Shown: positions 1-64,000 of the stretch, in pieces
Numbering within the stretch: position 1 is the first letter of the stretch
Layout of the letters: each line of letters starts with the position of its first letter
Notes under the pieces: model-generated
What the model saw: only the letters and a program-made list of their open reading frames with translations
What the model was told of the DNA's origin: nothing
The model's database searches: none
Translations under genes and position numbers: made by a program
Source of the DNA: Gyrodactylus bullatarudis
Lineage: Eukaryota > Platyhelminthes > Monogenea > Gyrodactylidea > Gyrodactylidae
Reading direction: 5' to 3'
Assembly (NCBI GenBank): GCA_012064415.1
Contig: SSNU01000293.1
Location: 8,454 to 72,453, forward strand
Length of the DNA: 64,000 bases

Positions 1-224
1 GGGGGTAGAGAGAGAAAGAGAAAATAATAACAATGTTTTTTGATGTATTGCAAAGGTCAAACTAGCATATACAAAAAATAATCTTCGTAAATCGGTCGAC
101 CAAAAGAGAGTGAAATCTTCAAGAATTGTGCAACTTCCTAAATTGCGCACAGGATATATAATCAGAGTTATCACTCTAATAATTCTCGATTACTGTAACA
201 ATCACTATAATTTTTATAATCCTT

Positions 225-330
225 ATTTCTTACACCCTTCTTTCCCCTTTCTTTTTCTACAGATAGACAAATACAGGCCAGAAGACAACATCAGGTCAGA
301 GTAGCAAGCGAACTAAACGTTATAGTCAAA
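225..330 (+). repeat. Dispersed repeat copy in a contactin intron
   Basis: The stretch from the pyrimidine-rich run through ACAGATAGACAAATACAG to AACGTTATAGTCAA is closely matched at 32095-32195. Part of the same family, with the GGGAGCTGTTCGGCATAGAT end, occurs in reverse at about 59745-59792. No coding content is seen. The class of element is unknown. Confidence 0.55.
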
Positions 331-402
331 AAATGAATTTTATGACAAGTCATGAGGAAGCTAAATAAAAATAATATGTTGAGAATAAAAGGCTATTCTT
401 AC

Positions 403-3400
403 AGATGCTTTCCCAGTATTTGGATCAATCGCAGTGATTCCCGGGGCAATAGTTGCACCATTAAACTTCCATGTAATAATCGGTTTTGGAGCACCTTCTG
501 GCTGGCATCGAATGATGGTTGATTTACCAACAGTGGCAATACTCGGCGTGACTGGATCCTTTGTGAAACTCGGAGGGAAGGCAACCACCTTGAGTTCACC
601 TGATGAGGAACTACTGCCCAGGTTGTTTGTGGCCATACACGTGTACATTGCTGAGTCTCTTTCTGTGACCTAAGGAAATAATGAAAATCTACACTTTCAG
701 TACCATTTCTATCATGAATTAATTATTCTCAAAAGTAGCCTTAAAAAATACATCAGTAAAAAAGAGAATTCTATAGAGTAAAATTAAGAAGGCATTTGTT
801 TTATAAATTTTATGTAATATTTCGATAAATTCGTCAATATACTTTTAAGTAAGTACGTTGAATATTTTATTTTTTCTTTGGTTTAGTTTTTTGAATTTAA
901 ACTTTACTACAGCGCTCTTCCTATCTGGCAACCTTTGAGGCTGGCCAGTTTCTTTAGAAGTAACTTACTTTGGTTATTTTAATGTAGGAGCCGTTTGTGA
1001 GATTCTCCATAACTGTATACCGAGAAGTATCGAAATTAGGGTCAGCTATCAAATCGATAAGCTTCTGGTCATTCCTGTACCAGACTAAAGTTGGATCTGG
1101 TATCCCAGATGCTTTACAGTACAACTCGACGTCAGTATCCTGATCCACAATTTGATCCTGGACATCGATGATGAAGTAGGGTTTTGCATTTATCTTCAAA
1201 TTGACGAGCTTTGACCTTGCCTGACGCCCATTCACATCCTTTACTGAACAGCGATAAGAGCCTTGATCTTCTGGTTGGACCGAGGCGAAGCTAATTACTC
1301 GATTGAAGTCTATCAGTAGCTCGGGATTAATCGGTTTACCATCAACCTGAAAAATAATCAAAATAACAATTTAATTGACCCCGAGAAAACTACAGGATTT
1401 TGAATTACGTGAATGCGTCAAATTTTCAAGAAAAAGTTTAAAAATTTCTAAATTTCTCTTCTAATGATAATCGGAATATTCAAATGGGTCAATTTCCCAC
1501 TATGATGATTATTTTTTCTGAAAATCGTATCAGCAAATTCCAAGTTTGTCTTAATGCTGATTCAAAATTACAGTTTGAAGTCCCCGAAATAGATTTGAAA
1601 AATTCTATAATCTACAGAAATCATTTTAAAGATAAAGGAATTTTTCAACTTTTCCCAGCCTTGATCTCACTTTGAAGATGAACGAAAACTATTTATTTTT
1701 TCCTATAAAACCATACGTTTTCGAGTTGAAAATAACTATTTTTGAACACACGATATTTTCAATAAATTTTACCATGGTAAAAAATAAAATAAATACTTTT
1801 TGCAAAATTTTGAATAAAAATAGGGCTTGTAGTAAAAATTGAGCTCTTATCACATGTTGAAAGAGAGAAATTTAGGTAAATTTTGATGATTTTTGTATAT
1901 CAGAACATGAGAAATTTTTATTTTGGTTTTCAAAAATGTGTTTTTCTCGGTTAAAACATCAATCTTTGATTAAGGGGTAGAACATTGTTCGGGGAAAATA
2001 AAATCTTGTATTAACCCAATAAAGCTAGTTAATATGAAGATGGGAATTTATGATTTTTACAAAATTCTTAATTTTTTCGTCAAGAAATCGAATTTGTTCA
2101 AGATTTTTTGGAATCTAGATCATGAGGCCCTCTTTCACGATATGGAGAAAAAAAATTAGAAAAAATCAATACGGCAAATTTGAAATCTTGAAAAAGCGCC
2201 AAATTCCCATTTTTTTGAACTTTGAGTTGAATACTTTTGTTGATTTCAATGTGAAGGAGTGATCAAAAGTTGATTTTCAGGATCAAAATAAGACAAAAAA
2301 ACCGATGATCATAATAAAATTTTTGATAAATTCGTCATTTTTCTGGGATCTTGAAATATCAAATTTCATCGACTTTCAAGTAGGGAAAATGATGGAAAAA
2401 CAAAATTTGATTTTGACACGATTATGAGGGGAATCTTAAAACCAGATTCAGCATATTTAATTTCTTTGACTAATTGTGATCCTAAGAATCAACTTTTGAT
2501 CACTCAAAGTTCAAAAAAATGGGAATTTGGCGCTACTTCAAGATTTCAAATTCGCTGTATTTTCCTTGAAAATTGATTTTTTCTAAATTTTTTTTTCTCC
2601 GTACCGTGAAAGAGGGCCTCATGATATAGATTCCAAAAATTCTTGATCAAATTCGATTTCTTGATGAAAAAAAATAAGAATTTTGTAAAAATCATAAATT
2701 CCCATCTTCATCATCATTGACTAGGTGTATATATAATTTGTTTGTATTTTCTTACATTTTGGATGATTCATTTTGTGCATCGAAAGAACAATTAATATCT
2801 CAACAAATAGTACCGATCTGATAAGTAGGGCAGTTTATCTATTCGAATTCAAAATTTTGAAAAAGTTCTTTCCGCATCCACTACAGCCTATCAACTAATT
2901 ATAAATTGTCCAGGACTTGTTTCATATTTCTGAATATTCAACTCTCAGCGAGAGATTGCCTAAATAGCCTGAGACGAAAAAGAAGAAAATGGTTCAACTA
3001 ATACCTGAGTAAATGAACAGGCTTACTTAGACAGTTAATTAAGTGAGAATTTATTTTTTTATCAAGTAGAAGAGCAAGGAAAAAATCGCAAAAAAGTCGC
3101 AGCCGGCTAAAAAATCGCGAATTTATCTTGGTTACTAGCTACATGTTAGAAATCTTCCGAAGCTTAATTTTAGCAATAAAAAAGAGAAATTTTTAAGAAA
3201 ATTGTTTTGTTCCATGATGGAATCTGAAATCTTCAATAAAAATTAGTAAAAGTAGATTTAATTGGAATAGGTGTGTATTCTATTGATTGCTCTTGTGGTA
3301 AGAAATACGTAGGACAGACGAGTAGATCTTTTGATTGTTAGATTAATGAACATCGCAGAGATGTTCTCAGGGGTAATTACACAATTCTAAACTAATGGAA

Positions 3401-6070
3401 CACACAGGGAAAGGACACATTTTCGATTTGGAAAATGCTAAGATAATTAAGGGTCAAAATCATTTTAGAAAAAGAATAATTAATAAGGCTCTAGAAATAC
3501 GTTCTAATGATACTAATTGGTATTGGAGATAATTGGTTGCAATATAACGGAAAGAGAACAAGACTTTCATGGTTAATTTCAGGTTTTTTCATGTTTGATT
3601 GGTATTCTGATTGGTTTTAAGGTTTATTCAATTTTGAATGGTATTTTTAGATCTGGACCAATAGGAATACCAAGGTTTTTAGATAAAATTGAAGAGAGTT
3701 CAGGTTACAAGCGTCTCATCCACTGAAAAAGATACTTGACTTTCTCAGTACCGAAACGTCTGGAAGAGGCTTTGGAAATAGGTTGATTATATTTCAATAA
3801 GATCTACTTTTACTAATTTTTATTGGAGACATATTTTATTTTTAGTCGGTGAGATTTTTCCATTTTTTAAACTTTGAATTGAAAATTTTTGTTTATCCCT
3901 ATGTGTGAGAGGGATCAAACGCTATTTCTCTGGATCAACAATAAAAAAAGAAAACAGAAAAAAATTTTCGACCACTTTTTGACAAAACTTTTTGGAAAAA
4001 CAAAAGGACTAACGTACTCGTTCCCATGAGTAGATAAGAGGACCCCTTCTAATGTCACCTGTGGCAAAACATTCGAGGCGTGCACGATTTCCTCTTATTG
4101 GTTTATTCGGCCATACTGCAGGGAATTTGTCTTGAATTCTTACTTCACGAGTCGGCTCATTGCTCTCTTGTACAACTATTGGAATGTCTTCAGATTTAAG
4201 GGAAGAGGCCAGGACTTCGTCCTTGTTCTGCATTGTTATCATGCAAATGTAAATTCCTCTGTCCTATTGTTTGGGAAAATAAAATTTTTTAATATTAATT
4301 TTCAAATTCAATTCTCCTTAACTCTGATTGGTCAGTTATGGCACGTGTACAACTTTCATTGAGATACATTTTCATTCAGATTTAATTCGAAGTATAAATT
4401 TTTCAGAAAAATAAAATGACATTTTAAACTCACCTTGGTGGTAATTTCAGAGAAGCCAATTAAACCATTGGCCTGTGAAATAAAAACTCCTGGTCGGAAT
4501 TCCGGACGAACTGGATCAAAGCCATTTTCAGTTTTCATGTTGAAAACATAAGCTAGACCTGGGAAAATAATTATATTATATTTATTTTTACGATAATATT
4601 GTCGAACTTCATCAAGAATATTACTGTTATTGGTTTCTGAACTCATGAGGAAGGTAGGAGAAGACAGACGTATATTATAGTATACGTATATGAGTTCAGA
4701 AACCAATAACAGTAATATCATATTTAATCTGAATCTGATATAGGAAATTTTTTTACTGAATTATAGCTAGTAGTTCAGATAAGATAGAAACAGCGTTGTA
4801 GCTAAACCTGAGCTAGTTGTCGTGATACTAAAAACACAAAATAATCCAATAGCAAAGAGTTAGACTTACTGTCATCTGGAGAATGACTTGGGGGGTCACA
4901 GGGTACTGTTATACTTGTATATGCCTTAACAATGGTAGGAGTTCTCGGCTGCTTCTTAAAACTCTCCAAATGGCCAAAGACAATATTGGCAGTTTGACTT
5001 GTTATACTCCCAAAGGAGTTGTAGGCTTCACATTGGAAATATGAGGAGTCCTCAGACGGAACTGGATCATGAATGACCAAGTCACCGCCAAACAAGGCAT
5101 ACCTGCCATTTGTATCTTTTGACGGATCAATCAAAACTCTCTGAATTCGAGCAATCGGATTCTGAGCTGTTGGAGAAGTGTAGGTTATCTTGTACCAACG
5201 GTACTCTGGTTCAGGATACGCATAGGCTAAACAATGAAAACTGACAGAGTTCTTTACAAATGGCTTAGTATCATCAACAATGGTATCTCCAATTCTTATA
5301 TACCAAGCATTCTCTGGTTCTTTAATCATGCAAGGGCCTCTTTCAATCATTGACATGTCATTCTGGCCATAGTCAAGGCTTCTGGATGTCGGTAAGAGTT
5401 CGTCAATGTTATCCTTGTTTGATTGGCAAATGTAGCCCCTTGACTGGGTCCCATTTGTGATCACCCAACCCCATTTAATGTTATCATAGGCATAGACAAC
5501 CCGAATATCATCTTTGGGCCATGTTGGCTGTTGATTCAAGGATGGAGGCTGAGTGAGCCATATATTTGAGAGTTCTGTTCGAAAATTTTTCAGACTCAAG
5601 GGCTGGCCTTCCCAGACAAACTCTCCAAAATTGGCAGCGTCCATTACACCTGATGTGTACCATGTAAGCCTAAAAAATATTGCAAGCTTGAGATTTTTGG
5701 GTAGAAGATAAATATCAGTAAAGTAAATGAATTCGAGTAAAAACTTACGATTTGTCGACAGAAACTCTGTTCAGGACGCCAGAAATAAAACTACTTTGGT
5801 CGATATTGTCTATTCTAAGAAGAACACCGCCAAATTTCTAAAAAAAATTAGAATTATGTGTACTTGACAATCGAGGGTTGCACCCGCATGGTTTAATGTT
5901 GGGTTTTGTCTGAATAGGTAGCAGTATTGTTCAGAAGCTATCCAACCCTTTGGACATCCAGGATCTATGATATCTTTAGAACAAGCTGACCATTTTATGG
6001 ATAAAGATTCATTTGAATAAAATACAAGTATAAATATTAGTTTCAATATTCTCATAATCATTTTTAACAA
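403..6070 (-). CDS. Cont: Contactin, 5' part of gene (7 exons, continues off left edge)
   Basis: Cell-surface adhesion protein of the contactin family; in insects it is a septate-junction component. Exons, 5' to 3': 5864-6070, 5749-5837, 4870-5669, 4434-4558, 4018-4263, 969-1346, 403-669. All have GT-AG borders and phases agree through every junction, giving about 704 residues. The start region MLKMIMRILKLIFILVFYS is a signal peptide; Met1, Met4 or Met6 could initiate. Residues about 35-200 form a C-type lectin domain (CPKGWIASEQYCYLF; GGVLLRIDNIDQ). Five Ig domains follow: Ig1 in exon 3 (FHCLAYAYPEPEYRWYK to YFQCEAYNSFG), Ig2 across exons 3-5 (VPCDPP to YICMI), Ig3 across exons 5-6 (LECFATGD to YRCSV), Ig4 across exons 6-7 (LYCKASG to YTCMATNN), Ig5 in exon 7 (IIRCQPEGAPKPIITWKF). 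The remaining Ig and fibronectin III domains must lie to the left. Intron 5 is enlarged by repeats. Confidence 0.9.
670..968. other. Contactin intron 6, no distinct feature
   Basis: AT-rich intron between the exons at 969-1346 and 403-669. I see no repeat or RNA gene in it. Confidence 0.6.
2018..2717. mobile_element. Palindromic (foldback) MITE in contactin intron 5
   Basis: The left arm starts at about 2032 with ATGAAGATGGGAATTTATG. The right arm ends with its reverse complement (CATAAATTCCCATCTTCAT, near 2708). The arms pair over about 200 bp, including GAGGCCCTCTTTCACG near 2124 and its complement near 2604. Coding potential is absent. At least eight related full or partial copies occur in the window, so this is a non-autonomous DNA-transposon family whose superfamily I cannot assign. 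Confidence 0.75.
2825..3075 (+). repeat. Dispersed repeat, related to 14220-14520
   Basis: The block from GGGCAGTTTATCTATTCGAA to AAGTGAGAATTTATTTTTT recurs with modest divergence at 14220-14515. In both places a Penelope-like fragment lies close by, so it may be part of a Penelope-type element. It sits inside contactin intron 5. Confidence 0.55.
3185..3830 (+). pseudogene. Penelope-like element fragment with GIY-YIG endonuclease
   Basis: The plus strand encodes the start of a GIY-YIG nuclease, VYSIDCSCGKKYVGQTSRSF (about 3275-3335), with the C-S-C, K-Y-V-G-Q-T pattern of the endonuclease domain at the C-terminus of canonical Penelope-like retroelements. Downstream, HTGKGHIFDLENAKII and TNWYWR appear in shifted frames with stops between, so the copy is dead. 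Related flanks, including TTGTTTTGTTCCATGATGGA, recur near 14850. It lies antisense within contactin intron 5. Confidence 0.65.
3840..4000. repeat. Fragment of the foldback MITE family
   Basis: The stretch around TTGAATTGAAAATTTTTGTT followed by a GATCAAA block and GGATCAACA resembles the inner arms of the foldback family (for example 17770-17850 and 56930-56990). It is truncated against the contactin exon at 4018. Confidence 0.4.
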
Positions 6071-6460
6071 ATATCTTTTCCAATCTAGTCAGTTATAATT
6101 GAGCTAAAGTTTAAAGTTTACAAATTTAATACGCTATAACAAATAATATTTTACGATTGTGTGTTTTACTCATCGAAATATTTCAATATTGAATTAAATT
6201 TTTTAATTAAATGTTTTACAATGTTTGATATATAGTTTGTACTACAATTTTAAAAATTCATACCAGTTGAGTGAAGTAACACTGCTCAAATTTTTGAGGA
6301 TTTTGATTCGTAGTACTGCAAGATTCTTCAATATATCCAATTACAAAAGGAATTCACAATCCTAATATAATACTACTACTTCGGATTTCCGTCCATTTTT
6401 CAACCTCCCTATTTTTCTTGGTCTTTTTGATGCAATATTTCATCATTAAAAAAAAAAAAA
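6071..6460. other. Upstream region of contactin
   Basis: AT-rich intergenic DNA between the contactin start and the LINE remnant; the contactin promoter and 5' UTR should lie here. No convincing TATA box or initiator could be chosen by eye. Confidence 0.4.
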
Positions 6461-8270
6461 AATCTTGCTCTACTCAAACATATCGCTCAAAGCTATTGGA
6501 CTCAAAGTTAAAAAAGTATCCTTAGATCCTGATGCCTAATCAGAGTTTTGCCTTGTGAATGTCTTCCTTAAAGACCTCTTTATTAGAGAGGTTTTAACGG
6601 CTTTTTTCTCCTTCATAATCAACTTCATTCAGTATGCATATGCAAATCATGAGCAAGAACCGTAAGTTCCACAATTAAGGATTTTTATCCTGGATTTATC
6701 ATCTCAAGACCATGAAAAATGTCAAATCAAAGGGTCTGAGACCAAAGTCTAATACAAGGAAACTCTAACAAAAGATTGATGAGCTTAACTACCGAGTTGA
6801 TTCCTTAGAATCCTAGTTCCATCAACAAGTAATTGGTTCTCAGTGTGTTCATCTGATTGTCTGACTGATGAATCCTTTTAGTGAATTACTTGGTATGTTT
6901 TTTTTGAAATTCGATCGCTCTTCTCAATCTTTATAGAATCTTTAATTATCAACACAATTGAATTACTATTATCCCTCCCAATGTCTTTCTTTAACAGATT
7001 TGTACCATTCTTTAACGAACTTATCTTTCTCAACCGTGTTCCGTTAGAATGGACAACCATAAAAATCACGCCAATTCCGAAAACTAAGAAGCCAACGGTT
7101 CCATCTGATTACCGACCTATTTCCAACCTACCAATCTTCCTCTCAGTGATTGACAGTGTCATCTCTCACTTCCTCAAAGAACAAATCAACATCCTAAGTA
7201 TTGATCCCTCCCAACATGGTTTCTGTCACAACAAGAGCACATCCTCTAATCTCCTCTCCTTTCTTGACAAAGCCCATGACCTCATCTATCAATTAAAACC
7301 TGCAGAAGTACTGTATCTGGACATCTCCAAAGCCTTTGATAAACTTCCTTTCTCTACAATCCATGCTCATAAAAGCCAACATCAACCCATTCATCATAAA
7401 TTGGACTATCAGTTTTCTCACATCACGATCTCAATTTGTAAAATTTAATGTAGAAAGTTCAACTCCTCGCCCTATAACATCCGGTGTTGCTCAAGGAGGC
7501 GTTTTTGCTCCTTTACTTTTTAGTCTCGTATTCTCAGAAATTCAACTCAGCAGCTCTCAAATCACGTATTTCAAATATGCTGACGATATCAAAGTCATCA
7601 TCCCATATAACAAGGACCCAACTCCCTTACATACACATTTCGACAAAACTCAGTACTATTGGCCTTGAGCTCAACACGTCTAAAACTAAACTTATGCTGT
7701 TAGGATCTCAATCTCCTCCCCTATCATCTCTAAGCGACATCACTACACAGACCATCAATGACCTGGGCCTTACCTACAACTCCAAGCTCAACACTTCCAA
7801 ACATATTTCTGATGTAATCAAAGGACTCCATTACTGTACTTACCTCGTCAGGAAGTTTTGTTTAAAACCTATACCTCAAACTCCAACTCTATAAGACTTT
7901 TATTATTCCCTTACATGAATATGGTTCAGCCATTTTCTCATCAATCAATGCTGCAAAAACCACAGCCCTTGGATGAATTCAATAATGCTCTGCAGCTGTT
8001 TAGGCCCTCAAAGCTAGAGATCAGCTATTCAAATGGCCAACCTAACCCCTCTTTGGCTCCGATGGACATCAGTCATCATAAAACTGCATCTTCAACACTC
8101 TGGCCAGCCTAGGTCCAATTATCGAACTCGCAATAACTCTCATAACTCGATCCTAAAAAGGACAACTACCATAGTCAGATCGAAGCACCAGATCAATCTC
8201 AACTCTTTCAGGCACCAATCCACAAAACAAATTGCCAACCTCCTTTTCGAAAAAATTCCCAGATGACCAC
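6460..8270 (+). pseudogene. Decayed LINE (non-LTR retrotransposon) reverse transcriptase
   Basis: Three overlapping plus-strand reading frames (6981-7448, 7336-7668, 7484-7894) carry the pieces of one non-LTR reverse transcriptase. Visible motifs are PIPKTKKPTVPSDYRPISNL, QHGFCHNKSTSSNLL, YLDISKAFDKL (catalytic D), ITSGVAQGGVFAPLLF and KYADDIKVI (catalytic YADD), followed by LNTSKTKLMLLGS. The pattern fits the Jockey/CR1/RTE side of LINEs, but the clade is not certain. Frameshifts around 7370 and 7640 and stops disable it. A second fragment of a related LINE lies at 38030-38595. The gypsy insertion begins shortly downstream. Confidence 0.8.
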
Positions 8271-8443
8271 AATCTTTTTAAAAACTAATATTTATTATTT
8301 CAAGATTCTTTCTTTATATATATTTATTTCTTTACTTCGATATAAATCTAGCCTGATAAGCTAAATTTTCTGTTTACTATAATTACAAGTGGACTAATAT
8401 GTCCCTCGAGATTTTAGATTATCATTTTAGCTGCAAAAATGCC

Positions 8444-8641
8444 TGTTTTGGAATAATCATCTAGCTAACTTTAATTTTAAAATGTAATCAGAATCTAATG
8501 TAAAAAAAGCTATTATTTGTATTTGATGATTATTTGTTTAAAATGGACGCGATGAACGACATTTCTTCTCGTGTTCTGAATCTGAATCCGTATCTGAATC
8601 TGAGTCTGTTGTTGTCCCTCAGTTTAACCCGGTACAAAACA
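8444..8641 (+). repeat. 5' LTR of the gypsy-type element
   Basis: This LTR is 198 bp. It aligns to the 3' LTR with one substitution seen (AATCTGAG against AGTCTGAG) and lacks a 49-bp block present at 12369-12417 of the 3' LTR. That block includes a GAATAAAC polyadenylation-like sequence. Confidence 0.9.
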
Positions 8642-10959
8642 TGGCGTCATGGAAACAAGACCTCGTGGTTCCGAAGGAGAGAGAAAAGTTGCTGGTTATG
8701 TTATGACAATTTAAACTTTCTACTAAGCTGGCTCGTATAAAGAGGAGTGATTTGGCTGCCCACTTTTTAACCAGTATCAAGTCTGAGGATTATTCTAAGA
8801 TAGAACATTTAATGGCCCCAAAGGATCCAACGGAGGCCACTCTGGAGGAGATTGAAAAAGACACGGATGGCAAGTCAGATGTGGTCAATATGATTGAGCT
8901 GTTCGAGTGGAAAAGAAACGTGGGTGAAGACATAGAAGATTTTGCGGAGAGAGTATCGGACCGCATTAAGAAGGCCAGCTGGCCACAAGAAGTGCGAGAT
9001 AATCTAGCATGTTGCTTTGTCATTAATGGGATAAAAGACATGAAGCTTAAGAATAGAATATTGGACAAAAGAAAGGACTTCGACCTCAGCAAACTTTTAA
9101 AACTGGTCAAGAGCTACGAAGCATCACAAGGCAGAGAGGCTGTCCCGGAAGTCATGGCTATCAGCAACAACTGTTTCAGGTGTTTGGGAAATCATGCTCC
9201 AGACAGCTGCTATTTTAAGGACAAGGAGTGCAGGTACTGCAAGGAGATTGGCCACATCGTCAAGGCATGTCCGAAGAAAGCGGCCAAAGTGAATCATGTA
9301 AATAAGGTTAATAAAAATGTTGAATCCTGCTTGTCGTGTTATTCTGATTCTAACAGCACAGGTTTTATAATGGTTGCAACCAGTGTCAATGGGCAAAAGT
9401 TAGATATGCTTGTGGACACTGGTGCATCCTGTACAATACTACCCTATGATTTCGCCAGAGCATCACAACTTGATCTGAGACCCTCTGCCAGGAAGTTGAT
9501 TACATATGGTGCTGACCGGATCCTGAGCACTGATGAGACCGGAGTAAAAATAGAAACTTGTGGCAAAGGCATTGACCTCAACTGTCTGGTATCAAAGGAA
9601 GACGGGAGAGCTATTCTTGGACTGGATGCCCTGAAGAAGTTAGGCTTTAAGTTGGAGATAAATGGCGTAGTGGTTACTGATGAACATGTCAACGCAATCA
9701 CCTTCTCGAAGGGATCTATCAAAACGGACCTAAAATTCAAGAAAGACTTTCATGAGCATCTAAGAGTTTATGCAGCGAGACCACTTCCGTTTGCGATGAA
9801 GCCGTTAGTGATTAAAGAGCTGGACCGATTAGAGGCCAATGGTATCATCAGCAAGACGAGCAACCCCGTTTGCGCAGCCCCCATGGTGATAGTTCCGAGG
9901 AAGGAAGGGGCCGAGAATCCTTTAAGACTGACAACTGATTATAGTCTCACGCTGAATAAGCTTATTGACCTGAATGCTTATAGTACACCAAGGTTTGAGG
10001 ACATAGCCCATGAGTTCAGAGATGTTCAGTACTACAGTGTTATTGATCTTAAGGAAGCATACCTTCAGGTCGAGCTAGATGAAAGCTGCAAACAGTACAC
10101 AACGATGTCAACCTGTAAGGGATATTATTACTTCAATTATTTGCAGTTTGGTCTGGCCGCTGCCCCGCAAATCTTCCAAGAGATCATGGACACGCTGCTG
10201 GAAGGATTACCCAGAGTAATAGCATATCAGGATGATATTCTAATTGGAGGGCTGGACATGGATGATCATGATCAAAAGTTCGAGGAAGTCAAGTCACGGC
10301 TGGCCATTCACAACTTTGAGATAAACATGAGCAAACTCCAGTATCGTTGTAAGAAAGTCAAATATCTTGGATTTGTGTTGTCTGATGGAAAGGTATTACC
10401 GGATCCTGAGAGATTGGAGAACTTCCTGCGCATTTCGCCACCGTGTAACAAGAAAGAACTCCATAGTGTACTGGCCACACTGAGGTACTACAGCCGGTTT
10501 GTTCCAGATTTCGCCATCAAGGCAGCAGGACTTTACGACAAACAGAAGGATGATAAGTTCATCTGGAATGAGGAAGACTCCGGTACACTCAAGGACCTTA
10601 TAACTTCAATGGCAGCTCGATTTATTGTGGGATATGATCTGGAGAAGCCGGTGTTCTTAGCTACAGACGCATCAGACAAAGGAATCGCGTACCTAGTAGC
10701 TCATGACCGTGAATGCCTGCAGATAGTCGATGCCGGCAGCAGATTGTTGAGGGGATCGGAGCGGAATTATTCAGTCATTGAAAAGGAAGCCCTGGCGGTG
10801 GTAGAAGGTGTCAAATATTTCAACAGGTACCTGGCTGGTAAGAAGTTCTCGGTTCTGACGGATCATCGATCACTCAAATTTTTTTTTGTCCAACTTGGAT
10901 TCTTCTGGTACGAGATCCTACAGGTTGCAAAGATGGGCGTTCATCCTGAGCAATTATGA
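8641..10959 (+). pseudogene. Gypsy-type Gag-Pol, N-terminal part (Gag, protease, RT, RNase H), broken
   Basis: An ATG at 8641 opens the frame, a TGA at 8704-8706 interrupts it, and it is then open to 10959. In order: Gag-like helical region, two zinc knuckles (CFRCLGNHAPDSC, then CRYCKEIGHIVKAC, about 9175-9275), aspartic protease (LVDTGASCTILP, 9410-9445; ILGLDALKKLGF), reverse transcriptase (LTTDYSLTLNKLI, SVIDLKEAYLQVEL, QFGLAAAPQIFQEIMD, and YQDD at the catalytic site near 10226), then RNase H (FLATDASDKG). The reading frame is lost in a T run at about 10879-10887 near the end of RNase H. YQDD is a variant of the commoner gypsy Y(I/L/V)DD. Confidence 0.88.
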
Positions 10960-12208
10960 CTTTGAAGTTACGCATATTAAGGGTGTAACTGTACGTTGGC
11001 CAGACCTTCTATCAAGATTGACGCAATCAGAGGCAGAACCGCTGGCTGAAGAGCTCCCACCCGTGAATGAAGAGGTTTGCCTTGTGAATGACTTTTTAAA
11101 GGATCCCACTTTATTGGATCGAATTGCTGCCTGTGGGGATGAGGAGTACGCCAAACTAAGGAAATATATATCCCAAGGCTGGCCTGTGAGAACCCCTAAG
11201 AAGTTATTGCCATATAGTTCATGCCAATACGAGTTGACTCTCAAGGACGGTGTGGTGTTTCGGCAGAACCAGGCAGTTGTCCCACACTCACTCCGCCAGC
11301 ACGCCTTGACTTTGGTCCATGGACAACAGACACATTTGGGACATGTCAAAATGAAACTCAAGATGAGGCTTTATTTTTGGTGGCCTAAGATCAATCAGGA
11401 CATAAGTGTGTTCATAACCAAGTGTCAGGTATGTCAGCTAAATGCCAGAAGAAGGGGAGCTTCCTACCTTAAGTCATGGTCAGATACCGAAGAGCCGTTC
11501 GATAGAGTGTATGTAGATGTGGCGACAATTGATGGATAGCATTATCTTGTGTATGTGGATGCCCATTCAAACTGGGTAGATGTGCAAAAGTTGAAGGGAC
11601 TGACTCCGACGGCGGCAATCCACTGCCTCAAGACCATATTCAAATATATGGGCCCTCCAGGTTTGTTAGTATCAGACAATGGTACCAACTTCACTTCAAG
11701 AGAATTCGCAGATTTCCTGAAAGATAGAAGGGTGTCGCATCGACTGATCCCACCCGGGCACCATGAATCTAATGGGCTGGCAAAAGTCTTCGTGGGAGAT
11801 CTGAAGGCATTTATGGCCAAGAACAATGGCGATGCTAGGCTTTTGGATGTATACGTATCTGAGCATAATTCCTCCCCAAATTCGAGAGGAGCCATTCCCA
11901 ACACGCTCATCTTCCTGACACTTCCCAGGTCAAAGTCAGAGTTTGATTTAACGGCGCGAAAAGGGTCAGCTTGTCCGGTAGACGCATTCGTGGCCAAGGA
12001 AAATAAAGGCAAAACTGAGGGCCAAGCTAATGAGTGCGCAGGCTCAAATGTCATAGCAGATGAGTTAGGACGGCTGGTACATGTGTCTGATGTCTTCCCG
12101 AGGAATCAATCAGAAGTCAGTGAGGACCCGACTGTGGTCCTGATGTCCAACGATGATAGTGAAGAGCCAGATGTAACCTCGATCCCACTCCGGCATCAAG
12201 GCCCGTGA
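10886..12208 (+). pseudogene. Gypsy-type integrase region, broken
   Basis: This continues Pol after the T-run frameshift. It shows the end of RNase H (SYRLQRWAFILSNYDFEV), then the integrase zinc-binding H-H-C-C region (HLGHVKMKLKMRLYFWWPK, TKCQVCQ) and the catalytic core with the acidic residues in DVATIDG, VSDNGTNFTS and HHESNGLA. A TAG at 11537-11539 splits the core directly after its first acidic motif. The later region is shortened and shows no chromodomain. Confidence 0.82.
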
Positions 12209-12251
12209 GGCATCGCAAAGTCAAACATTGCAATTGTTGTGGAGGGAGTGA

Positions 12252-12498
12252 TGTTTTGGAATAATCATCTAGCTAACTTTAATTTTAAAATGTAATCAGA
12301 ATCTAATGTAAAAAAAGCTATTATTTGTATTTGATGATTATTTGTTTAAAATGGACGCGATGAACGACAGTTTCGAGCTGGCACGTTTTTGAATAAACTA
12401 CGTTATGTATTCTGATCATTTCTTCTCGTGTTCTGAATCTGAATCCGTATCTGAGTCTGAGTCTGTTGTTGTCCCTCAGTTTAACCCGGTACAAAACA
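12252..12498 (+). repeat. 3' LTR of the gypsy-type element
   Basis: This LTR is 247 bp and starts TGTTTTGG directly after the purine tract. It ends ACAAAACA before the target duplicate ATGCC. It contains the 49 bp missing from the 5' LTR and a (CTGAAT/CTGAGT)-rich short repeat. Confidence 0.9.
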
Positions 12499-12503
12499 AT
12501 GCC

Positions 12504-13000
12504 ATTTTTGCCGTTTTGAAGGCAGAGCAAGAAATTTTATTTTCAGGAATTTCCTTAGTTAGGCACAACTCAAGTTTCGCTACAAAATCAACGATGACAA
12601 TCAGTCATTGATAATCACTAATAATCTCGAGACTTGAAATTCTCTTTTCGTCTTAAGAAACATCTAGGCCCTGTCTGATTCAAGAAACAATCTCATTGGT
12701 CATTCAACCAAATTTTACATTCACTGACTCTTAATTCTCTAATAATTGTACATTGTATATTAAAAAAGATCAACTCGATAAAATAATAATCTACCCTCTA
12801 CCATAAAGTGTAGTCATATTAAAAAATCCCAGCATCTACTTATAATCATTATTTTTTCAATGTCTTTTTTCGGTCATAGAATCAAAATGTCCTCATATTT
12901 AGGTTCGTTATACGTTAATCTTTCATGTATCAACGTTTCAGAGCAACAGGTTCTAAGATGACGATCTTAAGTTTTCTTCATAATTCACTTATAAAATTTA
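12504..13000. other. Intergenic, no gene seen
   Basis: AT-rich DNA to the right of the gypsy insertion. The reading frames are short and show no family features. Confidence 0.5.
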
Positions 13001-13009
13001 TACCATTCG

Positions 13010-13460
13010 ATTGAGAATCAAAAATTAAAGTTGGTTTTTACAGAAACTTTGATTCTTTCATCAAGAATTCAAAGTTGTTGAAATATTTTTTGGAATCCTA
13101 CTCATGTTGCCCACTTTCACCATTTGAAGAAAAAATTCTGAAAAAAATTATTTTATGAATTTTCGGAACAAGATTTGATAATAAAGCTGAATAGCACCGT
13201 CAAATTATCGAAAGTTTCCCCATTTTTGAGAGATTTTCAATTATCGAAATTTCATTGATTTTCAAGTAGTGAAAATGATCAAAAAATCTAAATTCAGCTC
13301 CCAAGCAATAATGAGGTTATGCATAAGATCAGATTCAGTTGAATTGATTTTCTTGTCTAATCTTGATCCTGAAAAACTCTTTCGATCAGCCTCCCAATTT
13401 CAAATCAATAAAAATTTTAAGCTTAAAGTTCAAAAAAGTGGGAATTTGAAAAATTTCAGA
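13010..13460. mobile_element. Foldback MITE copy
   Basis: The left part (AAAGTTGG, TTTACAGAAACTTTGATTC, CATCAAGAATTC, GGAATCCTACTCATGTTG) and the right part (GATCCTGAAAAACTCTTTCG, AAAGTTCAAAAAAGTGGGAA) match the 62583-63345 element, with a shortened right arm. Confidence 0.6.
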
Positions 13461-13589
13461 ATAAAGACTTTAATAATTTTGTTTTTGATTTTAATACTAT
13501 TGTATTAATTTTAAAAAATTTGGTATCAAGACTATTTTTAGGTTATCTAATAATATAGGTAAATTTTTGACTGAAAAACAAAAATTAGA

Positions 13590-13990
13590 TCTATAGATGA
13601 GATTCAAGGTATTTATAAAATAACTTGCTCGTGCGAAAAGTCATACATAGGTGGTACCGAAAGAAATCTTGAGATTAGATGTTAAGAACAAATCAGCACT
13701 AGCTAAACACTGGGCTGATAATCCAGGTCATATTATAGATTTTAATAACATAAAAAGTCTAGGAAACATGAGGAATAAGTATAAAAATATGATTTTGGAG
13801 TCAGTAGAGATTAAACTAAACGAGGTTGTTAATGGTAATAAGACGGATATAAATATTGGAAATTGTTGGTTACAATTGATTGATTAAAGTTGAGAAGAAA
13901 TCTGATTGGTTTAATGTTTTGATTGGACACACAAGGTTTTAAGTATTTTTTGAAAAATCTCACTCCAGAAGAAGAATACGACATGTATTC
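13590..13990 (+). pseudogene. Penelope-like element C-terminal fragment (GIY-YIG region)
   Basis: Around 13600-13660 the plus strand encodes GIYKITCSCEKSYIGG, a GIY-YIG nuclease start. It continues, frame-shifted, as KSALAKHWADNPGHIIDFNN and ESVEIKLNE, then NIGNCWLQLID and a stop at 13885-13887. The order (GIY-YIG, H-x-I-D-F block, E-x-I-E/K-L, terminal W) matches the Penelope C-terminus. Only this end is present. Confidence 0.65.
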
Positions 13991-14159
13991 GAAATATTGT
14001 GTGAGTCCAAACTATTTTTTCAGGGTATTCTAAATGTTGTTTATTCTAATCTGAATTTTCTTTCAAGTGTTGAGTTATATTATCAGAATTATTACTCTAA
14101 TAATTATTATTATGTCCGATTTCTAATTCTAATTATCACAAATCCTATTTAAGTTATTC

Positions 14160-14520
14160 TTTATGACTAGGGCAGTAAAAAAGTTTTGAAAAATCGCAAA
14201 AAAGTGGCATCTTTTGTTTTATTAATATTTAATTCAATTTCAATGAGTTTATCTATTCAAATTCAAAATGGGATCATTTTTAAGAAAAGTTCTTTCCACA
14301 TCTACTCTAGCCTTTCAACTAATTATTATATATTCAAGGACCTGTTTCATATTTCTGAGTATTCAACTCTCAGCGAATCCAATTATAGGCGAATTGTGTA
14401 AATAGCCAGAGACAAAAAAGAAGAAAATGATTCGACTAACACCTAAGCCTTTGGTCCTAAGGTAAATGAAGAGGCTTACTTAGACAGTTACTTAAGTGAG
14501 AATTTATTTTTTGTCTGTTT
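14160..14520 (+). repeat. Dispersed repeat, partner of 2825-3075
   Basis: It shares GAAAAGTTCTTTCC, CAGGACCTGTTTCATATTTC-like text and the CTTACTTAGACAGTTA tail with the copy in the contactin intron. No coding potential was found. Confidence 0.55.
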
Positions 14521-14839
14521 ATGACTAATCCATAGGACATTTGCCTCCTCTTGTTTTGCAGTAATTTTTCTGAAAGACAAAGAGACTAAGGGCTTTTTAA
14601 CATGACCGCAAGGGATTAGTTTTTCATGTCATCGATAATAAAAAGACCAACACAATTCAAAGTAAACTTGGAGAGAAATAATTATAAGAGGGGGAAACTA
14701 TTCTCTAATTTAACCAATTTTTCTGTTGTTTAGAAATAGGTTTTTATTGAATTTAATGTGAAATGATAAAAACGTAAAAATATCCATAATCTAAACAGAT
14801 AAGTGGTTATAGTGATCATTCTGGGTTTTAACATATAAT

Positions 14840-14990
14840 CAATTCAATAGGAAAATTGTTTTGTTCCATGATGGAATCTAAAATTTTTAATAAAAATCAC
14901 TAAAAGTATATTTAATTGGAATATAACCAACCCATTGTTCCAAAGCCTCTAACAGACTTTTAGATAGTCAAGTATATTCTTCAATGGTTT
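14840..14990 (+). repeat. Penelope-flank fragment
   Basis: ATTGTTTTGTTCCATGATGG, the AATAAAAAT-CACTAAAAGTA block and the TAGTCAAGTA segment match both flanks of the Penelope fragment at 3185-3830. The nuclease part is missing, so this looks like a deleted copy. Confidence 0.5.
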
Positions 14991-15329
14991 AAATAATTGT
15001 GCGGCACTAAATCAGGTAATTTTTTCATAATTTCAGTTTTTCACGCTGAATTCAATGGGGCTATTAGTTTTTATGTCTATTACTCCCGGAAAAAGTTATG
15101 ACCCTTGAAAGTTTTGGAAAACACTTAAACTTAAAAGAGATCCATAAGGACTCTATGTTTTGAGAGGTTTTAAGAAATTTTCATGGTCCTAGAATCGAGA
15201 AGAATGAGTTAGAAAATAAAAAAGTATTTTTAGATTTTACTCCATTGAATAAGAAGCTAGCTAAGATCTAAAGGAAAAATAATTTAAGAGTGGTTTAATT
15301 TTATCCTTCTATATGTTTCAGTTTAAAAG

Positions 15330-15411
15330 ACAACAACTAACCTAACCGGAGCTAATAAATGGAAGGTTGGCATAGGTAAAAATAACAATAGCGACCATGA
15401 TGAAGAAATGA
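15330..15411 (+). pseudogene. Fragment of a duplicate of the cysteine-rich secreted-protein gene
   Basis: About 75 bp align to the middle of the second exon of the gene at 17111-18371. The reading LTGANKWKVGIGKNNNSDHD corresponds to LTGADKWMVGKGKNNNGDHE there. The cysteine-bearing parts on both sides are missing, and the fragment joins foldback-type sequence at about 15411 (GATTTTTGTAAAAATCATGA). It is a truncated paralogue. Confidence 0.6.
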
Positions 15412-16485
15412 GATTTTTGTAAAAATCATGAGTTCCCAAATTCATCGAGAATAGCTTTAGATGGTATAAAATTCATTACTTTAATATTTTTCAATCTTTC
15501 ATTAAATAGCCAGAATTTCTTTCATATTTACACTTTTGACTAAAATTTCTTTTTTATTCTACACATTTGACTATACAGTCAAATTCCAATTAAAATATTT
15601 AGAAATTTCTATTCTGATTTGGAAGAAAGATTAAAAAACAAGCGAATAATAAGTGATAAACGTTTTATTTTGCCGGGTCTCTTCAGACCTAACCCCGGGC
15701 TCAAGTTTTATACTCTTACAATGTAACATTTTCTGCTCTTCCATTGGTTAAAGAAATCCCTCAATTTGGAATGGGGGGGGGAACATTGGCAATCCTGTAA
15801 CCATGGTCTCATTACTTTTGTCTCTTCAGCAGATTGGAGCCTTTCAAGAATTCATCCATTAGCAACTGACCGCTGTTTCTCTTCCGTTTTCGCCTAATTT
15901 AGGGTTTATTGATCGAATCTATCCTAGTGTTAATTGCAGGTTGGCTCATAATTTGATTATCGACTACTGTTGACTTCTCGGATTTTTCACATTTTGCCAA
16001 CTCTAAGCTAGTTACTAGGATTCCCCAGATTTATTTTGACTATGTAGTTAACAAAGTATTCATCCTTATTTGTAGGTTTTCGAGCCTCTTCGATAATAAT
16101 TTTTCAAGATGTAAACTCTTGTAAAATGTTGATTTCACAGATGAATAAATCTCATTCTTGGAATTTTGGTTTTTATATGTCTCTCTGCCAATGGTGTAGA
16201 CAGTACGAATGATTAGATTGTGGAAGAATTTCTGAGACTGATTTCATGAGACCTTTCTCTCAGTCTCAGATATAATTATAAAGTTCTTTTTATCTTCAAG
16301 TTGAAGAGACGTATTAAGATTTCTGATAAAAATAGAACAATTTTTATAATTCTCAATAGGAGCGAAAGCAATAGCTATCGGGTAAAAGAACCTCAGATTG
16401 AAACGACTGAAATCAAAGTATGAATATACAATGTACAATATTTCCTTTTTTAATGCATTGAAACGTAGATTCTAGAAATTATTTA
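15412..16485. other. Intergenic, no gene recognised
   Basis: AT-rich DNA with a G run at 15771-15780 and no convincing exon. The first 30 bp or so are a foldback-type end. Confidence 0.45.
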
Positions 16486-16550
16486 GGCCCGGTGTGGCGT
16501 AGTGGTATCTCTCTCACCTCTCATTCGGTTCAAACCCTCCCACACCGGCC
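16486..16550 (+). repeat. tRNA-like sequence, probably a SINE head
   Basis: It has an A-box-like TGGCGTAGTGG and a good B box GGTTCAAACCC. The ends GCCGGTGTGG-like (GGCCCGGTGTGG) and CCACACCGGCC can pair as an acceptor-type stem. The A-to-B spacing is short and no normal anticodon arm can be drawn, so a SINE or tRNA relic is likelier than a working tRNA. A second B-box-like piece (GGTTCGGTTCC) lies at about 16650. Confidence 0.55.
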
Positions 16551-17064
16551 ACATTGAACACTCTTTCCCTGTTCCTTTATTTATACAAATCATTTCTATG
16601 AATAAATATAAATGTTTCAATTTCAAAAAAAACAATATTATTAGGCCCGGGTTCGGTTCCCTGCCGAGGAGAAGCTTTTTTCTCAGACATGAAATTTTAT
16701 ATTATTTATGACTATCACAACATGCAGATTTAAAATTTTTTTTCATTATTGTACAAGTTATTTCATTTTTGTATTTATCTTTTCTTTTCAATATAGAATT
16801 TTTTTCTAACAAAATAAAAAATTGAAGAAAAGTGTAGTCAAACATGTAAAATCCAAATTAACTATATAGTCTGGAAAAATTTCTAGTCTAAAAATATTAT
16901 AATTGGAAATTGACTATATAGTCAAATGTGGAAGAAAGTGTAGTCAAAAGAAGAATATTTCTCAACTCAAAAGAAATAAGAACCTAAGTTTGTATTGAAT
17001 TTTCTACTTTTTTAAGAGATTTTTTTACTGAACCATGTACACTGTAAAGCCTTAAAATCTTTAG
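16551..17064. other. Upstream region of the cysteine-rich gene
   Basis: AT-rich. It contains short repeated words related to AGTGTAGTCAAA (for example 16831 and 16938) and ACTATATAGTC (16861 and 16910). Apart from the core promoter at its right end no feature is supported. Confidence 0.4.
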
Positions 17065-17072
17065 TATAAATA
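17065..17072 (+). promoter_or_regulatory. TATA box of the cysteine-rich secreted-protein gene
   Basis: TATAAATA lies 39 bp before the ATG at 17111. With the usual 25-30 bp spacing, transcription would start near 17095 and give a very short 5' leader. The fit between TATA box, leader and start codon supports a real, probably tissue-specific, promoter. Confidence 0.6.
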
Positions 17073-17110
17073 CGAAGAGTGAGTGTGACAAAGAACGAAA
17101 AAATTGAGCA

Positions 17111-18371
17111 ATGAAACTACTAAAGTCTCTAATCTTCTGACTAGTGTTAACCCTGACGATGACAGAATCAAAGAAGGTGGTGAGTTGAGAATTTCGAATT
17201 GATGAAATCCTCTGTTTTATACAAATAATAACGATTTAAATTGTTTTCCTAGTTCGAAAAATCCTTGTAAGACTCATAAATTCTTGGGTTTCTCTCTCAG
17301 GATTTATTGTAAGGTGGTTAAAAGATAAAAGAAAGTGCATTTTTTAAATCACATAACTACTAAAAAGTATGTAAATCATATTATTCTTTGAATAATCTGT
17401 TCTTACTGCCAAAAATTTTAAATTTTTGTGATCTCTCTGAATATCGTTATAATTTTTACTGAAATTCTAAGATATAGAAGATACTTTTCAGATTGAAAAT
17501 TACGCTATGAAAATACCACAATTGAAAAGATTAATTTGAGTACCATCACGCATTTGATTAGCATATCAAGATTACTATCTTTTATCGTACTTTGGCTGGT
17601 TTTAACCTGTGAAACATTAATAACATGAAAAGCTAATTGATATGAAGTTGGGAATCTAAGATTTTAACAGAAATCTCCATATTTTCATCAAGAATTCGAA
17701 GAAAAATTCTGAAAAATTTATTTCCATGAAAAATATGGCCATTTTTCAAATCTCGAATTGGCACCGAAATCCCATTTTTCGAACTTTGAACTGAAAATTT
17801 TTATTGATTTGAAAGTCTGAGGTTGATCAAAAGAGGTTTTTCAGGATCAAGATTAGACAAGAAAAACTTCAAAATGAAAGAATAAATCTTTTTATCATTC
17901 AATATTACATCAACGGACCCAGCGAAAAGTCCCGGTGCTCTTGCTCTCGCTCTTCAAGATATATAGTCATGACATTATTTTAGAAAAAAATAAAACTTAA
18001 TGTGTTTAAAATTGGTAAAATTATATTGTTCCACAAATTATTTCATAGATTTGATATTTTTTTGAAGTGAAAAGAATAATACAGCAAGAGTAAATTTTTC
18101 GTTATTTTATCAAATTTAGAAAAACGAAACTCCCAATGATGGAGGAATAAGACTTGAAACAGATTACTGTGAGTGCTATTGTGATTCGAACACTAAACTA
18201 ACCGGAGCTGATAAATGGATGGTTGGCAAAGGTAAAAATAACAATGGCGACCATGAATTCAATTGGGGTGATTGTTTTTGTATTTGCGATAAAATTAAAT
18301 TTGATAAGGAAGAAATGATAGCAAAAGCACAGAAATATGTTGGAAAAGGTAAAAAGATGAATAGTATTTAA
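17111..18371 (+). CDS. Small cysteine-rich secreted protein, two exons, in-frame TGA at codon 10
   Basis: Not a family I recognise. Exon 1, 17111-17179, starts MKLLKSLIF, meets TGA at 17138-17140, and continues in frame as LVLTLTMTESKKV; without the stop this is a standard signal peptide. The donor GTGAGT at 17180 and the acceptor before 18120 are both phase 0. Exon 2, 18120-18371, encodes 83 residues with two tight cysteine clusters, CECYC and CFCIC, about 36 residues apart, then a Lys-rich tail ending at TAA. The predicted mature product is about 85 residues with six Cys. The TGA may mean a recent pseudogene, a base error, or a skipped or read-through codon. The gene lies beside the micro-exon locus and has a fragmentary duplicate at 15.3 kb, suggesting a fast-turnover secreted family. 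Confidence 0.6.
17630..17880. repeat. Foldback MITE fragment in the cysteine-rich gene's intron
   Basis: It begins with the family end GCTAATTGATATGAAGTTGG and runs to GGATCAAGATTAGACAAGAA. That is one arm only of the full element at 62583-63345. Confidence 0.6.
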
Positions 18372-18569
18372 TTGAAAAAAATATGAAAACTATCATTCAC
18401 CTGTATTCTTTTCCGACTAAATAGTGATAATTCTTTCAGACTAGAATAAAAGAGAGTTCAGATTTACTGAGGAAGAAATTCGACTATCTGACAGGAACAA
18501 GTCCTGACAACATAATTGAAATTCTTAAATGAAACTTGGCAAACACCCGTTAAATTTAACGCTCTTTCA

Positions 18570-18910
18570 GATGGTGCTATTCGTTTTTAAAAATTCCTCA
18601 TGATTTAGTAGATATTTTATCTCAGTTATTAGCAAAGGTACAAAATTTTTAGCTCATTCGAAAGAAGAAAAAATTCTCTTTTCAATGATGTATCACACTT
18701 ATATTATTCAAAAACCTGTTATCTTTAGAGAGTATTGAAGTGTTTCAGATAAAAATAATTTGGTTTCTGATAATTGATTCTGATTGGTCAATGAAACTCA
18801 TTGGTCGAATATTTTGGGGCAGAGAGGTATAAATAAAGATGTTCATTCCAGATTTAATTTATCTTGAGACATCATTTGTGAAATTAACTGTACTGATATT
18901 CTTCTTACTT
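18570..18910 (+). repeat. Diverged copy of the hAT-like element at 35013-35972 (right part)
   Basis: The segment from CGCTCTTTCAGATGGTG through AAAATTCTCTTTTCAATGAT to GGCAGAGAGGTATAAATA and AAATTAACTGTACT aligns loosely with 35570-35920. It contains TATAAATA at 18828-18835, upstream of the possible signal-peptide exon at 18991, so transposon-derived sequence may supply a promoter here. That last point is inference. Confidence 0.45.
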
Positions 18911-18990
18911 TCTATAGTGTAAAACAAGAAGACTTCTTACTTTTCATTCATTTTTACTTTGGTTCTAATAATATTCTAATAAAAATAATT

Positions 18991-19085
18991 ATGAAAGTAG
19001 ATCCGACTGGTTCTCTTTTTATTCACCTGAGTGCGTGCGTGTTTTCTTTGGTATTTTTCTGTAGCTTTCTGGGCGTTGATATTAT
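18991..19085 (+). CDS. Candidate first exon encoding a signal peptide (ends in phase 2)
   Basis: The ATG at 18991 opens a short frame with a long hydrophobic core (SLFIHLSACVFSLVFFCSF). It runs to a consensus donor, GTGAGT, at 19086, leaving the reading frame in phase 2. A TATA-like TATAAATA lies 163 bp upstream at 18828. First exons of this form (signal peptide, phase-2 end) are typical of secreted micro-exon genes in other animals. I could not follow plus-strand downstream exons with confidence, so this may be an isolated remnant. Confidence 0.3.
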
Positions 19086-19788
19086 GTGAGTAAATTTGAT
19101 GTTGATAATTGATCTTAGTTATTCGTCATCGTTTTAATTCTAAAATCCTGGTCTCCTTCTTAAAAATTCAACAACTTGTATACTGAAGTTCTTACTTAAT
19201 AAGTAGAGCGTATGGTCAGACCTCAATATGCAAAGGAACTACAATAAATGTCAAAAAGTACAGAATGCTTCTGGAAATACCAAATTAGGAAGAATCGAAT
19301 ATGGAGAATAATATAGAAATTAAACGGTGAAGATCAAAACAAAATTTGTTTTCTAGACTCTACTAATAGCCATTATATTGATTTAAACAGCTTCTTCGTC
19401 ACCCAAGTGAGAGAATATTTATTAAAAAGCAAAGCAAATCATTCGATAATAGATTTTCGAACATGTTCAGATGAGAATATTAATTAATTCAAATAAAAAT
19501 AAGCTATTTAAAATGAAATAATATAGTGACAATTTCATATCCATTTTCGCTTGTCATAAGTAATAAAGTTTGAATTTAAACAGGTCATTGTAAGTAATTG
19601 CAATATACTTGAAACAAACAAGCAGTTGAATTGATAAATTAATTGTTTCCAGATACGTGTAATTATTCAATGCAATGCGGGTTCTTAATTTATGACAATA
19701 TCCAAATATCTGTGATGATTTTGGGATTAACAGGCATGAAGTATGAATTAATCTCTTCGAAAATATAGATTTTATTTTAAACAACATC

Positions 19789-20865
19789 TTATTTCTTCGC
19801 TTCTTTCATTTTGAGTGATTTAGCTTTCTTGTTTCTGAAATAAGAAAAAACGAATACTAATTGGTTGTTATTTAAAAATATGAAAGCTTTTCTCTCAACT
19901 AAATGTAAATGCATTCACCTCTTTTTATCATTCCGATAGAGTTAAATTCGCTGATTTTGGGTTCTAATCTTCAAATAAATCTTTATTAATCAATTTCATG
20001 GTTATTTCAGTTATTTATGAAATTTCGAATGAAGAAAAACTTAGTTAGCTATAACTTCTTATGACTGAAATAAGGGATATTTTCTTGATAAAATTAGATT
20101 GGTATTTTTACAAGTATTCTAATCGTGTATCGTATTTTTTTGATCGCGCTGAGAGAAAAATAAAATAAAATATTCGTTAGCTCATCTTACCGTCTTATTC
20201 TCCTTTTCACAGATCTATTTGAAATTCAAACTCAATATTATTTATGAATATATTTGGGGAGAGAGTCAAGAAATACAGTATTGAGTTGATCAATAGAACA
20301 GCTGAGAGTTAAATAAAAGAAATTGTTAAAGGTGGTTTAATACTTAATATGGTTAATCCCAAAAAACACTCCAAGAAAAAATTTATGGAAAGCAGCTAGA
20401 ACAGAAGACGAGAGTTCCTTTTACTTAGAAATGGGCCAGATCTCGAAAATCAACAAAAATGTTGTAGAATATCTTAGTGAAATTTCTGTTGCAAATTGGG
20501 CCAATTTTGCACCCCCTAAATACCGCTTTGGGATTATAGCTTCAAATTTTCCTGAATCATTGAATGCATTTGTAGAAAATCAAAAGCTTAAATATAGTGT
20601 AATTGAATTTAGTTATCTATAAACACTTCTGAAATACAATTCTCGAAACTTACCGTCTCTTAGATCGATTTGTTCTAAAATAAAGTAAAACTCATAAATA
20701 TTTTTCGGTTGATCTATCCGGAAGAAGCTTAGTAGTTGCATTATATTTATGATATAAAATAATAATCATCTTCTTAGCCTTAGGTTTATTTATTATATAT
20801 TAAAGAGGTCAAGAGAGAACTTTTTGGTTTCCAAAAAATAATCTTACATCTTTGGGCTTCTTTTT
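19789..20865 (-). CDS. Basic C-terminal tail exons of the micro-exon gene
   Basis: Four exons (20848-20865, 20654-20674, 20191-20214, 19789-19834) join in phase 2, each split codon completing as Ile or Arg. They encode Lys/Arg-rich peptides: KRSPK, TNRSKR, SVKRRIR, then NKKAKSLKMKEAKK and TAA at 19789-19791. For 20654-20674 and 20191-20214 phase 2 is the only frame open in both, and all three exons before the last are multiples of three. This makes the tail the best-supported micro-exon run. About one residue in two is basic, suggesting binding to nucleic acid or an acidic surface, or proprotein processing. Confidence 0.55.
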
Positions 20866-23800
20866 CTTATTAAAATAATCCATGACACCAGTTTTTTTAT
20901 AGACGGGTTGAAATTAACATACTTGCTTTTTCTGAGAGAATGTAAAAGCTTGATTATTAGTGATAATGTATCACTTAAAAATATGTAATATGCAACGTAC
21001 ACATCAAGAATTTATCAAGATGAAAATTGAGCTATGAAATTTTGAATCATCGCTCATTCTTGAGAAATTTTATAAGTTTAGAAATCTTTAAATGAAATAG
21101 AAGATACAACTTGGGAAAATGAAGAATGATTATTAACCTCAATCATTCGAAAATAGAAACTGATTTCGAAATAATTTTTAGGCACTCTTTATTTAATAGA
21201 AGCAAAAATCTAAAAGTTCAATTTACCTGTTTTTGTTACAGCCCTTTCCTGATATGAGATCAATTTCCTGAATTTCAGAGTAAATCAATGATCTAAAGTT
21301 GTTTTTATGAAAAAAATTCAAAACAAACTTTGTTTATGCAGTTTCTATATATTTTATAGAAGAACACGGTACGTTTCTTAATTCATATTTATTTAAATTC
21401 ATTACAGCAATATATAATTATATATGTTGTGGCTAAAGTGTGATGAATGATGAAAGTGTAATTAATTACACTTTCAACGTTGAAAATGTAACGAAAATAT
21501 TTTTCCTCTCTGCCTCTTTTCGGTATATGCCTGTTAGCATATACTGTCTATGCTTATGCAATATACAAGTGACTTACCTAAAGTGTAACGAAAACATTTA
21601 ACCCCTCTGTCCCTTTTTGAGTATGGAATCGTATTTTTGTCTTTTTTTAAAATTAAGTTAGTAAATTCAAAACTTCAAAATGTAATTAATTTTTGATTTA
21701 CTTATTTGTACAGCTATCGCTTTTCGTAATCGTACATAACCGCATGTAATCCAAGGGTCGGTCCCTGATTTCTCTTACTTTGGTTGAAACTGAGAACAAA
21801 AAATCCAAATTTTTAAATCTCCTGACGCAGATTGAATTTAAAATAGTTCATCTAAATTGAAGTCTGGCTGTGCCTATTTTACTCATTGCTATTTGGACCA
21901 ACAAAATTATTGTAGAAATACAATGAAAATGTAATTTTGCTCATATCATTGAATGTCAAAAAGAATCTAGAATTTCCAAGTGTCTTTTGTGTGTCCTTTG
22001 TCAGGTTTACAGCATTTCCACTGTTACGTGTGTTACCAACCAAGGTATAATTATAATTCTCATGTACATTAAGTTATTCCTATACAAATATCATTATTAG
22101 TTTGATATATTTTTTAATTATGTAATTATTAGGAAGTATGAGTGTTCTCTCGTTCCAATTCAAGATTTCGTGTAGAAAGATTTGATTGAAGTTTGACCCA
22201 AAGTTCTTTTTTGAGTTACATTTTCCACCTCCAACATTGGTATGCTAATGATAACACTTTGTTTTGGTTTTAATACTGATTTGGGTAGCACTAGTGGTTG
22301 TACAAACTTTTTTTGTAAACATAAGTTGGGTTGTTCACTTGAGATCATTAAGGCTTCAACTGTTATGAGAGATATGATATTGTATAGGATTTCGAAATTT
22401 TCAGGGGAAACTCTTTCTTCTTGATATGTTGCCTTACAGCAGTTGTGCCTGTATGTAGGTGTTCTTCCACTCTATCCTTGAGTCTTCTTGTGGTATGCCC
22501 AATGTATTCGGCTCAACAAAAGCATTTAAACTTGTAAATAAAATATGATTCAGACAGTGGGTTTTGCTTATTCTTGGTGGTATTCGGAAACAGTCTTTTT
22601 AGAGACGAAATTTAGCTCTGTTTCAGGGAAAGTCGAACTGCACCACTGCTTGATCTTTGACTTCGTTAAATTCACCAACGGGTCACCTTTATTGGGACGG
22701 AATATGGTGACTTTGTTCTCTTGTTCTTTTTTATCTTCTCTTAGCTCTTGTTTTTCTGTCAACACATTGTCTATGAAGTACTCTGGGTAGTCATTTTGCA
22801 TGAATATTTGTTTCAAGGTTTCTTTTTCCTCACTGAAGCATTCATTGGATAGTATTTTTTCCAATCTATTGTTAAGGGATTTTACCAAGATTTTTGTAGA
22901 TATTGGTGAGAATGAATTATAGTTGAGAAGTTTACATGTGAAAGTAGATTTTTTATGTACTCTTCTCAATAACGATCCATCTTCTTGCCTACAAAGCAAG
23001 ATATCCAGAAACGGGATTTGCTCATTTGCCTCTGTTTCCATTGTGTAGCTTAAATATCGATGAGATTCAATGAACTTATTTAGTATCTCTATCTTCTTAT
23101 TCACAATCATAAAGATATCATCTACATATCTTCTGTAGAATTCGGATTGTTCGATTGGCTGTGCTAAAGGACCAGATTCCAATTTCCCCATGAATATTTC
23201 TGCCAGAATTGGACCGAAGGGAGAGCCCATTGCCACACCATCCATTTGTACATAAATCCGATTGTCAAACGAAAAATTAAAATCTTTACAACAAAGCAAT
23301 AGCTTCAACAACATGGGAGGAATTGGAAAGTTCTCTATCTCTTTGGAAGTTTTGCAGATAAACTCCACCGTTTCTAATAACGGAACTTTTGTTAATGGAG
23401 ATGATACATCCAACGATAACATTAGTTCATCTTTTGCATTGATATCTTTATGGATGTCAAAATCAACAACTTCCACTTTTTTGAGATATTTCTTATGATC
23501 ATCAGTTATATACATATTTTTAGCTTTATCTGATTTTTGCTATGATCTATAAAACAAATTCTATCTCACATTCGGTGAGTTTTGACTTAAATGATATTTT
23601 AAGTATTTTTACCTTGATTCGAATCAAGGATTTAATTTCTAGCTTGTTTTTTCAAAGAACTTGGAAAATTAGGTTTTTATTAAGTAGTAAAAATACTCCC
23701 ATTACTCGTTTTAAACATACCTGCCTTTGACCATTGCTGTTCTGCATAAAAATAATAATGAATAATTGGATTTTGAATTTTAATATTGATGAAAAACACT

Positions 23801-26800
23801 TTAATTTCAATAAAAATGAGATTTTTCAAGTAATACATTTTGATAGCCATCTCAGGGTTATCAGACTCGGAGGAAATTAGAGTTAGTTGGGAATTTGTTC
23901 AAAATGATAAAATAATTACTCTACGAGGTTTATGCAGAATTAGTTTAATAGAATTTAGTCATACGACCAGTATATTTAGTACATTATCATCCATACTTGC
24001 ATGTATTTATTTTAGATTTAGTACGAAAAATACAGAGAGTCTAAAAGATTTAACAACAAAGAATGAGCAAGTTCTCAACTTTAATCCTTGATTCGATATT
24101 TGAGTTTGAGTACACTTAATTGCTATCTAAAAGGTTTAATCAATTAAACTCGTATAACCTCTTCATTCGGATGGGAAACATAAATTTTTTGGCATAGTTC
24201 AGTGTTAGTTGGCGTTATAAATATGAAATTTAAGGAAGTAGAAAAAAGCCTGACAAGCTGACTCTTCATAAGAAAATATTATGTCAACATAAGATGTTAA
24301 AATTTTCACTTACTTTGGAGCTGAGACTTGATTTGAAGCAGTTTCATTTGGATAATACGGATCAGGCGTAGGATATTGCTGATAAGATGAAATTTGATCA
24401 TCATAATTACTTGGTTGATTCTGATCTAGTGAGAATTGACCGGAATTGGTCATAGGATCAGGACTAAGGGCAGATAGATCATTGTTCAATGAGTTATCGA
24501 TTGGATCCCCACCCAGATTAGGATTACCACCTAGACTTGAATCACCACCCAGGTTTGGATTACCACCTAGGTTAGGATCACCACCTAGGTTAGGATCAAC
24601 ACCTAGGTTTGGATTACCACCTAGGTTAGGATCACCACCTAGGTTAGGATCAACACCTAGGTTTGGATTACCACCTAGTTTAGAATTACCACCTAGTTTA
24701 GAATTACCACCTAGGTTAGGATCACCACCTAGGTTAGGATCAACACCTAGGTTAGGATTACCACCTAGTTTAGAATTACCACCTAGTTTAGAATTACCAC
24801 CTAGTTTAGAATTACCACCTAGTTTAGGGTTACCGCCTAGTTTAGGGTTACCACCTAGGTTAGGATCACCACCTAGCTTAGAATTACCACCTAGTTTGGG
24901 TTCACCTCCCAGATTTGGACCATCACCCAGATTAGGATCACCACCCAGATTCGTATCATCATTTTTAATTTCACTTGAGGTTTCTTTATTGACAACCCGA
25001 GCAATTCCTGTCTTGGGTCCTGGTTCTTCATCTTGCTTCTCAATTTCTTCAAACCTTAAAATTAATAAAATCATTGTTAAGATTACAAAATTTTTTTCTA
25101 AACTCACGGAAATGATTTTCTTAACAACAAATTCAGAGAACATGAAATGAGATATCACCAGACAAAACTACTAGGGCGTTTAGAAAGATTATGTCCTCGT
25201 TTTTAATTCATCATACCTACAAGTAGCATAATCTCTTTTGTAATTCTTGGTACAATCAACCTGTAAAAGATTCTATCAAAGATGAACTTAGATTTTTCGT
25301 TTACATCTTGAAAAGTCCCGTCAAACCAATAAATATTTAATCAATGGAACTGGTAATAAAATGGGCAAGGATTCAAAGTCGGAGCTCTAGTGATAATAAT
25401 AATTCACTATCAAATCTTATAATCTTAATAATAAATTATCAGCAATAATTGTTAGCTATACTCAAAATGTATTATCTATTTATCGGATGGTTTTTTCACA
25501 AATTACAATTTTCCATTTTGTCTGAAATAAAAATTTCATGAATAAAATTTTTATAATCGATAAGTTTAAGCTGAAATTTCTCATTATTTCTATCTAATTA
25601 AAAATTGATTTTATAGATTAAGAAAATGAACCTACAAAGTAAACAATTCTCTTGAAAAATATCTCGATGAGCATGAAAAATAAACAAACTTTTTTTGCTT
25701 CCTAAAAAGAATATTTCGATCACGGGGGCTATTGGATATATTCAACAAACTCCACGAATGTAAAGCTAAATTTACAGGATCATTTAATTTATTCTATTTA
25801 ACTTACCATTTGGCCTCATGATTGCTATAGATTTATTTGATGGCTTGATAAGTTATTGAGAAATATCGTATCCCTAGACCTCATAGTCGAAATCATTTAA
25901 CGTCTGAAGCCATTCGTTATCCCCACAATAAGGCTGAATTTTTGATATCTTGATAAGTTTAAAAACTGATTCTCATGGTTCTATTCGTTTTAAGATCGAA
26001 TTTTTTCTCTTAGCATATAGTTGAGAGAAGTTTCTGCCCTTGTAAGAAAAAACCTCTAACGACCGATGACGCCAGTAAAAAAATAAATAAAACCATGAAA
26101 ATCAGCGTGAAAAAGTAAATATTTGTTGCACCGTATTATTTATATACCACTTTATACGGTGATTAACTAATGACTGATGATGGGAAATATTTCAAATTAT
26201 TTTTGGTACGTTTTTTATATGAATCGTATTTATCTAATGATCCAAATAAAAGCATTATAGGGATATTGATCCCGAAAGTCTAGCCAAGCAGCAAGAAGTG
26301 AATAGCATAAAGTATAAATGGCGTACTGCATTATTTTTTTCTATAGTTATTTTTGAATCTTTCTCACTTCACTTCAAATCTAATGTGAATAAGTCTCATA
26401 AGCTTTTATTTCTCCTGTATTATTTCTATACAGAAAAAATGCATAACGCAAAATATATTCCTACTTATTTAGAAAATAAGATAAGAGCTATGATACGAAA
26501 AGCCTGCTAATTTATAACCTAGCCTGTAGTAATTTCTGGTTGAAAGAATAAAGCTCAATATAGATCTATCTCTTCAAATTTAGTGTAAAGGTTCTAACTG
26601 ACAATGCTTTTGTCTTATCTCTGAAATTCGAGCGATACATTATTTTATATTTATATTGATGTCATTCACAAACATACAGTTGTCTTAAATAAGTTGTTTA
26701 ATGTGTCTCATAGTAAACTTACAACTGATTTGATGTCCGCCTAATTGGTAACTCATTCTGATGCGTTCTTACAAGAGATACTCACTATAAAGTTGAATTT

Positions 26801-29800
26801 TAGTTATAATTGATTTATAAACTAATGAAAAGAAAGCAAACAGATGTTCCATAGGGCAAACTTATGTATTGTGTATTTGAAAATTAAATTTAGCTCTGGA
26901 TTCCTTGTTTTAACTTTCGTTTTTGAGTTAGTCTTTACAATCGCATGTAAGCCCGTGCTTTCCTATGAAGGATCATTTAATAGATGCTTACTCGGCAAAT
27001 ACAAAACTGATAAAAATAGTTCTTTCTGCACACATTGTATACTTACGATTTCGTAAGGCAAGATCCTCTATTCAGTTATTCTCTAAAATATGTTCATCTT
27101 ACTTGTGAATACCTTTACTACCCAATCTGAAAAAAATATATACAATCACTATACAGGTAAAAGTCCTGTAGAGTGAGAAGAGATAAATTAAGATGAGTAA
27201 GATCCTGGTATATATAGGGCTAATTTTGGTTGAATAATATTGGTAGATTTCATGGACCAATGAGAATCTAGAAATTCTCGTGGGGAAATATCAATGACAT
27301 TAGAAGAAGGTTAAATGATCTCATCAATCAACATTATATTAACATACAATTGAAAATTGTATTTAAAATTCAGAGATTGTTTTGTTTGATTCATAAGGAT
27401 TTACTGAAGCCAGAGGAGAAAACTCTATTAGTTTACAAATTCCAATGTGATTGTGGAGCCTCATATATAGGTAGAACGATTAGGAAAATTTTTTTCGTTT
27501 TATACAAAAACCCTAATGACGATAGCATAGATGTATGGATGAAAGAAAAATTTCTTATTAACCTATATAAACCTAATCTATGTGTTCAAAAGAATTATTC
27601 CTATAATCTTCATTTAACTTGGCCAATGTGAGCTTTTTCACTTTTCTCTCCACTGTTACTATTTATTGGAGAGTTTTGGTGTTTTTTCAGCTTGCATTTT
27701 ATTCTTATTTTCTTTGACTTTAAAATTTCTTTCATGAGTTGTAAAATATTATCTTGAATGAACTTTTAACTAATATCATTTTTGAAGAATTACTACTGAT
27801 GATGCTTCAAGAAATGTACATTTGGTTCTAATATATCTTCTTTTAATTTTCTAAAATATTAAGTTATTTTTCACCCTGATTCAATCTAAGATATTAACAC
27901 TACATAAGAAATAGGAGTTAGTCATTTTCAATTTATACACACAAACTGACCTCATCTTCCCCTAAAAGATCATGTAATTCATATCGTTGAATAAGAAAAT
28001 TTCTTCATTCGACAGAATCTTGAATTAAAAAGTATACCATTATAAAGCTGATAAAAAACTTATCAATTTTGCAATTTCTATTCACCTGTGATTTTTTTCC
28101 GGTGTTCTGGAGCATTTCGAAAGTGTTGGTTTTTGAAATTAAAATTCTTAATCTGACAAACAAAGCATGATTCAGAATAGGATTATCAGCTTTCTAATGA
28201 TATAATTCTTAATTCAAGATTCTGTCAAATAAAGAAGTTTTCTTATTTATTATTTTTCAATGAATATGAATTACATGAACTTTAAGTGAAAATTGAGATC
28301 AGTTCGTTTGACCTAACACCTTAGATTTCTCTAGAACTAAATACTTACTTATCAATGGAAAGTCTACAGTACGTTGAAAATAATAATTATATTTATTTGA
28401 ATACCTTTCTTTATCCGTTTCCCTGAGAAATAATTAATTTTGAAAACAACTTACTTCGTCTTATTTTCTGAGGATCTTAATACGAATAAACTTTTTTGAT
28501 AATCATTGGATTTACAGAATTCTGTTCAAAGGATTATTCATAATGTGTGAGATAACATACAAATTATAAAATTGTCTTAGTTTTATATTATTAATATAGA
28601 ATAATGATATCAATTACAATATATCTTCGTAACTATTCCATAAGAAATTATAAAATACTTTTACAATCCTGCTCTAAATTAACAGAATTATACTTAAACT
28701 ATAAGTCCTTACAGTTTATCTTTTTTACTTAAATATTATATATATATTATAATGATTGAGGGTTTTGATTTTCAAGTTTATTTATACGAGAAGCTTTGAG
28801 CTTACAGGTTGACATTTTTTCTGATTGATTATTTATTTTAACTTCAGGATTCAATTATGAAAATGATTATAATGAGTTTTACCTTTTTTGGAGTTGTTTA
28901 ACTCACATTCCGTTTTTGCTATTTTCATTTAATGATCCAAGTATGAAGGAAAATCTAACATCGATATTCTTTTACATCAATCGAAAATTTAGCACTCACG
29001 TCAATCTGCATTTAATTCTAAATATTTTTAAAATCTATACTACTCAAATTAATTTTTATAATCTTCAATTGCTTATTAAAGAGTAGATTTCTTTTATGAA
29101 ATTTATCAGTTAAAGTATTATTATTTTTTGATTAAATAATTCACGTAAATTCTCAAATAAGTCCGAAAATCCACTCAAAATCATATTAAAATAGAAGTAA
29201 AAGATATATTAACACCAAATGTACATTTCTTAAAGGATCATCAGTGATATCACTTTAAAAATGATAAGAGTTAAATAATTGAATGAAAATAATAATTTAA
29301 TTTTTTGTATAAAACTGAAAAATTTGAAATTGAAGCTGCGTGGTTTTCCTGCTTAATATGTCTATAATTTTTTCATCAAACATTATGATCCTGGGAATTC
29401 TAAACTCTATTTATATTCTGAAATCAATTCGAAGTACTTTTAGATCTTACTTTTTGTTTTCGAGTCTTAAAAAACGGATTTGAGATTTTGAGATTGCTAT
29501 GCTAGTTTCGTCAAATAAAATATTTTAGTTGGCTTCTTCAGAGCTAAACCTGAATTGAGATTTAAGTTGTCTTACCAATAGATTTCACTTATACCTTGTA
29601 CGAGCTAGAGGAATGATGTTGACCAAGATTATCAATGTATCTTGGTAGATAGAATGTGATTTCTTTAATAGCCAGCAGGAGCTATTTAATTTTGACCCTG
29701 ATGCGGGCATAACAGTCTTTTTTCGATTCAGGGTTGAGATTTGTATTCCTGATAAGTGAAGAACTATGAAAGGTAAATGATTCAAGCAAAACTCACAAGA

Positions 29801-31559
29801 AAAGACGACTGCTATTCATGAGAAAAAAATTAATAATTTTCAAATTCAAATTTGAATTCAAAAAAATTTTTAATCATTTTCTCAAGACAAGATTATGAGC
29901 TTTGTTCCCTACCCTTCCTCTCAGTGGAATTCTTTAGATTTTTAATTAATCAAATCGGCAGGTTTCTTATTTTTCATTATTTTATATACGAATTTCAAAC
30001 CAATGTAAGGTATATTAAGAACCGGTCTAAAGCTAAATTCTCTGGGAAATTCATATTTCTGCTGATACAAAAAATCTTTATCAGCAAGTATTTGATTTTA
30101 TTGGCTGACTATACTTTTCAGAGGATTCGGGAACTTCTACAGATTGAACGACAAAATATATATCGTTGAACAGCTTACCCATCTTTAATCTTTTTATTAC
30201 TGATTAAGAAAAAACAAAATATTATAATAAAATTAAATGAAAATGATAAATCTTTTATATATTATATTTTTTCATATAATTGAAGAAAATCCCCGATTAA
30301 TATGAGCTTATACGTAGTATTCATGATTTACTACTTACTTTGTTTTAATTCCACTGAGGACCGAAACTATAATCATACAATCGAAACATACAAAAGTTTG
30401 AGATCCCTTCGATATTATTTACCCTAAACAATCTTACTTAATGAGGACTCTAGAACATAATTCCATCATTTTAAAAAATCAAGCTTGTTAAGATCGAGTA
30501 AATGATGTGATTGTGTTAGTCATTCATGAATTTCAAAAATACTTTGCATGATACTTACAAAATTGTATCGAATCTTATGATGAAATTATTTTTTCATAGT
30601 TAGAGTTAAATCATACTTTTGCATGAGGCAGTTTGTTTCTTTAGTAGATCTAAAACATTAGAAAATAGATTATTTTGCTTACGGATTCTGTTTCCTATAG
30701 TATTAAAAAAATTTATTATAATTTCAAATTTTTATCATTTAAAAAATGTTCACATTGAAATTAAAATTTCTAATTTCTCACAAAAAACTTGTGCTGAGCA
30801 AATGAAAATATTATTTTAAACTCATTAGAGAATATTTGAGATGGATTTTGCCAAGTAATTATTTTAGATTTAATCATTAGCCTATTGATATTTTAATATA
30901 TTGAAAATATTGATAAGAATAATAGAATTTAAATAGAATGATTGGTCATAAAGCTTACTTTCCACGCTCCTGGTCTTCGTAATATTTTCTACAAGGATTA
31001 AAAACCAATAGTTTTCGCATACACTAAATAATCTGGACATCTAAAATAATTAAATGTAATATTTAAAATTTGCATATAGGCTTTTAAATACCTTTCTAAG
31101 TACTTTCGAATATTCCTTCTCTAATTCCAGAAAGAATTATCTGTTTTATAAAGCTTTATTCGAAAGTCTGTTCATTAAGTAAAGATATAATGCGAAACTT
31201 TTAATTTCTTCTTACTCTGGTTTAGAGAACCTGATAAAAATATTTTTCATTTGCTACATTAGTAAAATATTTCATTTAAACATATCATTTATTGAAAAAA
31301 TAACTTACAAAATAATTGCATTCCCCTCGGGTTCCATATTAATACTAAATATGTTATTAACTCATTGTATTTTATCTCACGATGGTTCCATGGCACTGGG
31401 ATAGTTAAATTTTGCATGGTTATTTTGGAAAAATACTGTTTGACCAGTAAAATCTCGTTGTTTACTTAAAAACCAAATGGAGTTAAACATTTGATCGTAA
31501 AGCATCGTAGAATCAACAAATTTTAGATGTTTTTGGCTTACTTTGCCTTAACTTCTGCT
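19789..31559 (-). CDS. Putative micro-exon gene: about 30 tiny phase-2 exons plus one 741-nt repeat exon
   Basis: Family not recognised. Candidate exons 5' to 3' (lengths): 31542-31559(18), 31381-31395(15), 31309-31344(36), 31216-31230(15), 31092-31115(24), 30959-30988(30), 30782-30793(12), 30683-30694(12), 30559-30573(15), 30339-30353(15), 30179-30199(21), 29797-29808(12), 29451-29465(15), 29000-29017(18), 28907-28918(12), 28806-28820(15), 28713-28727(15), 28455-28475(21), 28349-28363(15), 28086-28106(21), 27103-27126(24), 27047-27067(21), 26992-27006(15), 26773-26784(12), 26723-26740(18), 25217-25234(18) or to 25260(44), 25108-25119(12), 24314-25054(741), 23721-23741(21), 21779-21789(11), 21227-21248(22), 20848-20865(18), 20654-20674(21), 20191-20214(24), 19789-19834(46, stop). 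All listed are open in phase 2 except the 11/22 pair, whose lengths compensate. GT donors are mostly GTAAGT-like; acceptors are weaker. Product: hydrophilic, with scattered Cys and a basic tail. The 5' signal exon was not found, and individual micro-exons may be wrong. Confidence 0.5.
22150..23560 (-). pseudogene. Penelope-like retroelement: reverse transcriptase plus GIY-YIG end
   Basis: A 315-residue open frame (22568-23515) is a Penelope-type reverse transcriptase: SLDVSSPLTKVPLLETVEFI, DGVAMGSPFGPILAEIFMGK, FYRRYVDDIFMIV (catalytic YVDD), EANEQIPFLDILLCR. Beyond it, at about 22420-22530, the same strand reads YKFKCFC, a TGA, then AEYIGHTTRRLKDRVEEHL, the GIY-YIG nuclease start, followed by decayed sequence to about 22150. 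It sits inside an intron of the micro-exon gene in the same orientation. No flanking duplication was found. Confidence 0.8.
24314..25054 (-). CDS. Large exon of the micro-exon gene with Gly-rich hexapeptide repeats
   Basis: Acceptor TTTTAAG before 25054, donor AAA|GTAAGT at 24314, phase 2 at both ends. The exon opens with an acidic stretch (FEEIEKQDEEPGPKTG), then has about 25 tandem units of the form (N/K)LGG(N/D)(P/S) at about 24508-24957, then a Gln/Tyr/Pro-rich end (QQYPTPDPYYP). If the donor were ignored the frame would stop at TAA 24310-24312 just beyond it, so a protein ending in SAPK is the alternative. The repeat should be disordered or loop-rich. The plus-strand frame over the same repeat is a shadow. 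Confidence 0.65.
24508..24957 (-). repeat. 18-bp coding minisatellite, about 25 units
   Basis: Units such as ACCACCTAGGTTAGGATC and ACCACCTAGTTTAGAATT (plus strand) repeat head to tail in frame. A 54-bp higher-order unit (three hexapeptides, of the NLGVDP, NLGGDP, NLGGNP type) recurs about three times at 24575-24750. Edge units are more diverged than central ones, as expected for recent unequal exchange. Confidence 0.9.
25217..25260 (-). CDS. Two-cysteine exon of the micro-exon gene
   Basis: Between CTTTTACAG (acceptor) and GTATGA (donor) lie 44 nt reading VDCTKNYKRDYATC plus a split Arg codon. This needs phase 0 in and phase 2 out. An internal AG would give an 18-nt, purely phase-2 version (DYATC). 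The acceptor is the best of the locus. The next exon (25108-25119) follows in phase 2. Confidence 0.5.
27330..27860 (+). pseudogene. Penelope-like 3' fragment, second lineage
   Basis: An open frame to 27631 includes LVYKFQCDCGASYIGRTIRK (GIY-YIG start) and then LYKNPNDDSIDVWMKEKFLI and a terminal TWPM. The catalytic core between them is deleted. The 3' non-coding tail (GAGTTTTGGTGTTTTTTCAG onward) matches 35975-36190. The copy at about 34720-34960 has the same LYKNP-DDS peptide. It lies antisense in a micro-exon-gene intron. Confidence 0.65.
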
Positions 31560-31609
31560 CTTTAAAAAGCGTTCTCTTTTAGATAATTAATTTCTTTGGG
31601 AAAAAAATA

Positions 31610-31910
31610 TGACTAAATGATTGAGGGCTTGCCCAGCTAGCATAAGACCTGTGGTTCGATTCTCGGAGCAGGCATAAGGCTTACTGACGAGGGTTAAACT
31701 ATATTATAAGTTCTCGGTTGGTCTTCGTATGTGTGAAATTTATTGTAAGTTTCATTGAGTTAGTCATATGAGGTTCAACTAGAGCTACTGTAAGATAAAT
31801 ATACGCACAAGTGTCCCCTCGGCAGTTCTAGATAAGGCTAATAGTTGGCTGATAATAGGGAGGCTTCTTCCTACCAACATACTCTAGCATTATTCAGGAT
31901 TGTATAATGG
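31610..31910 (+). repeat. SINE-like element
   Basis: The head GGGCTTGCCCAGCTAGCATA contains an A-box-like stretch, and about 30 bp later GTGGTTCGATTCTC matches the B box consensus of RNA polymerase III promoters. About 250 bp of unique body follow. I cannot see a second copy in the window, so the right border is approximate. Confidence 0.45.
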
Positions 31911-32094
31911 TGAAAAAAATATGATTTATAAGTTGTTCTATACCCATCTTGTGAATTCGGATTGGCTAAAATCAAGAAATCTCAGATCTTAATTCTTGAC
32001 GATACTTATTTTTGGTGTGCTTCTTTGAATTATTCTGAATTCCAACCATTTTTTCAGGTTGATATAATTTTTAAGCATTAATCTTAGTCTTAAG

Positions 32095-32215
32095 AAATAC
32101 TACACCTTTCTCTCCCCTTTCTTTTTTACAGATAGACCAGTACAAACCAAAAGAAAACATATTAAGGTAGCAAGTGAACAACGTTATAGTCAATCTATGC
32201 CGAGCAGCTCCCTGA
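32095..32215 (+). repeat. Dispersed repeat, partner of 225-330
   Basis: It shares TTACAGATAGACCAGTACA, GGTAGCAAGTGAACAACGTT and TATAGTCAA with the copy in the contactin intron. Its tail, CTATGCCGAGCAGCTCCCTG, appears in reverse near 59755. Confidence 0.55.
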
Positions 32216-32479
32216 AGAAGGACTTTGTTTAAAATTATTGATATGGTTTTCTAATATAATTAATAATATTAAAGTAGGTTAGGTTAAGTTTGAAAATTCA
32301 TTCGAATATAATCAATTATACTTAAAAAATACATTTCTTAAATGGTACATCTAAAATTCACAACTATACAAAATGAATAAAAATTTATATACATGATGAC
32401 CAACCATAAATTAACACTCCAAAGCTTTTGGCTGTATGCCAACCCCTGGATGCTGGTGTAATTCGGTCATTCTAGTCAA

Positions 32480-32700
32480 TATACAGAAGAAAATTGAATG
32501 AAAAACTAATTCGCGAAGGGATTAAAGTCAGTGATATTAGCAAATTTATCAATTTGAAAACCTGTCTACTGATTGCAAAAGAGTCCTGGGACGAAGTTGA
32601 ACTAGAGACAATGGTTAATTGTTTTTGCACACCAAGTTTATACATTGATATCAGGTTCCCAAAAATAATATTGATATCTCTGAACCAATAAAAAATGTAT
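32480..32700 (+). pseudogene. pogo/Tigger-like DDE transposase C-terminal remnant
   Basis: A 65-residue frame reads KVSDISKFINLKTCLLIAKE then SWDEVELETMVNCFCTPSL. It resembles the end of pogo/Tigger/jerky-type DDE transposases, where a helix before W-x-x-V-x-x-x-T-I-x-N-C-F/W closes the domain. Nothing of the catalytic core is seen nearby. It could be a chance match. Confidence 0.4.
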
Positions 32701-32944
32701 GTATATTTTTGATAAAAGAAAAAAGGAATTGTTTATTGGAAGAATGTAAGGCAAGATCCAGGAAGAAGATGTTTATACATTTGAATAAATTTACTATATA
32801 TATTCTTTTTTCAAAAAATTGATTTTTATTATGAAAAATAAAGCTTTAGCCTTCTTCTAATAAAAATAAGTCGAAATTCTAGATTTCAAATAATGGGATC
32901 ATTATAGAGAAAACAGAGAGAACTAAAACTTGGGTAGAAAAGTT

Positions 32945-33742
32945 GGTAATACAAGCGATTAGCTCCTAAAAAAATCTCTGCCCCAAAATTTTTCTAAGTC
33001 CAAAAATTATTCGTGAAAGGTACACCACTGACGCATCAACCCACTCTACCCTCTTGCTACACATTATACGCATTATTCAACTAACGGACTTTCACACCTA
33101 TGAACAAAGACTATTCATTCATTCTTCACTATCTTTACATTCAGCTCAAGTATAATTATAAATCAACTATAGAATCAAACAGTGAATTTATTTGGAACAC
33201 AATATAGATTTATTTATCTTAAAATTTAAAAAATTGACATGCATCCAATAAGTTTACAAAGTGTTGTTTTAAAGTGTATTGCTTATTATTATATCTAGCA
33301 ACAAATGCCTTAATTTTGGCATGGGCTTGGCGAGGACTTGAGGATTTGTGTATCGATTCCCTCCAGGTTCTCCAGACACGCTCGATGTTGTTCGTATGAA
33401 CATCAGGATCCTGTGGGTGTACATAATTACGCTTATTATGCTAATTAGGGACTGCGAATATCCTTAGAAACGAAGTTTTTGTCGAATATTTAATATAAAA
33501 ATAATTTATAATTATAATAACAATAAATTCACTGTTTGATTCTATAGTTGATTTATAATTATACTTGAGCTGAATGTAAAGATAGTGAAGAATGAATGAA
33601 TAGTCTTTGTTCATAGGTGTGAAAGTCCGTTAGTTGAATAATGCGTATAATGTGTAATAATTATTACATTATAATGTATAATTTTTGGACTTAGAAAAAT
33701 TTTGGGGCAGAGATTTTTTTAGGAGCTAATCGCTTGTATTGG
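32945..33742. mobile_element. Merlin-type DNA transposon with long terminal inverted repeats
   Basis: The left arm (about 32945-33192: AATACAAGCGATTAGCTCC, CTGCCCCAAAATTTTTC, then GAATCAAACAGTGAATTTATT) is repeated in reverse at 33523-33742. That gives about 220-250 bp arms with small gaps. The centre carries an ISXO2/Merlin-like transposase remnant (33240-33430, minus). I could not define a clean target duplication. Confidence 0.75.
33240..33430 (-). pseudogene. Merlin (IS1595/ISXO2-like) transposase C-terminal remnant
   Basis: The minus strand encodes DPDVHTNNIERVWRTWRESI, then an A-R-Y-N-N-K-Q-Y motif and HFVNLLDA. H-T-N-x-I-E-x-x-W is the last catalytic block (E of DDE) of ISXO2-like transposases, to which eukaryotic Merlin elements belong, and the R-Y-N motif follows at the usual distance. 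The rest of the transposase is missing. Confidence 0.7.
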
Positions 33743-34700
33743 TTTTGTACTCGTCAGAGTCCCACAACATAGGGTCCCTCGCATTATAGTTGAATATTCA
33801 ATCTACTCGTCCAACATCCTATGAAACTCGGATTATTTCTATATCCTGTGGCGTACCTCTAGGGTTTTCTATCTGATGAATAGTGCAGCATCTATACTTA
33901 CAAAAGTTAATCTGAAATATTTCTTTAATGGATTAACCCATGTCGCTGAATGTTACAGACCAAAAGAGGACGAAATGCGCATATATGTATAATTTGATTA
34001 TTTCTAAATGCTTTGTGAGTTTCTTTCGTACCAGTCTCGGTGGAATTTTTTTTTGTTAGAAATATAATCTGTATTAAATAGAGTAATTAATATGTACAAT
34101 GGAAAATATAAAAAAATAAATAAAAATATTAATCTAGTTTTCTTGGAAAAATAAAAATCATAACTGGATGGGTGATCTTTATCGCACATGAGACAATTGA
34201 ATCAGTTTGTAAATTGTAACTGGCATGTTAATCTCAAAATTTTTAGGATAATCATTCTGGAATTTTAGTGAAGATCGGGATATAATAGAGTAATAGAATA
34301 GTCTATTTTAGAGCGAATATGACTCATGATGGTCTTTATAGAGTGAAGATTATCACAGTTCATAATGTCATATTTATCTTTAATCATGTTAAAAGCTGAG
34401 AGTCCATTAGTAATCTGTAACATTCAATGACATGGGCTAATCCATTACCAAATAATACGTTCCTGTAGGATATATTACCTAAGCACCTAGAACGAAATAT
34501 TTCTAGTTAACCTTTGTAAGCATAGATGCTGCACTATTCATTATAAATTGTACTTTTATAATCACATGATACTTTAAGATGATAAATGGATGAAGTAATC
34601 ATAAAATTTTTAAACGCTTGGTAAACTTTGAATTTAAAAGTTTTAAAATTAGAAACTGTCTATTTAATTTTTAGAATACGGTTTCTAATATATATATAGC
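33743..34700. other. Intergenic, no gene recognised
   Basis: AT-rich. A loose inverted similarity links the GAATAGTGCAGCATCTATACT block (about 33877) and the CATAGATGCTGCACTATTC block (about 34522), with matching CAATGACATGGGCTAATCCA-like sequence between. This suggests another decayed foldback element of about 700 bp (about 33830-34550). Confidence 0.4.
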
Positions 34701-36190
34701 AGATTTCCATTTGATTACATTAGGGGTTGACATCTTAAAAAAGAAAATCATGCTGCTTCGATTTCTAATTTTTCTATTTTATACAAGAACCCAGGAGATG
34801 ACAGCACACATATGTGGGTGAAGGAGAAATTCTTCATCAACATGTATAAATATAATTTGTGTTTTCAGAAGAATTATTTGGAGGTTTCGAGGAAATCAGG
34901 CAACTTATGTCCGATAAAGAAGAATTATTCGTTTAATCTTTAACTACCGTGGCCTATGTGAGCTTTTTCACCTTTTTCTCTTCATTGTTGCTTTTTAATA
35001 AATATTATTTATCAGGCTAGGATGAAATTTTAACCCTCATTTTAGGACCAACTATCAATTCAAAGCATCATTTTGTATTGAAGCATGTATCGAAAAATAT
35101 TCTCCATTATGTCATTCGGTTTTGAAAATCCAGAATTTTTCAATCCGCGGCTCAATTTCAATGAATTTTTACTACGCAATCACTAAAATCCGGAATATCT
35201 TTGTCATTTAATGAGTTTCTTAATTTTTATCTTCAAAAATAGCCATCTTATTATCAAGAGGGGCTGATGGTTAATTTCGTTATTTATCATGTCCGTGGGA
35301 TATTGTGGGAAAAATGGGCAATGACATAATGGAGAATGATTTTCACGCCTTAAAATTATGCAAAACATGATCTCAGTATAATGAGGTCTTTTGTCGCCAA
35401 CTGCAAGGGGAGGGGTTCCAGTATTCTGTCTATCCGTTTTGGCTAGATAAAGATTTTAGGATGATATTTTTCAATATTGATTTTTTTGGTTCAGATTTTG
35501 TATCTCAAACTATTCTGGCAAATCTTGTGATTATAGTTTGATTTTTTAGGAATGCATAAAATTTTATGCTCTTTCGAATGGTGTAAGTCTCTTTATGTAA
35601 AATGTTGAAATAACAGAGTTATTTTATCTTTGTTATTATTCACCCTAGACAATTTTTTGTTAATGCATTGAAAAGAGGAGAAAATTCTCTTTCGAATGAT
35701 ATATGATGAGCAAAACCTAATCAAAGTATATTAATTTTAAGAAGGTTTAAAGAATTGGGGATGAAGTGAAAAACTGCTTATTCCTTACTGGCTAATGAGT
35801 GCTCAACGCTGATTGGCTGGAATTTTGAGGCAGAGAGGTATAAAACTAAACCTCCGTGATATTTTTAATTTATTTCGAGTCATAATGTGTGAAAATGACT
35901 GTACTAAAATTTATCAGAAAAGTAAGTCCTCTCGTGAGTTGTTCGGAGAAAAATTAATTTCACCCCAGCCTAGTATTTATTGAAGAGTTTTTGGTGTTTT
36001 TTAAGCTCAAATTATATTCTTATTTCCATTCATGATTCTTATATTCTTCAACTTTTACCATTTCTTTATAAATTGTAAATTATTATTTTTTATTCAACCT
36101 TTAACTTTTATCATTTTTAAAGAGAGATCACTAATGATCCTTTGAGAAATGCGCATTTGGTTTTAAATATATCTTCTTATATAATTCTAA
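34700..36190 (+). pseudogene. Penelope-like 3' fragment, split by a hAT-like insertion
   Basis: Plus-strand pieces LYKNPGDDSTHMWVKEKFFI, YSFNL and PWPM match the fragment at 27330-27860, and the 3' tail continues at 35981-36190. The interval 35013-35972 is absent from the 27.6-kb copy, which confirms that it is an insertion. Confidence 0.65.
35013..35972. mobile_element. hAT-like non-autonomous element (960 bp) inserted in the Penelope tail
   Basis: The ends CAGGCTAGGATGAAATT and (reverse strand) TAGGCTGGGGTGAAATT form imperfect terminal inverted repeats. They are flanked by TTATTTAT (35005-35012) and GTATTTAT (35973-35980), a 7/8 match to an 8-bp duplication, as hAT elements make. No transposase is seen. 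Parts of it recur at 18570-18910 and in the flanks of the piggyBac element at 42020. Confidence 0.65.
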
Positions 36191-38029
36191 ACTGAATTTA
36201 ATGTTTTTTGTATAATATAATTTCTTGTAGACTATATTTTACCTATATTAGAATATCATTAGCTCGGTCATGGAGGGATTTGCATCTTTATTTTTGCTTG
36301 ACTCAAGCATCTTATATATTGTCAATAAATCTAGAAAAAAATTTCAAAACCTCTGATTCTAATGCTATGCATGGCTGGAAATTAATGAGTAAAAAACTAA
36401 TTGCACCAGTTTTAAATACATATTTGTTGATCTGACGCCATTTTGTTTTGCGAGCAGATGTTAAAGTTAGCCGAAAGATTTCTGGGTCCTGCTGTTTGAC
36501 CAAACGGACCAAAATACCGATAAATCTTTTTCATCGATGAGTTATCATTGCTGAAGAATCTGTCGGCATGAAAATACTTTGGTTTTGTGATCTAACAACT
36601 CACTGATTACGAATTAGGTAATTCTGTGAATTTATAAATATTGAATAGTGTCGCTCGGCTCTACGGAATCGTCTATAGAGTAATCCTTATTGGGTGTATT
36701 TTCCATCCATAACTCAGTAAATGGATAAAAACTGTGGAGTCATGAATTTAAATTGTCGATTGCAATAATGGTATGTCTGAGGATCAGTTTTTGTTCGAAC
36801 ATTATAAGGGTAAATCATTTTAAGATATCAATAGATTTTATCGTCTAACGGATTCTTTGAAGAATTGGCATTTTTCTAGTTTCATTTAAATTTGTCCCTT
36901 GGATACCTTTGTAAAACTTATTTATGCTCTTCGACAGTTTATGTAATGTATTCGAATGCTCTGACAGCAGTCTTTGAGATTTCTTGTTTCCTAAATCTTA
37001 TTTGATGATACATTAATTTTCGAAAAAAAATAATTTCACCAATGGATTTCTTGCAAAATTTTGATCTATAATACACCTTTGCGTGGTATATGCCGCTTTA
37101 TTTTCGTCGGAATGGCTTACTCCACCAGTTCCGTCCACGACTGTATACTTTGGAGCCATCTTTAGATATGACGATCTAGAATCATTTTTTAATGAATGCA
37201 TGATATTCTTATAGCAATAACTAATTGAAAAATACAAATTTTCAATAAAAATATGATCTGAATTCTAAGATCAAACCACTTGAGAGCTGATGGACTGATT
37301 TTCTCGCCCTGTTTTCTTTTGCTTTTAAATATTATCTAAGAACTCTCTCTGATCCTCCCAATAAAGCTTTAAAAATTAATTCTAAATTTTAAATCAAAAA
37401 CTAAATTCAGAATGGGGTGATCATTGAGTTGATTTTATTGTGGTTCCAGGGTGATTATTTTCAAAATTTATTTACGAAAAGTCTAAGTTTATATGGAGGA
37501 TTTTGCAAACAGAAATGTAGTCTAAGAGGTAAGTGTGATATGGCAATGTTAGTTATGAGTAGGCCGGTAAAAAGCAAATTTCAGCCATAAAATAAACAGT
37601 GCTAATGATACCTAAGGTTTCGAGTAATCGTTTTTTATAAGTGAGATAAAAAGTCGATAAATTTCGACAATCCTTGAATTGTCGATAATTTAATCCATAA
37701 CTGTATCAATTTCTTTTTAGGAAGAAATGCGTGTGACTGAGCCGTTGCATCGACATCTGTTGGCGTTCTTGGCGCGGTAAAAAAATCAGGCTATTTGCAA
37801 TATATACCCGTGAATTAGGCGAGTTAATATTATGCTCTGAACATTGGATGAATTTTCGAAAATCAACAACATAACTTCAGCTAAGCCGTTAGACTGATAA
37901 ATAACTGCTGAAATCTCATACGCTACAGGAACAGTTGGAGTTCAATCCCAGTGAAGTTTTAGTCATTAACTAATGTTAACAGGTTTCAAGGACCATTATA
38001 CTTAATTGTTAACTGGAGGCGTCTAATGG
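36191..38029. other. Intergenic with weak transposon-like frames
   Basis: A minus-strand frame at 36312-36512 (INKYVFKTGAISFLLINFQP, then CIALESEVLKFF) faintly resembles the segment before the catalytic domain of hAT transposases. Another at 37013-37237 (KMAPKYTVVDGTGGVSH) is unassigned. Neither is strong enough to call. Confidence 0.3.
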
Positions 38030-38595
38030 CTACGGATGGGTTAAGCTCCTCAGGTTTCTGCACATCAACCCAGCATACATATATTTTGACAAGGTTGTGT
38101 TGATAACACTGGCGACATCAGTGTTAGCTCTTGATAAAATCTGAGAACATCTGGTACATAAATTGAAATAATAGGAATAATCTGGGATATATAAAATTGA
38201 GTTGAAATCTGTGTCCCAATGGATGAAGTGTTGTAAGAAGGATCGTGAAACCTCTTGAGGAGCCATGGTGGTGGTTTCGGTTAGCAGTAGGCGGGATCTT
38301 GTGATAGGGAACAGCTGAAAATGCGGTTCTCCTCAGTCAATAAGAGTAACCGCAGACTAGGTGAGTGAACAAATTTTTTAAGAAAATACGTTTTAAGAAC
38401 GGTGGTAGCTTGAATCAAGGTGTCAAGTTTGTTGGAGTAATTTAGTTTCAAGTCCTGAAATTTAGATACCATTAGGGGGAAGAGATCCGATGCTTTTGTA
38501 ATTGTGGTAGATAGGCAGGGTATTTTCGTCTTTGCACGATTCAATGATAAACCAATTTTTGCCAGGTTAATATCCAAAATCATCTCGCCAACCAA
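38030..38595 (-). pseudogene. LINE reverse-transcriptase fragment (thumb/connection region)
   Basis: The minus frame 38281-38595 reads LAKIGLSLNRAKTKIPCLS, then SKFQDLKLNYSNKLDTLI, then a K-F hydrophobic block. It lines up with STIGLELNTSKTKLMLLGS to YNSKLNTSKHI of the LINE at 6460-8270. A second frame continues (38030-38266). No catalytic motif remains. Confidence 0.55.
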
Positions 38596-39149
38596 CTAAA
38601 TTTTATTCTTTCTATTTGTGGTATAGATCTGCTGTTCTAATGGTGATGTTTGAAACAATCTGGTTTGTATAAAGCTCTGAGAATCTTTAAATAACAGACA
38701 ATGAACTTGAGAAGCAGAAGTTTTTTCTTGTCGCAAGTAATTTAAACCTAGATATCCTCAAAGGGTCGGAATATTTTACCAATTGAGAGTATGATGCTTT
38801 TCTTTTCCAGCTTGTCTGAGTTAATTGACGAAGTTATACTCTAGAAACCTTTCTTGAAATTTATGGTAGTTCGTAATACGAAGTTCATATTGCGATTCCA
38901 CCAATAAGAATTATGTAAGCTTTTACTCGAGGAATTCTAAATTAGAATTTCTAATAATTGATGATGAATTCAATTCATTCAATAATTGGATTTTAAGTAC
39001 TGATCTGATCAAATTGATCATCAAATAATAAATCAATTTAAAATTATTCCATTATATAGAATTTAAACTGTGTTTTCATATTTAATTTAGGTGTTTTAAT
39101 TAGTTAATTTTTTAAAAATTTTGTGTCATCTTCTGAAATTTCCTCAACA
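38596..39149. other. Upstream region of Elp1
   Basis: AT-rich intergenic DNA that should hold the Elp1 promoter. I see no TATA box at a fitting distance from the ATG at 39150, as is normal for a housekeeping gene. Confidence 0.4.
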
Positions 39150-42100
39150 ATGCAAGACATTCAATGTTTCCTGACCAATTTGAGGACACAGAAAGCTGAT
39201 AAATCCCATAAAAAAATATATATATATGAAACTGACAGTTTTCTGATTAACGAAAACAATAAACTTTACTATTTATCCATAAAGTTGGATAAATCTCTTC
39301 TATTTGAAATGAATGATGATTCTGAATCAAAGATTACTTACGACTATGTTCATGAATTCAATTGCATATATTTGGGATGCTCCAAAAAAATCTATCTTTT
39401 TGATGTTGAAGCGAAAAAGATTCATTTCAACGCAGACTTCGATGAAAATATCCTAAAAGTTGTATTCTCTCATGATGGATCTGTTGGTTGTGTTCTTTTA
39501 GAGAATAAACAAATCCTACTTGTCTCACAAGAGTTGGATGTTTTGAATGAGATTAACCTCGACAATGTTACCGAATGTCAAATAACCTCTATCAATGTTG
39601 GTTGGGGAAAGAAAGAAACACAATTTCATGGCTCCCTCGGCAAGGCCGCTGCTTTTGCAGATTCTGAGAAAAATACTCCCTCTTCAGAAACTAATGATGA
39701 TGGCATCATTCATATTGCCTGGAGAGATGATAATAAATTCGTTACTGTATCCTACATCAATGCATCGGGTTATCGTATTCTTAAAACATTCACTGACCAG
39801 CTGGAATTATACTCAATTAATGAGGAAACAGAAGGAGTACAATCGAACATTTTTTATTTGTAAGTTTGGAGTTATCTGAGTTATCCATCTGCCTCGTGAT
39901 TATGGGTTCATTAATTCTAGGCCAAAATATTTCCTGCTTGGAGCAACTAGACGTACTAAATACAATAAATTGGATTTGATTTTCTTCGAAGTTAACGGCC
40001 AACGACACAAGATTTTCAACTTGCTAAACAAAAAGAATTTCCAAGACCCAGAATTTTTCGATGTTAAAAAGATTGAATCTAATTCAAATGGTTCCCTTAC
40101 TGCTATGCTTTTTGAGCCTACTGCAAAGAATCCAGATAAGTCCAAATCTTTTGGTGAGTTTTTAAATAGAAATAGGAAATCTACTTTGAAGTAGATATTT
40201 ATTATTGATTTTTTTACAGTTGGAATTTATTCCTTCATTCAATTCCAATGGACATGTAAGCGTATGCTCCAAATGACAAACTCTGACATGATTCAGGACT
40301 CTATCAATTTTGGCTGGTGTAAAAATGAACTCGGCTTAGAGAACCTAGTCATTTACAATGATGGCCAACGTCTTGAGATCAACCTGCATCCAAAAAGTTT
40401 CAACAAGATCAATCTCTCTAATTCTAACGGCGATATTTTCTTCTGCCTTGACAATACAGATTTGAAAATCAGTGATTTTACTTCGGCCATCATACCTCCA
40501 CCCCTTTGCTCAGCAATTATTTGTGTAAAAACTCAAGATTCATTCAAAGTTCCCATTGCAGCATATTGTGCATACAGCGAAGATTCAAGAAATTTAACCC
40601 TAACTCTTTTAACATGGAACGGGGACCTGTTGGAGGTTGTACTTGGTGAAGAATCCTCATATGATTCAATTAAAGTCAATGAAAACACTGTTGAATTCAC
40701 TCGCAACGTTGGCAATATGAAGAAGCTCAAGAAACTATGCCAAGTCAATTTGATATCTGGTTGGCGGGAAAAAGTGTCTAATTCAACTCTAACTACCAAC
40801 ATGACGAGGATATCTCAAAATTGCTTGTTATTTGTCACTGAGAATGCTACAAAGATCCTCATTGCTCACTTGAAATCTAATTCGATTGACAAAGTTGAGG
40901 AAATATTCAGTTTGAAAGATGCTAATAGTTGTATTTACAAGACCAAAGTCATTTCGAATAACATCGACAATGGCATTCTAGTACAAACCAATCTCAAGGA
41001 AATGTATCATATAAAAAAATCTGACAGTGCCTATGCAAACACTTTAATCGGTGTCCTACCTGAAATATGTGAAGAATTCGATCTTATTTCCATGTATCCC
41101 AATACAAATTCGATGCGTCTCAATGAATTCTTTTTGATTGGCCATTCAAAGAGGCTGCAGAAACTCTACCTTCTCAAGACAGACGTACCCCTTGGTCAGG
41201 AGAATATTGGAAAGTTCCTCCTGAACAATATAACCTCTTATGCAATCCATGAATCATTCCTTGCTCTGACTACAGTCGACAAAATGTTGTTCCTCTCAAA
41301 AGGTAACCTTGAAAATATCAGCTCAACTGAGAGAATCAAGTCTAGTGCTATTGAAAACTGTAAGTTTCAAACATCTTTTTGAAATATTTACTCCTAAAAT
41401 CACGAATGAAATTTTTTTACAATCTTTAAAGAGTGTTTTATTGATTAGAAATAAGGGATAGTTACAAAGAGTTGAAGATTCTAGATGAAATTTTCAAAAA
41501 GTAGAAGATTATTCGGAAATTTTACAATGTATACGCTTACTTCTTGACATTGATGTGATAAATGTTCACCGCTTTTGTAAAATTCAAAGATGAACAGACA
41601 AATAGGCTCAACAGATCTCTCTTGATATTAACTTGAGTTAGATTGAGTCGGCTTATAATTCCTTCCAACTTATTCGGAAAATTCAAGTTAATGGCTTCAC
41701 TCATGAAAGAGGTCATTTGAAATTAGTGCCATTTGGATATCCACCTTGTTTTTGCATACCAACATATAACTACTGTCTTGAGGCTCATTTGCTAGATTTG
41801 ACATTTGAGACAAAAGATTGCTTAAAGTATATTAAATGCAACGTGTTCCCAGATCTCTTCTATTGATTGCAACGTGTACTTTAGTTACTTCTATTATTTG
41901 TAAGATTAAAATACAATACAATCCTAGACAATTTTTTGTTAATGCATTGAAAAGAGGAGAAAATTCTCTTTCGAATGATATATAATGAGCAAAACCTAAT
42001 TAAAGTATATTAATTTTAACCCCTTCGAACCCATAAGAGAACCGACAGACTTGGATCGAAAATTTTTTCGGGGATTTGATTTCTAAAAGCTATCTCAACA

Positions 42101-45100
42101 ACTTTTACTTCAATATTTTTTTCATACGAGATCTCTTTCTGCTTGATCTGGATCAGGTCGTATACGACCTTATGGATTTTAAAAGACTAGAGAATTATAC
42201 AATCTACTTATAAGCGACGCACACATAAAAAAGCAAAGTTTATTTAGAATGAAAATCTCTGAAACAATTTCTAATAGAATTAATACATAAATAATTATTA
42301 CAATTTTGAAAAAATAATGTTTTCATATTGCACAAAGAGCATGTTCTTCTTTCTCTGTCTGATTTGACTCTTGAAGGAATATGCTGCTCTTTCAAGTCAA
42401 AATTTCCTCCAGATAAGTTGAGAATGTCCAAAATTCTTTTATCTTCTCTTCGTTTAGCAGGTATGGGACTTTCCCTAAGATTTATAATTCTTTTTCTTCC
42501 AACTGCAGTTTAATTTCCGTCATTTATAATTTGTTTTGCAAGAATCAATTGGAAGCTCATCAGATCAATTGCTTTTTCCTCTTCTTCAATATTTCTCTTT
42601 ATATCCAGGCATTTATTATCGATGAATTCAGGATCCACTTGAAGACAGCTGAATACCAATTGGTTGATCTGTGATTCAGTCTGTACATTGCATGAAACGA
42701 GTCGAAAAGATCAACTGCTCCCATGGACTTGTTGTAGTTGCTCACTATGTAAGGCATTTGAATAGATTCAACAATTTTTGCTTTGGAATTCCATCTCTTA
42801 ATAACAGTGACTGGTTCAGCTGCTCAAAGGTAGATATGTTAAAGTTACCGCTCTGTTATCGAACCATCTGAGAACGTAAATTCTTTTTGAAGGACTGTAA
42901 AGCAGGTCATATATTTCTCTACCTTTCTTTAAGAATTTTTTCAGTCATAAGTTCCTTTTCTAGCTCTTTCAAACGGTTTGATCTCACTGTACCTGTACTA
43001 TGAATTCCACGAGCAAGAAGAGCATCTTGAAGCTCCAGACTATTAAAAAAGTTATCGAAGCATACAATATGGTTCTTGTTTTTAGGAAGAGCATTTCCTG
43101 GGAGAAAAAAAAGATAAAAGTAATCCAAAAAACTTCGGCAAGGTTCTGGTTTCTTCATATGTTCGAAAACTAGATTGAATTTAGGATGCCTTTTAATATC
43201 TCTCATATCAATATTCCCGACTCTATGAAGTTCAAAGATGCCGATTGATTCATCTGGATCTTCTTCCATGTCTTCAATAGTTGAAATCTTGTTATCTATA
43301 TCCATGGGATCTTCTAGTTCCTCATGTGAAAGATCGGCTTGGGGTAGCATAACAAGGGAATAAACAGTCCCATTACGAGTAGTACGAACATCGAACTCAC
43401 TATTTAACTTTGATTATTTTCGTATAGACCTATCAAATCACATCAAGAGTTTGTATTTGCATTCATTATTAGTAAATGAAAGACTTGAACAAATATCGAA
43501 TTTGATAAAGCTTGGTATGTATGAAATTATGCTATGATTAACATGGGAAAATTTAGAAAATACCTCAGTAAACAAAATCCATTATTTTTCAAAAAAAATT
43601 ATGTTAACCCCAAATTAAATCACGCCATTAGATAGAGGAATAATTACTCTATCTATTAGTAAAAAATAATAATTATGGTTTAGAAATTATAAAATAATTA
43701 GTTAGGCGGTCGTATACGACCTCTGGGTTCGAAGGGGTTAAGAAGGTTTAAAGAATTGGGGATGAAGTGAAAAACTGTGGATCACAAAAAAGGATTAAAA
43801 ATTGTTTCTATGATTTTTCTGAAAATATTTATTTGTCGAATTGGAAAATCATAAATTAGAATAAAACAAAATTGAAAAAAAATTTTTCTATCCTGGACCA
43901 GTTGATCGAAAATGGAAGCCCTTTATAAAAGTACCCTATCAGTTTTATACCAAGTACAGTTTGTTATACGATAAGACTCATATCATAAACCTTGAAAAAC
44001 ATATAAACTTTTGTTTTCTGTTGTGTAATGTTAAAAATTAACTGCTAATTGCTAGTTTAATTGCATACGACTTAATTATATGAAATTGCCTTATATACCT
44101 TCGAATACACCATATCATTCCACTATTTTTGAGTAGCTACGTCTGATTTGTCATTCCACTATTCTTGTTACTCTCTCTTGGTTATTGACTGTAATTAGAA
44201 AGAATATTCAATTTCATGATGTACATTGTTGATTAGTTATCCAAGAATTTCTCGAGTCAAACCTTGAACGTGAACGAGTCAATAGGAAACCAGAAATATC
44301 ATCTGTCTATCCAATCGAATCGGACTCCCTAATTATTACCTCATGTGATGACTATGTTATTCTTCAAATGCCACGCGGAAATCTTGAAAAAATCTGTCCA
44401 AAACCATTGCTCCTCAACAAAATTATTAAAATCATTTTGGACAAGTATGTATTTCCTTTCCTTATTTATCAGGTTACATTACCAAACACTCATGAAAATT
44501 ATTTCAAGTAAAAAATACTCATTACTAGAACCTTAAAAACGCATATGTTGCATATTTTAATCACAAGGTATACTTTTTCTCATTTGACGAAAACTGTAAT
44601 TAGATTTCTTGTTAGTAAAAGGGTTTAAAAGTTATAACTGCACATATCTGTCAAATTTAAATGCATGTACTAATGTATAACACATAAAAATTATCAGTCA
44701 ATAAAATTTAACCTACAAACATGATAGGCCAATCAGAATCAAGTTAAAAAGTCAATGAATAAAATTTATACACTAAACTCTCTAAAAAATGTATGACTGG
44801 AAAACCCGACGCACAAAATAATATCAATGGTTTACTCATGAGTATTATAATTAAAATATAATAAATTTATTTGATATTTTAGAGCCGAAGATGGATTAAT
44901 TTCTGGTTAAATTTGATGAAATTTTGAATTTACACTAAACGTTTATAGCATTTTCTCCTCAACCTTTTTCCAGAACCTTAGCTCAGGTAATAATAAGAAT
45001 AATTTTTTCTTCTCATAGAAGCATAAAAATAATATCATCAGATGCAGAATAAAAAACTATTACACCTCCGTAAATCTCAGCCAGAAATATAATTCCGGCT

Positions 45101-48100
45101 AAAAACTAGACGAGTTTACAAGATCTTGTACGGAGACCCCCTTTTGTCACTATTGTCACTCACAAAATATGTTTGCATTGTAAGAAATAAACGGGGGTCT
45201 GTAGAATCCAAATTGTATGTTTCCTCAACTTCCTCACAAAACTAAAAACACAGCATTGGAAAAAAAGGGTCTCCCTACAAGATCTGTTTGAATTACGTCA
45301 TCGTTGTGAAATAAACGGGGATCTGTAACTAAATTCTGAATGATTTTTCCCAAATTCATTTGAAAACTAAAAATGAAATCATATGAACTTTAAACTCGTC
45401 TAGTTTTTAGCCGGAATTATATTTCTGGCTGAGATTTACGGAGGTGTAACAGTTTTTCATTCTGCATCTGATGGTATCATTACTCATAATTATGAGTAGT
45501 AAAATCTTGGAAAAATCTTAAATGCATATTTTTTGAGGCTCTACTCATTACTTTTGTCATATTCCATTTAGACAAATTCATTTCCTTTTGACTAATTAGA
45601 TGTTCAAGAGAGTTCTGTCTCTCTCAGACATTCAAACTTTCCAATCTTTCTAACCTTTAATCTCTGTTTCTTCTAGACATGATTATTTAGCGGCTGGCCT
45701 GTCAATGCGTAAGAATCGTATCGATCTCAATTTGTTATATGACGCAAGTCCAAACTTATTCGAATCCAACATGGCGACTAATGTTGAAAAGTTTATCAAC
45801 TCCAGTGCCAGTGATCTTCTCAATATTTTTATTAATTCTCTACAGTGAGTGAATTCCTCTCTAACTTAAGGTTTCTATAATTCAAATCGTAAAAATCAAA
45901 TATCTGAGAATAGAATTTCCGGGCACCCTAGATCGAAATTTTCTCCTTATGATTGAGACCACTCTCAACTCTGTCAGGGCAACCAATCAAATTATTTTGT
46001 GATTGATTCATCCCTGATTATAATTAATTTTAATGTTACTACTTTGAAAGCTGAATGATTTTTTTCCAAAAAATTCTATAACCATAGATAATTTCTAGAC
46101 TTATGTCTCAACTGATGTCTCAAATAATTTTATCGAACTAATTTTCAAAAACTTTAAATATAAAACTTTATATTAATTAACAAAAAGAGCTTATAAATAT
46201 TTTGTGTGTTGCGAAAAAAATGAATTGGGCGCGCAGCACTCAATATTGGCCACTTAGTCTTTTAATATTTTTGTTCAAGAAATTTAACAGTATTATCCTC
46301 AGGTATTTTCTTCTTCTTAGACTTATACTTGTATACCAAAATAAATATTTTTAAAAATAGGATAAGTTGAGACCTCAAGCTAATTCTTGTTTTTTTGGTA
46401 CCAGTCCTATTAATTATCATTAACCAATCGAAATTAGTTTTCTAATTCATAGCTAGTTGTAAATAACTATGGCTATCGATAGAGTATGAGCCCTGAAAAG
46501 GAGAAACCTAAAATTTAATTTCTAACAATAGATTCATTAATAGCCTCATATAATAGATTCTATTATCTTAATATATCCATTAACCCCCTCCTCGAATGAA
46601 GTATGAACAGGTATTAAGGATGAGGAGGAGACCCCCACCCTAAATCATTCACGAAATATACTAATTTTAGTACAACCTGTGAAGAAAAATTCTATTTACG
46701 AGATTTACTAGGACGTATGAAATTCACGAAATATACTAGAAAATTATTATAATTCCTGATTCCCGACTTGTACGGTAACATGTACATAAAATATTTAGAA
46801 ATAATGAATTAGATTAATGAAATAAAACTTACTTTATATTTTGGGCTCAAAATGTCTCATACGAATCAAGTCTAGACAATGTATGGCGTGCTTTGCAACA
46901 CAACCAATCAGGTTAGAGGTCAGATTTAACTATGAGCCAATGAAATGGGAGTTTTTTTCGGGTTTAATCATGTGATTTTCTCAATTAACTTTTTTTTATA
47001 ATTCATGAAAAGAGCTTTCGAGTGTAGAAATGATAAGAATGAATTCTGTTATATTTGTGGTTATTTTTTCCACAATAAATTAATGTTTCCTATAAGGGTT
47101 ATTTGAAATAATAGTGGTTGACAGGGGTATTTTATAAAAATGCCATGAAATTCTTCAATTTTTTTCTAAATCTCTCTATCTTGATGTAAGTTTGCTTAGT
47201 TTTTGATATCCTGTTGCCAAGATTTCTCAATTTAAGGGATTACGAAAAAAACATAAGAAAAAGTCAATGGATCCAAGTGTATTCAACGAATTTTTCACAA
47301 AATTTTTCTGCCTCAGATCTGAATCTCTTTTTCTTTGGCCGTCCTGGCTGAGAGATCTTGTCTTTACCAATCAAATCTGTTTCCGTGATTTTATTTATGT
47401 CGCAGTAGATCAATTCATTGCCGTACATTTTGATTATTTCATTTACTTTGAAATTTTTCGCGACCATATGCTCGAAAGGTTTTGATAAATGAATATAATT
47501 GGCAAAAGAATTAAGGAAATCATTTTGATTTTCTGTCCTAAGGTCACTAAGGCTCTTCCACGCACACTAATATGAGGCATCCAAACCAAGCTGGCGCTTA
47601 AGGACTTTCTTGTAATTTTCTGGTGTTACTTCCTTTATGTCTTCGAAAATCGTTTTGACATTGGCTCTAATGATACTCCGTCGTACGTTGAATTTTGTCT
47701 TAAAATCAAAAATAGGTTACTCACTTCTTCGCAAGAATGGTTGAGGAATTTTGTTATATAAAACAATCCGTTGAATCTCCTGTTGAAGTTCAGTTGAAAT
47801 TCGCAGCCATCTTTCTTGCATTTAACACTGTAGAAGGAAGAAGTGGTTTTTGCAACTCTGTGGGGGTTTTGTTGATTTCACACCTATCAATTTATGCCGA
47901 TCTTGTTTCTGTAAAATTTAACAATCAGGCTATTAATTATAATTAATTTTAGGAAAAATATGGTCATTTTTCGAATTTCGATTTGGCACCAAAATCCCAT
48001 TTTTTTCGAAAAGAAAGCCAAATATCACCGTAAAATTTATTTTCTTGTCTAATTCTGATCCTGAAAAAATTCTTTTGACCACACTCTCGCTTTCAAAAAC

Positions 48101-51100
48101 AGGGATTGTCCAGCTAATTCGTACTGAAAGGGCAGGGGGGATAAATCGCACAGACCAAGTGTATGCTAAATAATTTCAGTATCAATCAGCAGAACAATCC
48201 CTGCTAATTTAGACGAGTTAGCAGTTCAGTACGAATTAGCTACAAAAAATATATAATCCTAGAATAGATTACTGATACATGAGAAAGAAAAATTATGTTA
48301 AAATTACTAGGAACTTCTCATAGCCATTGCCTATGTGAGAATGAAAATTCTCTCCACTCATCATGTACCGACCTAATTAAATTATGTTATATTTCTTTGT
48401 ATATTTCCCCATAAAAAATATTGTAAAATTGTTATGTTTATTTATGTTTCTCGAAATATACATTGTGTGCTTTACCCTATTTATTCATTCTACATCGTTG
48501 CCATTAATTTTTTAAATTACTATACCACTAATTTCAAAATGATGATAATAGGTAGGAATCGAATGAAGATAATATCGAAATTCATTCGGGAATTAACTAT
48601 GATTTTTAAAATTGACTTTTCACTTTTTGAAAGAACCATCAATTTCAACTAATCTTGAAATATAATGCAGTGTTTCCTAAAATCTCAACGACCATTTTTT
48701 TCCTTGAATAACTACTGGGTCCTTTTAATTCCATACCATTATGGATACTACTTAAGACTATTCAAATTTGTTCACTTTACTTGGAATAAGTAAGTAATTA
48801 AAGAATTTCAAGAAAAAATAATAATTTGAAACGCTTTGTAAACCTAAAAAATATCATAAGTTTTATCGATTATAATTAATTAATGATTACTCGTAGAATT
48901 CAAATATGCAATTTTGCCTAAAAACCAACTACTACAGTCTGAGTGATAACTGATTTTTGAATCGAAAATTGTCCAGATTTTTAGTCTATAATTCTTGAAC
49001 TAAAATTACAGACAAAAGATCAAAATGCGAGTTATCTAACAAATTATTATTCTGGGCTTCTAACTGACTAGAATTCTCATTCCCGAGAATTTTAAGGGGT
49101 TAATACTGTCAACATTTCATTAAAATTATATCAGAAATCCATTGTACCGTGAATGGATTCCATATTTTGATAGACGTGTGAAATTCAATGTACAAAGTAT
49201 CAAGTTTCAATTTGGTGCATTTTGAACGAAATTCCAATCAATTTTATCAATGATTTTGTAACCAGAACAAAAAATCAATTCAAGTTATCATCAATCTGTG
49301 AGCTGGAATAAAATTCAGTTCAGAAATGTTTGAAATACGTGAAAATTTCTGTAACTTGAGCTATCCAAATGTTTTTAAAAATTTCACTGACTAAAACGAA
49401 TTTTTTGTTTCCTTAAAAAATGAAAAAATATTATCAAGAATCAAATATGAAATTTATAGATAGATCGATCAATCTTTGAGTTCAAAACAACTATAACTTT
49501 CAACTTACTTGATATTTGACAGCTTTTTCTGACCTTTCATAATTCATAATTTTTAAAAATTTTTGCATTTTAAAAATTGATTTAAAAAGCTTCAACAATG
49601 TGTGTACATTTTAATATATTTTCGCAAACATCTTTCAGGAACAAAGATCTCACAAAAACTGACTATGAAAGCTTCTTCAGAGACAACAAGTTCCATACGA
49701 CCTCCATTAGTGATAGCGCAACCAAAGTTAATAATGTTTGTTCCAGGCTGATAATAATACTCGAAGATAAAATGACAACGTCTCCCTCAATTGAGTAAGA
49801 GTAAACACTTTCACATAATATTTATCTCTCAATTCTTATAAATATCGATTATACAAGTTGTGAATTAGAATTTGTTTGTTAATAAAATTGTCATTCGTAG
49901 GGACGCAGAAAAAAATCAAAATTTTCCTGTTAAGAAAAATAATACCCATGTATACATCGATACTAAAGTTGGTTGATTTGAAGTTGGGAATCTATGATTT
50001 AAACAGAGAGATCGATTTTTCACCAAGAATTCGAATTTATTAAAGATTTTTTTGAAATCCTACTCATGTTTCCCACTTTTACCTAAAAAAATATTTTAAT
50101 GAAAAATATGGCCAATTTTCAAATTCCCATCTCGCGCCAAAATCACATTTTTTCGAACTATGAACCGAAAATTTTTATTGATTTGAAAGTTGGAGGTTGA
50201 TCAAAAGAAGTTTTTCAGGATCAAGATTAGATTTTATATTCCTTTTCTAGAAGAAAACACTGTTGAAGCTAAAAAATTAATTTTGGTAATAATCGTAAAG
50301 CACAAGGAAATAACTCATGAGATATCTCAAGGGTTGGAACAAAACTAGGGCATTGTAGTCGATAATTTAAGAAATTCAAATTCTTTTTAGATATTTAACA
50401 GCTCTATTGTCTTGTTATGCCAAGATAACACCGAATCAAATCGACAAGGGCCTTCAGCTCTTGACTAGCTTCCAAAATGTCAATGAAAAGTTTTATTCCA
50501 TTGGATTAAAACATTTACAGTACTACGTCAATGTTGATGAACTATTCAAGATTGCCCTCGGTATTTACGACATCAAGTTGGCCATTAACATTGCTCGAAT
50601 CACTCAAATGGATCCCAAAGAGTATTTATCCATACTGAAGAGAATCCATGAAATCCTTCCCAATGGTAATCTCGATGATCAATTAGATTCCCTAAAGTAC
50701 AAGCAAATGGCTGAGATTGACTTGAATCTTGAGAGATGGCCAAGGGCTATTGATAACTTCTTCTTATCATCATGTAAGGTCATCATGATCAGGCGAATTG
50801 CTTGTCATTTGTGAAAGAAATGATTGATACTAATTCTTCTACTCTAGCCGAAGAGAATTGGGAGAAAATCCTTGAATTGGCCAAAAAGTATAAGCTCTAT
50901 GAAAATATCTTTTACAAGTATGAAAAGATATCAAAGGATAAAACTAGAGTGAGTACACAATCTGTTCATTTTTTCTATTCTCTCCTCTCTATGCACAAAC
51001 CCTTTAGGAATTTAAATTTTAGGGTAATACAAATTTTTAAAACTTTTTTTGGGTATTTTCAAAAAAAAACATATGTTACAGTACGTTTTGGAAATTAGAA

Positions 51101-54100
51101 TCTTCCAGAAGTTACTATTACGTTTAGGAATTTCATCTCATACTAGTACGTTTTGGAAATATTCACTTTAAGCTTAGTACGTACTATGTATAGGAAAATA
51201 CTTGGGAAAAATAGAGGGGGGGGGTCAATTCATACCTGCTCATATTCATTACGTATTAAGGATACGAAATATTTAGGACTCGTCGGTTCACCATAGCCAG
51301 GATTCGAACCCGGGTCTTCAACGTTGTCTTCTAACCATTAGACCCTCTTCATCTCCTATTACTCAAAACTGCCATAGTTTTGACACCACATACAAACTGG
51401 TTCTTTTGAATAATAACAATGTAGAGATTACAGTGTTATTATGAGGGCAACCCAAAATATGACTTAAAAAATATATATATATAAGTCATATATGACTAAA
51501 AAAATAAGAATAATTTACAAGTAGTATGAATCATATTTTTAAAATTTTCTAATGGTATCTTTTTTAAGGATTGTCTTTGTTATGAAAAAAGATCTTTCCA
51601 CTTCAGAGGTTGTAGGTTGGCAATTTTGAAGCTTAGCATACTGAATTGGACTAAGTTGAGCTTTTGACTGATCGATTATTTTACTCATACCATTCGAAAG
51701 CAAACGTTTCTCTATGTAGCTTTTAAGTCCAACCGGATCTTATAAATAGGCTTTTTCAATTAATGTTTAGTCAATCCCTTTATAAAATATAGAAAAGATC
51801 GAGTGTGTTTTACAGACGAAACTGGGACATGTTTCACATTTTGGGATGCCACCTCCTGTTTTAGAGTATTCAAGGATTTCTTCCTTTCTCCTACCAAGGT
51901 AACTTTTATATGCTCCAAATAAGGATTCTTATAGGATTTATTAGGTACAAAAATAGACCGAGCATTAAAATTTTAAAATTATCATCTTCAATGCATTCCT
52001 TCCTTTTTGCAACACATGAGGAGAATAGACACATACAAAAAAAGGGTAACGCTTCACTTCGGGTACAGCGAAAAGTTTTTTTGCGTTAGTTAATGAGAAT
52101 CAATCAATAACCTGAGTGCAATACATTTCCTATTAAGTGCTATTCTTTTCTGTTGTAGTCTATTCGAGTCTATGATTAATAATCATTGATTATATACAAA
52201 TCCTCGAATACTATTCTCCATACTTCACTTGAGGTACACTGAGCAAGCCTAATCAATAGGGTGGAAAATAAATGGAATAAAATATTGAAAAATATCTTAA
52301 AAATGGCAAAAAAATCGCAATTTTATTTTTGAAAATGGAAAAATGGGGGGAAATTTTAGTCCAGTGCGTTAGCATACGAAATACAAGTTTCTTTTTTGAA
52401 TGTTTAATTCTTATCATGAAAATACATTAGTTTTGAAAAATATCTTTCAACATAAGCTGAAATCGGCTTCCAACTCAACAAAAGATTGTACTCCATAGTA
52501 CTAATATTTTCATCTTCCATTTTTACATTTTTTGAATTTTTTTCGGTTTCGCTGGCTTTTCAAGTATCCTTTTTAAAGGATCCTCTTTATATCGAGATTC
52601 TGCACGATTTCAATTCCTTTCCTTAATGAAGTTTTATAATTCTTCATTTTTTATTCAATAGTTTTTAATAGCTTCAACCCATTTTGTAGTGAACGGAGTT
52701 GGAGGCCTTTTCAAATCTGAGAGGAAATCTCTGCGTGATTTATTTTTAATGGTGCCTTAACAGAGCCTAGGTAAGAAATTAATAGGAGAAGATGGGAAAC
52801 CGAGACAAAAGAGGACACAAAAGGATTGGAAAAAGGGGAAAAATGGAAACTTGAGATTAAAATCGCAAAATTATCTAGCAAACTAAAAGGTGTAGAGAAT
52901 TAATTTTTTGATATTTTTTTAAAAAGCACAGTTGATTATGATATCAAAAATCGAAAAAATCGCAAATTTTCCACCCTACTAATTAATGATCAGTAATCAT
53001 TCATTGATTACTAAGACTTAAATAAAAACATTCCGATTCACTAGTCTGATGCGGTAAAGCATTCTCAATCCCAAGAGGTGAATCAATCTTCCACAGTCAA
53101 TTTCAAGATAACTCGGTGTATGGCAATTGTTCGATGAATATTTGCCTTCAACGAATTATCTTGGGAAAAAAAGATATATGAATAGTACTCATAGAGGGAA
53201 TCACTGGCAAGGGTTCTCGAATTGTCTACTCACAGCCATGGTCCAGAAATTAGAGTGATGACCTCATTTGATCTAACATGAATATAGTCAAAAACCTAAT
53301 TTAAGATGAGAATGTTGACTTAACCCTCGCCCTGGTAACGGGGTCCCTGTGGATGATTTTCCTATGTCATTTTTGTCATTTCCAGGGCGAGGGTTAAATA
53401 ATTCAAGTTAACTAAATTTTGAGCATAAAACCTTCTAATAACTTGAGTAATAAACAAGAAAAAGTTCAGCTACATTAATAATCAATTTCTATGAAAAAAT
53501 GGTTGAATTAATTCAGAAATAAGCCCTGTATGATTAGTAATCATTGATTAGGCTTGCTCAGTGTAAATCAAGTGAAGTATGGAGAATAGTATTCGAGGAT
53601 TTGTATATAATCATAGACTGGAATAGACTACAACAGAAAAGAATAGCACTTAATAGGAAATGTATTGCACTCAGGCTATTGATTGATTCTCATTGGCTAA
53701 CGCATAACTCCCCCTTAAATGGAATTTTTCGCTGTACCCGAAGTGTTACCAAAAAAAGTTTTCTACGTTGTATGCAAGCCCTCTAATTTTCAACCATCTA
53801 TCTTACACTCCGTAATATATTTTTTGGATCCTTACTTTAAAGTAGACATAGCACGAGGTTTGAATCTCAAAAATGAGTTTTTCTTGATTTTTAAACCATT
53901 GTAAAGATCGTTTTCTCTTCTATCTTCTAGAAATCTTTCTCTCCGATTTTTCATTTCAGAGTGATTTTAGAGTTTTATGTGAATAAGATATATTTTTTAT
54001 GTTTTGAAAATCTCCTATACACCAATACATTTTTCGCTATATATCGTCATCATTTTTTGAAGTAAAATTTTTGAATTTAATTCATGAAAATCTTTCCATG

Positions 54101-57100
54101 TAAAAGCATCCAAATTAGCAAATGTCCCAAAATTTTGTTCAGGAAAGAAAAATATTTTGTAATTCCCTAATCAATATTTTGAAATAAATTTCAGATTGTA
54201 AGCATTAACCCCTTCGAACTCATAAGAGAACCGACAGACTTGGATCGAAAATTTTTTCGGGGATTTGATTTCTGAAAGCTATCTCAACAACTTTTACTTC
54301 AATATTTTTTTCATACGAGATCTCTTTCTGCTTGATCTGGATCAGGTCGTATACGACCTTAGGGATTTTAAAAGACTAGAGAATTATACAATCTACTTAT
54401 AAGCGACGCACACATAAAAAGCAAAGTTTATTTAGAATGAAAATCGGTAATGGAGTAGAATAAGCGTAGAAAAGTTTTCCCTGCCCCAAAATTTTTCCAA
54501 GTCAAAAAAGGTGCGTCTTGCGTACCTATTAGTATGTCAGTCACCCATTCCTTCTCTATCTCTCTTTGTTTGATGATGTAAGATGTATATTTAGGTTTGA
54601 AAATGCTGTTTTTATTAATTTCTTAGGGTTAATAATAAGGGGCTTACATCATCAAACAAAGAGAGATAGAGAAAGAATGTGTGACTGACATACTTGAAAA
54701 AATTTTGGGGCAGGGAAAACTTTTCTACACTTATTCTACTCTATTACGTGAAAATCTCTGAAACAATTTCTAATAGAATTAATACATAAATAATTATTAC
54801 AGGTAAAAGATTTACTACTCGATGGTCAGAGAGATCAATGATATAAAGTTGGTTGATCTGAAGTTGAGAATCTCTAGATGCCAGATGATGATGCCTACTT
54901 TTATCCTCTGAAGAAAATATGGTAAACTGTAGAAGTAGCAATATTTTATGACTAGAGCCTCAAAAGTACGCGGCTTTAAATTGCTTTATGCGTAATAGAA
55001 TGTCCAAAGAATATGCGTTTTTTATTTCATAAGCATATTTTTAACGTTTGAAAATCTAATTTTGATATCCAAACAACTCTCCTAGATAATCCTAGATCAT
55101 TGGAAGAGTGAACTGCCCGTTTACAAAGTCGGCCTTCTCTATCTACGTGCCAAACTTTGGACAGAAGCCTCAGAAATTTTCTTCTCAATTTCTAAGCCCA
55201 ATGAGTACACTATAGCCATGGCGAATCGATTAAATGCTCCTTCAAATGATCCTGATCACATTGCAATAGAAAAGGCTAAACCACAAATACTTCTTATGAT
55301 TGGTATTTTAATTTATGATTTAAAGGATAGAGAAGTATAAGTATATATTGCATTTTTGACTTATTTAACCTGTTACTAAGTTATATAAACGAATCAAACC
55401 ATGATAATAAAGTGAATTCTCTAATAATCGCATACAAAAAATACCAGCTCGATAAAATTCTAGAGCTAACTTGTGATCCTTTCTAAGAAAGTCGACTTTC
55501 TATTTAATATCTCTACTATTAAGTAGATGAAAACTTTGATAATCTGAGGTTTTTTGTGGGTTTTTTGAAGCCTGGCTTATAATTGAGATTTCGGACTAAG
55601 AAAATTTGATAGATATTCAAAATTATGATACATGATTTTTTATAGCCAAGGCAAAATCTGTCAACCAGTACCAGCAGGCTGTTCAGATTGCTGAAAAACT
55701 TCTCGCTGATGTCACTTTGGCCTGTGAAATCGCCATTGAAGGGGACCTCTACAATCTATCCAAATTATATGCAAGTTCAAATAATTTTATTACAACTCCT
55801 CTTATGAGAAAAACATCATTTGAGTTGATATCATGAACTAGAAGGGATAGTTCTTTCGGAAAAATCAGTTAAAATATCAGGTTAAAATTCTCACTTCAAT
55901 TGAGGTTGAAATTATTAGATTCTGAAAATTTGAGAATTTTTTAGCGTTCAGATCTCGAGAAATATAGCATCGGCACTTTTTACATTTTAATTTTCTAAAT
56001 CTAAATGATTTTTCACCTTGATTAAAAAATTCATTCAGATTTTAAAATTTTCAATGTGAAAAAAAGGCGAGGTTTTCACCGTTTATGGTTAGTTTTGAGT
56101 ATTAAGAAAGTGTTATTTTGCTAGACTATAAAATTATCCAGGCTACTCAAAAGAAGATGTGAAATTTTTTCCTCTAATCTTTTATATTATTATTTTAATA
56201 GATTTCCAAATCTCCTGAAAAAAGATCAGACTTGGAGAGTAAACTTTCGAGAAGCCTTCAAAAGCAATACCAAACCTATTACGATATGATAACTAGGAAG
56301 CATCAAGAGTTCTCCAATTACTTCAGTCGTCTTGTCTCTCTAAGGAAAGAACACGCGGCCGATTCCATACGTAGAAGGTTGGCAATTCAACGCGGTGAAA
56401 TCGACCCTCTTGATGATTCTGTATCTGAGATGTCTATCTTCTCCATGTCAAGCCAAAAGACCAGCTCTTCAACCTTGTCAAATTCGAGTATAAAGACTAA
56501 AGCGTGAGTAAAGTATTGATAACACGGCGTGTCACTGGAGTTACTAATTGATCAAAATTATTTAGAGAAATTAACTAAATGCCTAACAACTGGATATCAT
56601 TGAATAGAAAATTAAATTCTGCGTTGATTGGGTTATGTATGTACGGGAAAGAGAGGAAAAATCAAATCAATTGAAATTTATTGGAAAAAAATTCATGAAA
56701 TTTGTATTTTCACATCAACTCACGGCTTCAAATACAGCTATTCTCGATGAATTTGGGAATTCTTGATTTATAAAAATGTAACTTTTTCATCAAGGTAACT
56801 TTTTGGTAACCGATTCAAAAAGTACACTTTCACTGATTTAAGAAAAAAAACTCGAAGAAAATTTCTATTTTGGAAAATTTGAAGAGAAATTTAGCGCTAT
56901 TTTTTCCATTTTTTTTAGACTTTGAGTTGAAAATTTTCGTTGATTTCAAGGTGTGAGATGAATCAATTGTTATTTATCTGGATCAATAGGCAAGAAGAAC
57001 AATAATGGTCGGAGAGATTTCAGGAAACATTCCATTTACGTGCGAAAGTCTACTTTCTATTTTGAGATCATTTTTACTGCTTGGAAACTAATAAATTAGG

Positions 57101-60100
57101 ATGATCCAAAATCAGTTTAAATTCGTATCAGGTTCATTTTAGTATCACAAGATCGAAAGTTGTTAAAAAATCATTCCAGAAAGTGGATCATTCTATAATT
57201 GGATACATTTTATAATAGTAAATTAAGGGAAATTTCTTGAAAACTGTTGGAATAGAGAAAATTGAAAAATTCTAATCTGTCATTTCTCCCCAAATCTCCT
57301 TACCAAATATAATAACAGATTCCCTTTCAATTAACACAATCTAGATTCTAAATTGCAAATATATTTCCACTGAAATTATAAAGAAGTCCCATGATGTAGT
57401 TGTAAGATGAGTAGAACTTTTATTTAAGTCAATATTAACCTTGAATCTTACTCTATATTTGAAACTAAAGCTAGTTGACATGAAGATGAGAATTTACTAC
57501 TTTGAAAAAAAATCGATATTTTTTTCTCCGTAAAGTCAGGAATAATATAACCCTTAAAGTCCCAGAGATTTTTTCTATTAAATAAAGCTAGTTGACATGA
57601 AGATGAGAATTTACTATTTTTACAAAAAATTCGATATTTTTCTCCGGATTCACAGAAAAAAACAATTTTTTGAATTCTAAAACGGAATGAGCTAATAAGT
57701 TGTTTATATTCAGAAAAAAATTCAATCTGGCCAAAATTAGGCCAACTTCGGATTTCGAAAATGCACCAAATTTCCACTTTTTCAACTTTTGAACCCAAAA
57801 TTTTTATCGATTTCGATGATTCGAAGCAGTAAAATTCAGATTTTTGGGAACAACATTGAACGAAGAATTTGAATTTGGCGATAGATATAGCGAAGATCTT
57901 ACTGTTTCAGTGAAAAAAATTTGGGATAATTTGCCTTGGTGGTAATCGAAAAATTAAAATCGTTCGATTTCTCACAGTAATGACGAATTTCAGTGACTTT
58001 GTGCAGGTGAATTCGAATTCTTCGTTCAATGTTGATCCGAAATATCATCATTTAACTGCTTCGAATCATCGAAATTTTGAGCTCAAAAGTTTAAAATTTG
58101 GTGCCTTTTCGAAATCCAAAAATTCGCCTAATTTTGGTCAGATTGAATTTTTTTCTGAATATAAACAACTTATTAGCTCATTCCATTTATAATTCAAAAA
58201 ATTGTTTTTTTTGTGAATCCGTAGAAAAATATCGAGTTTTTTGTAAAAATAGTAAATTCTCATCTTCATGACAATTAGGTTTAGATTATTTTTTAATCCA
58301 AAAAGCTTTGGAAATAGGTTTTCATAAAACTGTTTTAAATAAAAATTGAATTTTCGGAAAAATAAATCGAATAACTTGAGACTTTAGCGTATTGCAGGAG
58401 ATTAATAAACATCCTACCAAATGGGGGAGGGGATAAACGAAGTATTTTCTGAGGCTTAGATAAACAATTATGAGTTTTTTTAATGATATGTTATAGAAAT
58501 AACCCACTTGAAGTCCAAGTGATAATTATTTCTAATTCCCTGATGAAATTAATCAAAAGTTGTGCTAATTAAAAAATGAAATCGAACCTAAAATGTTTAC
58601 CAATTTCGAAGATTTAGATCAGTTAAATGCTGATGTTTGTGACGAAGATTTCGAATTCAGAAATTCGTCATTACTGTGGGATCGCTTCTAATCTTTGAAA
58701 TCAATAAATATTTTGATCGAAAGTTGTCTAAAAAGTTTTTGAAAAGTATTTGGAGCTTTTACGAAATTCGTCATAGTCTAATGTTGGCCAGAATCTGAAT
58801 TCCTTGTCGAAAGCTGACTTATTATTTCAAAGATGGATTATTTTAAAAGAGCACTTTTGGCTCTAAATCCAGTTATCTTCCAAATTATAAGTGTTATAGA
58901 GCAGGCGATTGTATATATGAAATCTTTATCTATTTTTGACGTTAAAAAGTTATTTTGTTTTCTCTTAAGACCTCGAAAAAAAACGTTCTAATATTTTTAA
59001 AATATTTGACTACATTTTGAAAAAAATCATTCTTCTTCAAGTAACTTTGGTTAGCACCAATCAGAGGCTATCTTCATGAATTATACATATTTTTGTAGCT
59101 CAATAAATTTCCTTTCTAATGAGTGGAGAAAAAAGTATCTTTCAGTTCAAACTATAGCTCAAGAAAGTGTTGTGTTCCACTGGTGGACCAATGAGACATG
59201 AAGGGCTAAACAAATTTTGGGCTCATTTCATCGTTTGAAAAATATGATTTTCCTAACCATCCCAGCAAAATATATCTCAACTTTTTCATTAAAAAAAACG
59301 AAAATTTTCTCAAATTCATATAATGAACCCCTACTTATCAATTAGAGATAAAAATTAACTTTTTTCAAACTAGTCATGCTATTTTATTCACATCTCACTT
59401 GTGATCTAATTCAAATTTTACCATTTTGCAAACAGAAATCTTATCAAGAAGAGAAAACCCAAGAAGACCCAATGGAATCTAAAGGAAGGAAGTCGATTCG
59501 AGGAAATTGCTCTCATTGAAGCTCTTGCCAATAGTTACCAGCAAGTTCAAAATCTTGCAAGTTAGTTCAAGACAATCCACCTGTATAATTGTATCTTCTT
59601 CCAAATTTTTCTTTAAAATCCTATTAGAATTTACCGTAGTTCTCTGGTCAGAATTAGTAATGGGCTCATTTATTTTATGTTGATACAGATTAAACCTTTC
59701 AAACCAAATCTTTCTAATGATTTTAAAACATAATTTTGAACCAAGTAGTTCTTCAGGGAGCTGTTCGGCATAGATAGGCTATAACGTTGTTCGATTTAAA
59801 AAAAAATTTTCTTGATTCTTTCTTAATTTTTTCTTAGCTGAAATAAACGATCTCTCCATGTACCTAATGCTGGAATCAATGAATCTGGAGTCGGAAAAAA
59901 TCATTGACGCCTACAACAGACTTTTATCTGAGCAACTAGGCCATGTCAATAAAATTTGGGACGATTACATTCTCGGAAATGTCATCCCAGATCCAGATGA
60001 TCCTGCGCCCAGTAGAAAGACTTATGATTTCAAGGAGCCCTTCCTGAACTTCCCGCCAAACTTGACTATTCAAAAGATTGACAAAATCTTTTCAGCACAT

Positions 60101-60112
60101 AAAATGAAATAA
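39150..60112 (+). CDS. Elp1: Elongator complex protein 1, 12 coding exons
   Basis: Scaffold subunit of Elongator, which modifies wobble uridines in tRNA anticodons; cytoplasmic. Exons: 39150-39859, 39921-40153, 40220-41359, 44237-44444, 45677-45844, 49639-49794, 50391-50948, 55086-55302, 55646-55770, 56202-56503, 59436-59560, 59838-60112 (stop). Phases agree throughout except within exon 7. About 1,404 residues, slightly longer than human (1,332). Family blocks: NVGWGKKETQFHGS, IIHIAWRDDNKFVTVSY, DYVILQMPRGNLE, MRKNRIDLNLLYDASPNLF, NVEKFI, ALGIYDIKLAINIA, MDPKEYLSILKRI, and late basic KKRKPKKTQ with EGSRFEEIALIEAL. The N-terminal half should form two WD40 propellers and the C-terminal half a TPR-like helical dimerisation region. 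ATG 39150 is preferred because the open frame before it has only a non-ATG start. Breaks: a frame shift at about 50774-50778 and a GC donor after exon 9. Confidence 0.92.
40264..41359 (+). CDS. Elp1: Elp1 exon 3, bulk of the WD40 propeller region
   Basis: This is the largest Elp1 exon; the acceptor lies at 40219 and the exon starts at 40220. Residues about 315-694 of the protein, rich in beta-strand repeats (SFIQFQWTCKRM near the start). Ends at phase 1 before GTAAGT. The long intron 3 that follows holds the piggyBac element. Confidence 0.85.
41360..42015 (+). other. Elp1 intron 3, left part
   Basis: 41931-42019 is the left half of a repeat that also occurs, uninterrupted, at 35648-35775. 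The rest, 41360-41930, holds nothing I recognise. Confidence 0.5.
42020..43737. mobile_element. piggyBac-type transposon in Elp1 intron 3
   Basis: Flanked by TTAA at 42016-42019 and 43738-43741. Terminal inverted repeats start CCCCTTCGAACCCA at both ends, and GGTCGTATACGACCT palindromes lie near both ends (42160s, 43707-43721). The interrupted host sequence is preserved intact at 35648-35775, an empty-site match that proves the borders. It carries a decayed transposase on the minus strand. Confidence 0.9.
42240..43350 (-). pseudogene. piggyBac transposase remnant
   Basis: The frame 42919-43350 contains an acidic N-terminal piece, then NHIVCFDNFFNSLELQDALL and GIHSTGTVRSNRLK, the second-aspartate block and following G-T-x-R motif of piggyBac transposases. 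The frame 42240-42431 supplies the C-terminal cysteine-rich zinc-binding end, RTCSLCNMKTLFFQNCNNYL then C-x-x-x-x-x-NCFRDFH. Between them the frame is broken and shortened, so first and third catalytic aspartates are not seen. Confidence 0.8.
45045..45478. mobile_element. Palindromic MITE in Elp1 intron 4
   Basis: The left arm, ATCAGATGCAGAATAAAAAA to AACTAGACGAGTTTA (about 45045-45118), is repeated in reverse at 45393-45475. The spacer of about 270 bp itself has two related halves (AAATAAACGGGGGTCTGTA and AAATAAACGGGGATCTGTA). The ends read CAGATGCAGAAT. No coding sequence is present. Confidence 0.7.
45845..49638 (+). other. Elp1 intron 5, contents
   Basis: Longest Elp1 intron apart from intron 7. 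It holds an unassigned minus-strand frame at 47264-47467 with a basic motif (QPGRPKKKRFRSEAEKFCEK) and nearby decayed coding-like sequence to about 47900. A foldback-family right arm lies at about 47950-48080, and an inverted repeat around TAATTCGTACTGAA (48113-48240). A Penelope-like tail word (AGCCATTGCCTATGTGAG) is at about 48320. Confidence 0.45.
49966..50236. repeat. Foldback MITE fragment in Elp1 intron 6
   Basis: Starts AAAGTTGGTTGATTTGAAGT and ends at GGATCAAGATTAGAT. It is one arm of the 62583-63345 family. Confidence 0.55.
51285..51356 (-). repeat. tRNA-like sequence, probably SINE or tRNA relic
   Basis: The minus strand reads GTCTAATGGTTAGAAGAC (A-box-like) and, about 30 nt on, a perfect B box in CCCGGGTTCGAATCCTGG. 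The D and anticodon arms do not fold to a standard tRNA, so I do not call a functional gene. It lies in Elp1 intron 7. Confidence 0.45.
51555..51800 (-). pseudogene. hAT transposase C-terminal (dimerisation) remnant
   Basis: The minus strand encodes NCQPTTSEVERSFFITKTIL. The S-x-x-E-R-x-F pattern is the hallmark of the C-terminal dimerisation region of hAT transposases. Upstream codons are broken by stops. Confidence 0.6.
52257..52978. mobile_element. hAT-type element (722 bp) nested in the foldback element
   Basis: The terminal repeats TAGGGTGGAAAAT and (reverse) TAGGGTGGAAAATT have the hAT form. The flanks CTAATCAA (52249-52256) and CTAATTAA (52979-52986) are a 7/8 match to an 8-bp duplication. 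They interrupt a sequence that is continuous in the other foldback arm (near 53545). Weak coding-like text on the minus strand at 52430-52760 may be transposase debris. Confidence 0.75.
53324..53393. mobile_element. 70-bp piggyBac-like mini-MITE
   Basis: Perfect 12-bp terminal inverted repeats CCCTCGCCCTGG lie directly between TTAA at 53320-53323 and TTAA at 53394-53397. That is the piggyBac target rule. It lies in the centre of the 52045-53750 element. Confidence 0.75.
54209..54802. mobile_element. Truncated piggyBac copy interrupted by a Merlin-like MITE
   Basis: After TTAA (54205-54208) the sequence CCCCTTCGAACTCATAAGAG onward follows the left end of the element at 42020-42310 with few differences. 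It is broken at 54446-54748 by an insertion, resumes at TGAAAATCTCTGAAACAA, and stops matching at about 54802. The right end is missing. Confidence 0.88.
54446..54748. mobile_element. 303-bp Merlin-like MITE, target duplication TGAAAATC
   Basis: Imperfect inverted repeats of about 50 bp (GGTAATGGAGTAGAATAAGC and, reversed, CGTAATAGAGTAGAATAAGT) contain CTGCCCCAAAATTTTT, as the Merlin element at 32945 does. TGAAAATC at 54438-54445 and 54749-54756 is the 8-bp duplication, occurring once at this place in the uninterrupted 42-kb copy. Further internal arms pair around CAAACAAAGAGAGATAG. Confidence 0.9.
56745..57010. repeat. Foldback MITE fragment in Elp1 intron 10
   Basis: The sequence TCTCGATGAATTTGGGAATT, the CATCAAGG block and the TTGAGTTGAAAATTTTCGTT, GGATCAATAG end parallel the foldback family. 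The opposite arm is absent. Confidence 0.45.
57460..58275. mobile_element. Foldback MITE, with a piggyBac-like MITE end duplicated into it
   Basis: AAAGCTAGTTGACATGAAGA occurs twice at the left (57466 and 57585) and in reverse at the right end (about 58262). The arms share GTTTATATTCAGAAAAAAAT and CATCGAAATTTTGAGCTC-type text. Between the two left starts lies AACCCTTAAAGTCCCAGAGA, the end of the 60335-60711 element. Confidence 0.6.
58385..58520 (-). repeat. Diverged reverse copy of the 60335-60711 element
   Basis: Reverse-strand AGCCTCAGAAAATACTTCGT, CCCCTCCCCCATTTGG and AATCTCCTGCAATACGCTAA match 60400-60475 in the same order. Confidence 0.55.
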
Positions 60113-60330
60113 AATTCATAATTTACTTGATTACAACGTCTTATTTCTTTTTACCAAAGTTACATCTTCAATTATTTTCTAGTTAGTTCAAATTTTCCAT
60201 ATTATTTTTCTGATAATGCGTTTGAAAGAGAGTTATAAAATAATTCTCTGTAACTTAAAGGGTTCATTTTTGGATAGTGGATATGTTGAATTAATCCCGA
60301 TTTTCTGTCAAAGAAAATTAGTTTGTGTCT
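60113..60330. other. Elp1 3' region
   Basis: The stop codon TAA sits at 60110-60112. The likely polyadenylation signal is unclear; AATAAAAT-like text is weak, although ATAAAATAAT occurs at 60235. No other feature was found. Confidence 0.4.
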
Positions 60331-60334
60331 TTAA

Positions 60335-60711
60335 CCCTTAAAGTCCCACTGGGTTATTTCTATCACATGTCATTTTAGCAACTCATTATTATTTATGAAA
60401 GCCTCAGAAAATACTTTGTTTACCCCCCCCCCCATTCGATAGGAAAATTTTTAATCTCCTGGAATACGCAAAGATCTTGGATCTATCATTCGTCAAACTC
60501 GTGTTATATTAATAATTTAAAGAGAATAGATTTTTTTCAAAAAACTATTTTTTGTTTAAAACGTTTTTTTTGAAAACCTACTTTCCAGGGTCAAAATTTT
60601 TGATCGATAATTTCTGAACCAAAAATTAAAACAACTGTAGATTCGTAACCATAAATAGATAGACAAAAGATTGAATACGAATCATGAAAAAATTCTCTGG
60701 GACTTTACGGG
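60335..60711. mobile_element. piggyBac-like MITE (377 bp)
   Basis: Ends CCCTTAAAGTCCCA and (reverse) CCCGTAAAGTCCCA. The left flank is TTAA (60331-60334), the right flank TGAA (60712-60715), one base off. An 11-C run lies at 60424-60434. No coding potential was seen. Confidence 0.6.
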
Positions 60712-60954
60712 TGAAATAAATACCAGATGATTGATGTTGAATAATGGTAGATCAAATCTTTCCTAATTTCAACAATTGTTATCGCAAATATCCTTCCAGA
60801 CCCATTATATACCTTATCTAATAATCAGATATTTTTTTAAATTTCAAATATACACCGAGTATACTCTGTTGAAGAACAATATGATTTGTAATCTGATGTT
60901 TATATTGTAACCCATGCACCAGCTATTATGGTTTACATAACTACACCTAATTAA

Positions 60955-61670
60955 TATGAAGATGGGAATTTATGCTTTTTACAAAATTACGAATTTTTTC
61001 ATCAAGAAATCGAATTTGATCAAGATATTTTGGAATCTAGATTGTAGCTTCCACTTTCAGGATCTGAAGAAAAAAAAATTTAGAAAAAATGAAATTTTAA
61101 GAGAGTTAGGGCAAATTTAAAATCAAGCGATGGCCCCAAATTCACATTTTTTTGAACTTTGAGTTGATAATTTTTGTTTATTTAAAAGTGAGAGAGTGAT
61201 CAAAAGTTGATTTTTAGGATCACGATTAGTCAAAGAAATCAAATGCTGATTCAGATTTTAAGAATCTGCCCATCTTCTTGTGAAAATCGAATTTTGATTT
61301 TTTGAACATTTTCACTACTTGAAAATCAATGAAATTTTGATGATTCAAGAAATTGGCGAGTCTATTGAAATTTTCATGGTCATAATCGGTTTCTTTGACT
61401 ATTTGTGCTCCTAAAAATCGACTTTTGATCACTCTCTCACTTTTAAATAAACAAAAATTATCAACTCAAAGTTCAAAAAAATGTGAATTCGGGGCCATCG
61501 CTTGATTTTAAATTTGCCGTATTTTTCTTAAAAATTGATTTTTTCAATTTTTTTTTCTTCAGATCCTGAAAGTGGAAGCTACGATCTAGATTCAAAAATA
61601 TCTTGATCAAATTCGATTTCTTGATGAAAAAAATCATAATTTTGTACAAAGCATAAATTCCCATCTTCAT
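60955..61670. mobile_element. Foldback MITE, two full arms
   Basis: ATATGAAGATGGGAATTTAT at 60956 is mirrored by the end at about 61670. The arms pair over more than 200 bp, with AGTGAGAGAGTGATCAAAAG at about 61187 and its complement at about 61430. It is close to the 2018-2717 copy. Confidence 0.75.
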
Positions 61671-61675
61671 ATTTA

Positions 61676-62580
61676 CCCTATCGAGACGATAAGTAAACCA
61701 ATCTAGAAAAAGACTCAAAATTGATATAGGACCATTCTAAATGAGATTCTAATGGCAATTCTATCCAATAAGGATTCATTTGACCCCATCTAAGAAAGTC
61801 GATTTTCTATTAAATTTCCCATCTACTAATAAGTAGATGAAAACCAAATTTTACTAATCCTGGTTATTTTATCCACATTTAGATATCTCTTTGAGTCTTT
61901 TTGGTATTTTTCGGATTTGTTTAGCGTGAATTATAGAATAGATTATGTGATATTGTTGAGATCTGCGTAATAACTGAGAATTTCCTACTTTAAATGATTG
62001 CCCTATATAGAGCGAACCTCACGAAAGGGTTAATTAGCTTTAAATAAAGTCCCAATACATCTACTCTTCTTACTTGCCCTATGCCCATATCATAGCCCAG
62101 AACAATTGGTGACAATTTAAAATATGTAGTTAGTTCATAAATTGTTCATCGTGAGGGATTCGTTTTCATGTCGAGTTGAATGGTTATGATGAATAGAAAT
62201 TGGCATGTGCCCTCCGTAGAAGAAATTACCCAACTTTAAATAACAAGGTGCTCTTAAAATCGGTCTTGAATTTGGTTTTATCAGCACTAAGCCTTCTGCT
62301 AGCAATATCGTTTGAATAGAGTGATAAAAAAAGTTGAATGATAAAAAATAATTCCCTATTGCGTGTTACGTATTACACCTTGTACAAATTGCAAATGCAG
62401 TCGGAATAAAATTTATCCTCAGATTTTTTATTGCTCTATTGGCATTATTTTGTATTCAAGAAGGGATGAAAAATTTTCTTGAAGAAAAAAAATTTGCACA
62501 GAGATGCCTATGTTGAATTTGTATTTTGAAATAAAGAGCTTAATATTAGGTTATGCCATTTATTTTTGGATGTTTTCTTT
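61676..62580. other. Intergenic, no gene recognised
   Basis: AT-rich. TTCTATTAAATTTCCCATCTACTAATAAG-like text near 61810 (shared with 55500) is a short dispersed repeat. Nothing coding was found. Confidence 0.4.
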
Positions 62581-62582
62581 AC

Positions 62583-63345
62583 TAAAGCTAATTGATATGA
62601 AGTTGGGAATCTATGATTTTTACAGAAATCTCGATATTTTCATCAAGAATTTGAATTTGTTAAAGATTTTCTGGAATCCTACTCATGCTGCCCACCTTTA
62701 CCATTTAAAGAAAAAAATCTAAAAAAATAATTATTTTATGTAAAATAAGGTCAATTTTCAAATTCCCATTTGGCGCCAAAATCCCATTTTTTCGAACTTT
62801 GAGCTGAAAATTTTTGTTGATTTGAAAGTGGGAGGCTGATCGAAAGAGTTTTTTCAGGATCAAGATTAGTCAAGAAAATCAATTCAAGAATCTGCTCTTA
62901 TGCTTAACCTTAGTATCGTTTGGGAGCGGAATTTCGTTTTTTTGATCATTTTCACTAATTGAAAAGCAATGAAATTTCGATAATTCAAAATCTCTCGAAA
63001 ATGGGGTAACTGTCGATAACTTGACGGTGCCAATCAGCCTTTTTGTCTGATCTTAATCCTGAAAAAACTCTTTCGATCAGCCTCCCACTTTCAAATCAAC
63101 AAAAATTTTCAGCTCAAAGTTCGAAAAAATTGGATTTTGGCGCCAAATGGGAATTTGAAAATCGACCATATTTTACATAAAAATAATTTTTTTTTTTTAG
63201 ATTTTTTTTCTTTAAATGGTGAAAGCGGGCAGCATGAGTAGGATTCCAGAAAATCTTTAACAAATTCAAATTCCTGATGAAAATATCGAGATTTCTGTAA
63301 AAATCATAGATTCCCAACTTCATATCAACCAACTTTAGCTTGTTA
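62583..63345. mobile_element. Foldback MITE, two full arms (best copy)
   Basis: Left end AAAGCTAATTGATATGAAGT, right end its near complement. Arms of about 300 bp pair through GGAATCCTACTCATGCTGCC, TTGGCGCCAAAATCC and GAAAGTGGGAGGCTGATCGA. The centre is around 62930-63030. Confidence 0.75.
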
Positions 63346-63381
63346 ATCTGATACAATCTATTCGCCAAAAACTTAACTTAA

Positions 63382-64000
63382 CCCTTTAATGGCCAAGGCA
63401 AATTTTTTACGAAGAAAATTATTTTTTAACTATATGCGACTAAATCAACTATTCTGAATTCATTGATGCAATGACTTCTTGGCTCGGACTTTCGGCTTAC
63501 AAAATATTCCATGATTGTAAGCGATCAATGACACAAATATCAATACTTTTCATATTATTAACTTTGAGATAAGATATTCTCTAAAACATTCCCGACCAAG
63601 TACAAAACGAAGCTTAATTTTGCACTTAGAGCAAAAAATTTGAGTTTGAGCCTACATTTCTTGCACCTTCCTTTCTTCTCGGCTCGAATAACAGGGCCAA
63701 TGATCGAAATTGTCTTTTACCACATCATCTGGACGGTTAGCAAAACTTCGCCTTCGTTTAGCTTGAGGTTCATCAATAGTAAGAGTTAGCCGACCTCTTT
63801 TGGTAGATCGAGCATTGCAGTGCATTAGGGTATTTGCGAGATCAACTAAAAATTTTCTTCAGTATTATTAGTAATAATTTATTACAGAGAACCTTGTATC
63901 TGAGAGATTCATACTTATTGATCTCGAATGATCATTAGGGGTTCTAGAAAATCGGGGTGTGCAGATTCTCACACACCAAAACTGGTCCACAACAGGATTT
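63382..64000 (-). pseudogene. piggyBac-like element, left end and transposase C-terminus (runs off right edge)
   Basis: TTAA (63378-63381) is followed by CCCTTTAATGGCCAAGG, a plausible terminal repeat. On the minus strand, 63560-63830 encodes ARSTKRGRLTLTIDEPQAKR, DNFDHWPCYSS and, in shifted frames, GRCKKC and CSKCKIKL then GRECFREY. This layout (basic linker, H-W-P, then CxxC pairs and a C-F-x-E/D-Y/H end) resembles the piggyBac C-terminus. It is a different family from the element at 42020. Confidence 0.5.

Follow-up and report, generated by a model that had tools for sequence, protein, structure and literature searches.

The minus strand of a 64-kb window of contig SSNU01000293.1 (the window being the whole stretch of DNA analysed) carries a run of very short segments bounded by splice signals, which raises the question of whether these constitute a single micro-exon gene (MEG) and what such a gene could encode. 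The locus spans approximately 11.7 kb, from 31.5 to 19.8 kb, in an interval next to ELP1, and the original prediction read it as short symmetric phase-2 exons linked to a repeat-coding 741-nt exon.

Candidates were defined as AG-N9..36-GT[AG]AG segments, with the nearest [ACT]AG acceptor taken for each donor, and were counted on the minus strand from 31700 to 26701. This region contains 27 candidates, 21 of which are multiples of three, and 16 of these 21 measure 12 or 15 nt. The control comprised 20 stretches of this genome, each 10 kb long and read on both strands (200 kb in total; two stretches contain N, and all 20 were kept), where 125 of 359 candidates are multiples of three; against this proportion, the excess in the array is significant (binomial p = 6.3e-6). 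Per 5-kb bin, the array holds 26 candidates, 21 of them divisible by three, the difference of one candidate arising from scanning a cut piece, while 80 control bins average 4.5 and 1.55, with maxima of 10 and 5. The plus strand at the array yields 6 and 4, and 1000 dinucleotide shuffles reach at most 12 and 7. A minus-strand bin at 4-8 kb stood high in a first count (35), in which many acceptors were paired with few shared donors; once each donor is allowed a single candidate, the minus-strand bin at 4-9 kb holds 8, including 3 multiples of three. As the original prediction had cautioned in resting its case on the ensemble, single AG...GT pairs are common, as the 359 control candidates attest, and individual exons may still be products of chance in AT-rich DNA. 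The array stands far above every control bin and shuffle, however, which refutes chance as the source of the whole and makes it a highly improbable account of the locus. Among the six non-multiples of three, five can be extended to an acceptor further upstream (31559, 30988, 30199, 28475, and 27126), whereupon the exon is divisible by three and open in phase 2, a choice biased towards the micro-exon reading; for the sixth, 31698, no such alternative is listed.

On the minus strand, the micro-exon array is followed by the 741-nt phase-2 repeat exon, small exons encoding a basic tail, a stop codon, and AATAAA. The predicted tally is 25 micro-exons between 31395 and 26723 and at least four further downstream, in addition to the 741-nt and terminal exons. 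The features are as follows, in the order of transcription.

31381..31505, minus: possible initial coding exon (start codon ATG at 31505 or 31490), frame open up to donor gtgaga; weak evidence for this role
31395-31381, minus: candidate 15-nt micro-exon, alternative to the possible first exon
31309..31344, minus: predicted 36-nt micro-exon, phase 2
31216..31230, minus: predicted 15-nt micro-exon, phase 2
31023..31040, minus: 18-nt micro-exon, phase 2, weaker donor gtatgc
30959..30988, minus: 30-nt micro-exon, phase 2, acceptor not nearest
30782..30793, minus: predicted 12-nt micro-exon, phase 2
30683..30694, minus: predicted 12-nt micro-exon, phase 2
30617..30649, minus: 33-nt micro-exon, phase 2, weaker donor gtatga
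30559..30573, minus: predicted 15-nt micro-exon, phase 2
30438..30449, minus: predicted 12-nt micro-exon, phase 2
30392..30406, minus: 15-nt micro-exon, phase 2, weaker donor gtatgt
30339..30353, minus: predicted 15-nt micro-exon, phase 2
30179..30199, minus: 21-nt micro-exon, phase 2, acceptor not nearest
29797..29811, minus: micro-exon of 15 or 12 nt, tandem acceptor tagcag
29451..29465, minus: predicted 15-nt micro-exon, phase 2
28907..28918, minus: predicted 12-nt micro-exon, phase 2
28806..28820, minus: predicted 15-nt micro-exon, phase 2
28713..28727, minus: predicted 15-nt micro-exon, phase 2
28455..28475, minus: 21-nt micro-exon, phase 2, acceptor not nearest
28349..28363, minus: predicted 15-nt micro-exon, phase 2
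27103..27126, minus: 24-nt micro-exon, phase 2, top site score in the chain, acceptor not nearest
27047..27067, minus: predicted 21-nt micro-exon, phase 2
26992..27006, minus: predicted 15-nt micro-exon, phase 2
26773..26784, minus: predicted 12-nt micro-exon, phase 2
26723..26740, minus: predicted 18-nt micro-exon, phase 2
25108..26379, minus: weak or mutually exclusive candidates (26379-26368, 25824-25807, 25521-25507, 25234-25217, 25119-25108)
24314..25054, minus: 741-nt repeat exon, phase 2 at both ends, AG and GTAAGT borders
23721..23741, minus: 21-nt micro-exon, phase 2, donor gtatgt
20923..20931, minus: 9-nt micro-exon, phase 2, donor gtatgt
20848..20865, minus: doubtful 18-nt micro-exon, weak acceptor
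20654..20674, minus: predicted 21-nt micro-exon, phase 2, basic
20191..20214, minus: predicted 24-nt micro-exon, phase 2, basic
19789..19834, minus: terminal exon, Lys-rich, TAA at its end; AATAAA begins at 19776

By themselves, the micro-exons rule out phase 0 and barely distinguish phase 1 from phase 2: stops close one of the 21 multiple-of-three candidates in phase 2, one in phase 1, and 10 in phase 0, and across 20 junctions split codons give 1, 3, and 3 stops in phases 2, 1, and 0, respectively. Phase 2 is set by the 741-nt exon, since this is open in phase 2 between AG and GTAAGT. In a chain model with hand-set, untrained splice-site weights, restricted to multiples of three, the best chains score 56.9 with 20 exons in phase 2, 50.7 with 16 in phase 1, and 29.1 with 11 in phase 0. 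The phase-2 chain of 20 micro-exons compares with at most four in the controls and one on the opposite strand, and the control maximum over all three phases in the 80 bins is a score of 13.1 with five exons. The candidate excess, the chain model, and the open 741-nt frame thus bear out the predicted exon architecture. The accompanying claim that split codons are free of stops holds in part: TGA arises where 29587-29576 or 25824-25807 meets the exon listed after it, and not every exon of the original prediction is sound. About a dozen candidate exons are weak, and every single exon is a prediction.

The acceptors are richer in T than those of control candidates (mean 4.0 vs 3.1 T in -5..-14, p = 0.005), and GC content is 0.327 in the exons and 0.266 in the remainder of the 5 kb. 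Introns of the 25-exon set measure 31-43 nt in 9 of 24 cases and 44-77 nt in none; when donors are limited to GTRAG (22 exons), the 31-43 nt class falls to 4 of 21 introns. In Opisthorchis felineus, intron lengths show a 37-bp peak and a polypyrimidine tract is often absent from the micro-introns (PMC6530080), and the same paper cites short-intron peaks from a cestode and a monogenean genome paper. Multi-copy repeats lie within several introns, some exons are doubtful, and the 5' end is not fixed, features that would suit a gene in decay or an RNA that is spliced but does not code for protein. This explanation is nevertheless improbable: of the 27 candidates, 21 are multiples of three and phase 2 is free of stops in 20 of these, the 741-nt exon has an open frame, and its hexapeptide repeat varies most at codon third positions (2-4 states, against 1-2 at first and 1-3 at second positions).

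The COX1 of the genome is 83% identical over 100% to that of Gyrodactylus albolacustris, and Gyrodactylidae provide the best 4 of 120 listed COX1 matches, a family confirmed by their lineages, which identifies the organism as a platyhelminth, as a flatworm MEG demands. PMC7653826 defines a micro-exon as shorter than 70 nt and divisible by three, and a MEG as having at least seven exons, at least half of them micro-exons; the predicted exons lie within these limits. Given the gyrodactylid origin and the agreement with these published exon sizes, the locus is therefore very likely, at a probability of roughly 85%, a MEG of a gyrodactylid flatworm, with predicted exons read from DNA.

The 741-nt exon encodes 25 hexapeptide units, each starting with LG, among which LGGNSK, LGGDPN, and LGGNPN are the commonest, and its product consists of 20% Gly, 15% Asn, and 11% Pro. 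The C-terminal tail comprises 45 residues, is rich in Lys and Arg, and carries a net charge of +22; the terminal exon ends in TAA followed by AATAAA, just as originally described. Since all internal exons, the 741-nt one included, are predicted to be in phase 2 at both ends, each could be skipped or kept without loss of frame, and the locus could give rise to a set of variants of a single polar protein that is probably disordered. If the parallel with schistosome MEGs extends to function, this protein may come from a gland or the surface and vary where the parasite meets its host, a guess given slightly less than even odds, and only a guess because no signal peptide was found. The Gly/Asn/Pro composition might instead point to a secreted product of a gland or the attachment apparatus with a structural or adhesive role, in which the repeat acts and the micro-exons tune the linker, and Gly-rich proteins are described in tick cement. 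This is unlikely, as the 741-nt frame has no homologue among the sequences scored and the papers listed offer nothing that ties such repeats to monogenean adhesion.

The 5' end bears on the question of secretion. The candidate first exon (31505 or 31490 to 31381) contains only a short hydrophobic run, and 29 of 504 control donors have an equally long open run (runs reaching the stretch end excluded). A search of 39.1-31.4 kb turned up no convincing exon for a signal peptide, and the 5' end of the gene is not fixed. The first exon had been reported as missing; a possible, weak one lies within the predicted coordinates, and no convincing exon encoding a signal peptide was found. A secreted product, as originally proposed, gains no support from this region, and the strongly basic tail is compatible, too, with a protein of the nucleus or one that binds nucleic acids. 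The same spliced gene could accordingly encode an intracellular product whose tail would let it act, for example, on nucleic acids or within the nucleus, with the repeat as a flexible spacer. The lack of a convincing signal peptide, the merely short hydrophobic run, and the charge of the tail make this a real, if doubtful, possibility; on the other hand, a signal peptide may sit in an unrecognised exon, and MEGs of the schistosome 'blue clade' likewise have basic C-termini (PMC10526429). PMC4350168 states a signal peptide for all MEG products.

Of 1358 candidates, none matched residues 1-235 of one spliced model as a homologue at E <= 10, and the frame of the 741-nt exon had none at E <= 0.001 among 7993 scored, both searches being limited by length and shared words. 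Likeness to a described MEG protein sequence did not emerge, nor did support for the effector-like character originally proposed; orthogroups of MEGs cannot yet be set with confidence (PMC7653826). No second copy of the array was found among the matches listed (40 of 2555 first-look candidates scored), which also include self-matches on the same contig, and the 741-nt exon gave three candidates, all at its own locus. A repeated DNA unit was rejected as the source of the pattern, as the listed matches outside the locus cover the query at approximately 29.36-29.12 and 27.87-27.29 kb and not the whole array. No Rfam match reached the gathering score in the 64-kb window, and a structured RNA was likewise set aside. 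Short DNA patterns, tried on part of the sequence, were judged too unspecific as a genome-wide MEG finder.

MEG organisation has been proposed as a gain in the ancestor of parasitic flatworms, as reported by PMC4398949 with reference to Tsai et al. 2013 and to the G. salaris genome paper (Hahn et al. 2014). No described monogenean MEG locus was found in the literature consulted, to which the G. salaris genome paper did not belong. We consider it probable that this organisation is common to parasitic flatworms including Monogenea, and that the present locus is an apparently single-copy version, with 25-30 phase-2 micro-exons around a phase-2 repeat exon, whose protein would be diversified by splicing in a parasite living on the outside of fish and in neither blood nor gut. 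Full characterisation of a MEG in Monogenea would bear on whether this organisation dates from the ancestor of parasitic flatworms or had several origins. MEGs are numerous and poorly understood, and PMC7653826, whose counts cover one fluke and two tapeworms, ranks their identification across flatworm lineages as a high priority. Standard annotation at first missed MEGs in a tapeworm (PMC7653826) and would be expected to overlook them often in the gyrodactylid genomes published so far. If its micro-exons are frame-neutral and optional, one such gene could encode many slightly different proteins. One Gyrodactylus species is available on fish as an experimental lineage (PMC12677651), and splicing is therefore open to direct study.

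The original comparison with aphid bicycle genes holds for exon phase and fails for CYC motifs, homology, and the insect origin; the resemblance is one of form only. The CYC motif of bicycle proteins has the spacing C-x-Y-x-C, and neither this nor a looser C..Y..C pattern occurs in the spliced model. Like bicycle and megacycle genes (PMC9168663), the locus has many micro-exons and internal exons nearly all in phase 2, whereas those are insect genes, bicycle proteins bear CYC motifs, and no homologue was found here. Tb-MEG1 of Tetracapsuloides bryosalmonae is likewise a named micro-exon gene of a fish parasite, with its product in and on the parasite (PMC7923790, PMC8481699), but this parasite is a myxozoan cnidarian, and the parallel with the present locus is one of name. 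In contrast to the MEGs of Schistosoma, Echinococcus, and Hymenolepis, the locus belongs to the class Monogenea and yielded neither sequence similarity nor a convincing signal peptide in the searches made; schistosome and tapeworm MEGs occur in families (PMC10526429, PMC7653826). Relative to S. mansoni MEGs, which have 10-20 very short exons and introns of at least 100 bp, it has more predicted micro-exons, a 741-nt repeat exon of matching phase amid them, and shorter introns in 14 of 24 cases (25-exon set); its best predicted chain holds 20 micro-exons. The originally noted likeness to schistosome MEG architecture is supported, and the organism is itself a flatworm: as in Schistosoma, Echinococcus, and Hymenolepis, very short exons run in series as multiples of three, 15 nt is the commonest size, as in S. 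mansoni MEGs (15 bp), and the basic C-terminus recurs in the 'blue clade' (PMC10526429, PMC7653826).

The minus-strand micro-exon series at 31700-26701 (the array) contains 27 candidate exons, 21 of which have lengths that are multiples of three, compared with 125/359 in the controls (binomial p = 6.3e-6). Candidates were counted mechanically on the minus strand of 39400-19000 by pairing each GT[AG]AG donor with the closest [ACT]AG acceptor lying 9-36 nt ahead of it; twenty 10-kb segments taken elsewhere in this genome served as controls, read on both strands and divided into 80 bins of 5 kb. Cut out as one 5-kb bin, the array holds 26 candidates, including 21 multiples of three, whereas the control bins average 4.5 candidates (maximum 10) and 1.55 multiples of three (maximum 5). 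GTRAG donor words number 27 in the array versus a control mean of 6.3 and a maximum of 14. The opposite plus strand yields 6 candidates (4 multiples of three), and the maxima over 1000 dinucleotide shuffles were 12 candidates and 7 multiples of three. The multiples of three are mostly 12 or 15 nt long (16/21). In five of the six non-multiples among the 27, an acceptor further upstream gives a multiple of three that is open in phase 2.

A chain model with generic, hand-chosen and untrained splice-site weights, which is biased in that it admits exon lengths in multiples of three alone, assembles 20 phase-2 exons along the array with a score of 56.9. Over all three phases, no control bin among the 80 scores above 13.1 or yields more than 5 exons, and the strand opposite the array gives a score of 1.9 with one exon. 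For 26700-21701 (minus, phase 2), the score is 11.1 with 4 exons, a level that controls also attain; the strong evidence is therefore confined to 31.4-26.7 kb, while the small exons 3' of 26.7 kb rest on their frame and the terminal exon. The original prediction of about 30 phase-2 micro-exons (31559-19789, minus) holds as an ensemble, with an array far above the controls and a 20-exon chain; 13 candidate exons are doubtful. Its reading of split codons as stop-free at all listed junctions fails at two of these exons.

Doubtful exons
31559-31542, minus strand, weak sites or conflict
29587-29576, minus strand, TGA at the junction with the next exon
29017/29005-29000, minus strand, weak sites or conflict
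28673-28665, minus strand, weak sites or conflict
28632-28618, minus strand, weak sites or conflict
28575-28561, minus strand, weak sites or conflict
26962-26939, minus strand, weak sites or conflict
26379-26368, minus strand, weak sites or conflict
25824-25807, minus strand, TGA when joined to the next listed exon
25521-25507, minus strand, weak sites or conflict
25234-25217, minus strand, weak sites or conflict
25119-25108, minus strand, weak sites or conflict
20865-20848, minus strand, weak sites or conflict

Further features of the array point to genuine splicing. The mean T count at acceptor positions -5 to -14 is 4.0 versus 3.1 (p = 0.005), and C or T occupies position -3 in 20/27 versus 198/359. 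At 29811-29797 (minus), a tandem acceptor, tagcag, would permit a one-codon isoform difference. In a 25-exon set, 9 of the 24 introns are 31-43 nt long and none is 44-77 nt; when spacings were randomized 20,000 times, nine or more introns of 31-43 nt never occurred. Because three GTATG-donor exons were added to this set with the earlier idea known, the clustering serves as supporting evidence only, and GTRAG donors alone give 4/21 introns of 31-43 nt. In Opisthorchis felineus, long introns occur alongside two further length peaks, at 37 and 90 bp; the splice sites of its micro-introns are precise, and a polypyrimidine tract is often missing from them (PMC6530080, where previous accounts of short-intron peaks in Cestoda and Monogenea are also cited). 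Two introns of the neighboring ELP1 gene, judged by eye, measure approximately 60-70 nt and begin with the donors GTAAGT and GTGAGT.

Stops close 10 of the 21 multiple-of-three candidates in phase 0 and one each in phases 1 and 2, and split-codon stops occur at 3, 3 and 1 of 20 junctions in phases 0, 1 and 2, respectively. The chain model yields 11, 16 and 20 exons in the same order. Phase 2 is decided by the repeat-coding 741-nt exon (25054-24314, minus), which is preceded by AG, followed by GTAAGT, and open in phase 2, as originally predicted. The frame continues to the predicted terminal exon with its stop codon, after which an AATAAA begins at 19776 (minus).

Exons 3' of the 741-nt exon, continuing phase 2
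23741-23721, minus strand, 3' exon
20931-20923, minus strand, 3' exon
20674-20654, minus strand, 3' exon
20214-20191, minus strand, 3' exon
19834-19789, minus strand, terminal exon with TAA

In one predicted protein model, the micro-exon part spans 197 residues (Lys 15%, Leu 12%; GRAVY -0.57), the large exon contributes 246 whole codons (Gly 20%, Asn 15%, Pro 11%), and the tail comprises 45 residues with a net charge of +22. The large exon encodes 25 hexapeptide units, each starting with LG, in which the third codon position takes 2-4 states, the first 1-2, and the second 1-3, as would be expected of a coding frame. Its frame has no Pfam match, and the exon matches nothing in its own genome beyond its own locus; no second array appears among the matches listed. 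In protein database searches, residues 1-235 of the model had no match at E <= 10 (1358 candidates), and the frame 25167-24310 had none at E <= 0.001 (7993 scored). Such a search depends on five-residue words in common and caps sequence length, and fast-evolving relatives may therefore escape it.

A scan of 39.1-31.4 kb revealed no ATG exon combining a strong hydrophobic run with a good donor in phase 2; donors are poor in the candidates of highest hydrophobicity. Upstream of the donor at 31380, 55 codons are open, as in 29/504 control donors with an equally long frame, and the N-termini from the ATGs at 31505 and 31490 carry a short hydrophobic run only. The product may therefore be secreted or not, and the proposed secreted effector is a reasonable analogy, no more. 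Alternatively, the acceptor at 31396 could be a candidate site for spliced-leader trans-splicing, which is known in flatworms (PMC7653826). For micro-exon genes (MEGs), the described mechanism is that symmetric exons are kept or skipped with the frame unchanged (PMC7653826; PMC4350168). Judging from exon phase, the symmetric exons here would likewise allow skipping or inclusion without frame change; the 741-nt exon would behave in the same way, which makes isoforms that include or lack the repeat possible.

The assembly comprises 77.3 Mb in 471 contigs, and published gyrodactylid assemblies span 67-91 Mb with 31-39% GC (PMC12677651); window GC is 0.28-0.35 in 28/32 bins of 2 kb. The genome's COX1, with TGA read as Trp, shows 83% identity at 100% coverage to that of Gyrodactylus albolacustris, and the best four of 120 matches listed are all Gyrodactylidae (79-83%). 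Within the intron that follows the 741-nt exon, a reverse-transcriptase frame (Pfam RVT_1; 23539-22568, minus) is followed within 23539-22140 by a GIY-YIG-like motif recognized by eye; this stretch has matches elsewhere in the genome, and we read it as a Penelope-like element fragment. The array introns hold a multi-copy repeat (27872-27292; similar segments in inverted orientation lie near 29364-29117), whose copies are mostly 92-98% identical to each other among the matches listed, and the 3' introns hold two more (21975-21403 and 20568-20383). By eye, a long inverted repeat lies upstream of the array at 33880-32980. Retroelement frames occupy 8707-12208 (plus), with an RVT_1 match at 9946-10377 and, by eye, gag-, protease- and integrase-like parts. 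The flanking genes are an immunoglobulin-domain gene (4802-5770, minus), with Ig matches slightly below curated cut-offs, and ELP1 (39108 onward, plus; Pfam Beta-prop_ELP1_2nd in 40195-41382), a possible synteny anchor for the locus; a transposase fragment (DDE_Tnp_1_7; 42919-43413, minus) lies on the strand opposite ELP1.

The numerical definition of a MEG asks for seven or more exons, half of them micro-exons (shorter than 70 nt, with a length divisible by three), and a run of four (PMC7653826), all of which the predicted exons of the locus exhibit. The same source counts 109 MEGs in Schistosoma mansoni, 35 in Echinococcus multilocularis, and 52 in Hymenolepis microstoma. This organization has been proposed as a gain of parasitic flatworms (PMC4398949, with reference to Tsai et al. 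2013 and to Hahn et al. 2014, who described the G. salaris genome); given the latter citation, MEGs of G. salaris may have been noted earlier. The MEGs in PMC4413821 are adopted from publications on S. mansoni and tapeworms. In the available literature on micro-exon genes with Monogenea or Gyrodactylus, we could find no described locus of such architecture for this flatworm class; besides PMC4398949, the papers that combine these topics deal with a myxozoan MEG or, in one case, only cite DeMarco et al. Among the papers listed by broader searches, titles and the openings of abstracts likewise showed none. According to PMC4350168, MEGs appear restricted to platyhelminths, a statement contradicted by a gene that others have named a MEG in Tetracapsuloides bryosalmonae, a myxozoan (Cnidaria) that parasitizes fish. 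The suggested likeness to aphid bicycle genes holds for the phase-2 exons (PMC9168663), whereas motif, homology and organism all differ. The G. bullatarudis locus is a genuine gene, with an architecture that is known but rare.
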